This document shows positions 1 to 64,000 of a stretch of DNA of 64,000 nt, in pieces. The notes under the pieces were generated by a model. It did not search any database. It saw nothing but the letters and a program-made list of their open reading frames with translations, and was not told the origin of the DNA. The position numbers and the translations under genes are program-made. How positions within the stretch are numbered: the stretch's first letter is position 1; each line of letters begins with the position of its first letter. The DNA lies in the NCBI RefSeq assembly GCF_011040385.1, contig NZ_JAAIKB010000005.1, positions 372,001 through 436,000 on the forward strand, read 5' to 3'. This DNA is from Falsiroseomonas algicola (GTDB lineage Bacteria > Pseudomonadota > Alphaproteobacteria > Acetobacterales > Acetobacteraceae).

Positions 1-26
1 CGGACGGGCCAGGTGGCCGGTCCGCC
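1..26. repeat. Imperfect hairpin at the window edge
   Basis: The first 26 bases form a stem of about 10 bp with one mismatch. They match the hairpin at 42359-42384 at 21 of 26 positions. Each copy lies within about 12 bases downstream of the stop codon of a minus-strand gene. This fits a transcript-end hairpin or a small dispersed palindrome. No U-tract follows, so terminator function is unproven. Confidence 0.35.
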
Positions 27-38
27 ATGGGCATGGCC

Positions 39-506
39 TCAGGCCGCGTCGCCGGTGTCGGGCACCAGGCCCGCGGCCTGGATGCCGGCGACGGCGCAGA
101 CCTCGTCCTTGTCGGAGGCATCGCCGGAGACGCCGACGGCGCCGAGCACGGCGCCATCGGGGCCGCGGACCAGCACGCCGCCCGGCACCGGCACGGCGCG
201 GCCGCCGGCGAGGTCCGACAGCGCGTTCATGAAGCCCGGCATGGCGGTGGAGCGGCGGGCGAGCTCGCGCGACCCGAAGCCCAGCGCCATGGCGCCGAAG
301 GCCTTGCCCCAGGCGATGTCGGGGCGGAGCAGGCTGCACCCATCCTCCCGCAACGCGGCCTTCAGGTGGCCGCCGGCATCGAGCACGACGACCGTCAGCG
401 GCGCCAGGCCGAGTTCGCGACCCTTGGCGAGTGTCGCATCGACGATGGTGCGGGCGGCGGCGGCGGTGATGCCGTGCTGGAAGCCGGCGGGGGCGGTGTT
501 GCTCAT
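39..506 (-). CDS. GlcG/HbpS family (heme-degrading domain-like) protein
   Basis: A 155-residue protein of the GlcG/HbpS fold (old name DUF336). The visible family pattern is an early helix with ITAAAARTIVDA, a central strand LTVVVLDAGGHL, an FGAMALGFGSREL segment, and the glycine-rich stretch GGVLVRGPDGAVLGAVGVSG near the end. Family members bind heme or small ligands, or sit in glycolate loci as GlcG with unclear function. The open frame extends further upstream, but family homology begins just after the ATG at 506, so that start is used. The next gene upstream on the same strand is a membrane protein 61 bp away. Its specific ligand cannot be predicted. Confidence 0.8.
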   Translation of the reverse strand: MSNTAPAGFQHGITAAAARTIVDATLAKGRELGLAPLTVVVLDAGGHLKAALREDGCSLLRPDIAWGKAFGAMALGFGSRELARRSTAMPGFMNALSDLAGGRAVPVPGGVLVRGPDGAVLGAVGVSGDASDKDEVCAVAGIQAAGLVPDTGDAA

Positions 507-567
507 GCGCGTGTTCTCCGGTGGTGCCGCTGTCTGCGGTCTCCGGCGGGCGCTGTGAAGGGGGACC

Positions 568-2106
568 TCAGCGGATCGGCAATTCCAGGGGGTTCGACCG
601 GCTGCCATCGGCGAAGACGGCGGTCAGGATCAGCAGCCGCGCATTGGCGGGGGCCTGCATCTCCACCACCGCACGCGGCGGGTCGCCGGCCAGCAGCACC
701 TCATCCGGCACGCCGACGGGCACCACGCGGGGGCGCCGTTCGGCGTCGGTCGCCCATTCGATGGCGATCAGCCCGGCACGCAGATGCCCGGCGACCGCGA
801 AGTTGTTGAGCCTTCCGCCGGAAAGTCGCCCCGGCGCGTAGTTGGCGAAGGTGCCCTGGCGCTGGAGGGTGCGCTGCGCCTGGTCGCGGATCGCCTGGGC
901 GGGGTCGAAGGTCACCGCCACTTCCGGCGCCATCACGCCGTCCCGGTCGATGTAGCGGAAGCGCATGGGCTGCACGCGCCAGGGGCGGTTCATGCGGAGC
1001 GTCGGCGCCGGTTCGCCGGCGCGCTGCGCGACCTCCGCCCAGACCGCGCCTTCGGCATCCGTGCCGCGGAGGAACTGGACGGAGGTCGCGGGCTCCGGCG
1101 CCTGCACGCGCAGCAGGATGGGCTGGTTGGGGGTGCCGGGGGGCGGTGGCACGGCGGTCAGCGTCAGGCGGCGCTGCGAGACCTCCCGCGTCCAGGACAG
1201 GGCCAGCATCTCCTCCTGCAGCCGGGCGACGGCGCCCTGGTGGAGGAAGCGGGCGGCGAAGGCGGGCAGGCGGTCCTCATCCTCGAAGGCGGCGATCAGC
1301 GCCGCGATCCGGCCGGCCATGGCGATGGTCGGGCCCTGGGGGAGGGAGGCGGCGATGAGGGAGCGCGCCAGCGCCGCCACGGCCAGCAGCGCCTCCGGAT
1401 CCTGGTCCACGATCCGGGTCAGGGCGGCGATGCGCTCGGGCCCCTCCGGCAGCGCCATCGCCTCAGCATGGTCGCGGAAGGCGGCGGAGAGGTTGGCGGG
1501 CAGGGCGGAGAGGATCTCCCGCACCGCGGGCAGGCCGGCGGCCATCAGACCGTCATGCAGCAGCAGGGCGTCGGGGCGCGGATCGGCGGAACGCCGGATC
1601 GATTCGGCCAGCGCCCGGGCGGCGAGCACGGGTTCGTCCCGCATGCGCAGCAGGGTGGCGTTGTAGAGGTATTCGTCGGCCGAGGCGGGGCGGGGGCGGA
1701 GCGGCGGCTGATCCTGGTCCAGCGCGGCACGCAACTCCTCCAGCGCCGCGACGTCGTGGCGGGGCTCCCCGAACCAGGAATCCTGCCTTGCGGCGATGGC
1801 GGAGGAGAGGCTGCCGAGCACCCCGCGCTGCACGCCGATGAGGGACTGGAGCCCGGCGAGGAGCAGGAAGCCCAGCAGCAGCACCGCGGCGACGGCCATG
1901 ATGCCATGCGGCCAGGACGCTTCCCGCTTCATCCGCGCCAAGGCAAGGCCGGCGCCGAGGCCGAGGGCGGCCAGGCCCGCGAGGATGAAGGTGGCGGGCA
2001 AAGCGGGCTGCAGGATGTCGGCAGCGAGGCCGAGGACCAGCAGGGCGCCGAGGGCGATGCCGGTGAGGGCCGGGCGGTCCAGGAAGGGTCGGATCAGGCC
2101 ACGCAT
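568..2106 (-). CDS. Unknown multi-pass membrane protein with extracytoplasmic domain
   Basis: A roughly 512-residue protein I do not recognise. The first 110 residues hold about three hydrophobic segments (around ALTGIALGALLVLGLAA, ATFILAGLAALGLGAGLAL, IMAVAAVLLLGFLLLAGL). The rest is a soluble, alanine- and leucine-rich helical stretch that may form repeats, ending in a beta-rich region (LILTAVFADGSRSNPLELPI). I see no catalytic motif. The ATG at 2106 is chosen over a GTG at 2127 because it directly precedes the hydrophobic N-terminus; neither has a strong ribosome binding site. It could be an envelope scaffold or stress protein, but no function is assigned. Confidence 0.6.
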   Translation of the reverse strand: MRGLIRPFLDRPALTGIALGALLVLGLAADILQPALPATFILAGLAALGLGAGLALARMKREASWPHGIMAVAAVLLLGFLLLAGLQSLIGVQRGVLGSLSSAIAARQDSWFGEPRHDVAALEELRAALDQDQPPLRPRPASADEYLYNATLLRMRDEPVLAARALAESIRRSADPRPDALLLHDGLMAAGLPAVREILSALPANLSAAFRDHAEAMALPEGPERIAALTRIVDQDPEALLAVAALARSLIAASLPQGPTIAMAGRIAALIAAFEDEDRLPAFAARFLHQGAVARLQEEMLALSWTREVSQRRLTLTAVPPPPGTPNQPILLRVQAPEPATSVQFLRGTDAEGAVWAEVAQRAGEPAPTLRMNRPWRVQPMRFRYIDRDGVMAPEVAVTFDPAQAIRDQAQRTLQRQGTFANYAPGRLSGGRLNNFAVAGHLRAGLIAIEWATDAERRPRVVPVGVPDEVLLAGDPPRAVVEMQAPANARLLILTAVFADGSRSNPLELPIR

Positions 2107-2240
2107 GGCGGCGTGATATGGGCTCACGCGATCGTGGGCAACCGCCGGGTGGGCGGCTTCGGCGATATGGCGATGAAGGGGTTAGGGGCAGCACACGCCG
2201 GGGGCGAGTAGTGCAATCGGGGGTTGGTGCGCTGAACGGC

Positions 2241-2342
2241 CCCCCACCCCGACCCTCCCCCGCAAGCGCGGGGGAGGGAGGGAGCAGGCTGCGTCATTCG
2301 CGCCCCCTCCCCCGCGCTTGCGGGGGAGGGTCGGGGTGGGGG
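2241..2342. repeat. Perfect 38-bp inverted repeat
   Basis: The arms 2241-2278 and 2305-2342 are exact reverse complements over 38 bases, with a 26-base loop. Each arm has its own internal GC-rich near-palindrome (CCCCCGC..GCG.GGGGG). It lies in the 300-bp gap between the ETF-QO stop and the start of the unknown membrane protein gene. The layout is that of a REP/BIME-type intergenic palindrome pair. It could also end the ETF-QO transcript, but no U-tract follows. Confidence 0.8.
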
Positions 2343-2352
2343 AAACGCTCCC

Positions 2353-2390
2353 CTACATGCCCCCGATGGTGTTCGGGCCGCCGCCGCCCT
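2353..2390 (-). repeat. Decayed duplicate of the 3' end of the ETF-QO gene
   Basis: Bases 2353-2390 match the true end of the ETF-QO gene (2432-2469) at 34 of 38 positions, 79 bp away. Read on the minus strand, the copy encodes GGGGPNTIGGM followed by a stop, against GGGGPNYIGGM and a stop in the real gene. The offset is not a multiple of three, so it is not an in-frame extension. It looks like a remnant of a short tandem duplication. Confidence 0.75.
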
Positions 2391-2431
2391 TGTGTTGCCA
2401 AGCGGTCGGGCGTCGGCGGCCTGCGGTCCCT

Positions 2432-4078
2432 CTACATCCCGCCGATGTAGTTCGGGCCGCCGCCGCCCTCCGGCGTCTTCCAGTCGATGTTCTGCGTCGG
2501 GTCCTTGATGTCGCAGGTTTTGCAGTGGACGCAGTTCTGGGCGTTGATGACCAGGTGCATCTCGCCCTCGGCGTTGCCGGCCTCGCTGCCCACGGCCTCA
2601 TAGACCGCGGCGGGGCAGTAGCGGCTCTCGGGGCTGCGGAACTGCTCCCAGTTCGTGCCCTTCCAGCGGCCGGGGTCGCGCAGCACGAGGTGCGAGGGCT
2701 GATCCTCCTCATGGTTGGTGTTGGAGAGGAACACCGAGGAGAGGCGGTCGAAGGTCAGCACGCCATCGGGCTTGGGGTAGACGATCTTCGTCGCCTGCGC
2801 GGCGGGCTTCAGCGTCTCGTGGTCCGCATGGTGGCCCCAGGTCCAGGGCGCCTTGCCGCGGAAGACGTAGGTATCGAGCGCCGCGGCCGCCATGCCTCCC
2901 CAGAAGCCATACTTCGCGAAGCCCGGGCGAATGTTGCGCACGCCCTGCAACTCCTCCCACACCCAGCTGGCCTTGATGCCGGCCTCGTAGCTGTCGAGCA
3001 CCGCAGGCCGGTCGCCGGCCAGGGCGGCGGCGATCGCCTCCGCCGCCACCATGCCGGACTTCATGGAGGTATGCGTGCCCTTGATCTTCGGCACGTTCAG
3101 GAAGCCTGCCGTGTCGCCCGCCAGCATGCCGCCGGGGAAGACCAGCTTCGGGATGGCCTGGATGCCGCCCTCGTTCAGCGCCCGCGCGCCGTAGCTGATG
3201 CGCTTGCCGCCCTCGAGGAAGCCGCGCACCGCGGGATGCGTCTTGAAGCGCTGGAACTCGTCGAAGGGGGAGAGCCAGGGGTTCGGATAGTCGAGCCCCA
3301 CCACGAAACCCACGCTGACCAGATTGTCCCCCAGCATGTAGAGCCAGGAGCCGCCATAGGTGTCGGAGGAGAGCGGCCAGCCGGTGGAATGCCAGACCAG
3401 GCCGGGCTTGTGCTTCTCCTTCGGGATCTCCCACAGCTCCTTCATGCCCAGCGCGAAGGTCTGTGGCGCGACCCCGGCGCGGAGGTTGAAGGTCTCGAAC
3501 AGGCGCTTGGTGAGGCTGCCGCGGCAACCCTCCGCGAAGACGGTGTAGGTGGCGCGCAGCTCCATGCCGGGCTGGTAGTTCGGGCCCTTGGTGCCGTCCC
3601 GCTGGATGCCCATGACGCCGGCGACGACGCCACGCACCTGACCTTCCTCGATGATCGTCTCGCTGGCCGCGAAGCCGGGATAGATCTCGACGCCCAGCGC
3701 CTCCGCCTTCGCCCCCAGCCAGCGGCAGACATTGCCGAGGCTGACGACGTAGTTGCCCTCATTGTGCATCTGCGGGGGCGTGGGCAGCTTGAACCCCTTC
3801 GTCTCCGTCAGCAGCATGAAGCGGTCATCGGTGACGGGGGTGGCCATCGCCGGCGGGTCGTCGCGCCAGTCCGGGAACAGCTCGTCCAGCGCGCGGGGTT
3901 CGAGGACGGCGCCGGAGAGGATATGGGCGCCGATCTCGCCGCCCTTCTCGACGACGCAGACAGTGGTGTCGGGGCTCAGCTGCTTCAGGCGGATGGCGGC
4001 GGCGAGGCCGGCGGGGCCGCCGCCCACCACCAGCACATCGAACTCCATCGCTTCGCGCTGCTCGGTATCCCCGCTCAT
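2432..4078 (-). CDS. Electron transfer flavoprotein-ubiquinone oxidoreductase
   Basis: Passes electrons from reduced electron-transfer flavoprotein to ubiquinone at the inner membrane, linking fatty-acid and amino-acid dehydrogenases to respiration. The 548 residues match the usual family length. The N-terminus has the FAD dinucleotide motif VVGGGPAGLAAA. The C-terminal 4Fe-4S ligands are visible at C488 and in CVHCKTC (C516, C519, C522), followed by the typical KDPTQNIDW. The start is the ATG at 4078, just ahead of the FAD motif; the open frame upstream is a shadow of the divergent gene. A divergent DNA-repair gene begins 126 bp away, so the gap carries both promoters. Confidence 0.96.
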   Translation of the reverse strand: MSGDTEQREAMEFDVLVVGGGPAGLAAAIRLKQLSPDTTVCVVEKGGEIGAHILSGAVLEPRALDELFPDWRDDPPAMATPVTDDRFMLLTETKGFKLPTPPQMHNEGNYVVSLGNVCRWLGAKAEALGVEIYPGFAASETIIEEGQVRGVVAGVMGIQRDGTKGPNYQPGMELRATYTVFAEGCRGSLTKRLFETFNLRAGVAPQTFALGMKELWEIPKEKHKPGLVWHSTGWPLSSDTYGGSWLYMLGDNLVSVGFVVGLDYPNPWLSPFDEFQRFKTHPAVRGFLEGGKRISYGARALNEGGIQAIPKLVFPGGMLAGDTAGFLNVPKIKGTHTSMKSGMVAAEAIAAALAGDRPAVLDSYEAGIKASWVWEELQGVRNIRPGFAKYGFWGGMAAAALDTYVFRGKAPWTWGHHADHETLKPAAQATKIVYPKPDGVLTFDRLSSVFLSNTNHEEDQPSHLVLRDPGRWKGTNWEQFRSPESRYCPAAVYEAVGSEAGNAEGEMHLVINAQNCVHCKTCDIKDPTQNIDWKTPEGGGGPNYIGGM

Positions 4079-4204
4079 TCCGCTGTTCCTTCCGGCGTAT
4101 CGATGCCTGTTGGGTGGCTGGCTTGGCTCGGCTAAGCAGCCTCCCTTCGCAGATAGCGTCGCGGGCCATTGCGCGGAACCCCGCCCCGCGCCGATATCAC
4201 CGGC

Positions 4205-5011
4205 ATGGAGGCAGGATATCGCGAGGAGCTGCTGGCCGCGCTGCGGCTGCAGCTGGAATGGGGGGTGGACGAGGCGCTGGAGGAGGCGCCGGTCGATCGC
4301 TTCGCGGTGCGCGCGGCCCCGCCCTTGCCGGACGCGCCGCCCGTCCTCGCCGCGCCCGCCGTGAAGCCGGCGGCGCGTCCCGTGTTGCCGCTGGTGCCGC
4401 CGCCCGCCGCCGCGGCCGCCGCGCTGGCCGCCGCGGCGCAGGACCTGGCGGCGCTGAAATCCGCGATCGCGGAGGCCGACAGCCCGCTGCGCGACACCGC
4501 CACCAACCTGGTCTTCAGCGACGGCGTGGCCGAATCCGGCCTGATGATGATCGGCGAGGCCCCGGGCGCCGATGAGGACCGGCTGGGGCGCCCCTTCGTC
4601 GGCGTGTCCGGCCAGCTGCTGGACCGGATGCTGGCCAGCATCGGGCTGAAGCGCACCGAGAATTTCTACCTGACCAACATCCTGCCCTGGCGGCCCCCCG
4701 GCAACCGGACGCCCACGGACGCCGAGATCACGCTCTTCCTGCCCTTCCTGATGCGGCACATCGAACTGGTCCGGCCGCGCCACCTGGTGCTGCTGGGCGG
4801 CGTCTCGGCCAAGGCGCTGCTGCGGGCGAAGGACGGCATCACCCGGCTGCGCGGGCGCTGGCACCAGGTGGAAACGCCATCCGGTCCCCTGCCGGCGCTG
4901 GCGACGCTGCACCCCGCCTATCTGCTGCGGACGCCCATGGCCAAGCGAGAGGCCTGGTCGGACCTGCTGCTCCTGCGGCGGACAATTGATGGTGATGTCG
5001 CGCCACGCTGA
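4205..5011 (+). CDS. Uracil-DNA glycosylase, family 4-like, lacking cysteines
   Basis: A 268-residue base-excision-repair enzyme. Motif [18 protein letters not shown] and motif B HPAYLLR are intact, along with [16 protein letters not shown], the typical family-4 (UDGa) layout. The first 75 residues are a proline- and alanine-rich linker. Family-4 enzymes normally carry four cysteines binding a 4Fe-4S cluster. This protein contains no cysteine, and the usual CxxC position before motif A reads as a serine/proline-containing stretch ([12 protein letters not shown]). Loss of the cluster is inferred. The ATG at 4205 is the first with plausible context. Activity is expected from the motifs but unproven. 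Confidence 0.88.
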
Positions 5012-5147
5012 CGATTCCCGACGGAAAAAGCGCTGGAAGAACGTCCCTTAAGCGGCTGATTCCATGATGCGGCGTCTCAATATGTGAGAATCGTTTCGGA
5101 TTCGGGGGTTGCCAGCCCCTTTTGGTGGCGTCTAGGGGAGTCCCGCC

Positions 5148-6968
5148 ATGCGAGCGATCTGCCCCATGGCCCTTCGCCGCCGGCCGGTCTCCCCGTCACG
5201 CTCCCTCGTGATGGCGGCCCTGGTCGGGGCGACGATGATCGCGGGGGCTCAGGTCCCCGCCTTCGGGCAACGGGCCGACCAGACCGCCATGAGCGTCCCA
5301 CGTCCTGCGGTGCAGGGCGGGGTCGCCGGGTTCCCGCAACCCCTAGCGCCGTCCGACGCGACGCGCCTGCGACGCATATTCGAGCTCCAGTCCCGGGGTG
5401 AGAATGCGTTGGCGGCGCGTGAGATCGAGCGGCTGGATGACCGTCGGCTGGTGGGCCATGTGCTCGCCGATCGCTGGCTGAGGGGCCATGAGCCTCCGCC
5501 ATCGGAACTGCTGGGCTGGCTGACGGATTATGCCGACCATCCGGATGCACCGCGCATCCATGCGATGCTGGTGCGCCGTGCGCCCCGCGGCATGGTGCTG
5601 CCGCCCGCGCCTTCCCAGGAAATCCTGGCCGATGGGGCCGAGGTGGTGCCGGAGGAGCGGGAGCCGGCCTCCCGCACCATCACCCGCAACGCCTCGCTGG
5701 ACCGGACGGTGCGCGACCGCGCGGGCAACGGGGATGAGGCGGGGGCGCTGGCCGCCATCGCCCGCGCTCGCGTCTCCGCCCCCTATGCGGCGCTGCTGCG
5801 GGGCGAGGTGGCGCAGGCGCTGCTGCAGCAGGGGCGGGACCAGGACGCCTTCCGCATCGCCTCCGAGGCCGCCCGGCAGTCCGCCGGCACGGCCTTCCCG
5901 GGGTACATCGCGGGGCTCGCGGCCTGGGCGCTGGACCGGCCGGATGTGGCGCTGGCCTATCTGGAACATGCGGCGCGGTCGGAGATCGCGTCCCCGGCCA
6001 TCCGCGCCGGCGCCGCCTTCTGGACGGCGCGGGCCGCGGTGCGGGCGCGCCGGCCGCAGGCCTATGTGCCCTGGATGATGCAGGCGGCGCAGGAGCCGCG
6101 GACCTTCTACGGCATGGTGGCGCGCCGTGCGCTCGGCCTGCCCATGGGCTTCGCCTGGGAACGCGAGATCGCCGGCGAGGGCGAGGCCGCGGCCATCGCC
6201 GAATCGGCGGCGGGCTGGCGGGCGCTGGCGCTGTTGCAGATCGGCCAGCGGGACCGGGCGGAGGCGGAGATGCGCGCCCTCTGGCCGCGGGTGCAGGGCA
6301 ATGCGGGCGTGCTGCGGGCCATGCTGCTGCTGGCCTCCCAGGCCGGCATGACCGACCTGGCGGCGCAGCTGGCGGCGCTGAGCCAGACGGCGGATGGGCG
6401 GCCGCGCGACTTCGCGCGCTTCCCGTTGCCGCGGCTGGAGCCGATGCTGGGCTTCCGCGTCGATCCCGCGCTGCTCTATGCGCTGGCGCGGCAGGAATCG
6501 AATTTCGACCCGCGCGCGGTGTCGCCCGCCGGGGCGCGGGGGCTGCTGCAGATCATGCCCGCAACCGCGAGCTACGTGACCGGGGACAGCAGCCTGCGGG
6601 GGTCCAACGTCTCCCGCCTGCATGATCCCGGCTTCTCGCTGGAGGTGGGGCAGCGCTACGTCCACTACCTCGCCCGCAGCGAGAACGTGAATGGCGACCT
6701 GATCCGGCTGCTGGCCTCCTACAATGCGGGGCCGGGCAATCTCGGCCGCTGGCTGCCGGCGATCCGGCACCGGGACGACCCCTTCCTGTTCATCGAGAGC
6801 ATCCCGGTGGGGGAGACGCGGCAATTCGTGCAGCGCGTGCTGGCCTATTCCTGGATCTATGCGGCGCGGCTGGGGTTGCCCTCGCCGAGCCTCGATGCGC
6901 TGGCCACGGGTCGGTTCCCGCAGTTCCAGGACAGCCAGGCGGTCGCCGCCATGCTAACACCGCGCTGA
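5148..6968 (+). CDS. Soluble lytic murein transglycosylase (Slt70-like)
   Basis: A periplasmic enzyme that cleaves peptidoglycan between N-acetylmuramic acid and N-acetylglucosamine with 1,6-anhydro ring formation. It has 606 residues with an N-terminal signal peptide (hydrophobic VMAALVGATMIAGAQVPAFG). A long alpha-helical superhelix of about residues 70-420 follows, as in Slt70. The C-terminal SLT domain shows YALARQESNFDP with catalytic Glu450, then GARGLLQIMP and LLASYNAGPGN. The gene ends 48 bp before moaB, with a strong hairpin in the gap. Confidence 0.94.
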   Translation: MRAICPMALRRRPVSPSRSLVMAALVGATMIAGAQVPAFGQRADQTAMSVPRPAVQGGVAGFPQPLAPSDATRLRRIFELQSRGENALAAREIERLDDRRLVGHVLADRWLRGHEPPPSELLGWLTDYADHPDAPRIHAMLVRRAPRGMVLPPAPSQEILADGAEVVPEEREPASRTITRNASLDRTVRDRAGNGDEAGALAAIARARVSAPYAALLRGEVAQALLQQGRDQDAFRIASEAARQSAGTAFPGYIAGLAAWALDRPDVALAYLEHAARSEIASPAIRAGAAFWTARAAVRARRPQAYVPWMMQAAQEPRTFYGMVARRALGLPMGFAWEREIAGEGEAAAIAESAAGWRALALLQIGQRDRAEAEMRALWPRVQGNAGVLRAMLLLASQAGMTDLAAQLAALSQTADGRPRDFARFPLPRLEPMLGFRVDPALLYALARQESNFDPRAVSPAGARGLLQIMPATASYVTGDSSLRGSNVSRLHDPGFSLEVGQRYVHYLARSENVNGDLIRLLASYNAGPGNLGRWLPAIRHRDDPFLFIESIPVGETRQFVQRVLAYSWIYAARLGLPSPSLDALATGRFPQFQDSQAVAAMLTPR

Positions 6969-6973
6969 ACGAC

Positions 6974-6995
6974 GCCCCCCGCCCCGGCGGGGGGC
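6974..6995 (+). terminator. GC-rich hairpin after the lytic transglycosylase gene
   Basis: A near-perfect GC palindrome (9-bp stem, 4-base loop) begins five bases after the stop codon and is followed by only two T residues. It would form a strong transcript-end structure, but the weak U-tract leaves rho-independent termination uncertain. Confidence 0.5.
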
Positions 6996-7016
6996 TTCCC
7001 AGCGACGGGTGGTGCC

Positions 7017-7556
7017 ATGCCGATCGACGAGTCGAGAAAATTCGTGCCGGTGAACATCGCGGTGCTGACGGTGTCGGACACGCGCGACCTGGCCAGTGAC
7101 CGGAGCGGGGAGACGCTGGCCGGGCGCATCACCGCGGCCGGGCATGTGCTGGCGGCGCGGGAGATCGTGAAGGACGACGCGACCCTGATCGAGGCGGTGC
7201 TCCGCCGGTGGATCGCGGACCCGACGGTGGATTGCGTGATCACCACCGGCGGCACCGGCATCACCGGCCGGGACGTGACGCCGGAGGCCTTCGCCCGGGT
7301 GCTGGAGAAGGAGATCACCGGCTTCGGCGAGCTGTTCCGGATGCTGAGCTACCAGAAGATCGGAACCTCCACGATCCAGTCGCGGGCGATCGGCGGCGTT
7401 TCGGGCGGGACCTACCTGTTTGCCCTGCCGGGCAGCACCGGGGCCTGCAAGGATGCCTGGGATGACATCCTGGTCTGGCAGCTCGACAGCCGCCACCGCC
7501 CCTGCAACCTGGTGGAGCTGATGCCGCGCCTGCTGGAGCATCTGAAGGCGGCGTGA
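7017..7556 (+). CDS. moaB: Molybdenum cofactor biosynthesis protein MoaB
   Basis: A molybdopterin adenylyltransferase-like protein of the MoaB/MogA family, 179 residues. Visible family signatures are the N-terminal [12 protein letters not shown], the binding loop [19 protein letters not shown], the region [26 protein letters not shown], and the loop [18 protein letters not shown]. The C-terminal NLVELMPRL is typical of proteobacterial MoaB. No other molybdopterin genes are nearby, so it appears to be a stand-alone gene behind the transglycosylase. Confidence 0.95.
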
Positions 7557-7582
7557 GGTTCGTCGCTGCTGTGTCCCGCGGT

Positions 7583-7640
7583 CCAGGGTCCCGTTGGACC
7601 CTGGCGAGGGGGGTATCGGGGGGAACGGCGTTCCCCCCGG
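7583..7640. terminator. Two tandem perfect hairpins between convergent genes
   Basis: Arms 7583-7591 and 7596-7604 pair perfectly over 9 bp, and arms 7618-7626 and 7630-7638 pair perfectly over 9 bp. They lie between the convergent moaB and DUF2188 genes and probably end both transcripts. The second hairpin sits in the context GGGGTATCGGGG ... CCCCGGGCAACCG, which recurs near 60525-60562, so it belongs to a repeated family. Confidence 0.6.
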
Positions 7641-7653
7641 GCAACCGCCGTCG

Positions 7654-7893
7654 CTATCCCACCACCTCCGCTTCCGGCCGGTCGTCCCCGGCCGCGTGTT
7701 CGGTGCGCCAGGTGCCGTCCTTGTCCTGGAACTCGATCTCCGCGGGTTCGCCCGGCGTCTCGTGTTCGCGGGCGACGAGGCGGGCGGCGGCGAGTGCCGC
7801 GTCGTGGGTCGGATAGGTCTCGGAGAAGACGTCGCCGAGCTTGTAGGCGTAGCCGCCATCATGCTCGACCACCCGGTACTGCACCTTGTCCAT
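7654..7893 (-). CDS. DUF2188-like small protein
   Basis: A 79-residue acidic protein that resembles DUF2188. It has a short beta-rich head (YRVVEHDGGYAYKLGD), then a helix formed by THDAALAAARLVAREHE, and a strand region ending IEFQDKDGTWRTEHA. This matches the family pattern of query-strand, residue-rich helix and GR/GTW tail. No function is known for the family. It is separated by 44 bp from the upstream sensor kinase stop and may be cotranscribed with it. Confidence 0.7.
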   Translation of the reverse strand: MDKVQYRVVEHDGGYAYKLGDVFSETYPTHDAALAAARLVAREHETPGEPAEIEFQDKDGTWRTEHAAGDDRPEAEVVG

Positions 7894-7937
7894 CGCGCGC
7901 TCCTGCTGCCGTCGTGGGACCTGGCAGATGGGGCGTG

Positions 7938-9602
7938 TCAGGCCGCGGGCAGGGTCACGATGAAGCGCGCGCCGGTGATGGTGCCGTTGGCGTCGCGCTT
8001 GTTCTCCGCGCTGATGCGGCCGCGAAGCCCCTCCACGATCTGGCGGGAGATGGAGAGGCCGAGGCCCGAATGCTGCCCGAAGCGCTCGCCGCTCGGCCGT
8101 TCGGAATAGAAGCGGTCGAAGATGCTCTCGAGCTTCGCGTCGGGGATGCCGGGGCCTTCATCCTCCACGACGAATTCCACCATCTGGCCGGTGGGGCGCG
8201 CGCGGACCGTGACGTGGCCGTTCGCGGGGCTGAAGGAGACGGCGTTGCCGATGAGGTTGCGGAAGACCTGCACGATGCGGCCTTCGACGCCGCGGACGAT
8301 CAGCCCTTCCTGCGGCGCCTCGATCTCCACCACCGGGTCCTCGTCGTCCCGCGTCGCGGCGTGGAGCTCGCCGAGGGCGGAGAGGATGGGGGCGACATCG
8401 ACGGGCTGCGCGATGGTGCGCGACAGCTCCGCATCGACGCGGGAGCTGTCGGCGATGTCGTTGATCAGCCGGTCCATCCGCACCGCGTCGTCGGAGATGA
8501 TGGCGAGCAGCCGGCGCTGCTTCACCGGATCCTCGATCCGGCGCAGCGTCTCGATCGCGCTGCGCACGCTGGTGAGCGGATTGCGGAGTTCGTGCGCGAC
8601 GTCGGCGGCGAAGCGTTCATTGGCGTCGATCCGTGCCCAGAGGGCGCGTGCCGCCGTCTGGAGGTCCCGCGCCAGCACGCCGATCTCGTCGGGGCGGTCG
8701 AGCAGGGGTTTCGGCACGCTGCCGCCGCGGCCCTCGCCTTCGCGCATCGCCGCCGCGGCGCGGGCGAGCTGCAGGATCGGCGTGGCGAGGGTGCGGGAGA
8801 GGTAGGTGGAGAGCAGCACCGTCAGCACTAGCGCCGTCGAGAACAGCGCGAGGACGGAGACGCGGATGTCGAGCAGGCGGGCATCGACCTCCCGCGCCTC
8901 CCGCGTCAGCAGCACGATGCCGACGGAGGCGGCGCCGCGGCGGGCGGGTTCGGCGACGGAGACCAAGAGGCGGCCGTCATTGGTGCGGCGGATATAGGGG
9001 CGGACGCCGCCCTCCAGCGCCAGGCGCAACTCCTCACGCCGGTCGGCGCCGAATTCGGGCTGCCAGTCGAAGGAGGGGGCGTCCGGATTCACATCGACCA
9101 CCACCTCCGTCCGCACCTGGCGGGGCAGGAGGGTCAGCAGGCGGTCATAGAGCCCGGCGACGGTGCCGGCGAAGACGCCGGGGGGCTGCGGTGGGGGCAG
9201 CGGTTCGGTGACGATGGCGCCGCCGGGGCCCTCCCGCACGCGGCTGTCGGCGACCATCAGGCCGGTATTGTCGAAGAGCCGCGCCTGGGTGTTGGGGGAG
9301 GGCTCGACCAGGCGGCGCAGCAGGGGGCGGGCGGCTTCGGGGACCAGGATGGTGCGGTCGTCGCGAGGGCGGGTGGCCGCTTCGCCGATGGCGGCGGCGT
9401 AGATGCGGGCCTGGGTGCGCAGCGCCTCCACCTCCGCCGCCAGCAGCCCGTTCTGGTACTGGTCGAGATAGAGCAGGGCAGCCGCCAGCAGCGCCGGCGG
9501 CAGGGCGTTGAGCAGCAGGATGCGGCGCAGCAGGGGCGAGAGCCAGCGCGGCTTCTCGCGGTCCGTGGTGGGGGAGGGGGGCGGGCCGCCCGCATCCGGC
9601 AT
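7938..9602 (-). CDS. chvG: ChvG/ExoS-like sensor histidine kinase
   Basis: A membrane sensor kinase of 554 residues. It has a first transmembrane segment (LLNALPPALLAAALLYL), a periplasmic stimulus-sensing domain, a second membrane helix (VLALFSTALVLTVLLSTYLS) and a HAMP linker. The HisKA motif DVAHELRNP carries phospho-acceptor His337, and an HATPase domain shows N-box RNLIGNAVSFSP, DEGPGIP and GLGLSISRQIV. In alphaproteobacteria this kinase controls acid/envelope responses and exopolysaccharide with the regulator ChvI, which is normally adjacent but is not seen here. The ATG at 9602 is chosen because it has a GGAG eight bases upstream. Confidence 0.88.
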   Translation of the reverse strand: MPDAGGPPPSPTTDREKPRWLSPLLRRILLLNALPPALLAAALLYLDQYQNGLLAAEVEALRTQARIYAAAIGEAATRPRDDRTILVPEAARPLLRRLVEPSPNTQARLFDNTGLMVADSRVREGPGGAIVTEPLPPPQPPGVFAGTVAGLYDRLLTLLPRQVRTEVVVDVNPDAPSFDWQPEFGADRREELRLALEGGVRPYIRRTNDGRLLVSVAEPARRGAASVGIVLLTREAREVDARLLDIRVSVLALFSTALVLTVLLSTYLSRTLATPILQLARAAAAMREGEGRGGSVPKPLLDRPDEIGVLARDLQTAARALWARIDANERFAADVAHELRNPLTSVRSAIETLRRIEDPVKQRRLLAIISDDAVRMDRLINDIADSSRVDAELSRTIAQPVDVAPILSALGELHAATRDDEDPVVEIEAPQEGLIVRGVEGRIVQVFRNLIGNAVSFSPANGHVTVRARPTGQMVEFVVEDEGPGIPDAKLESIFDRFYSERPSGERFGQHSGLGLSISRQIVEGLRGRISAENKRDANGTITGARFIVTLPAA

Positions 9603-9724
9603 TCGGTATCTCCGTCCTTCCCGCACAGTAGCGCCCATCCCGGTGGCGGCGCCATGGCGAGAGGTTGCGCGCGGCGCGGCTTCGGCCAAGACTCGCCGGC
9701 AATCAAGGCTCAGGGGGGATGCGT

Positions 9725-11344
9725 ATGCTCGGGCTGATGCAGGACTGGCCGCTTCGGATCCATCGGCTGATCGACCATGCGGCGCGGCACCATGGCGGCC
9801 AGGCGGTGGTGAGCCGGAGCGTGGAGGGGCCCTTCCACCGGACGGATTACCGCACGCTGCGGGCGCGGTCGCTGCGCCTGGCGCAGCGCCTGGTGCGGGA
9901 GGGGGTGCAGCCTGGGGATCGCGTGGCGACGCTGGCCTGGAACACCTGGCGGCATATCGAGGCGTGGTACGGCATCACCGGCGCGGGCGGCGTCTATCAC
10001 ACGCTGAACCCGCGGCTGTTTCCGGACCAGATCGCCTGGATCCTGAACCACGCCGAGAGCCGGCTGATGCTTTTCGACGTTACCTTCCTGGCCTTGGTTG
10101 AAAAGCTTGCGCCTTCGCTGCCGCATGTGAAGCGCTACATCGTGCTGACCGATGCCGCACACATGCCGGCAACCTCGCTGCCCGGCGCGGTGGATTACGA
10201 AAGCTGGCTCGCCGAAGCGGATGGGGATTTCGACTGGGTGCCGGGCGGGGAGAATGACGCGGCCGGGCTCTGCTACACCTCCGGCACCACCGGGGAGCCG
10301 AAGGGGGTGCTCTACTCCCACCGCTCCAACGTGCTGCACGCCATGGCGAGCACGGCGGCGGACATGTTCGGCCTGCGATCGGTGGACAAGGTCATGCCGG
10401 TGGTGCCGATGTTCCACGCCAATGGCTGGTGCCTGCCCTTCTCCGCGGCGCTGACCGGGGCGGGGCTGGTGATGCCGGGGCCGAAGCTCGATGGCCCCTC
10501 CATCCATGAGGTCATCACCCAGGAAGGCGTCACCTTCACCGCCGCCGTGCCGACCGTGTGGCTGTCCCTGTTGCAGCACCTGGAAGCCACGGGCGCGGGG
10601 CTCGGTTCCTTGCAGCGCGTCATCATCGGCGGCAGCGCCTGCCCGCGCGCCATCACCAAGGCCTTCGCGGATCGCGGCGTGAAGGTGATGCATGCCTGGG
10701 GGATGACCGAGACCTCGCCCATCGGGACCATCTGCGGGATCAAGCCGGCGGTGGCGGGTCGGGACGCGGAGGGCATGCTGGATCTGCAGGAGACGCAGGG
10801 CTTTCCGCCCTTCACGGTGGACATGCGGATCGTCGGCGACGATGGCGCGGAGAAGCCCTGGGATGGGGAGACCTTCGGGAATTTGCAGGTGAAGGGGCCA
10901 ACCGTCACGAAGGGCTACTTCAAGGCGGCGAAGGACTCACTGACCGAGGATGGGTGGTTCGAGACGGGCGACGTCGCGACCATCGACGCCAATGGCTACA
11001 TGCGCATTACCGACCGCACCAAGGACGTCATCAAGTCCGGCGGCGAATGGATATCCTCGATCGAGCTGGAGAACCTGGCGGTGGGGCACCCTGATGTGGC
11101 GGAGGCCGCGGTGGTGGCGGCGCGGCACCCGAAATGGGATGAGCGGCCGCTGCTGATCCTGGTGCCCAAGGCCGGGCGCGTGATCGAGAAGCAGTCCGTG
11201 CTGGACCACATCGCGCCGCATGTCGCGAAATGGTGGATGCCGGATGATGTGGTGGTGGTGGAGGAGATTCCCCATACGGCGACAGGGAAGATCCTGAAGA
11301 CGAAGCTCAGGGAGCAGTTCGCGGGCTATTTCGGGGTCGCGTGA
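9725..11344 (+). CDS. Medium/long-chain fatty acyl-CoA synthetase (AlkK-like)
   Basis: An ATP-dependent acyl-CoA ligase of the ANL superfamily, about 539 residues, the length of AlkK-type enzymes. The N-terminus MLGLMQDWPLRIHRLIDHAA is characteristic. The phosphate loop CYTSGTTGEPKG, the WGMTETSP motif, the hinge region FETGDVATIDANGYMRITDRTKDVIKSGGEWIS and the C-terminal lysine motif TATGKILKTKLRE are all present. The ATG at 9725 is preferred over 9719 because AGGGGGG lies at a better distance. It is divergent from the sensor kinase across a 122-bp gap. Confidence 0.92.
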   Translation: MLGLMQDWPLRIHRLIDHAARHHGGQAVVSRSVEGPFHRTDYRTLRARSLRLAQRLVREGVQPGDRVATLAWNTWRHIEAWYGITGAGGVYHTLNPRLFPDQIAWILNHAESRLMLFDVTFLALVEKLAPSLPHVKRYIVLTDAAHMPATSLPGAVDYESWLAEADGDFDWVPGGENDAAGLCYTSGTTGEPKGVLYSHRSNVLHAMASTAADMFGLRSVDKVMPVVPMFHANGWCLPFSAALTGAGLVMPGPKLDGPSIHEVITQEGVTFTAAVPTVWLSLLQHLEATGAGLGSLQRVIIGGSACPRAITKAFADRGVKVMHAWGMTETSPIGTICGIKPAVAGRDAEGMLDLQETQGFPPFTVDMRIVGDDGAEKPWDGETFGNLQVKGPTVTKGYFKAAKDSLTEDGWFETGDVATIDANGYMRITDRTKDVIKSGGEWISSIELENLAVGHPDVAEAAVVAARHPKWDERPLLILVPKAGRVIEKQSVLDHIAPHVAKWWMPDDVVVVEEIPHTATGKILKTKLREQFAGYFGVA

Positions 11345-11354
11345 GGGGGCGCGA

Positions 11355-11891
11355 TCAGCCGGCTTCGACGAGCCGCGGGGCGAAAACGAAGCGGAACCGA
11401 TCCCAGACCGGTGCGGCGACGGAGGTGGTATCGATCAGCGTGCCGAGCAGCCGGGTTGCTGCCTCCTCGTCGGAAATCGGCGGCGTTATGTTGCCGGGGA
11501 CCACGATGTAGCCGTCGAAGCGGAGCGCTGCCTCGATGTCGAGCGGGGGTAGCGAGGCGCCGCCATCCGCTGTCGGAACCTCCATCGACAGGGTGGCATG
11601 GAAGGTCGCTGGTTTCTCCCCCGCCGTGACCGACAGGGACAACAAACGCGCCAGCAGATGCTCTCCGTCGATGTAGAAGGAGCAGCCCATCAATTCCGGC
11701 TTCACGACATCCGACAGCGAGAGTTCGCCGAGGCCTCGCCAACTTGCCATGGCCAGGGTCATCCAATCGCAGCTCACGGCGAGCACGTGATCGGAGCTGT
11801 CGAGGGCGACGTGCAGTCCCCAGAAAAGCTGGTTATCCGCGCCCTCGTGCACGCGCGCGACATGCGCGTAGATGTAACCCTGACCGATCAT
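11355..11891 (-). CDS. Hypothetical protein
   Basis: A protein of about 178 residues that I do not recognise. It begins with YIYAHVARVHEGADNQLFWGLHVALDSSDHVLAV and ends with a proline-containing beta pattern, consistent with a small soluble beta-rich domain. No signal peptide or membrane helix is seen. An upstream ATG at 11924 is possible, but the ATG at 11891 has a GAGGGG preceding it and is preferred. It is convergent with the acyl-CoA synthetase gene, with 10 bp between their stops. Confidence 0.55.
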   Translation of the reverse strand: MIGQGYIYAHVARVHEGADNQLFWGLHVALDSSDHVLAVSCDWMTLAMASWRGLGELSLSDVVKPELMGCSFYIDGEHLLARLLSLSVTAGEKPATFHATLSMEVPTADGGASLPPLDIEAALRFDGYIVVPGNITPPISDEEAATRLLGTLIDTTSVAAPVWDRFRFVFAPRLVEAG

Positions 11892-11998
11892 GACGAGCCC
11901 CTCGCGGGTCGGCCCATCATGCATGCGTCATGGGGCGGCGGCAATGAATTGCAGTGCTCGCTCGGTGCCTCCAGCGCCGGCGAGCGCCGCGCGCTGCC

Positions 11999-12754
11999 TC
12001 AGACCTTGCCGCCATCCACGACGAAGTATTGCGCCGTGACCATCGCGCTGTCGTCGGCGGCCAGCCACAGCACCATGCGCGCGACGTCGGCGGGCATCAG
12101 CTTGCTGTGCAGGCACTGGCCTTCCAGGTGGTTGGCCACGCCTTCCGGCGTCGCCCACAGCTCCTCCTGGCGTTTCGTGAAAATCCAGCCGGGGACGACC
12201 TCGTTGACGCGGATGCCGTCGCCGCCGAGGTCCCGCGCCAGGCCGCGGGTCAGGCCGCGGATGGCGGATTTGGCGGCGACATAGGCGGGCATGCCGCCCT
12301 GCGCGCCCATCCAACTCGTGCTGCCCATGTTGATGATGGAGCCCGCCTTGGCGGCGCGCATGCCGGGTGCCACGGCCTGGGCGCAGAAGAAGACGTGGCG
12401 GAGGTTGGTCGCCATGCGCTCGTCCCAGTAATCCGGCTGCACCGTCTCCAGCCCGTGGCGATCGTCGCGCGCGGCGTTGTTCACCAGCACCTGCACGGGG
12501 CCGAGCGCCGCCACGATCTGCGCGATGGCGGCGCGCAGGGCCTCGATGTCCCGCAGGTCGCAATGGACGAACATCGCGCCCGTCTCCGCCGCGACCTTCC
12601 GGCCGCCCTCGTCGTCGAAATCGAGGAAGGCCGGCTTCGCACCCTGGCCCGCGAAGGCGCGCACCATCTCCGCCCCGATACCGGAGGCGCCGCCGGTGAT
12701 GAGCACGACCTTGCCGGCCAGGCTGGGGTAGCGGGCGTAGCGGTCGTCGGTCAT
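11999..12754 (-). CDS. SDR family oxidoreductase
   Basis: A classical short-chain dehydrogenase of 251 residues. The cofactor motif LITGGASGIGAEM, the acidic cofactor-selectivity region FLDFDDEGG, NNAA, and the catalytic set with S in IINMGSTSW and YVAAK are visible, along with a C-terminal FVVDGGK typical of the glucose dehydrogenase/FabG-like group. Acid residues after strand 2 suggest NAD preference. The ATG at 12754 is chosen; an in-frame ATG at 12760 and a TTG at 12781 also exist. The substrate is unknown, and the gene lies 40 bp downstream of the M23 peptidase gene. Confidence 0.85.
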   Translation of the reverse strand: MTDDRYARYPSLAGKVVLITGGASGIGAEMVRAFAGQGAKPAFLDFDDEGGRKVAAETGAMFVHCDLRDIEALRAAIAQIVAALGPVQVLVNNAARDDRHGLETVQPDYWDERMATNLRHVFFCAQAVAPGMRAAKAGSIINMGSTSWMGAQGGMPAYVAAKSAIRGLTRGLARDLGGDGIRVNEVVPGWIFTKRQEELWATPEGVANHLEGQCLHSKLMPADVARMVLWLAADDSAMVTAQYFVVDGGKV

Positions 12755-12794
12755 GGCCATGTCCTCGATGCCGGGCGCCAACGCGGGGCGGTGG

Positions 12795-13604
12795 CTATTG
12801 TTGCTGGGCGGGCAGCACCGGCTGCGGGTCCAGCCAGGTCTGGTACCAGGACAGGCTGAAATGCAGATGCGGGCCCGTGACGCGGCCCGTCGCGCCCATC
12901 AGCGCGATCTGGTCGCCGCGGCCGACCGTGGCGCCGACCTCCACCAGGCGGCGGGAGAGATGGGCGTAGAGCGTATTCACCCCATGCCCGTGATCCACCA
13001 CCAGCAGATGGCCGAAGAAGAAATGCTCGTCGGAGAGGGTCACACGCCCGCCCAGCATGGCGTGGATCGGCGTGCCGACGGGGCCCGCGACATCCAGCCC
13101 GTAATGCGGCTGGCGCGGCTGGCCGTTCAGCACGCGCTGGCTGCCAAAGATGCCGCTGATGCGGCCGCGGGCGGGCCAGACGGGCGGCTCCGCGAATTCT
13201 GTCAGCGTGCTGTCGGTGGCGCGGGCAGCGGCGAGCTTCTCGCGCTCCGCCAGGATGCGGCGCAGCGCCGTCTCGTCGGGTGTGACCTGGGCGGGGGGCA
13301 GGCCGGTGATGGACTGCACGTCCCATTGCCGGCGCTCCACGGCGATGGCGCGGGTCTCGGCGCGGCCGCCGGGATGGGTGATGAGCAGCGTCGAGGAGGC
13401 GGCGTGGTCCCGCCCGAAGCCGAAGGCGAACTTTCCCGAGTTCGAGACGCGGATCGCGCGGCCATCGAGCGCGAGGCGGGTGCCGGGCGCGGCATCGCCC
13501 AGGATCAGCGCGCCCTGGCGGGCGGGCATGGTCCAGGTGACGGCGGCGGCGGGGCGGGCCAGCAGCAGGGCCGGCGCGGCGAGGAGGAGGCGGCGGGCGA
13601 TCAC
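12795..13604 (-). CDS. M23 family metallopeptidase (LytM domain)
   Basis: A periplasmic cell-wall peptidase of 269 residues. A hydrophobic signal peptide (LLLAAPALLLARPAAA) is followed by a beta-rich N-terminal domain and a C-terminal LytM domain. The domain shows HYGLDVAGPVGTPI (zinc ligands H and D), AHLSRRLVEVGATVGRGDQIALMGATGRVTGPHLHFSL with the HLH ligand motif. It starts at GTG 13604, which overlaps the xseA stop as GTGA, so translation is probably coupled. It likely cleaves peptidoglycan cross-link peptides. Confidence 0.9.
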   Translation of the reverse strand: MIARRLLLAAPALLLARPAAAVTWTMPARQGALILGDAAPGTRLALDGRAIRVSNSGKFAFGFGRDHAASSTLLITHPGGRAETRAIAVERRQWDVQSITGLPPAQVTPDETALRRILAEREKLAAARATDSTLTEFAEPPVWPARGRISGIFGSQRVLNGQPRQPHYGLDVAGPVGTPIHAMLGGRVTLSDEHFFFGHLLVVDHGHGVNTLYAHLSRRLVEVGATVGRGDQIALMGATGRVTGPHLHFSLSWYQTWLDPQPVLPAQQQ

Positions 13605-15058
13605 AGCAGGCTCTCCTGCGCCGGCGGCTTCGGCTTTGCGCGCGCGGTCCTGGTGGTGGCGCCATCGGCGGTGGCGCCGACCGCGCCATCGGCGAAGGCG
13701 ATGGAGAGCCTGGCCCCGGCCGCGACATCTGCCGCGCGGGTCAGCGGCTGGCCATCCGCGTCCTTCACCAGGGCGAAGCCGCGGGCGAGGACGGATTGGT
13801 AGGACCCGGCCTCCAGCCGCGCCGAAAGCCCCTCCAGCCGTTCCCGCTTCTGGCGCAGCAGGGCTTCCACCGGCGCGCTCGAGAAGGCCTGCAGCGCGCG
13901 GGCGCCACGCTGGCGCTGGACGATCCGGGCGAAGGCGGCGGCCTTGCGGCCGTCCAGCAGCGCGACGGCGTGGCGGCGGGCGGCGATGCCGGCACGGGGG
14001 TGGGGGACAATCAGGGGGGCGAGGGCGGCGCGGCGGTTGGCGATGAAGCCGGTGAGCGCGCCGGGCAGCGAGTCGCCGGCCTCGTCCAGGCGGCGGCGGA
14101 GGTCGAGGACGCGGGCGGGCACGTCGGGCAGGCGGCGTTCCAGGCGCAGCAGCGTGGTCTCCGCCGCGCGAAGCTGGCGCACCACGGCGCCGCGCAGCCT
14201 GGCCTCCCGCTGCGCCAGGTCGGCCAGCAGGTCGGCGCGGGCGGGGACGGCCAGTTCCGCCGCCGCCGTGGGGGTGGGCGCGCGGCGATCCGACGCAAAA
14301 TCGATCAGCGTGGTGTCGGTCTCATGCCCCACGGCCGAGATCAGCGGGATGGGGGAGAGGGCGGCGGCGCGGACCACCACCTCCTCGTTGAAGGCCATGA
14401 GGTCTTCCAGGCTGCCGCCGCCGCGGGCCACGATCAGCACATCGGGGCGCGGGATCGGGCCACCCACGGGCAGGCGGCCGAAGCCCTCGATGGCGGCGGC
14501 GATCTTCTCCGCCGCGCCCTGGCCCTGCACGGGCACGGGCCAGAGGATCAGGCGGCGGGGGAAGCGGCGGAGGATCGTCGTGCGGATGTCCTGGATGACG
14601 GCCCCGGCCTCGCTGGTCACGACGCCGACGACCAGCGGCAGGCGGGGCAGGGGGCGTTTCCGCGAGTCTTCGAACAGGCCTTCGGCGAGCAGCTTCTTCC
14701 GCAGCATCTCGATGCGCGCCAGCAGCGCGCCTTCGCCGGCGAATTCCAGCCGGTCGATGACCAGCTGGTATTTGGAGCGGTCGGCATAGGTGGTCAGCTT
14801 GCCGGTGGCGATGACCTCCAGCCCGTTCTCCGGCTGGACCGAGAGACGGCTGACGCTGGTGCGCCAGACCACGGATTCCAGCTTCGCGTTCTCATCCTTC
14901 AGCGACAGGTAGATGTGGCCGGAGGGGTAGCGCTTGCATTCCGTGATCTCGCCGCGGACGCGCACGCGCCCGAAGGCGCCTTCCAGCGTGCGGCGGATGG
15001 CGCCGGCGATCTCGGCGACGGCGTATTCGGGGATGTTGCTGGGCGGCGGCGTGTCCAT
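13601..15058 (-). CDS. xseA: Exodeoxyribonuclease VII large subunit
   Basis: The catalytic large subunit of exonuclease VII, which degrades single-stranded DNA. It has 485 residues. The N-terminal OB fold is seen in VRVRGEITECKRYPSGHIYLSLKDENAKLESVVWR. The nuclease domain carries VVGVVTSEAGAVIQDI, RGGGSLEDLMAFNEE, and SAVGHETDTTLIDFASDRRAPTPTAAAE, all strongly conserved. A long coiled-coil region follows. It is divergent from purD by 75 bp and overlaps the M23 gene by four bases. Confidence 0.97.
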   Translation of the reverse strand: MDTPPPSNIPEYAVAEIAGAIRRTLEGAFGRVRVRGEITECKRYPSGHIYLSLKDENAKLESVVWRTSVSRLSVQPENGLEVIATGKLTTYADRSKYQLVIDRLEFAGEGALLARIEMLRKKLLAEGLFEDSRKRPLPRLPLVVGVVTSEAGAVIQDIRTTILRRFPRRLILWPVPVQGQGAAEKIAAAIEGFGRLPVGGPIPRPDVLIVARGGGSLEDLMAFNEEVVVRAAALSPIPLISAVGHETDTTLIDFASDRRAPTPTAAAELAVPARADLLADLAQREARLRGAVVRQLRAAETTLLRLERRLPDVPARVLDLRRRLDEAGDSLPGALTGFIANRRAALAPLIVPHPRAGIAARRHAVALLDGRKAAAFARIVQRQRGARALQAFSSAPVEALLRQKRERLEGLSARLEAGSYQSVLARGFALVKDADGQPLTRAADVAAGARLSIAFADGAVGATADGATTRTARAKPKPPAQESLL

Positions 15059-15133
15059 GGGCGGACCCTATGCTATCCGGAGGTCAGCGCGGAACCGGCC
15101 GCGCGGTCTTTTCTGTGTGTGCGGGGGCGGGTC

Positions 15134-16402
15134 ATGCAGGTGCTGGTGGTGGGCGGCGGCGGGCGCGAACACGCGCTCTGCTGGGCGATCGCGGTCTCTC
15201 CCCTGCTGGGCAAGCTCTACTGCGCCCCGGGCAATCCGGGCATTTCCTCAATTGCGGAATGCGTGGCGATCGGGGCGGAAGACATCGCCGGCATCGTAGC
15301 CTTCGCCGTGGAAAAGCGGATCGACCTCGTCGTGGCGGGGCCGGAGGCGCCGCTGACGCTCGGGCTGGCCGATGCCTGCGCCGCCGCGGGGATCAAGTGC
15401 TTCGGCCCGTCGCAGGCGGCCGCGCGGCTGGAGGGCAGCAAGGTCTTCACGCGGGAGGTCGCGGAAGCCGCCGGCGTGCCGGGCGCGAAATGGCAGCGCT
15501 TCGATGACCCTGCCAAGGCCCGCGCCTATGTCCGCGCGGAAGGCGCGCCGATCGTGGTCAAGGCCGATGGCCTGGCGGCGGGCAAGGGCGTGGTGGTGGC
15601 TTCGACCGTCGAGGAGGCGGAGGCCGCCATCGCCGACATCATGGAAAGCCGCATCCATGGCGAGGCCGGCGCCACCGTGCTGATCGAGGAATGCCTGGTG
15701 GGCGAGGAGATCAGCTTCTTCGCCCTCTGCGATGGCGAGACGGCGCTGCCCTTGGGTGCCGCGCAGGACCACAAGCGCGTCGGCGATGGCGATACGGGCC
15801 CGAACACCGGCGGCATGGGCGCCTATTCCCCCCCGCCCGCCCTCACCCCCGCGCTGCAGGCGCAGGTGATGGCGGAGATCGTGCAGCCGACGCTCGAGGA
15901 AATGTCGAGGCGGGGGACGCCGTTCAAGGGCGTGCTTTTCGCGGGCCTGATGCTGACGGAAGCCGGGCCGAAGCTGATCGAGTTCAACGTCCGCTTCGGC
16001 GATCCGGAATGCCAGGCGCTGCTGCTGCGCCTGCGATCCGACCTGCTGCCGGCGCTCTTCGCCTCCTGCGACGGCGGGCTCGACATGTTCGACCTGAACT
16101 GGGACGCGACCCACAGCCTGGTGGTGGTGATGGCGGCGGAGGGATACCCCGGCAGCCCGCGCAAGGGGACGGAGATCAAGGGGCTGGAGGCGGCGGCCGA
16201 GGTGCCGGGCGTGCAGGTCTTCCACGCCGGCACGGCGCGGCGCGATGATGGCGCGCTGGTCGCGAATGGCGGCCGCGTGCTGGCCGTGGCGGGCACGGGG
16301 AAGACGCTGCAGGAGGCGCGCGACGCCGCCTATGCGGCGGTGGACGCCATCGACTGGCCGGGCGGCTTCTGCCGGCGGGATATCGGCTGGCGGGCGCTGT
16401 AG
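15134..16402 (+). CDS. purD: Phosphoribosylamine-glycine ligase
   Basis: The purine-biosynthesis GAR synthetase of the ATP-grasp superfamily, 422 residues. The start motif MQVLVVGGGGREHALCW, the substrate loop GPEAPLTLGLADA, FGPSQAAARLEGSK, KADGLAAGKGVVVA, the ATP-grasp segment EISFFALCDG, and FNVRFGDPECQ are all present. The ATG at 15134 directly precedes the GGGGREHA motif and is unambiguous. It is convergent with the TetR gene, with only five bases between stops. Confidence 0.97.
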   Translation: MQVLVVGGGGREHALCWAIAVSPLLGKLYCAPGNPGISSIAECVAIGAEDIAGIVAFAVEKRIDLVVAGPEAPLTLGLADACAAAGIKCFGPSQAAARLEGSKVFTREVAEAAGVPGAKWQRFDDPAKARAYVRAEGAPIVVKADGLAAGKGVVVASTVEEAEAAIADIMESRIHGEAGATVLIEECLVGEEISFFALCDGETALPLGAAQDHKRVGDGDTGPNTGGMGAYSPPPALTPALQAQVMAEIVQPTLEEMSRRGTPFKGVLFAGLMLTEAGPKLIEFNVRFGDPECQALLLRLRSDLLPALFASCDGGLDMFDLNWDATHSLVVVMAAEGYPGSPRKGTEIKGLEAAAEVPGVQVFHAGTARRDDGALVANGGRVLAVAGTGKTLQEARDAAYAAVDAIDWPGGFCRRDIGWRAL

Positions 16403-16407
16403 CGGGC

Positions 16408-17031
16408 TCAGGCCGCCAGCAGGGCGCGTAGCCGTTGCTGGATGAGGGTCGCGGCCGTCGCCACCTCCGCCGTGCCGAAGACCACGGGGCGCAGGCCCTG
16501 GGTGTAGACGGCGATGATGGTCTCCACCGCGATCTCCTCAGGGATCGGGCGGATCGTGCCCTCCGCGATGCCATCCCGGACCAGGGCAGCCAGCGCGTCC
16601 CGCGCCGGGCGCAACTCCTCGATGTTCGCTGCCTCGCTTTCGGGCGGCCAGGTCCAGGACAGGCCCTGCAAGCCGGCCAGCAGGCGTGGCTTGCCGAGAT
16701 CCATGGCGGCCTGCGCGGCGATGAAGCGGTCCAGCCGGTCCAGCGCCGGCGCGTCTTCCCGCAGGATGGCCATCAGGACCGGCCATTGCGGCGCGTTGTG
16801 CCGCGCCACCACCGCCATCAGCAGCCCGGCCTTGCCGGCGAAATAGGTGTTGATGAGGGAGGGGACGACCTTCGCAGCCCCGGCGATGTCCGCGACCGAG
16901 ACATTCTCGTACCCGGCCTCGCTGAACCGGGCCTCGGCCGCATCCAGCAGCCGCGCCTTGGTCTGCTCCCGCTGCTGGCTGCGTGATTCGGACTCATACC
17001 GTTTCTTGCGGGGAACAGGTGCGGGGGGCAC
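16408..17031 (-). CDS. TetR family transcriptional regulator
   Basis: A repressor of about 207 residues. The N-terminal helix-turn-helix region is LLDAAEARFSEAGYENVSVADIAGAAKVVPSLINTYF, typical of TetR. The ligand-binding half has no recognisable specificity. No ATG exists near the N-terminus. A GTG at 17031 preceded by GAAGG is the best start, and the open frame upstream of it is not homologous. A 28-bp quasi-palindrome lies 49 bp upstream (17080-17107), a likely autoregulatory operator shared with the divergent small gene. Confidence 0.86.
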   Translation of the reverse strand: MPPAPVPRKKRYESESRSQQREQTKARLLDAAEARFSEAGYENVSVADIAGAAKVVPSLINTYFAGKAGLLMAVVARHNAPQWPVLMAILREDAPALDRLDRFIAAQAAMDLGKPRLLAGLQGLSWTWPPESEAANIEELRPARDALAALVRDGIAEGTIRPIPEEIAVETIIAVYTQGLRPVVFGTAEVATAATLIQQRLRALLAA

Positions 17032-17079
17032 GGATAGGCCTTCGTGAGGGGGCACGAAGGTTATGCGATTTCTTTTTTG

Positions 17080-17107
17080 ATATTCAAGGAAGATTTTTCT
17101 TGAATAT
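17080..17107. promoter_or_regulatory. Palindromic operator candidate between tetR and divergent gene
   Basis: ATATTCAAG (17080-17088) and CTTGAATAT (17099-17107) are perfect 9-bp inverted arms with a 10-bp spacer. They sit in an AT-rich island that contrasts sharply with the surrounding GC-rich sequence. The site lies between the GTG of the TetR gene and the ATG of the divergent small gene. This is the expected position and size for a TetR dimer-pair site. Confidence 0.65.
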
Positions 17108-17177
17108 GTTCGATGATCATAGTCATTGCGGTCCTGCCGCGGGCGATCCTGCCCGCTGGCGTTGGAGGACCGGTTCG

Positions 17178-17480
17178 ATGAACACGCTTCACATCCTGCA
17201 CGATGACTCGAATGGGCCGTCGGACCCCCGGCTGGCCGTCGCCATCGCGAATGAGATCCGGCTGATCGGCCTTGGCGCCGCCTCCGCCGGCGACAGCGCG
17301 CCGGAGGGCGCGAGCTTGCAGGCGCTTCTGGCCCGGCTCTTCGCGGATGTGCCCAGCCTTTCGGCCAGCACGGTGACGGTCCGGCTGACGGGTGCCCTGC
17401 TGCGGGCGGATGCGGAGGCGATCTGGTCGCGGGTGCAGATGCGGTCGGGCTGGTGGGACGCCGCCGACGGCTATGAGTGA
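17178..17480 (+). CDS. Small hypothetical protein
   Basis: A 100-residue protein of unknown function (MNTLHILHDD...). It has a helix-rich middle (LQALLARLFADVPSLSASTVTVRLTGALLRADAEAIWSRV) and ends in WWDAADGYE. A GGAGG precedes the ATG by about nine bases. It starts 71 bp beyond the TetR operator candidate, so it is probably controlled by the regulator. I do not recognise a family. Its sequence looks protein-like rather than a shadow because no competing gene lies on the opposite strand. Confidence 0.55.
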   Translation: MNTLHILHDDSNGPSDPRLAVAIANEIRLIGLGAASAGDSAPEGASLQALLARLFADVPSLSASTVTVRLTGALLRADAEAIWSRVQMRSGWWDAADGYE

Positions 17481-17942
17481 CGGGGCCGTGGCACCGGCGG
17501 CGCGTGTGCGGCTTGGCCCTCGGCGAGCGGCCGCCACGGTCCCGGCCAGGCGCGTTCCCGCGATCGGTTGCGCGTTTTCCGGACATGCGGTTTCTTGCCG
17601 CGGAGCATCGCAGGCATCGCAAAACCGGCATGCTCGGGCGGTCGGCGGGAAGGAGAATTGCTTTTTCTGAACTCAACAAAATTCCGGCTTGATGGCCCTC
17701 CCCGAAGCCACGCATGAGCGCGCCGCCGGGCCCTGCCGCGATGATGCAGCCCGCGGAACAGGATCGGCTGACGAGTGGCCATGGCCCAGCAGACACCGGG
17801 ACACACCGTCCTGCCGGACAGCCGGCGGCGCGGTGCCATCTGCCCCGACGGCGCTGGGCCGGCCTGACCGCGGCCTGATCCTTCCCGCCCCTCTATCCGC
17901 CATGCGCGGCCACGCCAGGGCGTGGCTGCCGGAGTTGCCTTC
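17481..17942. other. 462-bp stretch without a convincing gene
   Basis: Several open frames cross this region on both strands, but they are arginine/proline-rich and show no family pattern. A locally AT-richer patch near 17650-17690 (CTTTTTCTGAACTCAACAAAATT) could hold a promoter for the downstream gene at 17943. I see no terminator hairpin or RNA gene. Confidence 0.5.
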
Positions 17943-18365
17943 ATGCGTAGCGTCAGCATCAGCATCGACAGCCGGTTCGCGGCGGTTGCCATCAGCATCA
18001 AGGGCGAGATGGAAGGTGGCGCCATCGTCGACGCCATCGTCGAATGGTTCGACCGCCGGCCGCTCGCCGCCTCCCTCGACCGTCTCTATGACGTGACGGC
18101 CTTCAGCGGCAGCGTGGGGGAGGAGGATATCCGCAACCTCGCCATCCGCCTGCCGGAGGCGGCGCTGACCACGGCGGCGATGACGGTGATCGCGACGCGC
18201 AAGCCCCAACTGCCGCTCTGGTCGGAGGCGCTGCCGCAACTGGCCCCGGCGCGAATCTTCCGGGTGGAGCCGAGCCTGACGGCGGCCTGGGCGACGCTCG
18301 CGATCGAGCAGGATGTCCGATTCCGGGACCGGCGGCGGCGGCGCACGGAGCGGCCGCAGGGATAG
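17943..18365 (+). CDS. STAS/SpoIIAA-like small protein
   Basis: A 140-residue protein. It begins with the beta pattern MRSVSISIDSRFAAVAISIKGEME and continues VDAIVEWFDRRPLAASLDRLYDVTAFSGSVGEEDIRNLA. The alternating strands and helices are like STAS/SEC14-type SpoIIAA folds. A GGAG eight bases ahead of the ATG at 17943 supports this start over the in-frame one upstream. Function is unknown. The assignment to the fold is tentative and based on pattern rather than any conserved phospho-serine motif. Confidence 0.55.
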   Translation: MRSVSISIDSRFAAVAISIKGEMEGGAIVDAIVEWFDRRPLAASLDRLYDVTAFSGSVGEEDIRNLAIRLPEAALTTAAMTVIATRKPQLPLWSEALPQLAPARIFRVEPSLTAAWATLAIEQDVRFRDRRRRRTERPQG

Positions 18366-18409
18366 ACGTCATGCTGCCCGGGGCATGATCGGCCTGAGCC
18401 GATGATGCT

Positions 18410-20596
18410 TCAGCGCTCCGCCTCCGGCCAGGTGAAGCGCTGGTGTTCCAGGTAGTCGAGCCGCGCCAGCAGGTCATCCGCCCGGCAGGCCATGACGGAG
18501 ACGAGGCCGACGCCGACCTGCCGCCCCGCCGGGCTGCCATCGGCGGCCAGGGATTCGGGCGCCGCCTCCGCCTCGATCCCCAGGTCGATCACGCCGCCGG
18601 CCACCGCCAGTTCCAGGGCGGCGATCGCCTGTTCGCCGGGGGCGAGGGTCATCGCCAGCGGGTCGGCGCCGCGCGGGACCAGGCGGATGGCCTGAGCGGT
18701 GGCGGGGCCGCGGAGCAGCAGGTGCAGGCGGATGCGGCCGCTGGCCTGGGGGGGCAGGGCGATGCGCAACGCGGCCCGGCCGAGGGGGCCGAGCGGGCGC
18801 GTCCAGCAGCCCCAGCGTTCCGGCGCATGCCAGGCCGCGCCGTCGCGCAGCGCCTCCGCCAGCAGGGGCAGGGGGCCGGGCTCCACTTCGCCGCCGATGC
18901 CGAGGCGGATGATGGTGCCGAGCGGCATGGCGGGGGGCGAGACCGGGCGCGGCGGGGCGGCCTCCCGCGACAGGCGCGCCATCACCGCATCGCCGATGAC
19001 CTGCCAGCTGCGGGGCTTCGCGGCCGCGGAGCGGGCTTCCGCCGCGGCGCGGAAGGCTGGGTCGAAGCACAGCTGTTCAACCTTGGCCGCGAAGTCGGGC
19101 TCGCTCTGTGGCCGGAACAGGATGGCGGCGCCGAGGCCCGCTTCCGGCAGCGCGGAATGGTCGGGGGCGAGCACCGCCTTGCCATGGGCGACGGCTTCCG
19201 TGACCGGCAGGCCCCAGCCCTCATGGTCCGAATTGTAGAGGACGAAGAGCGCGCGGCGGTAGAGCGCGGGAAGGGCGGTGTCCGGCACGTCCGGCAGCAG
19301 GACCGCGCCATCGCGGAAGGCCGGGGCGGCGCGCAGCAGGGCGGCGGCGGCCTCTCCCCCGAAGCCGGTGCGCCCGGCCAGCACCAGCAGCGGCAGCCGG
19401 CCCGGGCCGTGCTTGCGGATCAGCGCCAGCCAGGCGTTGAGGACGAAGAGGTGGTTCTTGCGCGATTCCAGCGTGCCCAGGAACAGGGCGTAGGGTCGCC
19501 CGGCGAGGGCGTTGACGCCGGCATGGACGGCCGCGCCGGGTGGCGGGTCGCCCGGCGCTCCGTCGAGTCCGACGACCATCAGGGGGGGCAGGGGGATGTC
19601 GGGCAGGTGGCGGGCCTGGAGGGAGCGGACGTCGCGGGCCGTCGCCTCCGACACCGTCAGCAGCAGGTCGGCATGGGCGGCCAGGCCCGAGAACCAGCGG
19701 GCGAATTCGCCGACCGTCTCCGGCGGCGAATGCTCCGGCACCACCAGCGGCCCGCAATCATGCACCAGCGGCGCGTAGCGCAGCCCGAAGCGCGCCTTCG
19801 CCAGTCGCACGGCCAGGTGGTAGTCCGGCAGCCACCAGGACGATCCCGGCACGACCAGCCAGGCGCCCTCCGGCACGATCAGGTCGGGCGCGGCCTCCAC
19901 CGCCTGGCGGGCGACGGCGACGGCCTGTTCCCAGGCGGGATCGCGCGCATCCGCGCTGGCGCGGGACAGGGCGGCGAGGCGGTTGAAGGCTTCCCGCGGC
20001 AGGGCACGCCAGGACAGCGTCGGCGGATGGTAGATGGCCAGGATGACGCGCGCCGCCGGCCCGCCGCCGCGCAGCGCCGGGGCCACCAGTTCCATCTGCA
20101 CGCGCTGGATGCCGGTCGGCGCGCGGTTGGCGCCGAACCAGGACAGCAGGTCCGTGAGGTCGAAGACGACGGTGATGTCGCCGAGCAGGGAGAGCGGCAC
20201 ATCCGGTGCCGCCAAGGCGGCGACGCTGGGCTGGCCGAGCAGCAGGGAGACCTCTCGCCAGGCGGCCTCATGCCCCGGGTCGATCTCCATCGCGCGGCCA
20301 TAGGCCTGGCGCGCGGCGGGCAGGTCACCCAGCATCTTGAGCGCGTGGCCGAGCTGCATCTGCAGATCGGCATCCCCGGGGCGACCGCGTTCGGCGCGGC
20401 GATAGGCGTCGAGCGCGGCACCTGGGTCCCCGCCTTCCTTCAGCGCGTGGCCGTACTGGATCCAGGCTGGCCAGTCATGCGGATGGCGGGCGAGCCAGGC
20501 GGCATAGGCCTGCGCGGCGCCGGCCCAGTCCCGCGCATCGCGCAGGCGGTCGGCGTCGCGCAGCGAGGGGGGCGCGGCGTCCGGGCCGGGCGGCAT
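18410..20596 (-). CDS. TPR-containing glycosyltransferase (GT4-like)
   Basis: A 728-residue protein. Residues 1-110 hold TPR-like repeats (WIQYGHALKEGGDPGAALDAYRRAE, LQMQLGHALKMLGDLPAARQAYGRAME). A glycosyltransferase module follows with VVFDLTDLLSWFGANRAPTGIQRVQ, LFLGTLESRKNHLFVLNAWL, and the donor region NSDHEGWGLPVTEAVAHGKAV. The C-terminal 200 residues are an unassigned beta-rich extension. It probably transfers a sugar from a nucleotide sugar into an extracellular polysaccharide. It ends 17 bp upstream of the manC gene frame on the same strand, so the two are cotranscribed. Confidence 0.85.
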   Translation of the reverse strand: MPPGPDAAPPSLRDADRLRDARDWAGAAQAYAAWLARHPHDWPAWIQYGHALKEGGDPGAALDAYRRAERGRPGDADLQMQLGHALKMLGDLPAARQAYGRAMEIDPGHEAAWREVSLLLGQPSVAALAAPDVPLSLLGDITVVFDLTDLLSWFGANRAPTGIQRVQMELVAPALRGGGPAARVILAIYHPPTLSWRALPREAFNRLAALSRASADARDPAWEQAVAVARQAVEAAPDLIVPEGAWLVVPGSSWWLPDYHLAVRLAKARFGLRYAPLVHDCGPLVVPEHSPPETVGEFARWFSGLAAHADLLLTVSEATARDVRSLQARHLPDIPLPPLMVVGLDGAPGDPPPGAAVHAGVNALAGRPYALFLGTLESRKNHLFVLNAWLALIRKHGPGRLPLLVLAGRTGFGGEAAAALLRAAPAFRDGAVLLPDVPDTALPALYRRALFVLYNSDHEGWGLPVTEAVAHGKAVLAPDHSALPEAGLGAAILFRPQSEPDFAAKVEQLCFDPAFRAAAEARSAAAKPRSWQVIGDAVMARLSREAAPPRPVSPPAMPLGTIIRLGIGGEVEPGPLPLLAEALRDGAAWHAPERWGCWTRPLGPLGRAALRIALPPQASGRIRLHLLLRGPATAQAIRLVPRGADPLAMTLAPGEQAIAALELAVAGGVIDLGIEAEAAPESLAADGSPAGRQVGVGLVSVMACRADDLLARLDYLEHQRFTWPEAER

Positions 20597-20612
20597 GCCG
20601 CCTCCCCTGGCG

Positions 20613-22082
20613 TCAGGCCCGGCCGTAATTGTCCTCCAGCCGGACGATGTCGTCCTCGCCGAGGTAGGGGCCGGACTGCACCTCGATCAGCGTGAGCGGG
20701 ATCATGCCGGGGTTCTCCAGCCGATGGACGCAGCCGAGCGGCAGGTAGACCGACTCGTTCTCCCGCAGCAGGATGCGTTCGCCGTCGCGTTCGACCACGG
20801 CGGTACCGGCGACGACCACCCAGTGTTCGGCGCGGTGGTAGTGCTTCTGGAGCGACAGCTTGCGGCCGGGGCGCACGGTGATGCGCTTCACCTGGAAGCG
20901 GCTGCCATGGGCCACGCCCTCATAGGCCCCCCAGGGGCGGTAGACGCGGCGATGCTCGGTGGCTTCCTTGTGGCCGGTGGCCTTCAGATGCTCCACCATC
21001 TTCTTCACGTCCTGCGCGCGGTCGCGATGGACGGCGAGGACGGCGTCGTCGGTGACGACCAGCACCACATCCTCGAGCCCCACCACCGCGGTCAGGATGC
21101 CTTCCGACCGGACATAGCAGCGCTTGGAGCCCAGGACGGCGGCGTTGCCGAGGGCGGCATTGCCATCCTTGTCCTTGGCCGCGATGTCCCACAGCGAGGC
21201 CCAGGAGCCGACATCGGACCAGCCGGGGTCGCAGGGCACGACGGCGGCCAGCGCGGTCCGTTCCATCACCGCGTGGTCGATGGAGATGGAGGGCGCTTCA
21301 GCGAAGCTGGCGCCGAGCCGGACGAAGCCGAGGTCGCGCGCGGCATCGGTCACGGCGGCGCGGGCGGCGGCCAGCACGCCCGGCGCATGGGCGGCGAGTT
21401 CGGCGATCAGCGTCTTCGCCGTCGCGACGAACATGCCGCTGTTCCAGAGGTGGCGGCCGCCCGCCAGGAAGGCTTCCGCCGTGGCGGCGTCCGGCTTCTC
21501 GACGAAGCGGGCGACGGCGAGCGCGCCGTCCGCCCCTGCCAGGGGGGCGCCGGATTCGATGTAGCCGTAGCCGGTCTCGGGCGCGGTGGGTCGGATGCCG
21601 AAGGTGCAGATGCGGCCTTCCCGCGCGGCCAGGGCGGCGGCGCTGAGGGCCTGGCGCAGCGCCGGCACGTCCTGCACCGCGGCATCGGCGGCCATGATCC
21701 AGAGGATCGCGTCCGGCGCATCCTCCCCGATCAGGATGGCGGCGGCGGCGATGGCCGCGGCGCTGTTGCGGGCGCTGGGTTCCAGGATGATGCGGCTGTC
21801 TTCCGCGCCGGCTTCCCGCAGCTGTTCGGCGACCAGGAAGCGATGCGCTTCCCCGCACACCACGACCGGGGCGGCGAAGCCGGGGGCACGGGCGCGGGCC
21901 GCGGTTTCCTGCAGCATCGTGCCCTGGGAGACCAGCGGCCAGAACTGCTTGGGGTAGGCTTCGCGGGACAGCGGCCAGAGGCGGCTGCCGGTGCCGCCGG
22001 ACAGGATCACGGGGACGATCTGGTCGACGGTCCAGCTAGGCGAACCCTGGGAGGAGCCAGTCGGCACGGCATCGGTCGGCAT
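20613..22082 (-). CDS. manC: Mannose-1-phosphate guanylyltransferase / mannose-6-phosphate isomerase
   Basis: A bifunctional enzyme of 489 residues that makes GDP-mannose. The N-terminal nucleotidyltransferase has VILSGGTGSRLWPLSREAYPKQF and the central VEKPDAATAEAFLAGG. The C-terminal cupin (type II isomerase) has PWGAYEG, KRITVRPGRKLSLQKHYHRAEHW and VYLPLGCVHRLENPG. GDP-mannose would supply mannose, fucose or rhamnose units to exopolysaccharide or LPS. It is first in an operon with the TPR-glycosyltransferase and divergent from another glycosyltransferase 476 bp away. Confidence 0.95.
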   Translation of the reverse strand: MPTDAVPTGSSQGSPSWTVDQIVPVILSGGTGSRLWPLSREAYPKQFWPLVSQGTMLQETAARARAPGFAAPVVVCGEAHRFLVAEQLREAGAEDSRIILEPSARNSAAAIAAAAILIGEDAPDAILWIMAADAAVQDVPALRQALSAAALAAREGRICTFGIRPTAPETGYGYIESGAPLAGADGALAVARFVEKPDAATAEAFLAGGRHLWNSGMFVATAKTLIAELAAHAPGVLAAARAAVTDAARDLGFVRLGASFAEAPSISIDHAVMERTALAAVVPCDPGWSDVGSWASLWDIAAKDKDGNAALGNAAVLGSKRCYVRSEGILTAVVGLEDVVLVVTDDAVLAVHRDRAQDVKKMVEHLKATGHKEATEHRRVYRPWGAYEGVAHGSRFQVKRITVRPGRKLSLQKHYHRAEHWVVVAGTAVVERDGERILLRENESVYLPLGCVHRLENPGMIPLTLIEVQSGPYLGEDDIVRLEDNYGRA

Positions 22083-22221
22083 GGATCAGGGAACCTCGGG
22101 TGCTTCGGCGATCGCCGCGGGGCAGCAGCGGCGGCTGACGCCGGTATGTCGCAGGCCTTTGGAAAAAGAAAGGCAATGGCGCGCCGGCGGCGAGTTTCCG
22201 TGCGTCGCGCGCAAGGGCCGC

Positions 22222-22422
22222 CTACCGCGCCAGCAACACAAGCCCGATGACGACGGGCGCGGCCAGGATGACGATGGCGATGGCACGCAGCAGCAGCGCC
22301 GCGGCGTGGGCAAGGAAGACGCCGGCGCCGGAAGCACTGCGTGGCGGGGCGGCTGCCGCCTGGTCGATCCGCTCCGTCGGTTGCATGCTGGCCCTGCCGT
22401 TGCGCGCAGGAGGATCAAGCAT
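22222..22422 (-). CDS. Possible small membrane protein
   Basis: A 66-residue frame within the manC/glycosyltransferase gap. It ends in one strong transmembrane helix (AAALLLRAIAIVILAAPVVIGLVLLA) after a polar head. The hydrophobic composition is unlike the arginine-rich shadow frames around it, which favours a real small protein. An in-frame ATG at 22386 (MQPTERID) is an alternative start. The ribosome binding site is weak. It could be a cofactor of a membrane complex, but this is speculative. Confidence 0.4.
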   Translation of the reverse strand: MLDPPARNGRASMQPTERIDQAAAAPPRSASGAGVFLAHAAALLLRAIAIVILAAPVVIGLVLLAR

Positions 22423-22558
22423 CAACCGGAGGGCTCCGTCCAGCGGAAGCTTTGTCCGTTTCGGTTGCGCGCGGGTCCGTGATCGCCGCGGGCGCGGGTT
22501 GACGGCGGCGGCGGCGGGCGGGCTTAACCCGGCGAACCCCGATCACAGAGGTCCTTCG

Positions 22559-23920
22559 ATGCTGAAGCCGCGGATCGCCATCGATGGCTACAATCTGGCG
22601 CTGGACCAGGGCACGGGGGTCGCGACCTATTCCCGCAACCTGTCGCAGCGGCTGCGGGCGCTGGGCGCGGAGGTGGGCGTGCTCTATGGCCAGAAGAACT
22701 CGCGGGGTCGGGACGACCTGCTGCGGGAGGTCGGCCTCTATGACGCGACGCCGAAGCCGCTGCCGCCGCGCCGCCAGGCGATCGAGGATCTGCGCGCACG
22801 ACTGAAGACGATGTTCGGTGCCAGGGCCTTGCCCGTTCCGAGGACCGATCGCGTGGTGCGAAGGGGCCTCGAGGCGCGGGTGCCGGAGGCCGACCGGCTG
22901 TGGAACGCGCCCTCCCTGTTCCGCACCGCGGTGCAGCGCGCCAAGCCCAGCCGGCCGTTCCTGCCGGTGCAGCTGCCGGACCGGCAGGACGTGATGCACT
23001 GGACCTACCCGCTGCCGCTGAAGGTGGCCGGCGCGCGGAACATCTACACCATCCACGACCTGGTGCCGCTGCGCCTGCCCTACACCACGCTCGACGCCAA
23101 GAACCGCTACCTCGGCACCTGCCGGCGCATCGCGGCGGAGGCGGACCACATCGTCACGGTGTCGGAGGCGTCGAAGCGCGACATCGTCAATCTGCTCGGC
23201 GTGGCGGAGGAGCGCATCTCCGTCACCTACCAATGCGTGGAGGTGCCGCCCGCGCTCGCGGAGAAGCCGGAGGCGCTGGTCCGGGCGGAGCTGCAGGGCG
23301 CCTTCGGCCTGCAATGGGGCGGCTACTGGCTGTTCTTCGGCGCGATCGAGCCGAAGAAGAATGTCGGCCGGATCATCGAGGCCTACCTCGCCTCCGGCAG
23401 CCCCTGGCCGCTGGTGATCTGCGGCAAGCATGGCTGGCAGGTGCGGCAGGAACTGGCCCTGCTGTATGAGGACGACCACCGGCAATATCCCGAGGATCCG
23501 CGCTTCGAGGGGCCGCAGGGCATGACCCGCAAGCTGCGGGACCGCGTGATCCTGCTGGACTACGCGCCCTTCCGGCTGCTGGTCAGCCTGATCCGCGGCG
23601 CGCGGTCGGTGTTCTTCCCCTCCCTCTACGAAGGCTTCGGCCTGCCGGCACTGGAGGCGATGCTGCTGGGCGCGCCGGTGCTGACGAGCAACACGTCATC
23701 CCTGCCCGAGGTGGTGGGCGATGCGGCGCTGACGGTGGATCCCTATGACACCCGTGCCATGGCGGAGGCGATCCAGGCGCTGGACGCGAATGACGAGCTG
23801 CGCGCGGAGCTTGCCTGGCGCGGGCCGCGCCAGGCCGCCTTCTTCGACGCCGCGCATTACGACGTCCGGCTGCGGGCGATGTATGCGAAGATCGGCATCA
23901 CGCTGGGGCAGGAGGGGTAG
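22559..23920 (+). CDS. Glycosyltransferase family 4 (mannosyltransferase-like)
   Basis: A 453-residue cytoplasmic GT-B glycosyltransferase. The N-terminus IAIDGYNLALDQGTGVATYSRNLSQRL is typical of acceptor-binding halves in this family. Later motifs include YTIHDLVPLRLP, HIVTVSEASKRDIV, FFGAIEPKKNVGRIIEAY, and the donor-site signature FPSLYEGFGLPALEAMLLGAPVLTSNTSSLPEV. The ATG at 22559 is the first next to the family N-terminus. It is divergent from manC, suggesting a mannose-bearing exopolysaccharide. Confidence 0.92.
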   Translation: MLKPRIAIDGYNLALDQGTGVATYSRNLSQRLRALGAEVGVLYGQKNSRGRDDLLREVGLYDATPKPLPPRRQAIEDLRARLKTMFGARALPVPRTDRVVRRGLEARVPEADRLWNAPSLFRTAVQRAKPSRPFLPVQLPDRQDVMHWTYPLPLKVAGARNIYTIHDLVPLRLPYTTLDAKNRYLGTCRRIAAEADHIVTVSEASKRDIVNLLGVAEERISVTYQCVEVPPALAEKPEALVRAELQGAFGLQWGGYWLFFGAIEPKKNVGRIIEAYLASGSPWPLVICGKHGWQVRQELALLYEDDHRQYPEDPRFEGPQGMTRKLRDRVILLDYAPFRLLVSLIRGARSVFFPSLYEGFGLPALEAMLLGAPVLTSNTSSLPEVVGDAALTVDPYDTRAMAEAIQALDANDELRAELAWRGPRQAAFFDAAHYDVRLRAMYAKIGITLGQEG

Positions 23921-23922
23921 CC

Positions 23923-24285
23923 TCAGCCAGGGCTCTCGTACCAGTCGCCCTTCGATTCCACCCAGACATTGCGGATGGTCTTCATCCCGGTCGGCGGGTC
24001 GATGGTGCCGGCGGAGACGAGCAGCCGGTCGCCCTGGCGCGGCCGCTTGAACAGGCGGCCGCCGCAGCGCGTGCAGAAACCGCGTTCGGCACTCGGGCTC
24101 GATTCATACCAGGTCAGCGTCTCCGCGGCGTCCAGCAGCACGGAGTCCTTCGGCGCAGCGAGCATGGCGTTGGCGTTGCCGTGCATCTGCTGGCAGTCCC
24201 GGCAGTGGCAGACGATGACGCCGATCGCCTCCCCCGTGATGCGATAGCGCACGCCGCCGCAATGGCATTGTCCGGTGAAGGGCAT
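23923..24285 (-). CDS. GFA family (CENP-V/GFA) zinc-binding protein
   Basis: A 120-residue protein of the glutathione-dependent formaldehyde-activating enzyme (GFA) domain family. Zinc-binding cysteines are visible in GQCHCGGVRYRI, VCHCRDCQQMHG and GFCTRCGGRLF. Family members are often annotated as formaldehyde-glutathione adduct enzymes, but many paralogues have other or unknown functions. It is the last gene of an operon with an alpha/beta hydrolase, a DJ-1-like protein and a reductase, and is convergent with the glycosyltransferase. Confidence 0.88.
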   Translation of the reverse strand: MPFTGQCHCGGVRYRITGEAIGVIVCHCRDCQQMHGNANAMLAAPKDSVLLDAAETLTWYESSPSAERGFCTRCGGRLFKRPRQGDRLLVSAGTIDPPTGMKTIRNVWVESKGDWYESPG

Positions 24286-24298
24286 TCGGGGGGGTTCC

Positions 24299-25093
24299 TC
24301 AGGGCTGGGCGAGGGATGCGATGGCCGCCGCCAGCGCGGATGGCGCGGCGAGCATGGGGGTGTGGGAGGTGGGGAGTTCCGCCACCTGCGTGATCCCCGC
24401 GGCCTGCAGCATGGCGCGCTGGAAGCCGGGGGTGAGGGTGCGGTCCTCCGTCGTCACCAGATAGGCCTTGGGCACGGCGCCGAAGCGCGCGGCCGTCAGC
24501 GTGACGGGGGTGGCGAGCGGCGGCACCGGCTCCGCCCGGTGGTTCGCCACCAGCCAGGCGGCATCCGCCGCGATGCAATCCGCGCAGAAGGTCTCGACGA
24601 TGCCCTCCCGCGCGATCGAGGCCGGGGAGGTGCGGGCCGGGTCCTCCTGCCGCCAGAAGCGCCCCACCAGGCTGCCGGGGTCTCGCTGGGACAGGCTGTA
24701 GGCGCTGTCGCCGGAGGCGGGGAGATAGGCGGCCAGGAAGACCAGGCGGCGCAGGCGCTCCGGCGCCGCTTCCGCCACCGCTGCGGCGACGATGCCGCCG
24801 AAGCTGTGGCCGACCAGCACCACGTCGCGGCGGTCCCCGATCGCGGCCAGCACGGCCTGGACGTAGCGCTCGAGCGAGGCTTCCGCGGCCGGCATCGGGT
24901 CCGCGCCATGGGCGGGGAGTTCGGGGGTGAGCACCTCGAAGCCCTCGGTGCGCAGCGCCGCCGCCGTGCGGTCCCAGACCGCGGCGCCCATCCAGGCGCC
25001 ATGCACCAGCACGATGGCCGGGCGGGGCTGGGCGCGGGCGGGGGTGGCGAGCAGGAGGGGCGCGGCGAGCAGGGCGCGGCGGGCAAGCATCAT
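24299..25093 (-). CDS. Exported alpha/beta hydrolase
   Basis: A 264-residue alpha/beta hydrolase with a signal peptide (MMLARRALLAAPLLLATPARA). The oxyanion motif VLVHGAWMGAAVWD and the nucleophile elbow VGHSFGG (Ser) are clear, and SHTPML near the C-terminus supplies the histidine. The substrate is unknown; the pattern is that of esterase/salicylate-esterase-like enzymes. It starts immediately before the stop of the DJ-1-like gene (four-base gap), so coupling is likely. The first ATG of a double ATG (25093/25090) is used. Confidence 0.85.
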   Translation of the reverse strand: MMLARRALLAAPLLLATPARAQPRPAIVLVHGAWMGAAVWDRTAAALRTEGFEVLTPELPAHGADPMPAAEASLERYVQAVLAAIGDRRDVVLVGHSFGGIVAAAVAEAAPERLRRLVFLAAYLPASGDSAYSLSQRDPGSLVGRFWRQEDPARTSPASIAREGIVETFCADCIAADAAWLVANHRAEPVPPLATPVTLTAARFGAVPKAYLVTTEDRTLTPGFQRAMLQAAGITQVAELPTSHTPMLAAPSALAAAIASLAQP

Positions 25094-25097
25094 GCGG

Positions 25098-25859
25098 TCA
25101 GGCTCCCAGGGCGACGATGACGGCGGCGGCGGTGGCGCCGCCGGAGAAGTTCTGCTGGCCGGTGACGAGGTTGCCGTCCCGCACCGCGAAGCTGCGCCAG
25201 GCGCCGGCCTGCACGTAGTTGGCGCCCTGGGCACGCAGGCGATCCTCGATCCGCCAGGGCATCACATGCCGGTCGCGCGGCAGCGCGCCCATGGCCCAGG
25301 CGGCCTCGTCCGCCGCGTCTTCCTCGACATTGGCGAAGCCGGTGACGGTGCGCCCTTTCGCGATAGGCGAGCCGTCGGAGCGGGTGGCATGGCAGAGGAT
25401 GGCGGTGCCGTGGCAGAGCGCGGCGGCGACTTTTCCCGAGTCCAGGAAGGCGACGAAGCGCTGCTGCAGCGTCGTCGCGGCCTTATAGGTGAACATCGGC
25501 GCCTGGCCGCCGGCGACCAGGATGGCGTCGAAATCGTCCAGCGTGATGGCCTCGACGGGTTTCGTCGCGGCGACGAGGGCGGCGAGGTGCGGCGTCTCGA
25601 TGAAGCCGCGGCTCACGATGTCGTCGGCGGAATAGCCGGAGGCGTGGCGCGGGTCGCTGAAGGCATCGCCCTCGCAGGCGCCGCCATCCGGGCTGAAGAC
25701 CTCCATGGCGTAGCCCGCCTCGTGGAAGGCGAGCCAGGGATGCGCGAGTTCGCTCCACCAGAAGCCGACCGGCCAGCCGGTGGTGGTGGAGACGGCGGGG
25801 TTGGCGATGACGATGGCGATGCGCTTCGGGCGCAGCGCGTTGGGGTCGCGCAGGCTCAT
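25098..25859 (-). CDS. DJ-1/PfpI family protein (type 1 glutamine amidotransferase-like)
   Basis: A protein of about 253 residues related to Hsp31/PfpI. It has IAIVIANPAVSTTTGWPVGFWWSELAHPWLAF, EVFSPDGG, DFDAILVAGGQAPMFTY, and the nucleophile elbow AALCHGTAIL with the cysteine. Family members act as glyoxalase III/deglycase, chaperone or isonitrile hydratase-like enzymes; which applies here is not clear. It overlaps the upstream reductase gene by four bases and lies in a four-gene operon divergent from a LysR regulator. Confidence 0.88.
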   Translation of the reverse strand: MSLRDPNALRPKRIAIVIANPAVSTTTGWPVGFWWSELAHPWLAFHEAGYAMEVFSPDGGACEGDAFSDPRHASGYSADDIVSRGFIETPHLAALVAATKPVEAITLDDFDAILVAGGQAPMFTYKAATTLQQRFVAFLDSGKVAAALCHGTAILCHATRSDGSPIAKGRTVTGFANVEEDAADEAAWAMGALPRDRHVMPWRIEDRLRAQGANYVQAGAWRSFAVRDGNLVTGQQNFSGGATAAAVIVALGA

Positions 25860-26452
25860 GGCACGGCCCGCCGCAGCGCGAAGGCGAAGTCCCGGCCGAG
25901 GCCGCGCCGCATGGAGAGGTCGATCCAGAGCATCGCATGCGCCTCCAGCAGCCTTGCGGCGCGGAGCGGCCCGGCATCCACCGCCTCGAACCCGATATCG
26001 GCGGCGAGCCGCAGCGCGATGGCCTTGGCATCGGCGTCGTCGCCGGCGGCGAACATGACGGGGCGCGGCGCGAAGCGGGCGGCATCGGCCATGACGTTGG
26101 CGCCGGTGGTGTTGAAGACTTTCGTCAATCGCAGCCTGGGGAAGGCGCGGGTGATACGCTCGGCGCCGCTGTCGTCGAAGCCGAGCGAGAGGCCGAGGCC
26201 ATCCGGGCCCATGGCCAGCGGGTTGGTGGCGTCCAGCACGGGGATGCCGCCAGGCGCGACGGCGGCGAGGGCTTCCGCCGCGGCATCGAAGGGCACGGCG
26301 AGGATATAGGCCGCGGCATCGGCCAGCGGCGCGAGGGGCGCGTCCTCCGTCCCCGGGCTCCGCAGCAGCAGGATGGGCGCGTGGCCCGCGCGCCTCAGCG
26401 CGGCAGCGAGTGCCTGACCCACATTGCCGCCGCCGATGATGCCGATGCGCAT
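25856..26452 (-). CDS. NADP-dependent F420-type reductase-like oxidoreductase
   Basis: A 198-residue Rossmann protein. The N-terminus MRIGIIGGGNVGQALAAALRRAGH is a dinucleotide-binding motif. The later region DATNPLAMGPDGLGLSLGFDDSGAERITRAFPRLRLTKVFNTTGANVM is characteristic of the F420H2:NADP reductase-like group, which in bacteria mostly acts on other substrates. The ATG at 26452 is chosen because the frame upstream lies across the promoter region. It is first in the operon with the DJ-1-like protein, hydrolase and GFA protein. Confidence 0.88.
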   Translation of the reverse strand: MRIGIIGGGNVGQALAAALRRAGHAPILLLRSPGTEDAPLAPLADAAAYILAVPFDAAAEALAAVAPGGIPVLDATNPLAMGPDGLGLSLGFDDSGAERITRAFPRLRLTKVFNTTGANVMADAARFAPRPVMFAAGDDADAKAIALRLAADIGFEAVDAGPLRAARLLEAHAMLWIDLSMRRGLGRDFAFALRRAVP

Positions 26453-26526
26453 GGAGCCCCCTTTCCTGTTGCGGGAAGGATGGGTTCCGCTGGCACTTTC
26501 CTCCATTGAATGTTCTGAATGGCGAC

Positions 26527-27453
26527 ATGAGCGAGATGAAACTCCGTCGCCTCGACCTGACGCTGCTGCTGGTGCTGGACGAGGCGCTGCGCCACCGGAA
26601 GCTGGCGGAAGTGGCGAACCGGCTCGGCCTCAGCGCGCCGGCGGTCAGCCATGCGCTGGCGCGGCTGCGGGAGATCTTCGACGACCCGCTCTTCATCCGC
26701 CGGCCCGGTGGCGTGGAGCCGACGCCGCGATGCCTGGAATTGGCGCCGCTGGTGGCGAGCGTCCTGGGCCTGGCGCGGCAGGCGGTGGCGCCGCCGCTGC
26801 CCTTCGATCCCGCGACCAGTGACCGCGTCTTCCGGATCACGGGCCTCGATTACGAAGCCTCCCGCTTCGGACCGCCGCTGCTGGCGCGCTTCGCGGCGGC
26901 CGGCGACGGGCTGCGCCTGTCCTTCCGGCCGCATGCGCGGGATGCCGCCATGGCCGCGCTGGCGGAGGGGGAGGCGGACCTGGCGCTGGGCTTCTTCCCG
27001 CGCCGGCCGGCGGGAATCGCGACGCGGCGGCTCTATGAGGAGACCTACCTGGTGGCAGGGTCGCCCGACCATCCGCGGCTGCGCCGGCGGCGGCAGATCG
27101 ACCTGCCGCTCTATTGCGCGCTGGACCATGTGCTGGTGTCCCTTAGCGGCGGGCTGGAGGGGACGGTGGATGCGGCGCTGGCGCGGCAGGGCCTGAGGCG
27201 GCGGGTGGTGGCGGCGATGCCGTCCTTCCTGCCGGCGCTGGCGGCGGTGGCGGCATCCCCCACCATCGTGACGATGCCCCGGCGGGTGGTGGAGAACTAC
27301 GCGCCCCGCTTCGGCCTGCGTGCCTTCGCGCCGCCGCTGCCGATCCGGCCCTTCGTGCTGTCGGCGGCCTGGCATGAGCGGCAGGCGGGGGATGCGGGGC
27401 TGCGCTGGCTGGTGGAGCAGGTGGCGGCGGTGGCGGCCGAGGTGGCGGGGTAG
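26527..27453 (+). CDS. LysR family transcriptional regulator
   Basis: A LysR-type regulator of about 308 residues. The N-terminal helix-turn-helix is LDLTLLLVLDEALRHRKLAEVANRLGLSAPAVSHALARLREIFDDPLFIRRPGG, the usual pattern. A periplasmic-binding-protein-like effector domain follows. It is divergent from the four-gene redox operon across 74 bp, so it is the likely regulator of that operon. Starts at 26506 and 26536 are also possible. Confidence 0.92.
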   Translation: MSEMKLRRLDLTLLLVLDEALRHRKLAEVANRLGLSAPAVSHALARLREIFDDPLFIRRPGGVEPTPRCLELAPLVASVLGLARQAVAPPLPFDPATSDRVFRITGLDYEASRFGPPLLARFAAAGDGLRLSFRPHARDAAMAALAEGEADLALGFFPRRPAGIATRRLYEETYLVAGSPDHPRLRRRRQIDLPLYCALDHVLVSLSGGLEGTVDAALARQGLRRRVVAAMPSFLPALAAVAASPTIVTMPRRVVENYAPRFGLRAFAPPLPIRPFVLSAAWHERQAGDAGLRWLVEQVAAVAAEVAG

Positions 27454-27456
27454 GGT

Positions 27457-28014
27457 TCAGCCCGCGCGGAGGAAGACCACCCGCGCCGCGCCATGTTCCC
27501 GCATCGCGACTTCGGAAAAACCGGGCGCCGCCAGCGCCTCCTCCCGCCCCAGCTCCGCCACCACCAGCGCGGCGGGGGCGATCCAGCCGGCGGCGGAAAG
27601 CGCGGCCAGGGCGCGCGGGATCAGGTCCTGCGCGTAGGGCGGGTCCAGGAAGACCAGGCCGCAGGGTGCCGCGGCGGCGGGGGGCTTCAGCACGTCGCCG
27701 GCCACGACACGGGCGCGGGGCTCCTCCCGGCAGGCGGCGATATTGGTCCGCAGCGCCGCCAGCGCGGCGCGGTCGCGCTCCATGAAGGTGGCATGGGCGG
27801 CGCCGCGGCTCAGCGCCTCCAGCCCCATCGCGCCGGTCCCGGCGAAGGCGTCCAGCACGCGCGCCTCCTCCACCACCGCCCGGCCGGCCCAGGGGGCGTG
27901 CCAGAGCATGTCGAAGACCGCCTGGCGGACGCGCTCCGCCGTGGGGCGGGTGGTGTCGCCGGGGGGCGCGGCGAGCCTACGGCCGCGATGGCTTCCGGCG
28001 ACGATTCGCAGCAT
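27457..28014 (-). CDS. rsmD: 16S rRNA (guanine966-N2)-methyltransferase RsmD
   Basis: A 185-residue methyltransferase that modifies G966 of 16S rRNA. It shows RIVAGSHRGRRL, PTAERVRQAVFDML, SAM motif VLDAFAGTGAMGLEALSRGA and the catalytic DPPY in LVFLDPPYAQDL. The start is set at the ATG 28014 because the family begins MLRIVAG. It overlaps the pseudouridine synthase gene by 38 bp in another frame and is convergent with the LysR gene. Confidence 0.95.
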   Translation of the reverse strand: MLRIVAGSHRGRRLAAPPGDTTRPTAERVRQAVFDMLWHAPWAGRAVVEEARVLDAFAGTGAMGLEALSRGAAHATFMERDRAALAALRTNIAACREEPRARVVAGDVLKPPAAAAPCGLVFLDPPYAQDLIPRALAALSAAGWIAPAALVVAELGREEALAAPGFSEVAMREHGAARVVFLRAG

Positions 28015-28918
28015 GCTTCGGCTTCGGCGGTTCCGCATTGCGGGCGCGGGGGATGTTCTCGGGACGGACGCGCTTGGGCTTTGGCGCGACGGGTTCCGGG
28101 GGCGCGGCGGCGGCCGCGGCGGCGGCCTCCTCCTGCTCCCGCCGCCGCTTCTTCTGCGGCGCCTCCCCGATGCCGAGCTGTTCGCGCATCACCTTCGGAT
28201 GCACTTCCTCGACGCCGCCCTTGGGCAGGGTGCCGAGCTGGAAGGGGCCATAGGCGGTGCGGATCAGCCGCGTCACGTGCAGGCCGAGATGCTGCATCAC
28301 GCGGCGGATCTCGCGGTTCTTGCCTTCCTTCAGGCTCACCGTCAGCCAGGCGATGGCGCCGCGGCGGCTGTCGAGCCCGGCCTCGATCGGGCCATAGGCG
28401 ACGCCATCCACGGTGATGCCGCGCGACAGCGCGGCCAGCGACTTTTCATCCACCGCACCATAGACGCGGACGCGGTAGCGGCGAAGCCAGCCATTGCTCG
28501 GCAACTCGAGCTTGCGCGCCAGCTCCCCGTCATTGGTCAGCAGCAGCAGCCCCTCGCTGGTCAGGTCGAGGCGGCCGATGGAGACGACGCGGCCGATGGC
28601 AGGCGGCAGGCGCTCGAACACCGTCGGGCGGCCCTGCGGGTCCTTGTGGGTGGTGACCACGCCATCGGGCTTGTGGTGGCGGAACAGCCGCGTGCGCTCC
28701 GCGGGCTGGACGGGCTTGCCATCCACGCTGATGCGCGCGCCCTCGGTGACGAAGGTGGCGGGGGTTTCCACCACCTTGCCGTTCATCTTCACCTTGCCCT
28801 CGGCGATCAGCTTCTCGGCGTCGCGGCGGGAGGCGATGCCGGCGCGGGCCAGGTATTTTGCGAGTCGCTCGCCGCGTTCCCCGGCCGGAGCTTCGGCGTC
28901 GTCCATCTCGTCGGTCAC
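27977..28918 (-). CDS. rluB: rRNA pseudouridine synthase, RluB-type
   Basis: A 23S rRNA pseudouridine synthase. An S4 domain (ERLAKYLARAGIASRRDAEKLIAEGKVKMNG) precedes the catalytic domain with VVSIGRLDLTSEGLLLLTNDGELARKL, where the Asp in GRLD is catalytic, and KEGKNREIRRVMQHLGL. A lysine/arginine/alanine-rich basic C-terminal tail follows (from about residue 235), as in several alphaproteobacteria. The GTG at 28918 overlaps the TGA of the upstream gene as GTGA and is the preferred start. A downstream ATG at 28906 also exists. Confidence 0.93.
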   Translation of the reverse strand: MTDEMDDAEAPAGERGERLAKYLARAGIASRRDAEKLIAEGKVKMNGKVVETPATFVTEGARISVDGKPVQPAERTRLFRHHKPDGVVTTHKDPQGRPTVFERLPPAIGRVVSIGRLDLTSEGLLLLTNDGELARKLELPSNGWLRRYRVRVYGAVDEKSLAALSRGITVDGVAYGPIEAGLDSRRGAIAWLTVSLKEGKNREIRRVMQHLGLHVTRLIRTAYGPFQLGTLPKGGVEEVHPKVMREQLGIGEAPQKKRRREQEEAAAAAAAAPPEPVAPKPKRVRPENIPRARNAEPPKPKHAANRRRKPSRP

Positions 28919-29628
28919 CGGCAGGCCTCCACGAAGGCGGCGAGGATCACGGGGTCCCGCGGATCCACGGCGTATTCCGGGTGCCATTGCACGCCGAGGG
29001 CGAAGCGGTGGCCGGGATGCTCGATGCCCTCCACCACGCCATCGGGGGCGCGGGCATTCACCACGGCGCCGGTGCCGGGCGTGGCGACGGCCTGGTGATG
29101 GGCGGAATTGACGGCCAGGCGGTCGGTGCCGGTGATGCGGGCCAGCAGCGTGCCGGGCGCGACCGCGACCTCATGCCCCGGCTCGGTCCGCGGGTTCGGC
29201 TGCTCATGCGCCAGCGCGCCCGGCACCTCATCCGGGATGTGCTGGATCAGTGTGCCGCCGAAGGCGACGGCGAGGAGCTGCTGGCCGCCGCAGATGCCCA
29301 GCACGGGCATGTCGCGGGCCAGGGCGGCCCGCGTCGCGGCCAGTTCGAAATCGGTGCGGCCGGGCTTCAGCGTGACCTTCGGGTGCGGCGGGCCGCCGCC
29401 CCAGAGTGCCGGGTCCACATCGAAGGCGCCGCCCGTGACCAGCAGCCCGTCGATGGCATCGAGGTAGTCGGCGGCCAGTTCGGGATGGTGCGGCAGCGCG
29501 ACCGGCAGGCCGCCCGCGGCGATGACGGCGGAGAGGTAGTTCTGGCGCAGCGCATACCAGGGCAGCTTCGACCAGCCGCCGGCGGGTTCCGCATCCAGGG
29601 TGACACCGATGACCGGGCGTTTTTTCAT
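28915..29628 (-). CDS. Gamma-glutamyl-GABA hydrolase family (class I GATase) protein
   Basis: A 237-residue class I glutamine amidotransferase of the PuuD/peptidase C26 group. It has VIGVTLDAEPAGGWSK, DGLLVTGGAFDVDPALWG, the nucleophile elbow LGICGGQQ with the catalytic cysteine, and the histidine/glutamate pair in FALGVQWHPEY. It probably hydrolyses a gamma-glutamyl amide. No putrescine-pathway genes are adjacent, so the substrate is open. It is coupled to rluB by a GTGA overlap. Confidence 0.9.
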   Translation of the reverse strand: MKKRPVIGVTLDAEPAGGWSKLPWYALRQNYLSAVIAAGGLPVALPHHPELAADYLDAIDGLLVTGGAFDVDPALWGGGPPHPKVTLKPGRTDFELAATRAALARDMPVLGICGGQQLLAVAFGGTLIQHIPDEVPGALAHEQPNPRTEPGHEVAVAPGTLLARITGTDRLAVNSAHHQAVATPGTGAVVNARAPDGVVEGIEHPGHRFALGVQWHPEYAVDPRDPVILAAFVEACR

Positions 29629-29675
29629 CGCCCGTTGCTAGACGGTCGGGGCGCGCCGGAGCAAGCATCGCCGCC

Positions 29676-30131
29676 ATGCGGAACGCGCCGTCACCCATGG
29701 AAATCGCGCTGGACGCCGCGCGGGCGGCCGCCGCACGGGGCGAGGTGCCGGTCGGCGCCGTGGTGACGGATGCGAGCGGCCGTGTCCTCGCCGTGGCGGG
29801 GAATGAGGTGGAGGCCCGCCGCGACCCCTCCGCCCATGCCGAGATGCTGGCGCTGCGGGAGGCCGCGCGCGTCACCGGCGACAAGCTGCTGCCGGAGGCG
29901 ACGCTGACGGTCACGCTGGAGCCCTGCGCCATGTGCGCCCAGGCGATCGCCTTCTTCCGCGTGAAGCGGGTGGTCTTCGGCGCCTATGACCCGAAGGGCG
30001 GCGCGGTGGAGCATGGCCCGCGGCTGTTCGGCCAGCCCACCTGCCACCATGCGCCGGAGGTGGTGGGCGGGGTCAGGGAAAGCGAGGCGGGGGCGCTGCT
30101 GCGGGACTTCTTCGCCGCGCTCCGGTCATAG
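29676..30131 (+). CDS. tadA: tRNA-specific adenosine deaminase-like nucleoside deaminase
   Basis: A zinc-dependent deaminase of 151 residues. The motifs are SAHAEMLALREAA (zinc His and proton-shuttle Glu) and TLEPCAMCAQAI (two zinc cysteines). GEVPVGAVV and VFGAYDPKGGAVEHGP fit tRNA adenosine deaminase TadA, which makes inosine at the wobble position of tRNA-Arg. The TadA reading is likely but not certain among nucleoside deaminases. ATG 29676 or 29697 could start it. It overlaps the convergent transporter gene by six bases at their ends. Confidence 0.9.
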   Translation: MRNAPSPMEIALDAARAAAARGEVPVGAVVTDASGRVLAVAGNEVEARRDPSAHAEMLALREAARVTGDKLLPEATLTVTLEPCAMCAQAIAFFRVKRVVFGAYDPKGGAVEHGPRLFGQPTCHHAPEVVGGVRESEAGALLRDFFAALRS

Positions 30132-31127
30132 CAACCGCCCCAGCCGCAGCGCCGCCAGCACGCCCACGACCGACGCGCCGATGCAGCCCATCGCCATGGC
30201 GAAGCCCCAGCCGGCCTCGGTGCCGTCCGCCGGCACGCCGGGCACGCCGCCGACATTCATGCCGAAGATGCCGGCGACCAGGCTCGCGGGCAGCATGGCG
30301 GCGGAGATGACGGAAAGCACCAGCAGGCGCCTGTTCGTCTCCTCCGTCGCCAGCGCCGCGGCCTGGTCCTGCGCGATGCGGCCGCGATCCTGGAGGACGG
30401 CGAGGGCGCGGGAGGCCGCGCGGGCGCGGCGGGCTTCGCGCAGCAGCGGCGTGGCCAGCGCAGGCAGCCAGGCCGGTGTCTCCTCCTCCTCCGCCAGTTC
30501 CTCCATCGCCTCCGTCAGCGGATCGATGGTGCGCGCGAGGCGCAGCGCCTCCCGCCGCAGGGCGGCGAGCGCATCGCGCGGGGCCTCGGCGCCCGGGCGC
30601 AGCAGCTGGTCCTCGATGCGCGCGACGCGATGCGCCAGCGCCGCGATCAGGCGGCTGAACTCCAGCAACGAGGCGTGCAGCGTGGCAGCCAGGGCTTCCG
30701 GCGGGGTGGTGGCCGACAGGGATTGCATCACCGCATGGGCGCCGCGCAGCGGATGGCGGCGCGCCGTCACCAGCAGCCCGGGCAGCAGGGCGAAATGCAG
30801 CATGCCGATGGGCGGCAGGTCGGGCCGGTCGGCATCGTAATGCGTGTCGGGAAGGCAGCCGAACAGCGCGCCCTCGGCCATCTCGATGCGCGTCGCCTCC
30901 TCGGCATCCACCAGCGCGGCGCGGGCGCTGTCCGGCAGCGCCGCCAGCGCCTGGATGAAGAGCCGCGCGCGGGCATCGACGAGGTCGAGATGCAGCCAGG
31001 CGGGTTCCGCCATCCCGGTGGCGATCCATCCTTCCACCGCTGCCGCGGACATCGGCTGGGCGCCGGCGCCGTCGAATCGCCAGCCGGCGATCAGGCCGTG
31101 GCAGCGGGGGAGGGGCGGGTGATCCAT
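30126..31127 (-). CDS. CorA/ZntB-like divalent cation transporter
   Basis: A 333-residue protein with a large cytoplasmic N-terminal domain and two C-terminal membrane helices (LLVLSVISAAMLPASLVAGIFGMNVGG and WGFAMAMGCIGASVVGVLAAL). The GMN signature of the CorA superfamily is present. The ZntB-like N-terminal start (LIAGWRFDGAGAQ) suggests a zinc/proton transporter rather than a magnesium channel, but the ion cannot be decided from sequence. Confidence 0.9.
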   Translation of the reverse strand: MDHPPLPRCHGLIAGWRFDGAGAQPMSAAAVEGWIATGMAEPAWLHLDLVDARARLFIQALAALPDSARAALVDAEEATRIEMAEGALFGCLPDTHYDADRPDLPPIGMLHFALLPGLLVTARRHPLRGAHAVMQSLSATTPPEALAATLHASLLEFSRLIAALAHRVARIEDQLLRPGAEAPRDALAALRREALRLARTIDPLTEAMEELAEEEETPAWLPALATPLLREARRARAASRALAVLQDRGRIAQDQAAALATEETNRRLLVLSVISAAMLPASLVAGIFGMNVGGVPGVPADGTEAGWGFAMAMGCIGASVVGVLAALRLGRLL

Positions 31128-31183
31128 GGCGGCGCGCTAGCATGGGTGCGCCAGAAGCTGCGACCGCAGCGGGATGACAGGCT

Positions 31184-32113
31184 TCAGCCTGCGGCGCGAT
31201 GCACGCCGGTCGCGCGCGGGTCCCATTGCCAGGGCGGGTCGGGGCGGATCGGGACGGCGCCCTGGAAGCGGGGCGGGGGGCGGTGCTTCTCCTCGCCCGC
31301 CAGCACGGCGCGGCCGCGATCGGTCAGCGCCCAGGCCTCGCCAGGCGTGAGCAGCCGCAACGGGCCGGCGGAGAGGCGCGCCTGGATGTCGAGCAGCATC
31401 AGGTCGGTCTGCGGGAAGGTGGCGTCCGCCGCGTGCTGCGCCTGCACGACGGCCGAGAGGCTCGTGGCGCCCTCCGCCACCGCGCGCAGCACCTGGCGTT
31501 CCGTCAGCGCCAGCCGGTCGGCGCGCCAGGGCAGGTCCTGCAGGTGGCGGCGCATGGCATGGGCGAGGTGCGGCAGCGGCGTCGCGCGGCGCCAGAGGCG
31601 GTCCAGAGCCTCGGGGTCCGGATCGGCGAAAGCCGCCCAGGCCTCGGCACCGGCTTCCAGCTGCGCGAGCGTCAGCGGCTGCGGGTCCAGCGCGGCGAGT
31701 TCCGTGTCGGGCAGCGCCATGAAGGGGCGCTTGCCGTCGGCGGGCATGAGGAAGAGCTTCCCCTCCAGCCCCCGCCGCCCCGCCAGCAGGGACAGGACGC
31801 GGATCAGCACCGCCTGGTCCCAGAGGTCATGCTCGAACCACAGCAGCACGCGGTCGAAGCGATCGAGCGCGTTCAGCGCCATGTATTCGCGCCCGAGGCG
31901 AAGCCGCGCCTCCTGCAGGTCGGTCTTCGCATGCAGCGCGATGACGCGGGCGCGCAGCCCGAGATAGGCCATCAGCGGTTCGTCGTTGACGGCGCCGACG
32001 CAGACGGGATCGCTGATCGGCAGGTATTCCCCCGCCCAGCCGCTGGCGGCCAGGCGGGGGCGGAGGTCATCCCCGCAGCGGATATGCGCGGTCGTCAGAG
32101 GCGCCGTGTTCAG
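31184..32113 (-). CDS. DUF1835 domain protein with apparent CTG start
   Basis: A protein of about 309 residues. The N-terminal DUF1835 pattern is HIRCGDDL, YLPISDPVCVGA, and later RVLLWFEHDLWDQAVLIRVL. The first canonical start (ATG 31972) would delete about 47 residues, including the conserved HIRCGDD. No ATG, GTG or TTG lies in frame between there and an upstream stop. A CTG at 32113 overlaps the preceding gene's stop as CTGA, the same layout as the ATGA/GTGA couplings elsewhere in this window. Function unknown. A second CTG lies 15 bases downstream. Confidence 0.75.
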   Translation of the reverse strand: MNTAPLTTAHIRCGDDLRPRLAASGWAGEYLPISDPVCVGAVNDEPLMAYLGLRARVIALHAKTDLQEARLRLGREYMALNALDRFDRVLLWFEHDLWDQAVLIRVLSLLAGRRGLEGKLFLMPADGKRPFMALPDTELAALDPQPLTLAQLEAGAEAWAAFADPDPEALDRLWRRATPLPHLAHAMRRHLQDLPWRADRLALTERQVLRAVAEGATSLSAVVQAQHAADATFPQTDLMLLDIQARLSAGPLRLLTPGEAWALTDRGRAVLAGEEKHRPPPRFQGAVPIRPDPPWQWDPRATGVHRAAG

Positions 32114-33078
32114 AGGCGGAGGCCGAGCTTGCGGATCATCTCGCCTTCCGTCGCATAGCTGCGCCGCGCCTCGGCCGCGTATTCATCGGGGCCGAGATAC
32201 ATCGGCGCCATGTCGAAGCGGTCCAGGATCGCCATGTGCGCGGGGTCCGTCAGCGCTTCCTTGAAGGCGTCGTGCAGCACGCGGACCACCTCCGCATTCA
32301 TGCCCTTGGGGCCGGCCAGGCCGTAGGGGCTGGCGCTGACGATGTCGATGCCACTCTCCCGCAGCGTCGGCACGTTGGGGAAGCGCTTGGCGCGCTCGGC
32401 ACTCCAGGTCACCAGCAGCTTGAGCCGCCCGGCCTGCACCATCTCCGACCAGCCGGAACTGTCGGCGAGCGCCGTGGTCTGGCCGCCGAGCAGCGAGGTC
32501 ACGTTCTCGCTGAAGCCGCGGAAGGGGACGTGCACCCATTCGATGCCGCGCGCGCCGGCGATCTGTTCCATGGTGATGTGCAGCGAGGTGCCGACGCCGG
32601 GCGTGCCGTAGGTGACGCGGCCGGGATTCGCCTTGGCGTGGTCCAGGAATTCCTGGAAGGTGTTCCAGGGCGCATCCGCCTTCACCACCACGCCGAAGAG
32701 ATAGCCGGTGAGGTGGATGATGTAGGAGAAATCCTCGAGCGGATTGAACAGCGCGCGCTGCGCCATCTGCGGATGGCGGAAGACGCTGATCGGCATCTGG
32801 GTGATGGTGTAGCCGTCGGGCCGTTCGTTCAGCATCTGCTGGGCGCCGAGGATGCCGCCCGCGCCGCCCTTGTTCTCGATGATGACGGGCTGGCCGAGGC
32901 GTCGCGCCGCCTGTTCGGCCAGCACGCGCATCTGGATGTCCGTGGTGCCGCCGGCCGCCCAGGGCACCACCAGGCGGATGGGCTTGTCGGGGAAGCGGCC
33001 CTGCGCGCGGAGCGCCGGCGCGGCGAGCAGCGAGGCGCCGAGGCCGAGGGCCGTGCGACGGCCGAGATGGTGGATCAT
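32110..33078 (-). CDS. TctC/Bug family tripartite tricarboxylate transporter substrate-binding protein
   Basis: A periplasmic binding protein of 322 residues. A twin-arginine-like signal (HHLGRRTALGLGASLLAAPALRA) is followed by FPDKPIRLVVPWAAGGTTDIQMRVLAE, PVIIENKGGAGGILGAQ, and HVPFRGFSENVTSLLGG, all typical of Bug proteins. No TctA/TctB membrane partners are nearby, so it is an orphan like most Bug paralogues. The ligand is probably a small carboxylate. ATG 33078 is chosen ahead of the signal peptide. It is coupled to the downstream DUF1835 gene. Confidence 0.92.
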   Translation of the reverse strand: MIHHLGRRTALGLGASLLAAPALRAQGRFPDKPIRLVVPWAAGGTTDIQMRVLAEQAARRLGQPVIIENKGGAGGILGAQQMLNERPDGYTITQMPISVFRHPQMAQRALFNPLEDFSYIIHLTGYLFGVVVKADAPWNTFQEFLDHAKANPGRVTYGTPGVGTSLHITMEQIAGARGIEWVHVPFRGFSENVTSLLGGQTTALADSSGWSEMVQAGRLKLLVTWSAERAKRFPNVPTLRESGIDIVSASPYGLAGPKGMNAEVVRVLHDAFKEALTDPAHMAILDRFDMAPMYLGPDEYAAEARRSYATEGEMIRKLGLRL

Positions 33079-33222
33079 GGTTGCGGAGCCTCCCTGGATG
33101 GTGCCGGCCTCTCGGGGCCGGTCGTCTGCCATCCTGCCTATCGCGGGCGGGGGCCGCCCGCAACAGGAAGGGCGCTGACCTTTCGGCCAGCGCCCGTTTC
33201 CAGCCCCGTCGGGATGGCGTCG

Positions 33223-35037
33223 TCAGTTCGCGAAGACGCGGGCCGACAGCGCCGACTGGAAGATGAGGTTCAGCAGGTCGCGCGTCAGCTGGAAGTTCTT
33301 CGGGTCCAGGCGCGGCAGCGCGATCAACTCGTCGCCGGGTTGCGGCGGCTCCGTCGGCTCCAGGATCAGCTCGCCGCTGGCGCGGCGGATCATCAGCTGG
33401 TTGTCGCCGCCACGTTCCGCGAGACCGCCGGCCTGGCGGATATAATCCTGCAGCGTCATGTTGGGACGCCAGATGATGGCCTGGGGGGCCGTCACCTCGC
33501 CGGAGACGAGCACGGTCTGCACGCGTTCGGGGATGACGATGACGTCGCCATCCTCCAGCCGCACATCGGCGCAGCGGCCACCGCGGTCCATCACAACCAG
33601 GCGACCTTCCGGCTGCGTGCGGCGGGCGCGGCTGATGTAGCTGGAGACGAGCTGCGCTTCGGAGGCTCGCACCTCCGCCACGCCGGTGGTCGGCGAGATC
33701 GTGAGGAAGAGCTGCCGTTCCAGCCGGTCCATCGCCTCGTTGATCACGCGCGCCTGCTGGGCGGCGACCGAGGGACGGAGCAGGAAGATGCCACGGGTAT
33801 TCGCGAGGATCGGGTCCACCGCGACGTAGTCGAGCAGGGTGCAGAGCGTGGTGTCACGGTCCGCGATCAGCACGGAGGGGCCGATGCGGCTGCCCTCGAC
33901 GGAGACGCGCACCGTGGCTGGCGGCGAGTCGGTGATGAAGGTCACGACGTCCTGGTCCATCAGCTGGACGCCGGCGAGTTCGCGGATGGTGGTGTAGCGG
34001 GAGAAGGGCTGGCTGTTGCGCGTGCCGCGGATGACCGCGTTGGTGGCGGAGGGCAGCGGCGCGGCGAGGCGGATCAACTCCGACCCCGGCATGGTGCGGC
34101 CCGTCACCTCGAAGAGGAAGTTGTTGCGGACCGCGCCATCGGCGCCGACCATGGCGCCCTGGGCCGGGACCAGGATGGTGTCGCCCTGCTGCAGCGTGAT
34201 GCGCGGCAATTCGCCGGAGAGCAGGAAGCGGTAGAGGTCGATCCGCGCGACCGGCCGGCCGCCGCGGTTGACGACGATGTCGCGGTAGGAGCCGCGGCCG
34301 GGGTCCACGCCGCCGGCGCGCGCGAGGTAGTCGAGCACGGATTCGGAGGCGGAGCCGAGGTGGCGGCCAGGCGTGCGCACCTGGCCGGTGACGAAGACGC
34401 CGACCTGGCCCGCGGAGAGCAGGACGGCATAGACCTGGACCTGCTGGGAGTAGACGCGCCGGACTTCCGATTCCACGAGGCGCTGGATGTCGCCGGCCCG
34501 CGTGCCGGCCACGCGCACCGGGCCGACCTGCGGGATGAAGATGTTGCCGTCCACATCGACCGTCGTGACGACGGAGGCCTCCACGAAGCCCCACACGGTG
34601 ATGGAGACGCGGTCGCCCGGCAGGATGGTGTAGTTGGGATTGGGCGTGTCGGAGGCGGCGGGGCTGCCGCGAGTGAAGAGGGAGGCGCCGAAGACGACGG
34701 TGGCGGGCCCCGCGCGGCGACCCGGCTCGCCGATCGGGCCGACCGCGATCGGCCCGCCCTCCGCGGCGGTGGCGGAACCGGCGCGGGAGGTGGAGATCAT
34801 GTCCCCCGCATTCAGGGCGGGGATCCCGCCGGAGGGGCCGGACGGGGCCGCCGTGGTGGGGGCGGGCGCCGCCGGTGCCGTGCTGGTGGTGGTGCGCGAC
34901 GGCAGCGAGGGGGCGGAAACCTGGGCCCGCGCCACGGCTGGCAGCAGCATCAGGCCGGCGAGGAGCAGGCAGGCCGCACCGGGCGCGCGGCGCGCCGGGC
35001 GGCTGGGGTAGGCGGTATCCGTCATGTCAGCTCGCAT
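33223..35037 (-). CDS. kpsD: Capsule/EPS outer-membrane exporter with SLBB domains (KpsD/Wza-like)
   Basis: A secreted 604-residue outer-membrane polysaccharide export (OPX) protein. A hydrophobic signal (ACLLLAGLMLLPAVARA) precedes the export domain with NYTILPGDRVSITVWGFVEASVVTTVDVDGNIFIPQVGPVRVAG. SLBB-type repeats follow (VTGQVRTPGRHLG, VLVSGEVTAPQAIIWRPNMTLQDYIRQAGG). It would form the outer-membrane channel for capsule leaving the ABC transporter. ATG 35037 overlaps the KpsE-like gene; ATG 35025 immediately after its stop is an alternative. It is last in the export operon. Confidence 0.88.
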   Translation of the reverse strand: MRADMTDTAYPSRPARRAPGAACLLLAGLMLLPAVARAQVSAPSLPSRTTTSTAPAAPAPTTAAPSGPSGGIPALNAGDMISTSRAGSATAAEGGPIAVGPIGEPGRRAGPATVVFGASLFTRGSPAASDTPNPNYTILPGDRVSITVWGFVEASVVTTVDVDGNIFIPQVGPVRVAGTRAGDIQRLVESEVRRVYSQQVQVYAVLLSAGQVGVFVTGQVRTPGRHLGSASESVLDYLARAGGVDPGRGSYRDIVVNRGGRPVARIDLYRFLLSGELPRITLQQGDTILVPAQGAMVGADGAVRNNFLFEVTGRTMPGSELIRLAAPLPSATNAVIRGTRNSQPFSRYTTIRELAGVQLMDQDVVTFITDSPPATVRVSVEGSRIGPSVLIADRDTTLCTLLDYVAVDPILANTRGIFLLRPSVAAQQARVINEAMDRLERQLFLTISPTTGVAEVRASEAQLVSSYISRARRTQPEGRLVVMDRGGRCADVRLEDGDVIVIPERVQTVLVSGEVTAPQAIIWRPNMTLQDYIRQAGGLAERGGDNQLMIRRASGELILEPTEPPQPGDELIALPRLDPKNFQLTRDLLNLIFQSALSARVFAN

Positions 35038-36235
35038 GTTCCCGCGCGCCGGCCACCATCAGCCAGCCGATCCCGAACAGGACGGTCAGGCCGGCGAAGA
35101 CGGTCAGCGTGTTGAAGAAGGCCCTGGGATGGTTGGCGCGTTCCGGCAGGTTGGGCTGCACGACGCGCATCAGGAAGACCGCCTGGCGCTGCGCCTCGGC
35201 CCGCGCAGCTTCGAGGGAGGAGATGGCGGAGGTGAGCTGCTTCTCCGCGAATTCGCGTTCGAGCTGGAGGCGCTCGTAGCCGGAGAGCTGCTGCGTCAGC
35301 CCTTCCTCCCCGCGCGTGCTGCGCGCGCGTTCGGCGGCGACCTGCGCGACGAGGGCGGCGATGCGGTTGTTGAGGACCTGGATCTGCGGGTTGTCCGGGC
35401 GCATGAAGGCGCGCTTCTCCTGCAGCTCCGCCCGGGTCTGGGCCAGCAGCGCCTCGAGGCGCGTCACGTTCTCCACCGCCGCGCCGGCGCTGCGCGTGGG
35501 ATCGAGCGCCTGTTCGCGCTCGCGGAAGGTGGTCAGCGCCTCCCGCGCCGCCGACACGCGCCGCTCGGCGATCTCCACTTCCTCCCGCGCGACGCGGATG
35601 GAATCGGCCGCGGTGCGGGCGGAGAAGCGGTTCACGAGATCCTCGGCCAGGGCGATCAGGCCTTCCGCGATGTCCTTGGAGTCGCCCGGCCGATACGCCA
35701 GCACGCGAAGCGTGCTGATATTGGTCTCGATATCGTAGCTGATCGTGACCCGGCGACGGTAGTAGCGCAGCAGCTGCTCGGCCAGCGGTTCCTCCTGGCG
35801 CAGGCGGCTGACCAGGTCGGCCTCCGGCCGGCGCCAGATGGTGGACAGGTCGAGCGTCCGTTGCAGGCCGTTGATCGCGTCGACGCTGTCGATGAAGGCG
35901 GCGACGGCCCGCGCTTCGTCCATGCCGCCGCGCCCGCCCCCGCCGCCGGTCACGGCCGCGAGCACGCTGGCGGGGCTGGCCGCGCCCCCGCCGCCGCGGC
36001 TGCGCACCAGGAGCTTGGCTTCCGATTCGAAGAGGTCCGCGGCGTAGGTCACGTAGTAGGTGCCGACCAGCAGGCTCGGCAGCAGGACGAGCAGGGCGTA
36101 CCACCCCATCGGGCCGCGGGGCAGCAGGCTTCGTCGGCGCCGCTTCTGGGGCGGCACGCGTGGCGGGATGCGCGAATCCTCGACCCCCGTGGCGGGAAGG
36201 GTCTCAGAGGGCCTTATAGGTGGCGACAGCTTCAT
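35027..36235 (-). CDS. kpsE: Capsule export inner-membrane protein, KpsE-like (PCP family)
   Basis: A 402-residue polysaccharide copolymerase-type protein. A basic N-terminus precedes transmembrane segment YALLVLLPSLLVGTYYVTYA. A long periplasmic coiled-coil region follows (EEVEIAERRVSAAREALTTFREREQAL) and a second C-terminal membrane helix is FFNTLTVFAGLTVLFGIGWLMV. KpsE links the inner-membrane transporter to the outer-membrane channel. It overlaps the ATPase gene by 32 bases at its start and the exporter gene at its end, forming one operon. Confidence 0.88.
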   Translation of the reverse strand: MKLSPPIRPSETLPATGVEDSRIPPRVPPQKRRRRSLLPRGPMGWYALLVLLPSLLVGTYYVTYAADLFESEAKLLVRSRGGGGAASPASVLAAVTGGGGGRGGMDEARAVAAFIDSVDAINGLQRTLDLSTIWRRPEADLVSRLRQEEPLAEQLLRYYRRRVTISYDIETNISTLRVLAYRPGDSKDIAEGLIALAEDLVNRFSARTAADSIRVAREEVEIAERRVSAAREALTTFREREQALDPTRSAGAAVENVTRLEALLAQTRAELQEKRAFMRPDNPQIQVLNNRIAALVAQVAAERARSTRGEEGLTQQLSGYERLQLEREFAEKQLTSAISSLEAARAEAQRQAVFLMRVVQPNLPERANHPRAFFNTLTVFAGLTVLFGIGWLMVAGAREHAS

Positions 36236-36854
36236 CGATGTCCTCGAAGAAGGTCAGGCTGCCATGGCTCAGCACCGCTGCGGTCCGGCAGTAGATCTTC
36301 AGATGTTCAGGCACGTGGCTGACCAGGACCAGTGTACGGCCCCTTGTCTTGGCTGACAGCATTTCCTGCGCCCGCGCGACGAAACGTGCATCGCCCGCGG
36401 CGGTGATCTCGTCGATCAGGTAGCAGTCGAAGTTCACGGCGAAGGAAAGGCCGAGCAGCAGGCGTCCCATCATGCCGGCGGAGTAGGTGCGGACCGGCAT
36501 GTGCATGTAGCTGCCGAGTTCCGCGAAGCTTTCCACCTGCTGCAGGACCTCGTCCAGGTCGTGATCGTAGATGCGGGCGATGAATCGGGCGTTGTCGGCG
36601 CCGGTCAGGGCGGCCTGCAGGCCGATCCCGTGCGCGAGCGGCCAGGAGACGGACATGCGGCGCTCGATGCGCCCGGAGGAGGGATGTTCGACCCCGGCCA
36701 GCATGCGCACAAGGGTGGATTTGCCGGTCCCGTTGCGGCCGAGGATGCCGACGGCGTCGCCGGGCCGGATCACGGCGTTGACGTTGCGCAGCACCGTCTT
36801 GCGGCCACCACCGCGGACTTCGTAGTGCTTCGAGACGTTGTCGAGGATGATCAC
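36204..36854 (-). CDS. kpsT: Capsular polysaccharide ABC transporter ATPase
   Basis: A 216-residue ATPase that powers capsule export. Walker A is GRNGTGKST, Walker B is DCYLIDEI, the signature loop is a variant YSAGMMGRL, and HGIGL near the Q-loop region is typical of KpsT. The length matches KpsT, which lacks the C-terminal carbohydrate-binding domain of Wzt. This fits a group 2 capsule whose lipid-linked chain is recognised by its terminus. GTG at 36854 is the start, 11 bases downstream of the KpsM stop. Confidence 0.93.
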   Translation of the reverse strand: MIILDNVSKHYEVRGGGRKTVLRNVNAVIRPGDAVGILGRNGTGKSTLVRMLAGVEHPSSGRIERRMSVSWPLAHGIGLQAALTGADNARFIARIYDHDLDEVLQQVESFAELGSYMHMPVRTYSAGMMGRLLLGLSFAVNFDCYLIDEITAAGDARFVARAQEMLSAKTRGRTLVLVSHVPEHLKIYCRTAAVLSHGSLTFFEDIDEAVATYKAL

Positions 36855-36865
36855 GGGCCGGCCCG

Positions 36866-37693
36866 TCAGAATTCGAGCTTGGGGCGGACCGCGCGCAGCG
36901 CGGCGAGGCCCAGCATGTTGACCACGAGAACGCAGGAGACGGTGTAGAACAGGTAGTAGTGGCTGACGATCAGGTCGCCGAACATGCCTTCCCGCACCAT
37001 CTCATGCATGTTGGCCTGGGGGTTCCAGAGCAGAATCTCCCGCCAGCTCGGTGGCAGTCGGGCGGCGGGCGTGAAGGCGCCGGAAATCGGCAGCATCAGG
37101 TAGGTCATGGGATGGACGATGCGGTCCACGACTTCCCATCGGGCGGCGCCGGCGGCGGCCAGCATGGCGAGGCCGTTGGCGAAGAGAAAGATCAGCACGA
37201 GCCCGAGCACGATGAGCGGAATGTTCGCCGGGACCATGTCCACCAGCCAGGCGGCGCTGCCGATGACGAGGACGAGTGCGGCCGTGACCGCACAGGCCTC
37301 GAGCAGGTTTCGCGCCACCACCACGTCGGTCAGCCTGACCTGCCGGTGGTACATGAGCGTCATGTTGGCGTGGAAGGCGGAGCACGCTCGGTTCACGATG
37401 GCGCGGAACGCGAAATAGGGCGCGTAGCCGATGACATACAACATGAAGACCGGGATCGGACCGCCCGCATCGTGCCTGAAGAGCCAGTGCAGCAGCGCCA
37501 CCATTGTGGCGAGCATCAGGGGTTCGAGCACCAGCCACACGAAGCCGAGCTGGTTGCGGCCGAAGCGGGTCGTGAGTTCGCGGAGCGCCAGCGCGTGGAT
37601 GACGCGGCCCTGGATCCGGAATCCCTTGCGGATGCGGGCAAGCCCCTGGGGGCGGCTCGGCAGGGCCTGCCCCCCATCCGCTGTGACGCTCAC
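36866..37693 (-). CDS. kpsM: Capsular polysaccharide ABC transporter permease
   Basis: A 275-residue integral membrane permease. The first 30 residues are polar, then about six helices follow (LGFVWLVLEPLMLATMVALLHWLF, VFMLYVIGYAPYFAF, LLEACAVTAALVLVIGSAAWLV, IPLIVLGLVLIFLFANGLAMLAAA, MTYLMLPISGAF, YYLFYTVSCVLVVNMLGLAAL). This is the KpsM topology. The start is a GTG at 37693 that overlaps the upstream lipoprotein stop as GTGA, so translation is coupled. With KpsT it forms the inner-membrane exporter. Confidence 0.93.
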   Translation of the reverse strand: MSVTADGGQALPSRPQGLARIRKGFRIQGRVIHALALRELTTRFGRNQLGFVWLVLEPLMLATMVALLHWLFRHDAGGPIPVFMLYVIGYAPYFAFRAIVNRACSAFHANMTLMYHRQVRLTDVVVARNLLEACAVTAALVLVIGSAAWLVDMVPANIPLIVLGLVLIFLFANGLAMLAAAGAARWEVVDRIVHPMTYLMLPISGAFTPAARLPPSWREILLWNPQANMHEMVREGMFGDLIVSHYYLFYTVSCVLVVNMLGLAALRAVRPKLEF

Positions 37694-38049
37694 GGTCGCG
37701 GGATCCCGCCGCCGCGCAGCAGCGTCCGCGTCTCCGCCCAGCCACCATCCGGGGTCGCGCAGATCACCCGCGGACGCTCCGCCATGCCGGTGCCCACGGC
37801 CACCTCACGGCATTCGCGGCCGCTGGCGGCGTTGTAGGCGCGCACGAGGCGGACGGAGGCCGGTTGACCGCTGGCCAGCACGATGCGGTCCTGCGCACCG
37901 GGCTGCGACCGGGCGACGAAGGCCAGCAACGGGTCCGACGGAGGAACGGCCGCGGCGGGGGCAGCGCCTGGCGAGCCCCGGTTGAATGACAGGCCGCCGG
38001 CGCAGCCGGACAGCATCAGTCCGGCCCCGAGCAGGACCCCCGGCAGCAT
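37690..38049 (-). CDS. Small outer-membrane lipoprotein of the capsule operon
   Basis: A 119-residue lipoprotein. The N-terminus MLPGVLLGAGLMLSGCAGG carries a lipobox with the cysteine. The C-terminal part RECREVAVGTGMAERPRVICATPDGGW resembles the GxxCREY...ACRxxDGxW motif of small surface-antigen/lipoprotein families. I infer an envelope-assembly accessory role. The start at 38049 is chosen for the lipobox; the frame upstream is not conserved-looking. It is the first gene of the five-gene export operon and divergent from kpsC. Confidence 0.75.
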   Translation of the reverse strand: MLPGVLLGAGLMLSGCAGGLSFNRGSPGAAPAAAVPPSDPLLAFVARSQPGAQDRIVLASGQPASVRLVRAYNAASGRECREVAVGTGMAERPRVICATPDGGWAETRTLLRGGGIPRP

Positions 38050-38293
38050 TCGGCCGCGGAGCCGCCACGACGTGGAACGGGGTGTCCAGGCGGCGTCAAT
38101 CACGGCATTTGATCGCGATGGCTTGTTCCATGCCGCGGAGTTTAGCGGAACCAACAGCCCGACGCAAAACGCAAACCGCTTTCGGAACATGCTGCGAGTG
38201 GGCTAGTCCCTTCATTGCGCTGCGTTTCCGGTCGGTGGCCGTGCATCCGGCGCCGGGGCCGACTTGCGGGCCGCCCGGTGCTAGTCTCGGCGC

Positions 38294-40153
38294 GTGCCGC
38301 CTCCCGAAGCCCCAGCCACGACCGCCCCACCGCTCCGCCTTCCCGCCCCGGTGCTCGCGGCGCTGCCCCACCTGCCATCCTTCTGGCCGGAACGCCGGGT
38401 GCTGGCGGCGGGCGATGCCCCCCCCGATGCGGCGCCGGAGGGTCTCGGCGCTCCGCTGGCCTGGACGCCAGGGCCCTTCCGCCCCTCCCGGCTCGCGGGG
38501 CGGGAGGTCCCGGTCCTGCTGGTGGTCGGCCCGGGGCCGGATCCGCTGGGGGCCGCGCTCAGGCATCCTCCGGCGCGGCCAGACCTGGCGCTGGCGCGAC
38601 GAGTGATGGCGGCGATGGCAGCCGGGCGCATCGGAGCGCCGGCGGGGCTGCCGGAGACCGGCGCCGTCCGGCCGGGCGCTGCGCTGCTCATCGATCCCTG
38701 CGACCCTGCGGAGGCGCCGGCAGCCCAGGCCCGCCTCGCGGCGCTGCGGGCTGCGGCGCGGGAGGTCGTCGTGGCGCCGGACCCCTTCGCAGACGGCCCG
38801 CCCGTGCTGCCGCCGGCCGACCTGCCGCGCCTGTCGCCCTGGGCCTTGCTGGCGGGTGCGGCCTCCATCCATGGCGCCTCCCGCCCGCTGGCCCTGCTCG
38901 CGCTGGCGGCGGGGGTGCCGGTGGCGGATGGGCCGCTGGCCGGCGCCGATCCCGCCGAGACCTGGGCCGCCATCGTGGCCGCCACCCGCGCCGCTGATCC
39001 CTTCACGCGCCGGCCCTGCTCGATCGAGCAGGGCCTGGCGATCCTGGCGCTGTGGCGGGAGCGGGAGGCGGAGGCGCGCGGCATCGCCGCCTGCCTCGGC
39101 GTGCATCCCTACAAGCGGGACCGGGTGCGGGCGCTGCTGGCGTCATCCGGACCGGCGCCGGGCTTCCATGGCCGCGCGATGCCCGCCATCGCGGCGGCGA
39201 AGGCGCGGGGCGGCGCGGTGCTGGCCTGGGCAGCCTCCGCGCCCGCTGACCTGCGCGCGCGCTGCGCGGCGGCGGGGGTGGAGCTGCGCTGGCTGGAGGA
39301 TGGCTTCATCCGCTCCGCCGGGCTCGGCGCCGCCTTCCGGCCGGGCGCCTCCTTCACCCTCGATTCCGGCGGCGCCTATTTCGACCCGGCCGCGCCGAGC
39401 GACCTCACGCGGCTGATCGAGGCGGGAGGCTTCGCGCCGGATGTCCTGGCTCGCGCGGCGGCGCTGCGCGCGGCGGTCGTGGCGCGGGGCATCACCAAGT
39501 ACAACCTTGGCGGCGCGGCGCCTTCCATCGCGGCGCCGCCGGGCCGGCAGGTAGTGCTGGTGCCGGGGCAGGTGGAGGACGATGCCTCCGTGCGGCTCGG
39601 CGGCGGCGCCATCCGGCGCAACATCGACCTGCTGCGCGCGGTGCGGGCGGCGGCGCCCGATGCGTTCATCGTCTACAAGCCGCATCCGGACATCGAGGCC
39701 GGGTTCCGCCGCGGCCGCATCCCGAAGGCCGAGTTGGCGGGGCTGGCCGACCAGGTGGCGGAGCGCGCGCCCATGGCGGCGCTGCTCGACCGCGTCGATG
39801 CGGTGCATACCCTGACCTCGCTGACGGGGTTCGAGGCGCTGCTGCGCGGCCTGCCCGTCACCTGCTGGGGGATGCCCTTCTATGCGGGCTGGGGGCTGAC
39901 CGAGGATCGGGGGGCCCTGCCGCCGGGCGCCCCGCCGCGGAGGCGGCGCGCGACGCTCGATGAGCTGGTCGCCGCTTCGCTGGTCCTCTACCCCCGCTGC
40001 ATCGATCCGCTGACCCTGCTGCCCTGCCCGCCGGAAGTGCTGCTGGACCGGATGGGGCAGCCCGGCCTGTTCCCGCCCGGCCGGTTTTCCGCCATCCGGG
40101 CGGCGGAAGGCTGGATCCGGCGCGGCGTCGCGCGCCTGAGGGGGTGGCGATGA
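38294..40153 (+). CDS. kpsC: KpsC-like capsule Kdo-transferase with a single recognisable module
   Basis: KpsC normally has two beta-Kdo transferase modules (GT99 and GT107) that extend the poly-Kdo linker. Here the C-terminal module is complete: LEDGFIRSAGLG (E335), ITKYNLGG, VLVPGQVEDDASV, FIVYKPHPDIEAGFRRG, VHTLTSLTGFEALL and FYAGWGLTEDR (about residue 529). The N-terminal 250 residues lack the corresponding EDGF and FYAGW motifs but keep the inter-module linker pattern DPFTRRPCSIEQGLAIL. So the first module appears degenerate. The start is GTG 38294. The gene overlaps the downstream SDR gene as ATGA. Confidence 0.88.
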   Translation: MPPPEAPATTAPPLRLPAPVLAALPHLPSFWPERRVLAAGDAPPDAAPEGLGAPLAWTPGPFRPSRLAGREVPVLLVVGPGPDPLGAALRHPPARPDLALARRVMAAMAAGRIGAPAGLPETGAVRPGAALLIDPCDPAEAPAAQARLAALRAAAREVVVAPDPFADGPPVLPPADLPRLSPWALLAGAASIHGASRPLALLALAAGVPVADGPLAGADPAETWAAIVAATRAADPFTRRPCSIEQGLAILALWREREAEARGIAACLGVHPYKRDRVRALLASSGPAPGFHGRAMPAIAAAKARGGAVLAWAASAPADLRARCAAAGVELRWLEDGFIRSAGLGAAFRPGASFTLDSGGAYFDPAAPSDLTRLIEAGGFAPDVLARAAALRAAVVARGITKYNLGGAAPSIAAPPGRQVVLVPGQVEDDASVRLGGGAIRRNIDLLRAVRAAAPDAFIVYKPHPDIEAGFRRGRIPKAELAGLADQVAERAPMAALLDRVDAVHTLTSLTGFEALLRGLPVTCWGMPFYAGWGLTEDRGALPPGAPPRRRRATLDELVAASLVLYPRCIDPLTLLPCPPEVLLDRMGQPGLFPPGRFSAIRAAEGWIRRGVARLRGWR

Positions 40154-40941
40154 AGGAAGCGCGGTCGGTGGTCATCAGCGGGGCGTCGCGGGGCCTTGGC
40201 GCCGCACTGGCGCGCCGCTTCGCGGCGCCGGGGATGCGGCTGCTGCTGCTGGCCCGCAGCCGAGCGGCGCTGGAAGGCGTGGCGGCGGAATGCCGCGCGG
40301 CGGGGGCGGCGGTGGAGATCGCCGTCGCGGACGTGACCGATGCCGCTTGCGTGGCCGAGGCGGTGCTGGGCTTCGAGGCAGCGGGCGCGGTGGATCTGGT
40401 GATCGCCAATGCCGGCACCTCCGCCGGGCGGGCGCCGGATGGGACGCCGGAGGATGGGGCGGCGGCGGCGCGGCAGGTGATGGTCAACCTGGTCGGTGCC
40501 ATCAACCTGGTCTCTCCCCTGCTGCCGGCGATGCGGGCGCGGCGGGCGGGGCAGGTGGCGCTGGTGGCCAGCATCGCGGGCTTCCGCGGCCTGCCGGATT
40601 TCCCGGCCTATTGCGCCAGCAAGGCCGGGCTGATCGCCTGGGGCGAGGGGCTGCGCGCCGCGGAAGGGCCGCGCGGCCTCCGCGTGACGGTGATCACGCC
40701 CGGCTTCTTCCGGAGCGCCATGGGAGACCGCTTCCACGGCGCGCGCCCCTTGCTGCTGGGGACGGAGGAGGCGGCCGCCAAGGTGCATCGCGCGCTGCTG
40801 CTCGGCGTGCCGCGTCTCGGCTTCCCCTGGCCGATGGCGCTCGGCCTGCGGCTGCTCGGCCTGCTGCCGCCCTTCCTCGGCGACCGGGCGGTGCGGCTGA
40901 TGCGCTTCCGCGTCACGCCGGAAGCGGATAGCCTGGGATGA
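40150..40941 (+). CDS. SDR family reductase, RkpH-like
   Basis: A 263-residue short-chain dehydrogenase. It shows VVISGASRGLGAALARRF, LVIANAGTSAG, catalytic S in VASIAGF, and YCASK. It is translationally coupled to KpsC. A KpsC neighbour of this type plus PKS and AOS genes parallels rhizobial RkpH beside RkpJ. The resemblance to 3-ketosphinganine reductases, which reduce the ketone of an AOS product, leads me to infer that it reduces the amino-ketone made by the gene at 43507-44901. It is convergent with kpsS, overlapping 29 bases. Confidence 0.85.
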   Translation: MKEARSVVISGASRGLGAALARRFAAPGMRLLLLARSRAALEGVAAECRAAGAAVEIAVADVTDAACVAEAVLGFEAAGAVDLVIANAGTSAGRAPDGTPEDGAAAARQVMVNLVGAINLVSPLLPAMRARRAGQVALVASIAGFRGLPDFPAYCASKAGLIAWGEGLRAAEGPRGLRVTVITPGFFRSAMGDRFHGARPLLLGTEEAAAKVHRALLLGVPRLGFPWPMALGLRLLGLLPPFLGDRAVRLMRFRVTPEADSLG

Positions 40942-42244
40942 TCGGCGCGCGCGCGGGCAGGCCGGCGCCGACGCGGTCGGCGTGCAGCGCCTCCACCGCC
41001 GCGGCGACGGCGATGGCGCGGCCCGCGGGCGCGTAGAAGACGCCGCGGAGCTGCGTCGTCGCCTGCAGCGCCGCCAGGAAATCGGCGCGGAAATCGGGCT
41101 CGGGTGGCGCGGCTTCGGTCCAGAAGCTGTCGAGCGACCCCTGGTGGGTCAGCCCCGGTACATCCCAGACCGCGGTGCCCAGCGCCTTCACCGGCTTGCC
41201 GAAGACCAGCGCCTTCAGCCCGACCGTGCTGTTGATGGTGACCAGGCCCTGCATGCCGTTGACCATGTCATCCAGGCTGCCGCCATGCGCCAGGTGCACG
41301 CGCCCGGAAAGCCCCGCCGCCGCCGCCAGCCGGCCGATCCGCGCGGTCCAGTCCTTCACGCAGGGATCGAGGGGATGGGCCTTCAGCAGCAGATGTGCCT
41401 CCGGCGCCGCATGGGCGGCGAAGGAGGCCAGCGTCTCCGCGATGGGGGTGTCGAGATCCGGGTAGCGGGAATAGGCGCGGACGGAGAAATCGGTCTCCAT
41501 CTGCATGGCGAAGAGCCAGTAGGGGCGGTTGCCGATCGCGGCCAGCGCGCGTTCCCCCTCCGCCCGCTCCGCGCCCCGGCGCAGCAGCCGGCGGGCGATG
41601 CCCCAATAGGTGATGGCGGGGTGGTGCAGCTGGTGTGACCGGTAGTGGCGGAAGGGCCAGGGGGCGATGGCGGCGAGGTGGTAGATCACGTCCCAGCTCG
41701 CCTGCCGGCCGAAATCGTCGCGCAGCCTTTCCGTCAGGTCGGCCGGCGGCAGCGACCGCGCCAGCGCCCGGATCTCGGCAGGGTCGCGGGGGAAGCGGCT
41801 GTCGCCGCCCATGCCGTCCCGCTCCAGCGTGATCCAGTCCGGGCGGAAATAGCCGAAATCCGTCACCACCACGGCGATGCCGCGTGACGCGGCGGCGGTG
41901 ATGGCGGCGCGGTGATAGGCGCGCTGCTCGCCCAGCAGCAGGATGTCGGTGATGCCGTGGCGGTCCAGGAAGCCCTCGATGAAGCCGGGCCAGTCCTCCG
42001 GCCGACCCTGGTAGTCGATGGCCTTGGGCTGGCCCTCCACCCGGCCCCAGAAGAGGCGATCCCCGAGGCAGAGGTTGATCCGGTGCACGCCATGGCCCCG
42101 CGCGGCGAGGCCGCGCGCCACTTCCAGGAAGAAGGGGCTGATCGGTCCCTGGAGGAACAGGAAGCGTCGGGAACCCTGGCGGGGGGCGTCCTGGGTCGCG
42201 TCGCGGGCAGGCGAGGGTGATGGCGACGCGTTAATCGATGACAT
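40913..42244 (-). CDS. kpsS: Capsule Kdo-transferase KpsS-like
   Basis: A 443-residue protein that in group 2 capsules adds the first Kdo to the lipid acceptor. The family pattern is FLFLQGPISPFFLEVARGLAARGHGVHRINLCLGDRLFW, ILLLGEQRAYHRAAI, VVTDFGYFRPDWITLERDGMGG, LLLKAHPLDPCVKDW, and NGMQGLVTINSTVGLKALVFGKPVKALG. It is a stand-alone minus-strand gene between kpsC and the lipid operon. Confidence 0.92.
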   Translation of the reverse strand: MSSINASPSPSPARDATQDAPRQGSRRFLFLQGPISPFFLEVARGLAARGHGVHRINLCLGDRLFWGRVEGQPKAIDYQGRPEDWPGFIEGFLDRHGITDILLLGEQRAYHRAAITAAASRGIAVVVTDFGYFRPDWITLERDGMGGDSRFPRDPAEIRALARSLPPADLTERLRDDFGRQASWDVIYHLAAIAPWPFRHYRSHQLHHPAITYWGIARRLLRRGAERAEGERALAAIGNRPYWLFAMQMETDFSVRAYSRYPDLDTPIAETLASFAAHAAPEAHLLLKAHPLDPCVKDWTARIGRLAAAAGLSGRVHLAHGGSLDDMVNGMQGLVTINSTVGLKALVFGKPVKALGTAVWDVPGLTHQGSLDSFWTEAAPPEPDFRADFLAALQATTQLRGVFYAPAGRAIAVAAAVEALHADRVGAGLPARAPIIPGYPLPA

Positions 42245-42358
42245 GGGGCCGACATAGCCATCATCGGTGCCGCGCCTGTCAATGCCGGGACCGTGACGGG
42301 CGGTTTCACGCGGTTTCCTTGGCTTCGCCGCATGAGCGGCGGCGCCCGTTCGGGCGCT

Positions 42359-42382
42359 CGGACCGGTCAGGCCACCGGTCCG
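42359..42382. terminator. Perfect hairpin after the lipid/capsule operon
   Basis: Arms 42359-42367 and 42374-42382 pair perfectly over 9 bp with a 6-base loop, directly after the stop of the GNAT gene. A second GC hairpin (GGCGCCCG-TT-CGGGCGCT) lies just beyond. No U-tract is present. The sequence matches the hairpin at 1-26 at 21 of 26 positions, so it may be a shared small palindrome. Confidence 0.5.
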
Positions 42383-42388
42383 CCAATA

Positions 42389-43510
42389 TCAATCGCCGGC
42401 CGGCATCCACCACAGCCGCCAGCGCCCCGTGACAGGGGCCGGCAGCCGCGCCATGGCGTTCAGCATCGCCGTGTTGTCCGCCAGGATCCAGGAGATCTCG
42501 ATGCGCCGCCAGCCGCGCCGCTCGGCCAGACCGAATCCGGCATCGAGCAGCGCGCCCATGGCCAGCGCCGAGGCGGTGTGGCGGCGGAAGGCGCGGGTGA
42601 TGCCGAGCATGGGGATGCGCGCCTGGTCCGCGCCGGCCGGAATCCGTCCAAGCAGCGCCGCCAGCAGCCGAGGCCAGCCCCACGGCAGCAGCCTTCCATC
42701 GGCGGGCAGCGCGGCCTCGATGTTCGGCACCAGCGACAGCAGGCCTACCGGCTGCCCGTCCCAGGCGGCGAAGAAGACCTCCCCCCGCCAGAGCAGCGGG
42801 CGGAGCACGGTCGCGAGCGTCGTGACCTCCGCGGGCTGGAGCGGCACGGCGCCCCAGTTCTCCGACCAGGCATCGTCGAAGAGCGCGGCGACGAGCCGCA
42901 CCTCCGCCGCGTAGTCGCCGCGCCGCAGCGTTCGGATCGACAGCCGGGCCATGTCGTCGCCACGGGCGGCGGCGAGGCGGGCGAAGCGGGCGCGATGGAC
43001 CTCCCGCCCCAGATCGACGGTGCAGGCCAGCACGTCCTTGGCCGGTTGCAGCCCCGCACCGTCGAGCGCCGGCGGCAGCCAGGGGGGGGAGGCCGGCATG
43101 CGCAGCATCGGCGCGCGATCGAAGAAGCCGGCCTGGGCGCCGACCTCGTGGTTGATGGTGAAGGAGAGCGGGCCGAGCAGCCGGTCCCGCCCGCGGGCCC
43201 GTGCGAAGCCGCGCGCGGCGTCCAGCAGGGCGCGGAGCGTCGCGGGATCCTCCTCCGTCGCCATGAAGCCGAAGGTGGCGGGGGCGTCGGCGTCATCCGG
43301 CACGCAGGCGGCGATGCGCCCGACCGCGCTTCCATCGCGCCAGGCGAGGAAGCGCGCGACGGCGTGCGATTCGAGAAAGCCGTTGGTGGTGCGGTGGAAC
43401 TGCCGCCGCTCCTCCCACCGCAGCCGGGGCGCCCAGCCGGGCAGGCGGGCGGGCAGGGCGTGGAAGGCTTCCTCCTCGGCCGCGCTCCGGACTTCCCGGA
43501 CCTCCGTCAC
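42389..43510 (-). CDS. GNAT-like N-acyltransferase of the lipid operon
   Basis: A 373-residue GNAT-fold protein with a duplicated-looking layout. The N-terminal half has RFLAWRDGSAVGRIAACV and GFMATEEDPATLRALLDAA. The C-terminal half has EVFFAAWDGQPVGLLSLVPN and a last region AERRGWRRIEISWILADNTAMLNAM resembling the end of GNAT domains. Large GNAT-fold N-acyltransferases of this kind include the bacterial ceramide synthase described in Caulobacter. From its position after an AOS gene I infer that it N-acylates the sphingoid-like amine. The start is GTG 43510, overlapping the AOS stop as GTGA. Confidence 0.75.
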   Translation of the reverse strand: MTEVREVRSAAEEEAFHALPARLPGWAPRLRWEERRQFHRTTNGFLESHAVARFLAWRDGSAVGRIAACVPDDADAPATFGFMATEEDPATLRALLDAARGFARARGRDRLLGPLSFTINHEVGAQAGFFDRAPMLRMPASPPWLPPALDGAGLQPAKDVLACTVDLGREVHRARFARLAAARGDDMARLSIRTLRRGDYAAEVRLVAALFDDAWSENWGAVPLQPAEVTTLATVLRPLLWRGEVFFAAWDGQPVGLLSLVPNIEAALPADGRLLPWGWPRLLAALLGRIPAGADQARIPMLGITRAFRRHTASALAMGALLDAGFGLAERRGWRRIEISWILADNTAMLNAMARLPAPVTGRWRLWWMPAGD

Positions 43511-44901
43511 CCCGCGAGGTCGGCGGGGGAGACGCCGTCATTGGCCGCGACCAGCGCGGCGACGGCATCGCGGATGTCCCGCTCCTCATGCTCGGCGGAG
43601 AGGAAGAAACGCAGCCGCGCCGCCTTCTCCGGCACGGCGGGGAAGATGATGGGCAGCGCGTTCACGCCGCGCTCGAGCAGCGCGGCGGAGACGCGGATGG
43701 CGCGCACCGAGCTGCCGAGCACGATCGGCACGATGCCGAGGCCGGCGGAGGCGCCGGTATCGAAGCCATGGGCGCGGCAGAGGTCGCGGAACAGCGTCGC
43801 ATTGGCCTGCAGCTTCGCCACCCGCCAGGGCTCCGCCTGCATCACCCCGAGCGCCGCGAGGGCGGAGGCGGCCAGCGGCGGCGCCAGGCCCACGGAATAG
43901 ACGAAGCCCGGCACGGTGTGGCGCATCCAGTCGATCAGGTCGCGCCTGCCCGTGATGTAGCCGCCGCAGGCGCAGAGCGTCTTGGAGAGCGTGCCCATCC
44001 AGATGTCGACCTCCGAGGGGTCGATGCCCGCGGCCTCGAACACCCCGCGCCCGGTGGCGCCGACGACGCCCAGGCCATGCGCGTCGTCCACCATCAGCCA
44101 GGCGTCATGCTTGCGCGCCATGGCGACGAAGGCGGCGAGGTCCGGGACATCGCCATCCATGGAATAGTGGCCCTCCACCACCAGCAGCGCGCGGGCGGCG
44201 CCGCGGCGGGCGGCGGCCAGTTCGCGTTCCGCCGCGCGGGCGTCGTTATGGGCGAAGCCGATGCGCCGCGCGCCCGACAGCTTGGCACCCTCCACCGCCG
44301 AATTGTGGATGGCGGCGTCATGCACGATCAGGTCGCGCGGGCCCATCAGGTGGCCGATGACGGTGACGTTGGTGGCATGGCCGCTGACCAGGGCGAGGGC
44401 CGCTTCCGCGCCGTAGTGCCGCGCCAGCGCCGCTTCCAGCGCCGCATGCACGGGCCTTTCCCCGGAGACGAGGCGGGAGGCGGAGGCGGAGATGCCGTAG
44501 CGCGCCATGGCCTCCGTCGCCGCCTGGTGCAGCCGCGGATCGCCGTTCAGGCCGAGATAGTCGTACGAGCCGAAATTGATGGTGTCCCGGTTGCCGACCA
44601 GGCTGTGCGCGCCGGCGCGACCTTCATGCGTGCGGAAGAAGGGGCTTTCCATGCCGAGGGCCGCGAGGCCTTCCTGGAACAGGCCCCAATCCTTGAGGTT
44701 CTGGATGCTGCCGAAGCCGCGCGTATCCGCGGCGGATTGCGCTTCCTGCCCTTCCCGCCGCCGGGCCAGGCGCTGCACCAGCGCCAGGCGGGCGGCGGTG
44801 GAGAGGCCGAAGCCCTGTCCGCGTGCCATGACTGAAAACCCCCGCGGTGAGTGGACGGAACGGCCGGCTGGCTTTCGCCAGGAACCGGGTCCGGTGGTCA
44901 T
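43507..44901 (-). CDS. Alpha-oxoamine synthase (RkpG/SPT/KBL-like)
   Basis: A PLP-dependent enzyme of 464 residues that condenses an acyl thioester with an amino acid, with decarboxylation, to give a 2-amino-3-ketone. It has NFGSYDYLGLNGDP, VSGHATNV, the cofactor motif VDDAHGLGVVG (Asp272/273, His275), and MGTLSKTLCACGGYI with the PLP lysine K307. This is the family of serine palmitoyltransferase, KBL and BioF, and matches rhizobial RkpG. The amino acid (serine, glycine or alanine) cannot be read. ATG 44901 overlaps the PKS stop as ATGA. An ATG at 44829 is an alternative. Confidence 0.9.
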   Translation of the reverse strand: MTTGPGSWRKPAGRSVHSPRGFSVMARGQGFGLSTAARLALVQRLARRREGQEAQSAADTRGFGSIQNLKDWGLFQEGLAALGMESPFFRTHEGRAGAHSLVGNRDTINFGSYDYLGLNGDPRLHQAATEAMARYGISASASRLVSGERPVHAALEAALARHYGAEAALALVSGHATNVTVIGHLMGPRDLIVHDAAIHNSAVEGAKLSGARRIGFAHNDARAAERELAAARRGAARALLVVEGHYSMDGDVPDLAAFVAMARKHDAWLMVDDAHGLGVVGATGRGVFEAAGIDPSEVDIWMGTLSKTLCACGGYITGRRDLIDWMRHTVPGFVYSVGLAPPLAASALAALGVMQAEPWRVAKLQANATLFRDLCRAHGFDTGASAGLGIVPIVLGSSVRAIRVSAALLERGVNALPIIFPAVPEKAARLRFFLSAEHEERDIRDAVAALVAANDGVSPADLAG

Positions 44902-47900
44902 TCCGCGGCGCGGATGTCCCCGGATCCGGGTTCGTAGGCTTCCACCAGCGTGGCTATGCTGGCCTCGCGATCCGGCGGCGCAAGGGCGGAGGCCGCGATC
45001 TGCCGTGCCAGGGCGGCCACCGTCAACTCCTCGCTGAGCGCGGAGAGCGCCACCTGGACGCCGAGGCGCTGTTCCAGCCCGCCGCGCAACTCCATGGCGC
45101 CCAGGCTGTCGAGGCCGAGCGCCGTCACCCCCGCATCGGCGGCCACCGCTTCCGGCGGCAGGCGCAGGATGCGGGCGATCTCCTCCGTCACCAGGCGGAG
45201 GATGACGGCCTCGGCCTCCGCCACGGGGACGGTGGCGAGCCAGGCGCGAAGATCCTCCCGCGGGGCGGCATCGGCTGTGGCCTCGCCGGCGAGGGCGGCC
45301 AGCATCGGCTCCTGCATGATGGGCAAGGCGAGGCGTGCTTCCGCGGCGCCGAGGCGCACGACCAGTGGCGCGGCGTCCCCGGCTTCCAGCAGCGGTGGCA
45401 GCGCCTCCAGCGCCTCCTGCGCCGTCATGGCGGCGATGCCGAGGCGGCGGTTCAGCTTGGCGGCCTTGTCGCCATCCGCCGCCAGCATGCCGACATCGGC
45501 GATCGGCCCCCAGGCGACGGCGAGCGCCGGGCGGCCGGCGGCGCGGCGGCGGCGGGCGAGGGCTTCCAGCGCGGCGTTCGCGGCGACGTAATTGGCCTGG
45601 CCGGGATTGCCGAAGGCGGTGGTGGCGCTGCTGAACAGCAGGAAGAGCGTCAGCGGGTCCGTTTGCGTCAGCCGGTCCAGGTTCTCCGCCGCCTGCAGCT
45701 TGGGCGCCAGCACGCGGGCGAAGCGTGCCGAATCCATGGCGGGGGCGGCGCCGTCATCCAGCACGGCGGCGGCATGCACGATGCCGCCGATCGGCCGCGC
45801 GGCCCGGATTTTCGCCAACGTCACGGCCAGGGCCTCGGCGTCCGTCGCGTCGCAGGCATGGATCGCGGCGCGGGCGCCGAGCGCGGCGAGGTCGCGCAGC
45901 GCCGTGGCCTGGTCGCCCGTGACGTCGGCGGCGATGGCGCCGTGGCGGCTGACCAGCGCGAGGTGGCGGGCGCCGCGCGCCGCCAGCCACTTGGCCGTGG
46001 CGAGGCCGAAGCCCCGCGTGCCGCCCACGACGACGATGGTGGAGTCGCGCGGCGGCGCCCAGGGGGCGGCGGCTTCCGGCAGCGGCGCCGGGGGGCGGAT
46101 GACCAGCTTGCCGATGTGGGAGGAGGCCTGGAGGGTGCGGAAGGCGGCCTCCACCTCCTCCGGCCCGAAGGCGGCATGGGGCAGGGGGAGGAAGGTGCCA
46201 TCCTGCAACCCGTCCCGCACCTGGCCGAGCAGGCGCGACGCGACACCCGGGCGGGCGCGCGGCAATTCGTCCACATCCACCGCGAAATAGCTGGCATTGC
46301 GGCGCAGCGGGCGGATCGGCGCGCGGCGGTTCTCGACATAGTCGCGCTTGCCGAGCTCGACGAAGCGGCCGAAGGGTTTCACCAGGCCGAGGCTCCGTTC
46401 CATCGCCTCCCCGGCCAGGGAGTTGAGGACGACGTCCACGCCGTCGGGCCATTCGGCGCGGAGCGCATCGGCGAAGCCGGGATCGCGGCTGTCCAGCACC
46501 AGCTCCGCCCCGGCGGCGCGCAGGAAGGCGCGCTTGGCGGGGCTGCCCGCCGTCATCGCCACGCGGGCGCCGATATGCTGCGCGACCTGCAGCGCGGCGA
46601 GGCCGACGCCGCCGGCACCGCCATGGATCAGCACCGTCTCGCCGGCCTGGAGGTTGGCGCAGGATTCGAGTGCGTGCAGCGCGGTCAGGAAGGCGACGGG
46701 GATGGTGGCGGCGGCCTCGGCCTCCAGCCCATCGGGCAGGGGGGCGATCGCCTCCACCCGCGTGACGACGCGCGCTGCCAGCGCCGCGGGCGCGAAGCCG
46801 AAGACGCGGGTGCCGGGGCGGATGGCGACGCCGGGGCCGGTGGCGGTGACGGTGCCCGCGCATTCCATGCCGAGCGTCGGGCCGGCGAAGCCGGCTTCCA
46901 GCACCTCCTCCGGCAGCAGGCCCTGCGCCCACATCAGGTCGCGGAAATTGAGGCCCGCCGCCTCCACTGCGATCGCGACCTCCCCGGGGCCGGGGGCGCG
47001 CTGGGGTGCGGCTTCCCAGCGCAGCGTGCCGAGGCGGCCGGGCTGCGCGATGCCGAGCGTCAGCGGGCCGGCCGGCGGGGAGGCCGGCACGGGCAGAAGG
47101 CGCGGCACCAGGCGCTGGTCGGCGCCGAGCGTGACCTCCGCCTCCGGCGTCGCGGCATCGAGCTCGGCGGCCAGGCGCCGGGCGGCGGCGGCGGGGGCCA
47201 GGCCGGGGGCGAGGTCGATGCGACGCGGACGGAGAGAGGGCATCTCATTGGCCAGGACGCGCATCAGCCCTACCAGCGCGGCCGCTTCCGGCGCGTGGCG
47301 GCCTTCCGCCGGTTGCTGGCCGCCACTCGTCACCAGCACGAAGCCGGCGGCCTGGCCCTGCGCGGCCTCCGCGAGGCGAGTGATGGCGGCGAGGGTGGGG
47401 GCGAGCGCTGCCGCTTCCGGCGCGGCGCACAGGATGATCCGGGCGCCGCGCAGCGCGGCAGGGTCGATCGCGCCGTCCAGCCTCTGGCGCGCGACGCTGC
47501 CGCCGCGCCGCAGCAGCCGGGCCGCGAGGGCATCGGCGAGCGGGAGGGAGGCGTCATCGGCCAGCAGCAGGGTGCGCGGCGGCGCGGGCGGCGCGGCCGC
47601 GGGGGGCGGCGGGGCCTCGGCGGCCAGCATCACGGCGGGCCAGGGGGCGCAGGCCAGGGCTTCGGCGGCGACGGCGCGGAAGCCCGCATCGGCCAGCCGC
47701 CCGGTCCACATGGCGGCATCCGGCAGCGATCCCCCCGCCGATCCCGCGGGTTCGGGGCCGAGGCCGGTCCACCAGGCCGGGTCCTGGCCGCAGACGAAGG
47801 TCCAGACGCGGGCGGGCAGCGGCTCCGCCAGCAGCAGCGCGCCGCCTTCCGCCAAAGCGAGGCGCAGCGCGGCGGCCAGCGCCACGCCGGCGCGGGACCG

Positions 47901-50900
47901 CGCCGCAGGGGCGAGGCCGATGACGAGGTCCGCCACCAGCGGCGGCGGCGTATCCGACAGCGGGTCCCAGACCGCGCCGTGCAGGGCGCTGCCGGCGGGC
48001 AGGCCGGGCGGCAGCGGCGGCAGGGAGACATGGCCATCGCCCGCCGCGACATAGACCAGGGCGCGGCCGAGCGGCGCCAGGCGGGCCAGAACGCGCCGCG
48101 CCAGCACGCCGCCGGCGGTGCCGATTTCCAGGATGCGAAGCGGGCGCGTCTCCGGCCAGGCGGCCGCCAGCGCGCCGACCGCCGCGGCCAGCGCCTCCGC
48201 CAGCTGCGCCATGGCGAGGCCCTGGGCGGGTGGCGGGCCCGCATCCCGCCGCTGGCCGCGCAGCGCCTCCGGCAGCCGTTCGGCGGCCTCCGCGATCCAG
48301 GCGAGGTCGAGGGCGAGGCCGGGCTGCTCGGCCAGGACGGAGCGCCAGATTTCCTCGGCCGGCGGCAGCGCCGCATCGGGCAGCAGGCGGATGCCGCCCG
48401 GCATGCCGCGCGCCAGCGGCTCCGCGGCGCCATCCTCGATCAGCGCGCGGCGGAGGAAGGCCTGGTAGGGGGAGGCTTCCGGCGCCGCATCGGCCTGGGC
48501 CGGGTCGGCGGCATGCAGCGCCTGGGCCGCGGCGGCGACATGCGCTTCCAGCAGCAGGGCGGCTTCCGTCAGGTCCATGCCGGCGGCGGCGGTGCGGGCT
48601 GCTTCCAGCGCGGGCGCCAGGGCGGGGGCGGGGGGCGGGCCTTCCGCGGCGGGGGCGAGCGCGATGCGCCAGGCGGCGTCCGTGGCGGGGGCGGCGGCGT
48701 GCTGGGTGAAGAGCTGGAAGACCGCCCCCTCCACCCGCGCCACCGCCTGCCCGGCGGCGTCGCGCAGCACGGCGCGGGCGGTGATGGAGCGTGCGCCGCG
48801 GCGGGTCAGCGTGACCTCCGCCAGCACCGGCGGGATGGCGCCCGGGCGCGTCACCAGCCGGGCGAAGCGGACGGGGGCGAGGCCGATGCCGGGCGGCAAC
48901 CCCGCCTCCCCCAGCAGGCCGAACAGCCCCTGCAGCGCGCCGTCGAGGCGGGAGGGATGCAGCAGGAAGCCGGCATCGGGCGGCGCGGCCTGCGGCAGCG
49001 CCAGGCGCACCAGGGCGCGGCCGGCGGCGGGGCTCGCTTCCACCCGCTCCACCGCCGAGAAGGCGGGGCCGTAGGTCAGGCCGAGGGTCGCCGCGAGGTG
49101 GCGGATCGCGCTGCCCTCGATCGGCGCGGCGCCGGGCAGGGGGGCGCGGGGCGGCAGGGCGAGGGCGGTGGCGGCGACGGCATGGGCCTCGCCTTCCGCA
49201 TGCAGGGCCCAGGGGTCTTCCGTCAGGCGCCGACGGCTTTCGAGGCGGAAGGCGCCGGCGGCATCCAGCGTGCAGCGCACCTCCCGCGTCCGGCCGGGCT
49301 CCAGCGCCAGGGGGCGGAGGATGCGGAATTCCGCGACTTCCAGCGCCACCGCCTCGGGATGGCGGGTGCGCAGCGCGGCGAGCGCCATGTCGAGCATGGC
49401 GGAGGCCGGCAGCACCGCGTCGGGGCCGAGGCGATGGTCGGCCAGCCAGGGTTCGAGGTCGGTGTCCAGCGCCCGCGTCCAGATCCCCGGCTCCGGCCCG
49501 CGGCGGAAGCCCAGCAGCGGGTGGTCATGATCGGGGTCCGAGAGGCGGGAGGCCTCCGTGGTCCCGGGATGCCAGGCCGGCTTGCGGTCAAAGGGCGTCA
49601 GCGGCAGGCGGCGTTCGGCCGGGCCCTGGAAGGCGGGGCCCTCCCGCGGGTCGGCGCCGGCGACGGCGAGCCGGTCCGCGATGGCGGGGAAGGGGTCGAT
49701 GCCCTCCGCATCGCGCCGGCTGAGCGTGGCCAGCGGCGCGGCCTCCACGCCGGCGGCGCGGCAGCCTTCCCGCATGTAGGATTGCAGGACGGGGTGGGGG
49801 CCGATTTCCAGGAACAGCCGCGCGCCCTCGGCGAGCGCGGTGCGGATGGCGCCCTCGAACTGCACGGGCTGGCGGAGGTTGCGCCACCAGTAGAGGGCGC
49901 CCGCGGCGGCGCCCTCCAGCACGGCGCCCGTGACGGTGGAGACCAGGGGCAGGTGGCCGGCGCCGGGGGCGAGGCCGGCCAGATCCTCCAGCAGCCCGTC
50001 CCGGACCGGATCCATGGCGGCGCTGTGGAAGGCGAAGTCGAGGTCGAGCGGGATGAAGGAGTGGCGCCGCGCCTCCGCCACCGGCCGCAGCGCGGCCAGC
50101 GCCTCCGCCGGGCCAGCCAGCGTCACGGCGGCGGGCGCGTTCAGCGCCGCGACCTCCAGCCCCGCGCCGGCGGGGCCGAGCCCCGCGATCATCGCCTGTG
50201 CCTCGGCGGCGGAGGCGCCGAGTGCCGCCATGCGGCCCACGCCCTGCATCCGCTGCTGGTGCCGGCTGCGCGCCACCACCAGGCGGGCGGCGGCCGGGAG
50301 GTCCAGGATTCCCGCGGCATGGGCGGCCGCGACCTCGCCGACCGAATGGCCGAGCACGAGGTCGGGGCGGATGCCCTGCGCCGCCAGTGCGCGCAGGCTC
50401 GCGACCTGGATGGCGAAGAGCAGGGGCTGTGCGATGTCGGTGGCGGCCAGCTGTTCCGCCGTGACGCCGGCCCGCAGCATGGAAAGCGGCGACCAGCCGA
50501 GCAGGGGTTCCAGCGCCGCATCGACGGGGGCGAAGGCGCGCTGGAAATCGGCGGAATGGGCCAGCGCGGCGCGGGCCATGCCGGCATGCTGGGCGCCGTT
50601 GCCGCTGAAGACGAAGCAGAGCCGGCCGGGGGCGGCCGGGGCGATGCCGCTGGTCGCGCCTTGGGGCGAGGGGTCCTGCCGCTGCCGCCAGGCGGCGATG
50701 GCATCGGCCAGCGCATCCCCATCCCTGCCGCGCAGGGTCAGGCGGTGGGGCAGCAGGTCCCGGTGACGGGCGGCGCCACGCGCCAGGGCGGCGGTGGTGG
50801 GTGCGTCCTGACCGCGCAGCCGCTGTTCCCAGCGCGCGGCCAGCGCCGTGAGCGCGGCGGCGGAGCGGGCGGAGAGCAGGAGCGGCGGACTGGCGCCGGC

Positions 50901-52283
50901 CGTGGCGGCCTGCGCCAGCGCCTGCTGCGCCGGGGCCTGCCTGACCAGCACCGTCGCGTTGGTGCCGCCGAAGCCGAAGGAATTCACCCCCGCGACGGTG
51001 CCGGCGGCCTCGTTGAGCGGTTCGAGCCCCTTCACGACGCGCACATTCAGCGTGGCGAAGTCGATGGACGGGTTGGGGTTCGCCTGGTGCAGCGTCGGCG
51101 GGATGGCGCCGCGTTCCAGCACCAGCAGGGCCTTGAGCAGCCCGGCGAGGCCGGAGGCGGGTTCCAGATGCCCGATATTCGTCTTGATGGAGCCGATCGG
51201 CAGGGCGGCCGCGCGGCCGGTGGCGGCCTGGCCGATGGCCCAGGCCTCGCTCGGGTCGCCGACCTGGGTGCCGGTGCCATGCGCCTCGAAATAGGCCAGG
51301 TCATCCGGGGTGACCCCGGCATCCTCCATCACCTGGCGGATCAGGCTCGCCTGCGCCTCCCGGTTCGGCAGGGACAGGCCGATGGTGCGGCCGGCGCTGT
51401 TCACCCCGGTGCCGAGGATGACGCCGCGGATCGGGTCCCCGGCCGCCAGCGCGGCCTCCAGCGGCTTCAGCAGCAGCGCGACGCCACCCTCCGCCCGGAC
51501 ATAGCCATCGGCGGCCGCATCGAAGGCGCGGCAGCGGCCGGAGGGGGAGAGCATGCCGGCGCGGGAGAAGCCGACGAAGGGATAGGGGGAGAGCAGCATC
51601 TGCACGCCCCCGACCACCGCGGCATCGAGACGCCCCGCGGCCAGCGCCGTGCAGGCGGCGTGCAGCGCGACGAGGGAGGAGGAGCAGGCGGTGTCGATCG
51701 TCTCCGCCGGGCCGCGCAGGTCGAACACGTTGGTCAGGCGGTTCGCCAGGATCGACAGCGCGTTGCCCGTCATGAAGTAGCGGTCGCTGCCGGCATGGTC
51801 GGGCAGGCGGACATCGGCGTAGTCCGTCGTCGATCCGCCGATGAAGACGCCGATGTCGCGCCCGGCGATGGCGGAGGGGCGCCAGCCCGCATCCTCCAGC
51901 GCTTCCGCCGTGACTTCCAGCAGCACGCGCTGCTGCGGGTCCATCTCCGCCGCTTCGCGGGGGGAGATGCCGAAGGCGCCGGCATCGAAGGCGCGCGCAT
52001 CGCCGATGGTGCCGGCGGCGAAGGTGTAGGACCGCCCGGCCTCGTTGCGACGGGGGTGGTAGAAGGCGGGCAGGGCGAAGCGGTCGGCCGGCAGGGTGGT
52101 GACCGCATCGCCGCCGGATTCCAGCAGCGGCCAGAGCGCGTCGAGCGTCGGCGCGCCCGGCAGGCGGCAGCCGGCCCCTACGATGGCGATCGGCATGGCA
52201 GGCCCGGTTGCACCGCCGGCGTGGCGGTCGCGCTGGTCCCTGCCTGGCCGTGTCGCCCGTCCTGGACGATCGGCACCCGTCAT
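44898..52283 (-). CDS. Iterative type I polyketide synthase (KS-AT-DH-psiMT-ER-KR-ACP)
   Basis: A 2461-residue highly reducing type I PKS, RkpA-like in context. KS: DTACSSS (C200), EAHGTGT (H335), NIGHLE (H372). AT: GHSVGE (S647) and AFHSAAMD (H753), which fits malonyl-CoA. DH: DHRLGPDAVLP (H950) and LHPSRLDGALQ (D1114). About 1300-1550: a methyltransferase-like region whose motif reads EIGTAGG, so it is probably inactive. ER: HGGAGGVGLAALQVA (1887-1894). KR: GGTRGFG, LDD (2175-2177), Y2232, N2236. ACP: GLDSLGAMEL (S2393). There is no thioesterase or reductase release domain, so release likely needs the coupled AOS enzyme. It would make a reduced fatty chain. Confidence 0.95.
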   Translation of the reverse strand: MTGADRPGRATRPGRDQRDRHAGGATGPAMPIAIVGAGCRLPGAPTLDALWPLLESGGDAVTTLPADRFALPAFYHPRRNEAGRSYTFAAGTIGDARAFDAGAFGISPREAAEMDPQQRVLLEVTAEALEDAGWRPSAIAGRDIGVFIGGSTTDYADVRLPDHAGSDRYFMTGNALSILANRLTNVFDLRGPAETIDTACSSSLVALHAACTALAAGRLDAAVVGGVQMLLSPYPFVGFSRAGMLSPSGRCRAFDAAADGYVRAEGGVALLLKPLEAALAAGDPIRGVILGTGVNSAGRTIGLSLPNREAQASLIRQVMEDAGVTPDDLAYFEAHGTGTQVGDPSEAWAIGQAATGRAAALPIGSIKTNIGHLEPASGLAGLLKALLVLERGAIPPTLHQANPNPSIDFATLNVRVVKGLEPLNEAAGTVAGVNSFGFGGTNATVLVRQAPAQQALAQAATAGASPPLLLSARSAAALTALAARWEQRLRGQDAPTTAALARGAARHRDLLPHRLTLRGRDGDALADAIAAWRQRQDPSPQGATSGIAPAAPGRLCFVFSGNGAQHAGMARAALAHSADFQRAFAPVDAALEPLLGWSPLSMLRAGVTAEQLAATDIAQPLLFAIQVASLRALAAQGIRPDLVLGHSVGEVAAAHAAGILDLPAAARLVVARSRHQQRMQGVGRMAALGASAAEAQAMIAGLGPAGAGLEVAALNAPAAVTLAGPAEALAALRPVAEARRHSFIPLDLDFAFHSAAMDPVRDGLLEDLAGLAPGAGHLPLVSTVTGAVLEGAAAGALYWWRNLRQPVQFEGAIRTALAEGARLFLEIGPHPVLQSYMREGCRAAGVEAAPLATLSRRDAEGIDPFPAIADRLAVAGADPREGPAFQGPAERRLPLTPFDRKPAWHPGTTEASRLSDPDHDHPLLGFRRGPEPGIWTRALDTDLEPWLADHRLGPDAVLPASAMLDMALAALRTRHPEAVALEVAEFRILRPLALEPGRTREVRCTLDAAGAFRLESRRRLTEDPWALHAEGEAHAVAATALALPPRAPLPGAAPIEGSAIRHLAATLGLTYGPAFSAVERVEASPAAGRALVRLALPQAAPPDAGFLLHPSRLDGALQGLFGLLGEAGLPPGIGLAPVRFARLVTRPGAIPPVLAEVTLTRRGARSITARAVLRDAAGQAVARVEGAVFQLFTQHAAAPATDAAWRIALAPAAEGPPPAPALAPALEAARTAAAGMDLTEAALLLEAHVAAAAQALHAADPAQADAAPEASPYQAFLRRALIEDGAAEPLARGMPGGIRLLPDAALPPAEEIWRSVLAEQPGLALDLAWIAEAAERLPEALRGQRRDAGPPPAQGLAMAQLAEALAAAVGALAAAWPETRPLRILEIGTAGGVLARRVLARLAPLGRALVYVAAGDGHVSLPPLPPGLPAGSALHGAVWDPLSDTPPPLVADLVIGLAPAARSRAGVALAAALRLALAEGGALLLAEPLPARVWTFVCGQDPAWWTGLGPEPAGSAGGSLPDAAMWTGRLADAGFRAVAAEALACAPWPAVMLAAEAPPPPAAAPPAPPRTLLLADDASLPLADALAARLLRRGGSVARQRLDGAIDPAALRGARIILCAAPEAAALAPTLAAITRLAEAAQGQAAGFVLVTSGGQQPAEGRHAPEAAALVGLMRVLANEMPSLRPRRIDLAPGLAPAAAARRLAAELDAATPEAEVTLGADQRLVPRLLPVPASPPAGPLTLGIAQPGRLGTLRWEAAPQRAPGPGEVAIAVEAAGLNFRDLMWAQGLLPEEVLEAGFAGPTLGMECAGTVTATGPGVAIRPGTRVFGFAPAALAARVVTRVEAIAPLPDGLEAEAAATIPVAFLTALHALESCANLQAGETVLIHGGAGGVGLAALQVAQHIGARVAMTAGSPAKRAFLRAAGAELVLDSRDPGFADALRAEWPDGVDVVLNSLAGEAMERSLGLVKPFGRFVELGKRDYVENRRAPIRPLRRNASYFAVDVDELPRARPGVASRLLGQVRDGLQDGTFLPLPHAAFGPEEVEAAFRTLQASSHIGKLVIRPPAPLPEAAAPWAPPRDSTIVVVGGTRGFGLATAKWLAARGARHLALVSRHGAIAADVTGDQATALRDLAALGARAAIHACDATDAEALAVTLAKIRAARPIGGIVHAAAVLDDGAAPAMDSARFARVLAPKLQAAENLDRLTQTDPLTLFLLFSSATTAFGNPGQANYVAANAALEALARRRRAAGRPALAVAWGPIADVGMLAADGDKAAKLNRRLGIAAMTAQEALEALPPLLEAGDAAPLVVRLGAAEARLALPIMQEPMLAALAGEATADAAPREDLRAWLATVPVAEAEAVILRLVTEEIARILRLPPEAVAADAGVTALGLDSLGAMELRGGLEQRLGVQVALSALSEELTVAALARQIAASALAPPDREASIATLVEAYEPGSGDIRAAE

Positions 52284-52370
52284 GCTGCCACCCTCACCCG
52301 GGCCAGTGTGCCTGGCCTCGCGGGCGGTGGTGGCGGGGCGGGACGGCGCCGCCGGACGAGGTCGCGGCCA

Positions 52371-53645
52371 TCACGGATGCCCTTCATCGCGCCGTCCGAC
52401 GCCCGGATCCGGCCTGGCCATGGCGGGCAGGGCGGGCAGCGGGGCGGAGGGGCCGATCGGGCGCTGCGCGAGGCGGACCATCAGGCGGTCCACCTCGATG
52501 AAGTGACGCTCCCAGCTCGGCGGCTTCCAGGCGGCGAGGCGGCCGAGCTGCGCGCGGCGCCCAGTGCTGTCGGCCCGGGCATAGTCGAGCACGGCGCCGC
52601 GCCAGGCGCTGCCATCCAGCGGATCCAGGTAGTCCGGCACCGCGCCGCCCACTTCCCGCAGCGCGGCGAGGTCGGAGGCGATGGCCGGGACGCCGAGGGC
52701 GAGGGCTTCCGCCAGCGGCAGGCCGAAGCCCTCCGCGAAGGAGGGGAAGAGCAGGGCGCGCGCGCCGCGCAGCAGGGAGGCGACTTCCCGGTCCGGCAGC
52801 GGCCCGGCTTCCCGCACCAGGCCATCCAGGGCGCTGCAGCGCTCCAGCATGTCCAGCACGTTCTCGTTCTCCCACCCGCGGCGGCCGACGACGACCAGGC
52901 GGGGCGCGGCGGCCCCATGGGTGCCGGCCAGCTGGCGCCACAGATTCAGCAGCAGCAGGTGGTTCTTGCGCGGCTCGATGGTGCCGAGCACGACGAAGTA
53001 GGGGCGCAGCGCCACCGGCGGCGCCTCCACCATCGGCGGCGTGACGCCGAGCGGCGCCACCGCGACCTGGGGCGGGGAGGGGCGGGCGCTCAGCCAGGGC
53101 GTCAACTCCGCGGCCGTGGCCGCCGAATTCACGATGATGGCGTCCGCCAGGGCGGCGGTGGTGACGATGCGGCGGCGATGCTTCTCGGCATGTCCGGCGC
53201 GGGCGAATTCGGGATGGTGCAGGGGGATCAGGTCATGGATCAGCGGCACGAACTGGCAGCCCTGCCGCCGCAGCGCGGCGATCCGGGCCGGGCGTTCCAG
53301 GGCGCGGTGCGACACCAGCAGGAAGGATTTGGGGCCGGGCTTGCGCAGCGCTTCCACCAGCGCGCCGCGGCCGAAGGGCAGCGCCAGCCGCGCACGCCGG
53401 GCGGCGCCCGTCGCGATGCGCGTGCCGCTCTCCCACGCCTCCTCCAGCGCCGTCACCAGTTCACGGACGAGCGAGGCGGGCAGGGCGGAGAAGCCGAGGA
53501 GCGGAACTTCCGCGACGAATGTGCATTCCGTTGGCGACAGATTGGCCCAGTGACGGGCGTAGGCCAGCTCGACCCGGTCGATCCCGGAGGGTGCCGTGCG
53601 ATGCGCGACGCTCAGCAACCGGGAGATGTCGAGGAACACATGCAT
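52371..53645 (-). CDS. Glycosyltransferase family 4 at the head of the lipid operon
   Basis: A 424-residue GT-B enzyme. The N-terminus VFLDISRLLSVAHRTAPSGIDRVELAYARH and later FVPLIHDLIPLHHPEF, FVVLGTIEPRKNHLLLLNLW, and donor site PSFAEGFGLPLAEALALGVP are family hallmarks. It lies 87 bp upstream of the PKS on the same strand. It probably adds a sugar to the capsule repeat or to the lipid acceptor. ATG 53645 begins directly at the GT motif; the frame upstream lies in the promoter region. The C-terminus is a short proline-rich tail. Confidence 0.9.
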   Translation of the reverse strand: MHVFLDISRLLSVAHRTAPSGIDRVELAYARHWANLSPTECTFVAEVPLLGFSALPASLVRELVTALEEAWESGTRIATGAARRARLALPFGRGALVEALRKPGPKSFLLVSHRALERPARIAALRRQGCQFVPLIHDLIPLHHPEFARAGHAEKHRRRIVTTAALADAIIVNSAATAAELTPWLSARPSPPQVAVAPLGVTPPMVEAPPVALRPYFVVLGTIEPRKNHLLLLNLWRQLAGTHGAAAPRLVVVGRRGWENENVLDMLERCSALDGLVREAGPLPDREVASLLRGARALLFPSFAEGFGLPLAEALALGVPAIASDLAALREVGGAVPDYLDPLDGSAWRGAVLDYARADSTGRRAQLGRLAAWKPPSWERHFIEVDRLMVRLAQRPIGPSAPLPALPAMARPDPGVGRRDEGHP

Positions 53646-53939
53646 CCTAGCGCGCTCCTCGCCAGGAATGCGCCCACCACCCGAAGATATTCGCCTGATG
53701 GCGGGCCAAACGTCTGATCTCCTTGGCAAGGATGTCAATCATCTAGCGAATGACGCTTTCCCGCGGCACACATTTGTGTGTGAATGTGTGCGGTGCGTCA
53801 ATCTCTTTTTTTCAACGAAAGTGAAACTTTCGCGCGACACGTGTGCTGGTCGCGCAGGGGTTGCCGGACCGTCGGCCCGGCTGCACCTGCTGGCTCGCTT
53901 TATCGCGGTTGTCGATGACAAACCTGCAAACGGCGGCGC
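53646..53939. promoter_or_regulatory. Regulatory region upstream of the glycosyltransferase-PKS operon
   Basis: A 294-bp gap with a conspicuous AT-rich core (53760-53850). It contains GCACACAT (53766-53773) and ATGTGTGC (53784-53791), a perfect 8-bp inverted repeat with 10-bp spacer. A second perfect inverted repeat is CGAAAGT (53816-53822) and ACTTTCG (53826-53832), with a T-tract on its left. A possible -35 TTGACG lies on the minus strand near 53795-53800. The hairpins are not followed by U-tracts on the minus strand, so operator sites are more likely than terminators. Confidence 0.5.
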
Positions 53940-54968
53940 TCAATCCTGGTCGGGGCGGATCACGTTCGTGTCAAGGCCGAGGACCAGCACGTCGCGCATC
54001 GTCTCCGCGCTTTTGCGCCGGATGTCGTCCCACGCATGCGGCGTGTGGAAGGCGCTGTGAGGCGTGATGACGACGCGGCCCTTCAGCCAATCCTCCTTCG
54101 CCCGGTAGGCGGCGAGCAGGCCCGGCACCGGGTCCACCGGCGGCTCCACCGGGATCACGTCGAGCCCCGCGCCGGCGACGTGATCGGATCGCAGCGCCGC
54201 CTCCAGCGCGTTGATGTCGAGGCTGGTGCCGCGGGCGGTGTTCACCACCACGGCGCCCTGCGGCAGCCAGGCCAGTTCCTTCGCGCCGATCATGCCGCGC
54301 GTGGTGCGGGTATCCGGCACATGGATGGAGAGGATGTCGGCGCCGCGCATCAACTCCTCCAGCGTCCGCGCCCGTTCGATGCCGAGCGCGCGGTCCACGC
54401 CGTTCGGGAGGTAGGGGTCGAAGAAGCGGACCTTGAAGCCGAAGGCCTTGGCGCGCAGCGCGACCGCGGTGCCGATGCGGCCGAGGCCCACGATGCCGAA
54501 GCGCTGTTCCTGCGCGCGCTTGATCAGCGGGCTGTCCACGTAGCGCCAGGCGGCGGGCGGCGATTCGCGCTGCAGGTCATGGTGCAGGATCACGCCGCGC
54601 GTCAGCGACAGCACCAGCGACATGGCGTGGTCCGCCACTTCCATCGTGCCGTAGTCCGGCACGTTGCAGACGGTGATGCCGCGCGCCGCGCAGGCCGCGC
54701 GGTCCAGCCGGTCATAGCCCACCCCCATGCGCACCACGACCTTGAGCTTCGGGAAGCGCGCGATGTGCTGCGGGCGCAGCCAGTGGCGGAAGATCAGCAG
54801 GCCATCGACGCGGGCGCAGAGTTCGTCCGGCAGCATGTCGAGCGATTCGGTGTGGGGCGCGCCGCCATGCAGCACGTCCACGGCCGGGCCGAGGATCTCC
54901 TGCTCCAGGATGGTGTCGGGATACATGCCCTCAGGCTCGAGGACGGTCAGCTGCGCCACGCGATGCAC
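53940..54968 (-). CDS. D-isomer specific 2-hydroxyacid dehydrogenase (CtBP-like)
   Basis: An NAD-dependent dehydrogenase of 342 residues. It has VRMGVGYDRLD, the cofactor loop GIVGLGRIGTAVALRAKAFGF, catalytic Arg in NTARGTSLD, Glu in VIPVEPPVDP, and His in VVITPHSAFHTP. The C-terminal-binding-protein subgroup pattern is clear in the N-terminal GYDRLDRAACAARGITVCNVPDYG. The substrate is a D-2-hydroxyacid of unknown type. It precedes the operon promoter on the same strand. Confidence 0.9.
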   Translation of the reverse strand: MHRVAQLTVLEPEGMYPDTILEQEILGPAVDVLHGGAPHTESLDMLPDELCARVDGLLIFRHWLRPQHIARFPKLKVVVRMGVGYDRLDRAACAARGITVCNVPDYGTMEVADHAMSLVLSLTRGVILHHDLQRESPPAAWRYVDSPLIKRAQEQRFGIVGLGRIGTAVALRAKAFGFKVRFFDPYLPNGVDRALGIERARTLEELMRGADILSIHVPDTRTTRGMIGAKELAWLPQGAVVVNTARGTSLDINALEAALRSDHVAGAGLDVIPVEPPVDPVPGLLAAYRAKEDWLKGRVVITPHSAFHTPHAWDDIRRKSAETMRDVLVLGLDTNVIRPDQD

Positions 54969-55081
54969 TCCCCCTGCGCCGGTTCCGACCGGCTGGAGGC
55001 GGCACCATCACCGGTTGTCCGCCCCATCGCAACGGGGGGTGGGGGAGGGCAGCCATGCAGGTGGCGGGACGGCCTGAACGA

Positions 55082-55115
55082 CGAAGCCGCCGGGATGGCC
55101 ATCCCGGCGGCTTCG
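55082..55115 (-). terminator. 34-bp perfect palindrome, rne terminator
   Basis: Bases 55082-55115 are a perfect palindrome (15-bp arms around GGCC). It begins 28 bases after the rne stop on the minus strand and is followed by TCGTT. Position and strength fit the transcript end of rne. Confidence 0.75.
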
Positions 55116-55142
55116 ATCAGTCGGCGTCCCGGGTGGGACGGG

Positions 55143-58100
55143 TCAGCGGCGCCACCAGCCGCGCTTGCGCGGCAGGTCGGCTTCCGTGCCCTCGCCCAGC
55201 ACGATGGGCGCGATCGGCGGCGCGGCCACCACCTCCGGCACCGCCGGCTTGGCAGGCTCCGCGGCTGCTTCAGGGGCGGCGGGTTCCGGGGCCGGCGGGG
55301 GTGCAGGCTCCGCGGCGGCTTCCGGCGCGGCCGGGGTGAAGCTGGCTTCGGCCGTGGCGCTGAAGCTGGCCTCGACCGTGGCGGCAGGCTCGGCGGCAGG
55401 GGCTTCCGCGGCCGGTGCGGGCGCAGCCGGGGCTTCCGTCGCCTGCGCCACCGGTGCTTCGGCGGCCGGTGCTTCGGCGGCCGGCGCTTCCGCCACGGCG
55501 GGCGCGGCCTCGGCGGCGGCTTCCACCGGTGCGGCGGCGGCCAGGCGGCGGGTGGTCACGGCGCGGGCCGCAGCTTCCTCCGCGGCTTCCATGGCGGAGA
55601 AGATGTCGTCCATGTGGCCGGCGAAGGGATCTGCCGGCGTCGGCGCGCGGCGTGGCGGCGGCGCGGCGGCGACCGGGGCTTCCTCGCCCTGCGCCTCCTC
55701 GCCCTCGCGCCGGCGGCGGCCACCGCGGCGGCCGCGGCGGCGGCGCGCCGCGCCTTCCTCCTCCGTGGCTTCGACGGGCGCGACCTCGCCCTCGGCCTCC
55801 GGGGCCTCGACCCCTGGCGCCTCGACCTCGGCGGGGGGCTCGGCCGGCGCGGCGGCGTTCACCTCGGGCTCGTCGCCCTCCTCGCCCTCATCCTCGGCGC
55901 CGCTACCCTCCAGCCCGGTGTCGCCACCGGCCTCGGGGCGCCCTTCCATGCCCTCGCGCCGGCCACCACGGCGGCGGCGGCGGCGGCGACGGCGCTGGCC
56001 CTCGGCGGTCGCATCGCCCTCGGCCTCCGGCGCACCCTCACGCGGCGCGCGAGGCTCGGCGGGCTCCCCACGGGGCTCGCGCGGCTCCCGCGCCTGGCGG
56101 GGTTCGCGCTGGTCGCGCTGCTCGCGCTGGCGGGGCGGCGGGGTCTCCTCGACCTCCTCCTCCAGCACATCGACATCGGGCTCCACCGGCTCCGGCGCGT
56201 AGTCCATGCGCAGCGCGCTCGGGCGTTCGGCGATCGCGTCGGGGTTCTGGGGGCGGGTCCGCTCGATCCGCAGCGCGGGCGGGATCAGCGTGTCGTCCGG
56301 CTGCACCAGCACGGACATCGCGTATTTCTGCTCGATCTGGCTCAGCCGCTCGCGCTTGCGGTTGAGCAGCCAGAGCATGACCGGCGTCGCGACATGCACG
56401 ATGATCTCGGCGGCGCGGCGCTTGGCGCCCTCCTCCTCGATCGCGCGCAGGACCTGGAGGCCGCTGCTCTCCACGCCGCGGACCAGGCCGCGGCCCTGGC
56501 AATGCGGGCAGGCGACATAGGCGTGTTCGACGACGCTGGGGCGCAGCCGCTGGCGCGACATCTCCAGCAGGCCGAAATGGCTGATCCGGCCGACCTGGAT
56601 GCGCGCGCGGTCCTGCTTCAGCGCTTCCTTCAGGCGGCGTTCCACCATCCCGTCATGCTTGTTCGACTCCATGTCGATGAAGTCGATGACGATGAGGCCC
56701 GCCAGGTCCCGCAGCCTGAGCTGGCGCGCGACCTCGTCGGCCGCCTCCAGGTTGGTGCGGAGCGCCGTGTCCTCGATGTGCCGGTCGCGCGTGGCGCGGC
56801 CGGAGTTCACGTCGATGGCGACCAGCGCCTCGGTCTGGTTGATGACGATGTAGCCGCCGGACTTCAGCTGGACCGTCGGGCTGTGCATCGCATCGAGCTG
56901 TGCATCGACGCCGTGGCGGGCAAACAGCGGCACGCCGTCCCGCACCGGGCGGACCTTGCTGGCATGGGCCGGCATCAGCATGCGCATGAATTCGCGCGCA
57001 TCGTTGTAGGCGTCCTCGCCATCCACCAGCACTTCCTCGACGTCCTTGCCGTAGACGTCGCGGATGGAGCGCTTGATGAGGTCCGCCTCCTCATAGATCA
57101 GGGCGGGGGCGGAGCTCGCGAAGGTGCGTTCCCGGATGCCGTCCCAGAGCCGGAGCAGGTATTCGCAATCCCGCTTGATCTCGGGCTTCGGGCGGGCGGC
57201 GCCGGCGGTGCGGACGATGAGGGACATGCCCTGGGGCAGGCCCTGCTCGTCGATGATCTCCCGCAGCCGCTTGCGGTCCGCCGCCGAGGTGATCTTGCGG
57301 GAGACGCCGCCGCCGCGGGGCGAGTTCGGCATCAGGACCGAGAAGCGGCCGGCGAGCGAGATGTAGGTGGTGAGCGCGGCGCCCTTCGAGCCCCGCTCCT
57401 CCTTCACCACCTGCACCAGCATGATCTGCCGGCGCTTGATGACTTCCTGGATCTTGTAGTGGCGCAGGAAGCGGGGCGGGATGCGGCGTTCGCGCGCGTC
57501 ATCCTCCGTCGTGCCGCCGACCGTCTCGGGCGGCGGGGCATCGGCGTTGCCGACGCTCTCGTATTCGTCCTCGCGCCGGTCGTCCTCGCGCCGGTCGTCG
57601 TCGCCGCGGTCCTCCTCGGCTGCCGCATCGGCGGCGGCTTCGGCGGCTTCGGCTTCCGCGGTGGCGGCATAGGCCTCGTCGGCCGCGGCCTCGGCGGCTT
57701 CCGCAGCCTCGGCGGCGGCCGGCTGCTCGGCCTGCTGGGCCGGGGCGTCGGCGGTGGTGACGTCCGGGGCGCCATCGGCGGGCGCGGCCTCGGCCTGCAC
57801 CTGCTCGATCCCGATCGCCATGGTGGCTTCCGAGGGGGCTTCCGGCTCGGCGGCCTCGGCCTCAAGCTCCGCCGCCGCGGCGGCCTCGAGCGCGCCGTTC
57901 AGCGCCGCATCGATGTCGCGGGCCGCCTCCTCGGCATCCTCGCGTTCCTGCTCCTCCCGCGCCTCGGCCTGCTGCATCTCGATGAGGCGCTGCCGGTCGG
58001 CGACGGGGAGCTGGTAGTAGTCGGGGTGGATCTCGCCGAAGGCGAGGAAGCCGTGCCGGTTGCCGCCATATTCGACGAAGGCGGCCTGGAGGCTGGGTTC

Positions 58101-58250
58101 GACCCGCACGACGCGGGCGAGGTAGATGTTGCCCTTGAGGGGCATCCTGTTGGCCGACTCGATGTCGAAGGCTTCGAGCCGGTTGCCGTCCAGCACCACC
58201 ACCCGGGTCTCTTCCGGGTGTGATGCATCGATCAGCATGCGCTTGGTCAT
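55143..58250 (-). CDS. rne: Ribonuclease E/G with extended S1 insertion and C-terminal tail
   Basis: An endoribonuclease and degradosome scaffold of 1035 residues. The N-terminus MTKRMLIDASHPEETRVVVLDGNRLEAFDIES and GNIYLARVVRVEPSLQAAFVEYGGNRHGFLAFGEIHPDYY begin the S1 domain. An acidic, alanine-rich insertion follows (with DDRREDDRREDEYES). The catalytic domain has ALVAIDVNSGRATR (D480) and IVIDFIDM (D523), matching E. coli D303 and D346, and zinc-link CPHCQGRG (C581, C584). The insertion is about 177 residues relative to E. coli. The last 400 residues are low-complexity Arg- and Ala/Pro/Glu-rich. ATG 58250 precedes the family N-terminus. Confidence 0.96.
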   Translation of the reverse strand: MTKRMLIDASHPEETRVVVLDGNRLEAFDIESANRMPLKGNIYLARVVRVEPSLQAAFVEYGGNRHGFLAFGEIHPDYYQLPVADRQRLIEMQQAEAREEQEREDAEEAARDIDAALNGALEAAAAAELEAEAAEPEAPSEATMAIGIEQVQAEAAPADGAPDVTTADAPAQQAEQPAAAEAAEAAEAAADEAYAATAEAEAAEAAADAAAEEDRGDDDRREDDRREDEYESVGNADAPPPETVGGTTEDDARERRIPPRFLRHYKIQEVIKRRQIMLVQVVKEERGSKGAALTTYISLAGRFSVLMPNSPRGGGVSRKITSAADRKRLREIIDEQGLPQGMSLIVRTAGAARPKPEIKRDCEYLLRLWDGIRERTFASSAPALIYEEADLIKRSIRDVYGKDVEEVLVDGEDAYNDAREFMRMLMPAHASKVRPVRDGVPLFARHGVDAQLDAMHSPTVQLKSGGYIVINQTEALVAIDVNSGRATRDRHIEDTALRTNLEAADEVARQLRLRDLAGLIVIDFIDMESNKHDGMVERRLKEALKQDRARIQVGRISHFGLLEMSRQRLRPSVVEHAYVACPHCQGRGLVRGVESSGLQVLRAIEEEGAKRRAAEIIVHVATPVMLWLLNRKRERLSQIEQKYAMSVLVQPDDTLIPPALRIERTRPQNPDAIAERPSALRMDYAPEPVEPDVDVLEEEVEETPPPRQREQRDQREPRQAREPREPRGEPAEPRAPREGAPEAEGDATAEGQRRRRRRRRRGGRREGMEGRPEAGGDTGLEGSGAEDEGEEGDEPEVNAAAPAEPPAEVEAPGVEAPEAEGEVAPVEATEEEGAARRRRGRRGGRRRREGEEAQGEEAPVAAAPPPRRAPTPADPFAGHMDDIFSAMEAAEEAAARAVTTRRLAAAAPVEAAAEAAPAVAEAPAAEAPAAEAPVAQATEAPAAPAPAAEAPAAEPAATVEASFSATAEASFTPAAPEAAAEPAPPPAPEPAAPEAAAEPAKPAVPEVVAAPPIAPIVLGEGTEADLPRKRGWWRR

Positions 58251-59121
58251 GGGTGGGGGGACTCCGCACCGCGCTGGCCTGGGGTTCCGCCCAGGGGCCG
58301 GCAGCGGCGGCAGGTGGTGGCGGGGCCCGGGAAGCGACGGAAGCGCGGCAGGAAGTGTTCCATGCGGCGGCGATCCGGTCCTCTTCTCGGCGGGTCGGCC
58401 CGGGGGCACGACCCTGTTGGGTTCATTGGGAGCGATGCGCCCGGGGGGTGACCCCTGGCAGACCGTTCCCGGCGGGCGCGCCTCGCGCTGCCCCGGAAAC
58501 CCTTCAATCGGCAGCCCCCTTGAGCTGGTCTCCCGGATGCGGTCCAGGGGACAGCGATCCAGGCGGGGGCGCCGGTTGCAGGCGCAAACGGGCGGGCGGC
58601 GTGGGCATGGAACGCATCCCCGCCGAACCAAGCCATCCCGGTACACCAGGGGCCCGCCGACAGGTAAGGATGCGCCGCATGCGCCGCGCCGGCGGGATCG
58701 GGGGCCGCGGCACCTGGCAGAACGTGGCGAGGGGCGGCGCCCCTTCACCATGCCAGGACTAAGGCCACCACTGGCGCATCGCCGGCCGCGGTCTGGCGGC
58801 GGGATGCGGGCCGGGCGGCCGCGCGAACACAAGGACCCTGCCGGCGGCTGACGCCACCGGGGCGACTCACCATAGGCGGTGCAACCGGGGGCCACAAGGC
58901 GCCGCCGCCACAACCGCCGCTTCGGCGGGGCAGCCCACGCCTCGCCGATTCGTGCACCCCGCGCAAACCAGCGGGCAACGGCGGCCCGGCGGCGATCCTG
59001 GGCCTCGCCGTTCAACCACCTTCTCAGGAGATGCTGGCAACCACCGGGCCCGGCGTGGCATCATGGGTGTGTTCCGGTGCCGGGGGGCGGCGCCGGCGCA
59101 AGCGGGGGACTGCCCGACATC
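58251..59121. other. 871-bp rne leader / amidase upstream region
   Basis: No convincing gene lies here. Frames crossing it are Arg/Pro-rich shadows. rne is autoregulated through a long 5' leader in several bacteria, and the part upstream of 58250 on the minus strand could be such a leader. The other end must contain the promoter for the amidase gene. I see no clear conserved RNA element by eye. Confidence 0.45.
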
Positions 59122-60309
59122 ATGCTGGGTCGCCGTGCCTTGGCGAGCCTCGCGCTCGCCTTTGCCGCCCTGCCGCCACCATGGCCGGCCGAGGCCGCCG
59201 TGACCGACGCCACCCTGGAGGCATCGGGCAATGGCGCGCGCCTGGTGCTGACCCTGACCGGCGGCACGCGATGGCGCCTGGCCGCGGCGACGCGCCCGAA
59301 TCGCCTGGTGCTGACCACGCCCGGCTCCCCCTGGCGCGGGCCGGCGAGCCTCGGCGCCGCAGGGCCTGTCCGGCGCGCGATGGCGGATCGCAGCCAGCTG
59401 CGGCTCGACCTGCTGCGCCCCGTGGCCCTGAAGCGGGTGGAGGAAAGCCGCGGGCGCCTCATCATCGAACTGGAGCCCACCAGCGCGACCAGCTTCGCCC
59501 GGCTGGCCGCCGCCGGGCGGCCGCTGGCGGAAAGCGGCACCGCGACGGCGTCCAACCTCGGGCGGTCGCAACCCGGCACGACACAGGCGCCGCGCAGCCC
59601 GGCTCGGGCCGGGCCGCTGCCCCTCGTGGTGCTCGATCCCGGCCATGGCGGGCGCGACCCCGGCACCATCGGCACCCGCGGCACCCAGGAAAAGCGCATC
59701 GTCCTGGCGGCGGCGGAGGAACTGAAGAAGGTCCTGGAAGCGGGCGGGCGCTGCCGGGTCGCCATGACCCGCAGCAACGACCGCTTCGTGCCGCTGGGCG
59801 ACCGCGTCGAATTCGCGCGCCGGCGGCAGGCGACGCTCTTCGTCTCCCTGCACGCGGACAGCGCGCCGGGCGCCCGCGGCGCCTCCGTCTATACGCTCGG
59901 CGACAGCTCCGACGCGCTGGCCGGCGCGCTGGCGCGGCGGGAGAACCTGGCGGACCGCGCGGGCGGGCTTCGCCTTCCCTCCGTGTCGCCGGAGGTGCAA
60001 GCCATCCTGCTCTCCCTCATGCGGGCCGAAACCCGCGCGGGCAGCGCCCGCATGGCGAGCCTGGTGGTGGAGGAACTGGGCGGGGACGTGCCCCTGCTGC
60101 CCAACACCCACCGCCAGGCCGGCTTCGTCGTGCTGAAGGCGCCCGAGATCCCCTCCGTGCTGGTCGAGATGGGCTTCCTCAGCCACCCCGGCGACGAAGC
60201 CGCGCTCCGCCGCCCCGACCACCGCGCCAAGGTCGCCCGCGCGCTGGGCCGCGCCATCCATGGCTGGCTGGCACGGGCGGGCACGGCGGAGGCGCTGGCG
60301 GCGGGGTAG
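59122..60309 (+). CDS. amiC: N-acetylmuramoyl-L-alanine amidase (AmiC-like)
   Basis: A 395-residue periplasmic amidase that cleaves septal peptidoglycan during division. A signal peptide (LASLALAFAALPPPWPAEA) is followed by an AMIN-type domain (residues 30-145), then Amidase_3. That domain has VVLDPGHGGRDPGTIGTRGTQEKRI, LFVSLHADSAPGARG, and SVLVEMGFLSHPGDEA, carrying the zinc His/Glu ligands. The ATG at 59122 is chosen because the signal peptide follows. The frame upstream is not protein-like. It lies 390 bp upstream of PBP1A, typical alphaproteobacterial synteny. Confidence 0.92.
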   Translation: MLGRRALASLALAFAALPPPWPAEAAVTDATLEASGNGARLVLTLTGGTRWRLAAATRPNRLVLTTPGSPWRGPASLGAAGPVRRAMADRSQLRLDLLRPVALKRVEESRGRLIIELEPTSATSFARLAAAGRPLAESGTATASNLGRSQPGTTQAPRSPARAGPLPLVVLDPGHGGRDPGTIGTRGTQEKRIVLAAAEELKKVLEAGGRCRVAMTRSNDRFVPLGDRVEFARRRQATLFVSLHADSAPGARGASVYTLGDSSDALAGALARRENLADRAGGLRLPSVSPEVQAILLSLMRAETRAGSARMASLVVEELGGDVPLLPNTHRQAGFVVLKAPEIPSVLVEMGFLSHPGDEAALRRPDHRAKVARALGRAIHGWLARAGTAEALAAG

Positions 60310-60330
60310 GGGGGGGCTGTGCGAGTGGCC

Positions 60331-60555
60331 CCGGAGAGGGGCTGCGCGCCCCTCTCCGGACCTCTCCCCGCCAGGGGCCTCGGGCCCCTGGACCGCGAGG
60401 TTTTCATCGGAAGGCGAGAGAGGGGCCCGGAGCGCGCGCATGTTCGGCGCGACCGCGCGGCCCCTCTCCCGCCTTCCGATCAACTCATGGGTTCAAAGGG
60501 CCCGCTGGCCCTTTGCGGGGTTGGGGTATCGGGGAAGGGGCGGAGCCTCTTCCCC
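60331..60555. repeat. Nest of five inverted repeats between amidase and PBP1A genes
   Basis: Arms: 60331-60341/60349-60359 (perfect, 11 bp); 60371-60379/60383-60391 (perfect, 9 bp); 60406-60425/60461-60480 (20 bp, one mismatch); 60495-60502/60507-60514 (perfect, 8 bp); 60531-60541/60545-60555 (11 bp, one mismatch). The region is otherwise gene-free. The last hairpin shares flanks (GGGGTATCGGGG, CCCCGGGCAACCG) with the hairpin near 7618-7638. It is a composite REP-like element that may include a terminator for the amidase. Confidence 0.75.
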
Positions 60556-60699
60556 GGGCAACCGGCACGCCCCTCCTACACCCGCCGCCAACCTCTCCGC
60601 CCGTATCCTGCGCTGCACAACTGGCCGTGACGGCGGTGCATGCCCATCTGGTGCGTTGCGCATGTGCCCCTTTGGCTGGGGTGGTGTATGGAGCGCCGC

Positions 60700-63288
60700 A
60701 TGGATACCCCTGATCTTCGCGCCGAAGGCCCCATGGTGGGCGGGCGGCCTGCTGCTGCTCCGGAACCCGAGGCGCCGCCGCCGGCCAGGCCGCCGAAGCG
60801 GAAGCGTCGCTGGCTGGTCGGCACCATGGGCTTCCTGGTGAAGACGGCGATCGTGCTGGTGGTGGCGGTCGGCCTGGCCGGGGCCGGGGCGGCCTGGTCG
60901 CTCTATCGCAATGCCGTGGCGGAGTTGCCGGATTATCGCTGGCTGGCGGATTACCAGCCGCCGCAGATGTCGCGCATCTATGCCGCCGACAGTCGCCTGA
61001 TGGCGGAGCTGGCGCAGGAGCGGCGGGTCTTCATCCCGATCGAGGCGATTCCCCAGCGCCTGCAGCAGGCCTTCGTTTCGGCCGAGGACCAGCGCTTCTG
61101 GACGCATCATGGCGTCGACCCCATCGGCATCGCCCGCACCGTCATGACCAATGTGGAGGCGATCGGCAGCGGCCGGCGCCTGGCGGGCGCTTCCACCATC
61201 ACGCAGCAGGTCGCCAAGAACATGCTGGTGGGGGCGGAGCGGTCGCTGACGCGCAAGGTGCGGGAGGCGATCCTGGCGCTGCGCATCGAGCAGGCGATGC
61301 CGAAGTCCCGCATCCTCGAGATCTACCTGAACGAGATCTTCCTGGGCCAGCAGGCCTATGGCGTGGCGGCGGCGGCGCAGAACTACTTCAACAAATCGCT
61401 GGATGAGCTGTCGCTGGCGGAGGTCGCCTTCCTGGCCGCGCTGCCGAAGGCGCCGAACAACTACAACCCGATCCGCTTCCCCGAGGCCGCCAAGGCGCGC
61501 CGCGACTGGGTGCTGGAGCGGATGGCCGAGGATGGCGCCATCACGCGGGAGGATGCGGCGCGCGCGCGGGCGGAGCCGCTGGTGCCGCGGCCGCAGCGCC
61601 GGCCTGACATGGTCGCCGTCGGCCAGCACTTCACGGAGGAGGTGCGGCGGGAGCTGATCACCCGCTTCGGCCAGGACCAGACGACGATGGGCGGGCTGGT
61701 GGTGCGCACCTCGCTCGACCCGGCCCTGCAGGCGGAGGCCGAGAAGGCGCTGCGCAACGGGCTGCTGGACTATGACCGGCGCCGCGGCGGCTGGCGTGGC
61801 CCGGTGGCGCAGATTTCCGCCAGCGCGACGGAATGGCTGCCGGCGCTGCAGGCCGTGGCGCGGCCGCCCGGCATCCAGCCGGGCTGGCGCCTGGCGGTGG
61901 CGCTGGAGGTGCGGGACCGCGAGGCGCGGCTGGCATGGCTGGAGCGCCCCGATGCGCGCACGGCGCCGCAGCCCCGGACCGGCACCATGTACCTGGAGGA
62001 TATCGCGACCTGGGCCCGCCCGGTGCGCGATGGCCGGATGGGGCCGGTGCTGCGCCGGATGCAGGAAGCGCTGACGCCTGGCGACGTGGTGATGGTGGAG
62101 ACGCTGCCGGCCGTGGCCGCGCAGGGCCGCACGCCGGCGCGACCGGAACGCCTGATGCTGCGCCAGCTGCCGGAAGTTGAGGGCGCGGTGGTGGCGCTCG
62201 ACCCCAATACCGGCCGCGTGTTGGCGATGGTGGGCGGCTTCTCCTTCGAGCGGTCCTGGTTCAACCGGGCGTCCCAGGCGATGCGCCAGCCGGGCTCCTC
62301 CTTCAAGCCCTATGTCTTCCTGGCGGGGCTGGAGGCGGGCATCCCGCCGAACCAGCTGCTGCTGGATGCGCCGGTGGAGATCATGACGCCGCAGGGACTG
62401 TGGCGGCCGGGCAATTACGGCGGCGGCGCCGCCCAGGGCTGGGTGACGATGCGCAGCGCGCTGGAGCGCAGCCTCAACCTGGTGACCATCCGCCTCGCCC
62501 AGCAGGTGGGCATGCCGGCGGTGGCGGATGTGGCGAACCGCTTCGGCGTCATCCCCAACATGCCGCGCGTGCTGGCCATGTCGCTCGGCGCCGGGGAGAC
62601 GACGGTGCTCCGCCAGGCCGCGGGCTATGCCAGCTTCGTCAATGGCGGCCGCCAGGTGATCCCGACGCTGATCGACAGCGTGCAGGACCGCCATGGAAGG
62701 CTCGTCTGGCGCACCGATGCGCGGGAATGCGTGGGCTGCAACAGCGACCCCGGCGCGCAGCCGCCGCGGCTGAACGACACGCGCCGGCAGATCGTGGACC
62801 CGGTGACGGCCTTCCAGATGACCAGCCTGCTGCAGGGCGTCGTGCAGCGGGGCACCGGGACCCGGGCGGGGGAGGGGCTGAACCGCCCCGTCGCCGGCAA
62901 GACCGGCACGACGGATGACTACAAGGATGCCTGGTTCGTCGGCTTCACGCCGGATCTCGTCGTCGCGGTCTGGGTCGGCTTCGATGAGCCGCGGACGCTG
63001 CGGCTGCAGAGCGAGAGCGGCGCGGATGTCACGGGCGGACGGCTGGCGACGCCGATCTTCCGGGACGTGGTGGCGGCGGCGAGCCAGGGCACGCCTGCCA
63101 TTCCCTTCCGCGCGCCGCCGGGGGTGGCGCTGGTGCGCCTGCAGCTGGACAACGGCCAGACGATCCTGGAGGCCTTCCGCCCGGGCACGGAGAACAGCGC
63201 GCGGCCGCCTTCCGACCCCCTGGCGGGGGCTGGCGGGCCGGGGACGGCGGCGGCTGGCCTCGACAGCAATCTGGGCGGGCTCTACTGA
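60700..63288 (+). CDS. mrcA: Penicillin-binding protein 1A
   Basis: A class A bifunctional peptidoglycan synthase of about 862 residues. A short cytoplasmic proline-rich head precedes transmembrane helix [21 protein letters not shown]. The glycosyltransferase domain shows [19 protein letters not shown] (E129), [13 protein letters not shown] and [13 protein letters not shown]. The transpeptidase has SSFK (S533-K536), SLN in [14 protein letters not shown], and KTG (K734) in [17 protein letters not shown] 60700 has GGAG at proper distance; ATG 60688 is an alternative. It lies just upstream of prfB with seven bases between stop and start. Confidence 0.96.
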
Positions 63289-63295
63289 ACCGCCC

Positions 63296-64000
63296 ATGCG
63301 CGCAGACGCCGAGAAGCTGAAGACCGAGATCGCGGAGAGCCTGGCGCTGCTCCGCGCCCATCTGGACTGGGACGCCGCGACGCGGCGGCTCGAGGAGCTG
63401 AACGCCCGCTCCGAGGATCCGGACCTCTGGAACAAGGCCGAGGAGGCCCAGGCGGTGATGCGGGAACGCAACCGCCTCGCCGCCCAGATCGAGGGCGTGC
63501 TGAAGCTGGAGCGCGACGTCGCCGACGCGGTCGAGCTGATCGAGATGGCGGAGGCCGAGGGCGACGCCGCCATGGCCGATGCCGCGGTCGCCGACATGCG
63601 GGGCTACGCCGAGGAGGCGAAGCACCGTGAGATCGAGAGCCTGCTGTCCGGCGAGGCCGATCCCAACGACGCCTATCTGGAAGTGAATGCCGGCGCCGGC
63701 GGCACGGAGGCGCAGGACTGGGCCGAGATGCTGCTGCGCATGTACACGCGCTGGGCGGAGCGTCGCGGCTACAAGGTCACGATGACGGAGCAGTCGGAAG
63801 GCGAGCAGGCCGGCATCAAGTCCGCCACCATCCAGGTCACCGGCTCCAACGCCTTCGGCTGGCTGAAGACGGAGACAGGCGTGCACCGGCTGGTGCGCAT
63901 CAGCCCCTTCGACGCCGCGGCGCGCCGGCAGACCAGCTTCGCGAGCATCTACGTCTACCCCGTGATCGACGACAAGATCGAGATCGAGATCAACCCGGCG
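63296..64000 (+). CDS. prfB: Peptide chain release factor 2 (5' part, cut by window end)
   Basis: The first 235 codons of RF2, which ends translation at UGA and UAA. It shows [28 protein letters not shown], the coiled-coil domain, and [20 protein letters not shown] followed by [13 protein letters not shown]. The window ends at INPA before the GGQ motif. No programmed frameshift is seen: the region that in E. coli carries CUUUGAC reads straight through (CATCTGGACTGGGAC). The start is ATG 63296, seven bases after the PBP1A stop. Confidence 0.95.

Follow-up and report, generated by a model that had tools for sequence, protein, structure and literature searches.

A group 2-type capsule locus of Falsiroseomonas algicola with genes for a putative sphingolipid anchor, including a ceramide synthase homologue

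We report that a 64,000-nucleotide stretch of the Falsiroseomonas algicola genome (hereafter the window) carries a capsule block having the gene content of group 2 (KpsCS) capsules, i.e. KpsC, KpsS and the KpsMTED exporter, together with genes for lipid synthesis. Every gene of the set named in an earlier sequence-only reading of this DNA (Kps export, KpsC, SDR, KpsS, GNAT-like protein, AOS and PKS) was found where it had been placed. The block comprises the following genes:

33223..35037, minus strand: KpsD-type outer-membrane polysaccharide export protein (PF02563 Poly_export and SLBB; TIGR03028 E 2.2e-23, under the cut-off)
35027..36235, minus strand: KpsE/BexC/CtrB-type inner-membrane export protein (TIGR01010 E 4.8e-69, under the curated cut-off)
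36204..36854, minus strand: KpsT-type ABC transporter ATPase (PF00005)
36866..37693, minus strand: KpsM-type ABC transporter permease (PF01061; NF050053 KpsM E 2.5e-36, under the cut-off)
37690..38190, minus strand: 17-kDa-antigen-like small envelope protein, between KpsM and KpsC (PF16587)
38294..40153, plus strand: KpsC-type Kdo transferase (PF05159; KpsC crystal structure 6mgd, E 2.8e-53, residues 327-570)
40144..40941 (start at 40144 or 40150), plus strand: SDR reductase in the RkpH/SgaC position (PF00106; YxxxK, SGASRGLG)
40913..42244, minus strand: KpsS-type initiating Kdo transferase, RkpJ homologue (PF05159 E 1.3e-68; trees)
42389..43510, minus strand: tandem-GNAT N-acyltransferase, homologue of bacterial ceramide synthase (CerS/bCerS/YghO) by homology, trees and predicted fold
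43507..44829 (longest ORF from 44901; conserved start near 44829), minus strand: alpha-oxoamine synthase (AOS) of the RkpG/WcbT/SgaB type
44898..52283, minus strand: iterative-type reducing PKS of the RkpA/WcbR/SgaA type (KS-AT-DH-ER-KR-ACP)
about 52371..53648, minus strand: GT4 glycosyltransferase at the end of the block (PF13692/PF00534; adjoins the PKS in relatives)

The 17-kDa-antigen-like protein is also present in relatives that keep Kps export genes at this site, and the N-terminal 300 residues of KpsC gave no match in the libraries searched. The SDR gene is, as had been proposed, coupled to that of KpsC, its start overlapping the KpsC end by 10 bases (GTG at 40144) or by 4 (ATGA, with ATG at 40150). 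Its product is 40% identical to SDRs of Paraburkholderia and Pseudomonas and 33% identical to RkpH, and is presumed to be a 3-ketosphinganine or 3-keto-ceramide reductase. The PKS is 37% identical to Sinorhizobium meliloti RkpA over nearly the full length. Because only 67 residues remain past the ACP serine motif it has no thioesterase, and the suggestion that it is free of a release domain is thus borne out by its domain content and short tail. Judged by eye, the catalytic DH motif departs slightly from the consensus.

The AOS, in which the His, Asp and Lys motifs are all present, is 53% identical to RkpG and falls in the same clade as RkpG (support 100/97). It scored below every NCBIfam equivalog cut-off shown, with 271 and 288 bits against serine palmitoyltransferase (SPT) models requiring 500 and 640 bits; for comparison, two SPTs from ceramide operons exceed the 500-bit cut-off (606 and 599 bits). 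The four-base overlaps said to stitch PKS, AOS and GNAT together hold in part. Specifically, the AOS/GNAT overlap is real and conserved, being GTGA in nine and ATGA in one of ten relatives inspected, whereas the PKS/AOS ATGA, although present in the sequence, is probably an artefact of choosing the longest ORF, because all six relatives inspected have a spacer after the PKS stop and start the AOS at a conserved Met whose counterpart in the window ORF is M25 (near 44829). In three relatives the extra N-terminal stretch even contains a stop codon. None of the four AOS-family genes found in the F. algicola genome was recognised as a canonical ceramide SPT, and the capsule locus would therefore be the sphingolipid source of this genome.

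No Pfam or NCBIfam model names the GNAT-like protein. It is 28% identical to YghO of E. coli BL21 over the full length (E 2e-43) and 37% identical to a GNAT encoded in a ceramide-type cluster of Roseomonas, and it shares invariant residues with CerS/YghO; moreover, its structure model (pLDDT 92) has a predicted fold matching tandem GNATs (2wpw, E 6e-15). The protein hence belongs with the bacterial ceramide synthases by homology, is predicted to fold as a tandem GNAT and has a putative role in N-acylation of a sphingoid base. YghO of E. coli B and CC_1154 are listed as the N-acyltransferase of ceramide synthesis (PMC9386255). Among GNATs adjoining a capsule-type AOS, 19 of 22 form one clade (100/99); a further tree, which included G343 but not L113, grouped 20 of 22 (SH-aLRT 98, short search).

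The earlier idea of a sphingoid or ceramide-like product gains support from this homology and from a homologous PKS-AOS pair, SgaAB of Pseudomonas fluorescens MYb115, described in 2025 as making C24-C28 sphinganines, with further lipids assigned as phosphoglycerol-sphingolipids (PMC12134224). Since the window AOS falls short of all curated equivalog cut-offs shown, SgaB is the one guide to its putative use of serine; SgaB is described as preferring L-Ser, nearly exclusively over alanine and glycine (PMC12134224). A sphingoid-like product other than ceramide, with the AOS taking glycine or alanine (giving a 1-deoxy base) or the GNAT transferring a short acyl or acetyl group or acting on a sugar, appears improbable to us: it agrees with the AOS passing no substrate-specific model, which holds equally for RkpG and the AOS of genome G181, and with the closest solved folds being tandem GNATs of which several are acetyl-CoA enzymes by title, but the serine preference of SgaB and the full-length kinship and common invariant residues linking the GNAT to CerS/YghO argue against it.

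The proposed parallel to rkp-1 of S. meliloti (rkpA-J) holds for the PKS, AOS, SDR and KpsS, which are homologous to RkpA, RkpG, RkpH and RkpJ. Nevertheless, the window set is not rkp-1, because no close homologue of RkpI turned up and there is a ceramide synthase homologue in addition: rkp-1 has RkpI (PF00884), the window has the GNAT, and in the window the lipid genes share one block with KpsC and the Kps export genes. A search with the window GNAT matched 26 plasmid records, and the S. meliloti rkp-1 record was not among them. The GNAT is distinct from RkpI, which belongs to the sulfatase/LTA-synthase family. With a Paraburkholderia homologue as query no RkpI-type protein was matched in the F. 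algicola genome (E<=1e-10), and its two PF00884 proteins both lie on other contigs. The lack of a close RkpI-type homologue in this genome bears on the source of the headgroup for KpsS, and in that respect counts against a sphingolipid anchor.

Placement outside rhizobia, earlier taken as novel, is already known from the wcb clusters of Burkholderia (PMC3908369) and the sga cluster of Pseudomonas (PMC12134224); the ceramide synthase homologue is the element added here. Wcb-type loci on Paraburkholderia and Caballeronia plasmids share the SDR, PKS and AOS with the window, and the Paraburkholderia stretch also KpsS; unlike the window, both carry an LTA-synthase-family protein and an LpxC-family deacetylase, and the small GNAT of the Paraburkholderia stretch (227 aa, PF00583 match) is distinct from the CerS-type protein. 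The sgaAB(C) cluster likewise combines an iterative PKS, an AOS and an SDR, but no ceramide synthase is named for it, and 'capsul' does not occur in the main text (PMC12134224). The rhodobacterial ceramide pathway (aasR-acpR-spt-cerR-cerS; Caulobacter, E. coli B) also pairs a CerS-family N-acyltransferase with an alpha-oxoamine synthase, but there AasR/AcpR supply the acyl chain in place of a PKS, CerR is an epimerase-type reductase and not a classical SDR, and in the trees the capsule-type AOS, like most of the capsule-type GNATs, forms a clade apart. The E. coli group 2 capsule (kps) shares KpsCS and KpsMTED, while PKS, AOS and GNAT are absent from the scheme given in PMC10148158.

PKS, AOS, GNAT and KpsS are kept together across Falsiroseomonas/Roseomonas and kin. 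Among 18 loci from named relatives, 16 have the first three genes in direct succession, the other two being short contigs that start within the GNAT, and the arrangement, found also in two further sampled families, is beyond chance. In one of the 16 loci (L088) the PKS is split into two open frames. Wherever a capsule-type GNAT match was present (14/14 genomes), a KpsS match lay at most 447 bases away. In G181, a genome from one of the two further families, PKS-AOS-GNAT accompanies SDR-KpsS, and a separate ceramide operon at another place holds AasR-CerR-AcpR-SPT and a CerS of its own; the capsule-side set is a second, dedicated copy. Four relatives (G007, G011, G017 and G020) have PKS-AOS and lack the capsule-type GNAT, and N-acylation is therefore inessential to the design.

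In the 398-genome sample, KpsC/S matches (E<=1e-25) occurred in 15 of 24 genomes with an RkpG-type AOS and in 44 of 374 others (p 3e-8); in the class sample the figures were 7 of 9 and 8 of 231 (p 2.6e-8). In the KpsS tree (65 rows) a single branch holds all 28 AOS-linked KpsS, 8 of 9 from genomes with the AOS elsewhere and 4 of 26 without a found AOS; pooled, 36 of 37 KpsS from genomes with an RkpG-type AOS are in it. The exceptions are the four just mentioned and the KpsS of G044, which has an AOS and lies outside. The window KpsS, 42% identical to RkpJ, is outside the branches holding the other 22 of 26.

These data bear on two alternatives. The PKS, AOS, SDR and GNAT could produce a free ceramide-like outer-membrane lipid or a secreted metabolite alongside a capsule anchored by ordinary (lyso)phosphatidylglycerol, which we regard as unlikely. 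In keeping with it, KpsC/S matches are missing in 9 of the 24 genomes with this AOS type and the F. algicola genome has another PKS-AOS pair away from KpsC/S, so PKS-AOS lipids can serve other uses; a Stellaceae contig (L072) with PKS, AOS, SDR and GNAT had no Kps gene detected within the stretch, and together these cases go part of the way towards a PKS operon widespread without Kps, earlier named as refuting. The SgaAB lipids were moreover detected as free lipids, with no capsule link reported in the main text (PMC12134224), and the E. coli group 2 terminus is described as (lyso)phosphatidylglycerol with Kdo, KpsS acting on phosphatidylglycerol (PMC10148158). Against a free lipid stand the position of KpsS next to the lipid genes, the KpsS phylogeny tracking lipid-gene presence, and uninterrupted six-gene KpsC-KpsS-SDR-LTA-PKS-AOS runs in three loci (L144-L146). 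Loss of the surface capsule in rkp-1 mutants, known from classical rkp genetics, also counts against it. A role of the acyl chain or aminoketone in decorating the polysaccharide itself or in priming polymer synthesis, and not as a membrane anchor, seems to us very unlikely: PKS-AOS does occur beside glycosyltransferases without KpsC/S, but a CerS-family member adjoins the AOS here and the coupling to KpsS/KpsC, known for lipid-end Kdo, is repeated.

We therefore consider it reasonably probable that the KpsS/KpsC acceptor lipid, and the anchor of the group 2-type capsule, is a purpose-made sphingoid base, in this locus N-acylated to ceramide. A long saturated acyl chain would be assembled by the iterative PKS on its own ACP. 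In keeping with the absence of a thioesterase from the PKS, the AOS would then release this chain through a decarboxylative condensation in which the amino acid is most likely L-serine and the product 3-ketosphinganine. The SDR would reduce the ketone, and the CerS-family tandem GNAT would add the N-acyl chain before or after this step to give (dihydro)ceramide; in Caulobacter, N-acylation before reduction has been argued, i.e. the reverse of reduction followed by acylation (PMC11087976). KpsS may then transfer the first beta-Kdo to the sphingolipid, directly or via a phosphoglycerol headgroup, in place of (lyso)phosphatidylglycerol, after which KpsC would lengthen the Kdo linker, capsule glycosyltransferases make the polymer and KpsMTED export it. 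Where a sister locus has no GNAT, the anchor may be a sphinganine with one chain and probably a phosphoglycerol head supplied by the RkpI/LTA-synthase-family protein, which would make it a close mimic of lyso-phosphatidylglycerol. Lipid synthesis by the locus is well supported; the link to the capsule and its covalent nature, the amino acid chosen by the window AOS, the N-acyl donor and the order of the steps are inferred.

More tentatively, and with slightly less than even confidence, we suggest that KpsC/KpsS capsules are of two sorts, anchored to phosphatidylglycerol or to a PKS-AOS-SDR-derived sphingolipid, with KpsS split into matching acceptor classes. The sphingolipid would occur with one chain in rkp/wcb/sga, as sphinganyl-phosphoglycerol (a lyso-phosphatidylglycerol mimic) formed by the RkpI/LTA-synthase-family protein, and with two chains, as a ceramide, in the window locus, where a capsule-dedicated ceramide synthase would make it.

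To our knowledge, which lipid the rkp-1/wcb genes produce has been an unanswered question since the 1990s, and we know of no precedent for a sphingolipid as the lipid holding a capsule. If the proposed pathway is true, a sphingolipid holds a capsule on the cell, and the predicted acceptor switch of KpsS is open to direct assay. It would also help to answer the old question about capsule genes of the rkp-1/wcb class, and the rhizobial K antigen, the Burkholderia capsule genes and the PKS-derived sphingolipids reported from Pseudomonas in 2025 would be parts of one pathway.

The lipid genes and KpsS of the Falsiroseomonas algicola locus lie on the minus strand, and KpsC and the SDR gene are convergent with them (window coordinates):

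Beyond the small envelope protein, minus strand, KpsM, KpsT, KpsE and KpsD
37690-38190, minus strand, small envelope protein, 17-kDa-antigen-like, between KpsM and KpsC
38294-40153, plus strand, KpsC
End at 40941, plus strand, SDR, with KpsC
40913-42244, minus strand, KpsS
42389-43510, minus strand, GNAT-like protein
43507 to about 44829, minus strand, alpha-oxoamine synthase (AOS)
44898-52283, minus strand, PKS with all reducing domains and an ACP
Adjoining the PKS, minus strand, GT4 glycosyltransferase

The ACP of the PKS has an LGLDSL motif, and domain and motif inspection of the protein revealed no thioesterase. The closest solved proteins to the AOS are the serine palmitoyltransferases (SPTs) 3a2b and 8guh (E 2e-66), and the AOS falls below every NCBIfam equivalog cut-off shown. 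The sequence-only reading had the PKS and AOS genes stitched by an ATGA overlap; this coupling was rejected after comparison with relatives. The genome itself is 6.56 Mb in 90 contigs, and the nearest named loci are those of Roseomonas ponticola, an Acetobacteraceae MAG and Falsiroseomonas stagni, which makes it the genome of a Roseomonas-like alphaproteobacterium. The 17-kDa-antigen-like protein is present in relatives retaining Kps export genes at this place. A 2956-codon open frame on the plus strand (44847-53717), antisense to the PKS and GT4 genes, is an effect of high GC, and codon-position GC favours the minus strand.

For the GNAT-like protein no Pfam or NCBIfam model matched and no PDB match was obtained with the single sequence, and a generic acetyltransferase without kin was therefore considered; this reading was given up in the light of tblastn matches, a pairwise alignment and the family tree. 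Specifically, tblastn against plasmids matched 26 plasmid records, one match being a Roseomonas haemaphysalidis gene clustered with genes for an ACP, an acyl-AMP ligase, LptF/G, a CDP-alcohol transferase and an aminotransferase-family protein that scores as SPT, and another being annotated yghO. PMC9386255 lists yghO of E. coli B, and CC_1154 of Caulobacter, as ceramide-synthesis acyl-CoA N-acyltransferases; CC_1154 is named CerS (PMC11324152) and the Caulobacter acyltransferase bCerS (PMC11087976). At the fetched E. coli BL21 locus yghO neighbours acyl-AMP ligase, epimerase, ACP and spt genes, and the window protein aligns with BL21 YghO along its entire length (28%, E 2e-43). Its predicted structure (pLDDT 92) has tandem GNATs as best PDB matches (2wpw, E 6e-15), PF00583 is matched by 18 of the 35 family members, and the invariant columns of a 19-sequence alignment include GRI, GP, W215, R298, E338, W341 and N346.

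Within the proteobacterial CerS/YghO group, 19 of the 22 GNATs encoded next to a capsule-type AOS form one clade (100/99); those of an Acidisoma sp. plasmid (L025), a Stellaceae contig (L072) and locus L113 are outside this clade. The clade was kept (20/22) in a short-search tree to which genome G343 was added and from which L113 was left out. In an AOS tree of 61 rows the capsule type, with RkpG and the Paraburkholderia, Pseudomonas and window proteins, is one clade of 42 rows (100/97), separate from 13 ceramide SPTs; the L113 AOS, beside a GNAT of the CerS-type family, groups with the latter. In the KpsS tree (65 rows, short search), a branch with SH-aLRT 98 (no bootstrap) includes 28/28 KpsS proteins linked to a capsule-type AOS, 8/9 from genomes with such an AOS elsewhere, 2/2 whose loci carry LTA-synthase-family and desaturase genes, and 4/26 from genomes or stretches where capsule-type AOS was not found, 5 of these 26 being judged from a plasmid stretch. 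A 44-row KpsS tree gave a similar picture (93/96).

Among 39 related genomes (own included), 14 carry a capsule-type GNAT, meaning at least 50% identity (3 of 17 matching genomes, at 30-33%, were set aside), and in 14/14 a KpsS match is at most 447 bases away. In the named Acetobacteraceae-type loci, which overlap with this set, PKS-AOS-GNAT occur in order in 16/18 and KpsS is next in 16/18 (exceptions L060 and L063). Of 23 other loci, an AOS/SPT was detected in the stretches of 10 and none in those of 13, several of which are short contigs. Some genomes have the set without GNAT: PKS-AOS-KpsS in G011 and G017, PKS-AOS in G007 with KpsS about 190 kb off, and PKS-AOS-SDR in G020. Two genomes from outside the family have PKS-AOS-GNAT, G181 together with SDR-KpsS and, elsewhere, AasR-CerR-AcpR-SPT with its own CerS, and G343 with KpsC/S on a different contig. 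A second PKS-AOS pair is present in the own genome (G000:C16, about 1-20000, locus L096), its AOS being 52% identical to the capsule AOS; it is accompanied by an ABC transporter, glycosyltransferases and a gene of GDP-mannose-dehydratase-like type, and no CerS-type GNAT or KpsC/S was detected there.

In a class sample of 240 genomes the AOS type was present in 9, and KpsC/S in 7 of these vs 8/231 others; with places read by eye, the two were within 10 kb in 6/9. In a phylum sample of 398 genomes the AOS type (E<=1e-115) was present in 24, and KpsC/S in 15/24 vs 44/374; for AOS proteins of at least 650 bits the numbers were 14/15 (exception G565) vs 45/383, with KpsC/S within 15 kb on one contig in 9/15, again read by eye, and both this limit and that of the class sample (>=440 bits) were set after the scores had been seen. 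KpsC-KpsS-SDR-LTA-PKS-AOS form a single run in L144-L146. The Stellaceae contig L072 has PKS, AOS, SDR and GNAT with no Kps gene detected in its stretch.

The S. meliloti record of the rhizobial rkp-1 region has KpsF, RkpJ, RkpI, RkpH, RkpG and RkpA, of which RkpI, unannotated there, is a sulfatase/LTA-synthase-family protein (PF00884); this rules out that the GNAT is RkpI. A Paraburkholderia RkpI-type query gave no match at E<=1e-10 in the own genome and in 10 of 12 other genomes tested, and the window set is therefore rkp-1-like, but without RkpI and with a ceramide synthase homologue added. That the GNAT generally replaces RkpI is not supported: the GNAT-bearing genomes G181 and G343 also have an LTA/sulfatase-type gene next to KpsC/S, and in L060 and L063 the stretch with the GNAT likewise contains an LTA-type match.

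The wcb (Burkholderia) and rkp clusters of Alpha- and Betaproteobacteria combine a type I PKS with capsule synthesis and export genes, and the swf sponge PKS cluster, rejected here as nearest kin, is set apart from them by the authors and has different partners (PMC3908369). For the sga cluster of Pseudomonas fluorescens MYb115, it has been shown that SgaAB produces C24-C28 sphinganines and that SgaB takes serine almost to the exclusion of alanine and glycine; further lipids were assigned by mass as phosphoglycerol-sphingolipids, the SDR SgaC is a proposed ketosphinganine reductase and 6101 homologous clusters were counted, mostly in Burkholderia, while the main text does not mention capsules (PMC12134224). 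A PKS-AOS locus on a Pseudomonas plasmid (L029) has KpsC-like, LTA-synthase-family, SDR, KpsS, KdsA, KdsB and KpsF genes. Its SDR is fifth after the AOS, a spacing with which RS19800 and RS19775, the locus tags in sga, are compatible; this is no more than suggestive of MYb115 sgaAB lying in a KpsC/KpsS locus. No paper on a sphingolipid-anchored capsule was found in listings of open-licence PMC literature.

Other loci vary the gene set. L025 (3850-15092) has KpsC/S, AOS, SDR, a CerS-type GNAT and a sterol-desaturase-family protein, and no PKS was seen within its stretch; the last protein is a candidate hydroxylase, and the anchor is possibly a hydroxylated ceramide with fatty acids from elsewhere. 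On Novosphingobium pentaromativorans plasmid pLA5 (L139, 8630-13224) KpsS is beside SDR, LTA-synthase-family and sterol-desaturase-family proteins, and AOS and PKS were not found in the stretch; sphingomonads produce sphingoids in any case, and this capsule may borrow the cell's own. In Burkholderia-type loci the PKS and AOS genes are separated by one for an LpxC-family deacetylase (L027, 12917-13831; L032, 12937-13863; L149). A Streptomyces anthocyanicus plasmid (L030, 10311-15134) encodes a fusion protein (about 1600 aa) with a C-terminal AOS of the capsule clade, and no Kps gene is annotated in that stretch.

Homology to SgaAB strongly suggests that the PKS would build the chain and the AOS release it. 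The SDR likely reduces the ketone, and the GNAT, as judged from its family, likely N-acylates the base. Gene linkage and the KpsS tree lead us to infer that KpsS would act on the resulting ceramide-like lipid, the proposed capsule anchor. The known acceptor in E. coli is (lyso)PG (PMC10148158); such a switch of acceptor is plausible because the phosphoglycerol-sphinganine assigned in Pseudomonas has a chemistry close to that of lyso-PG, and this likeness would also provide a natural role for RkpI/LTA-synthase-family proteins. In the own genome either that step is absent or something else performs it. The window locus belongs with the rkp/wcb/sga loci and is no wholly new system; its new elements are a ceramide synthase homologue dedicated to the capsule and the link that would join the rkp/wcb/sga loci to the proposed sphingolipid-anchored capsules.
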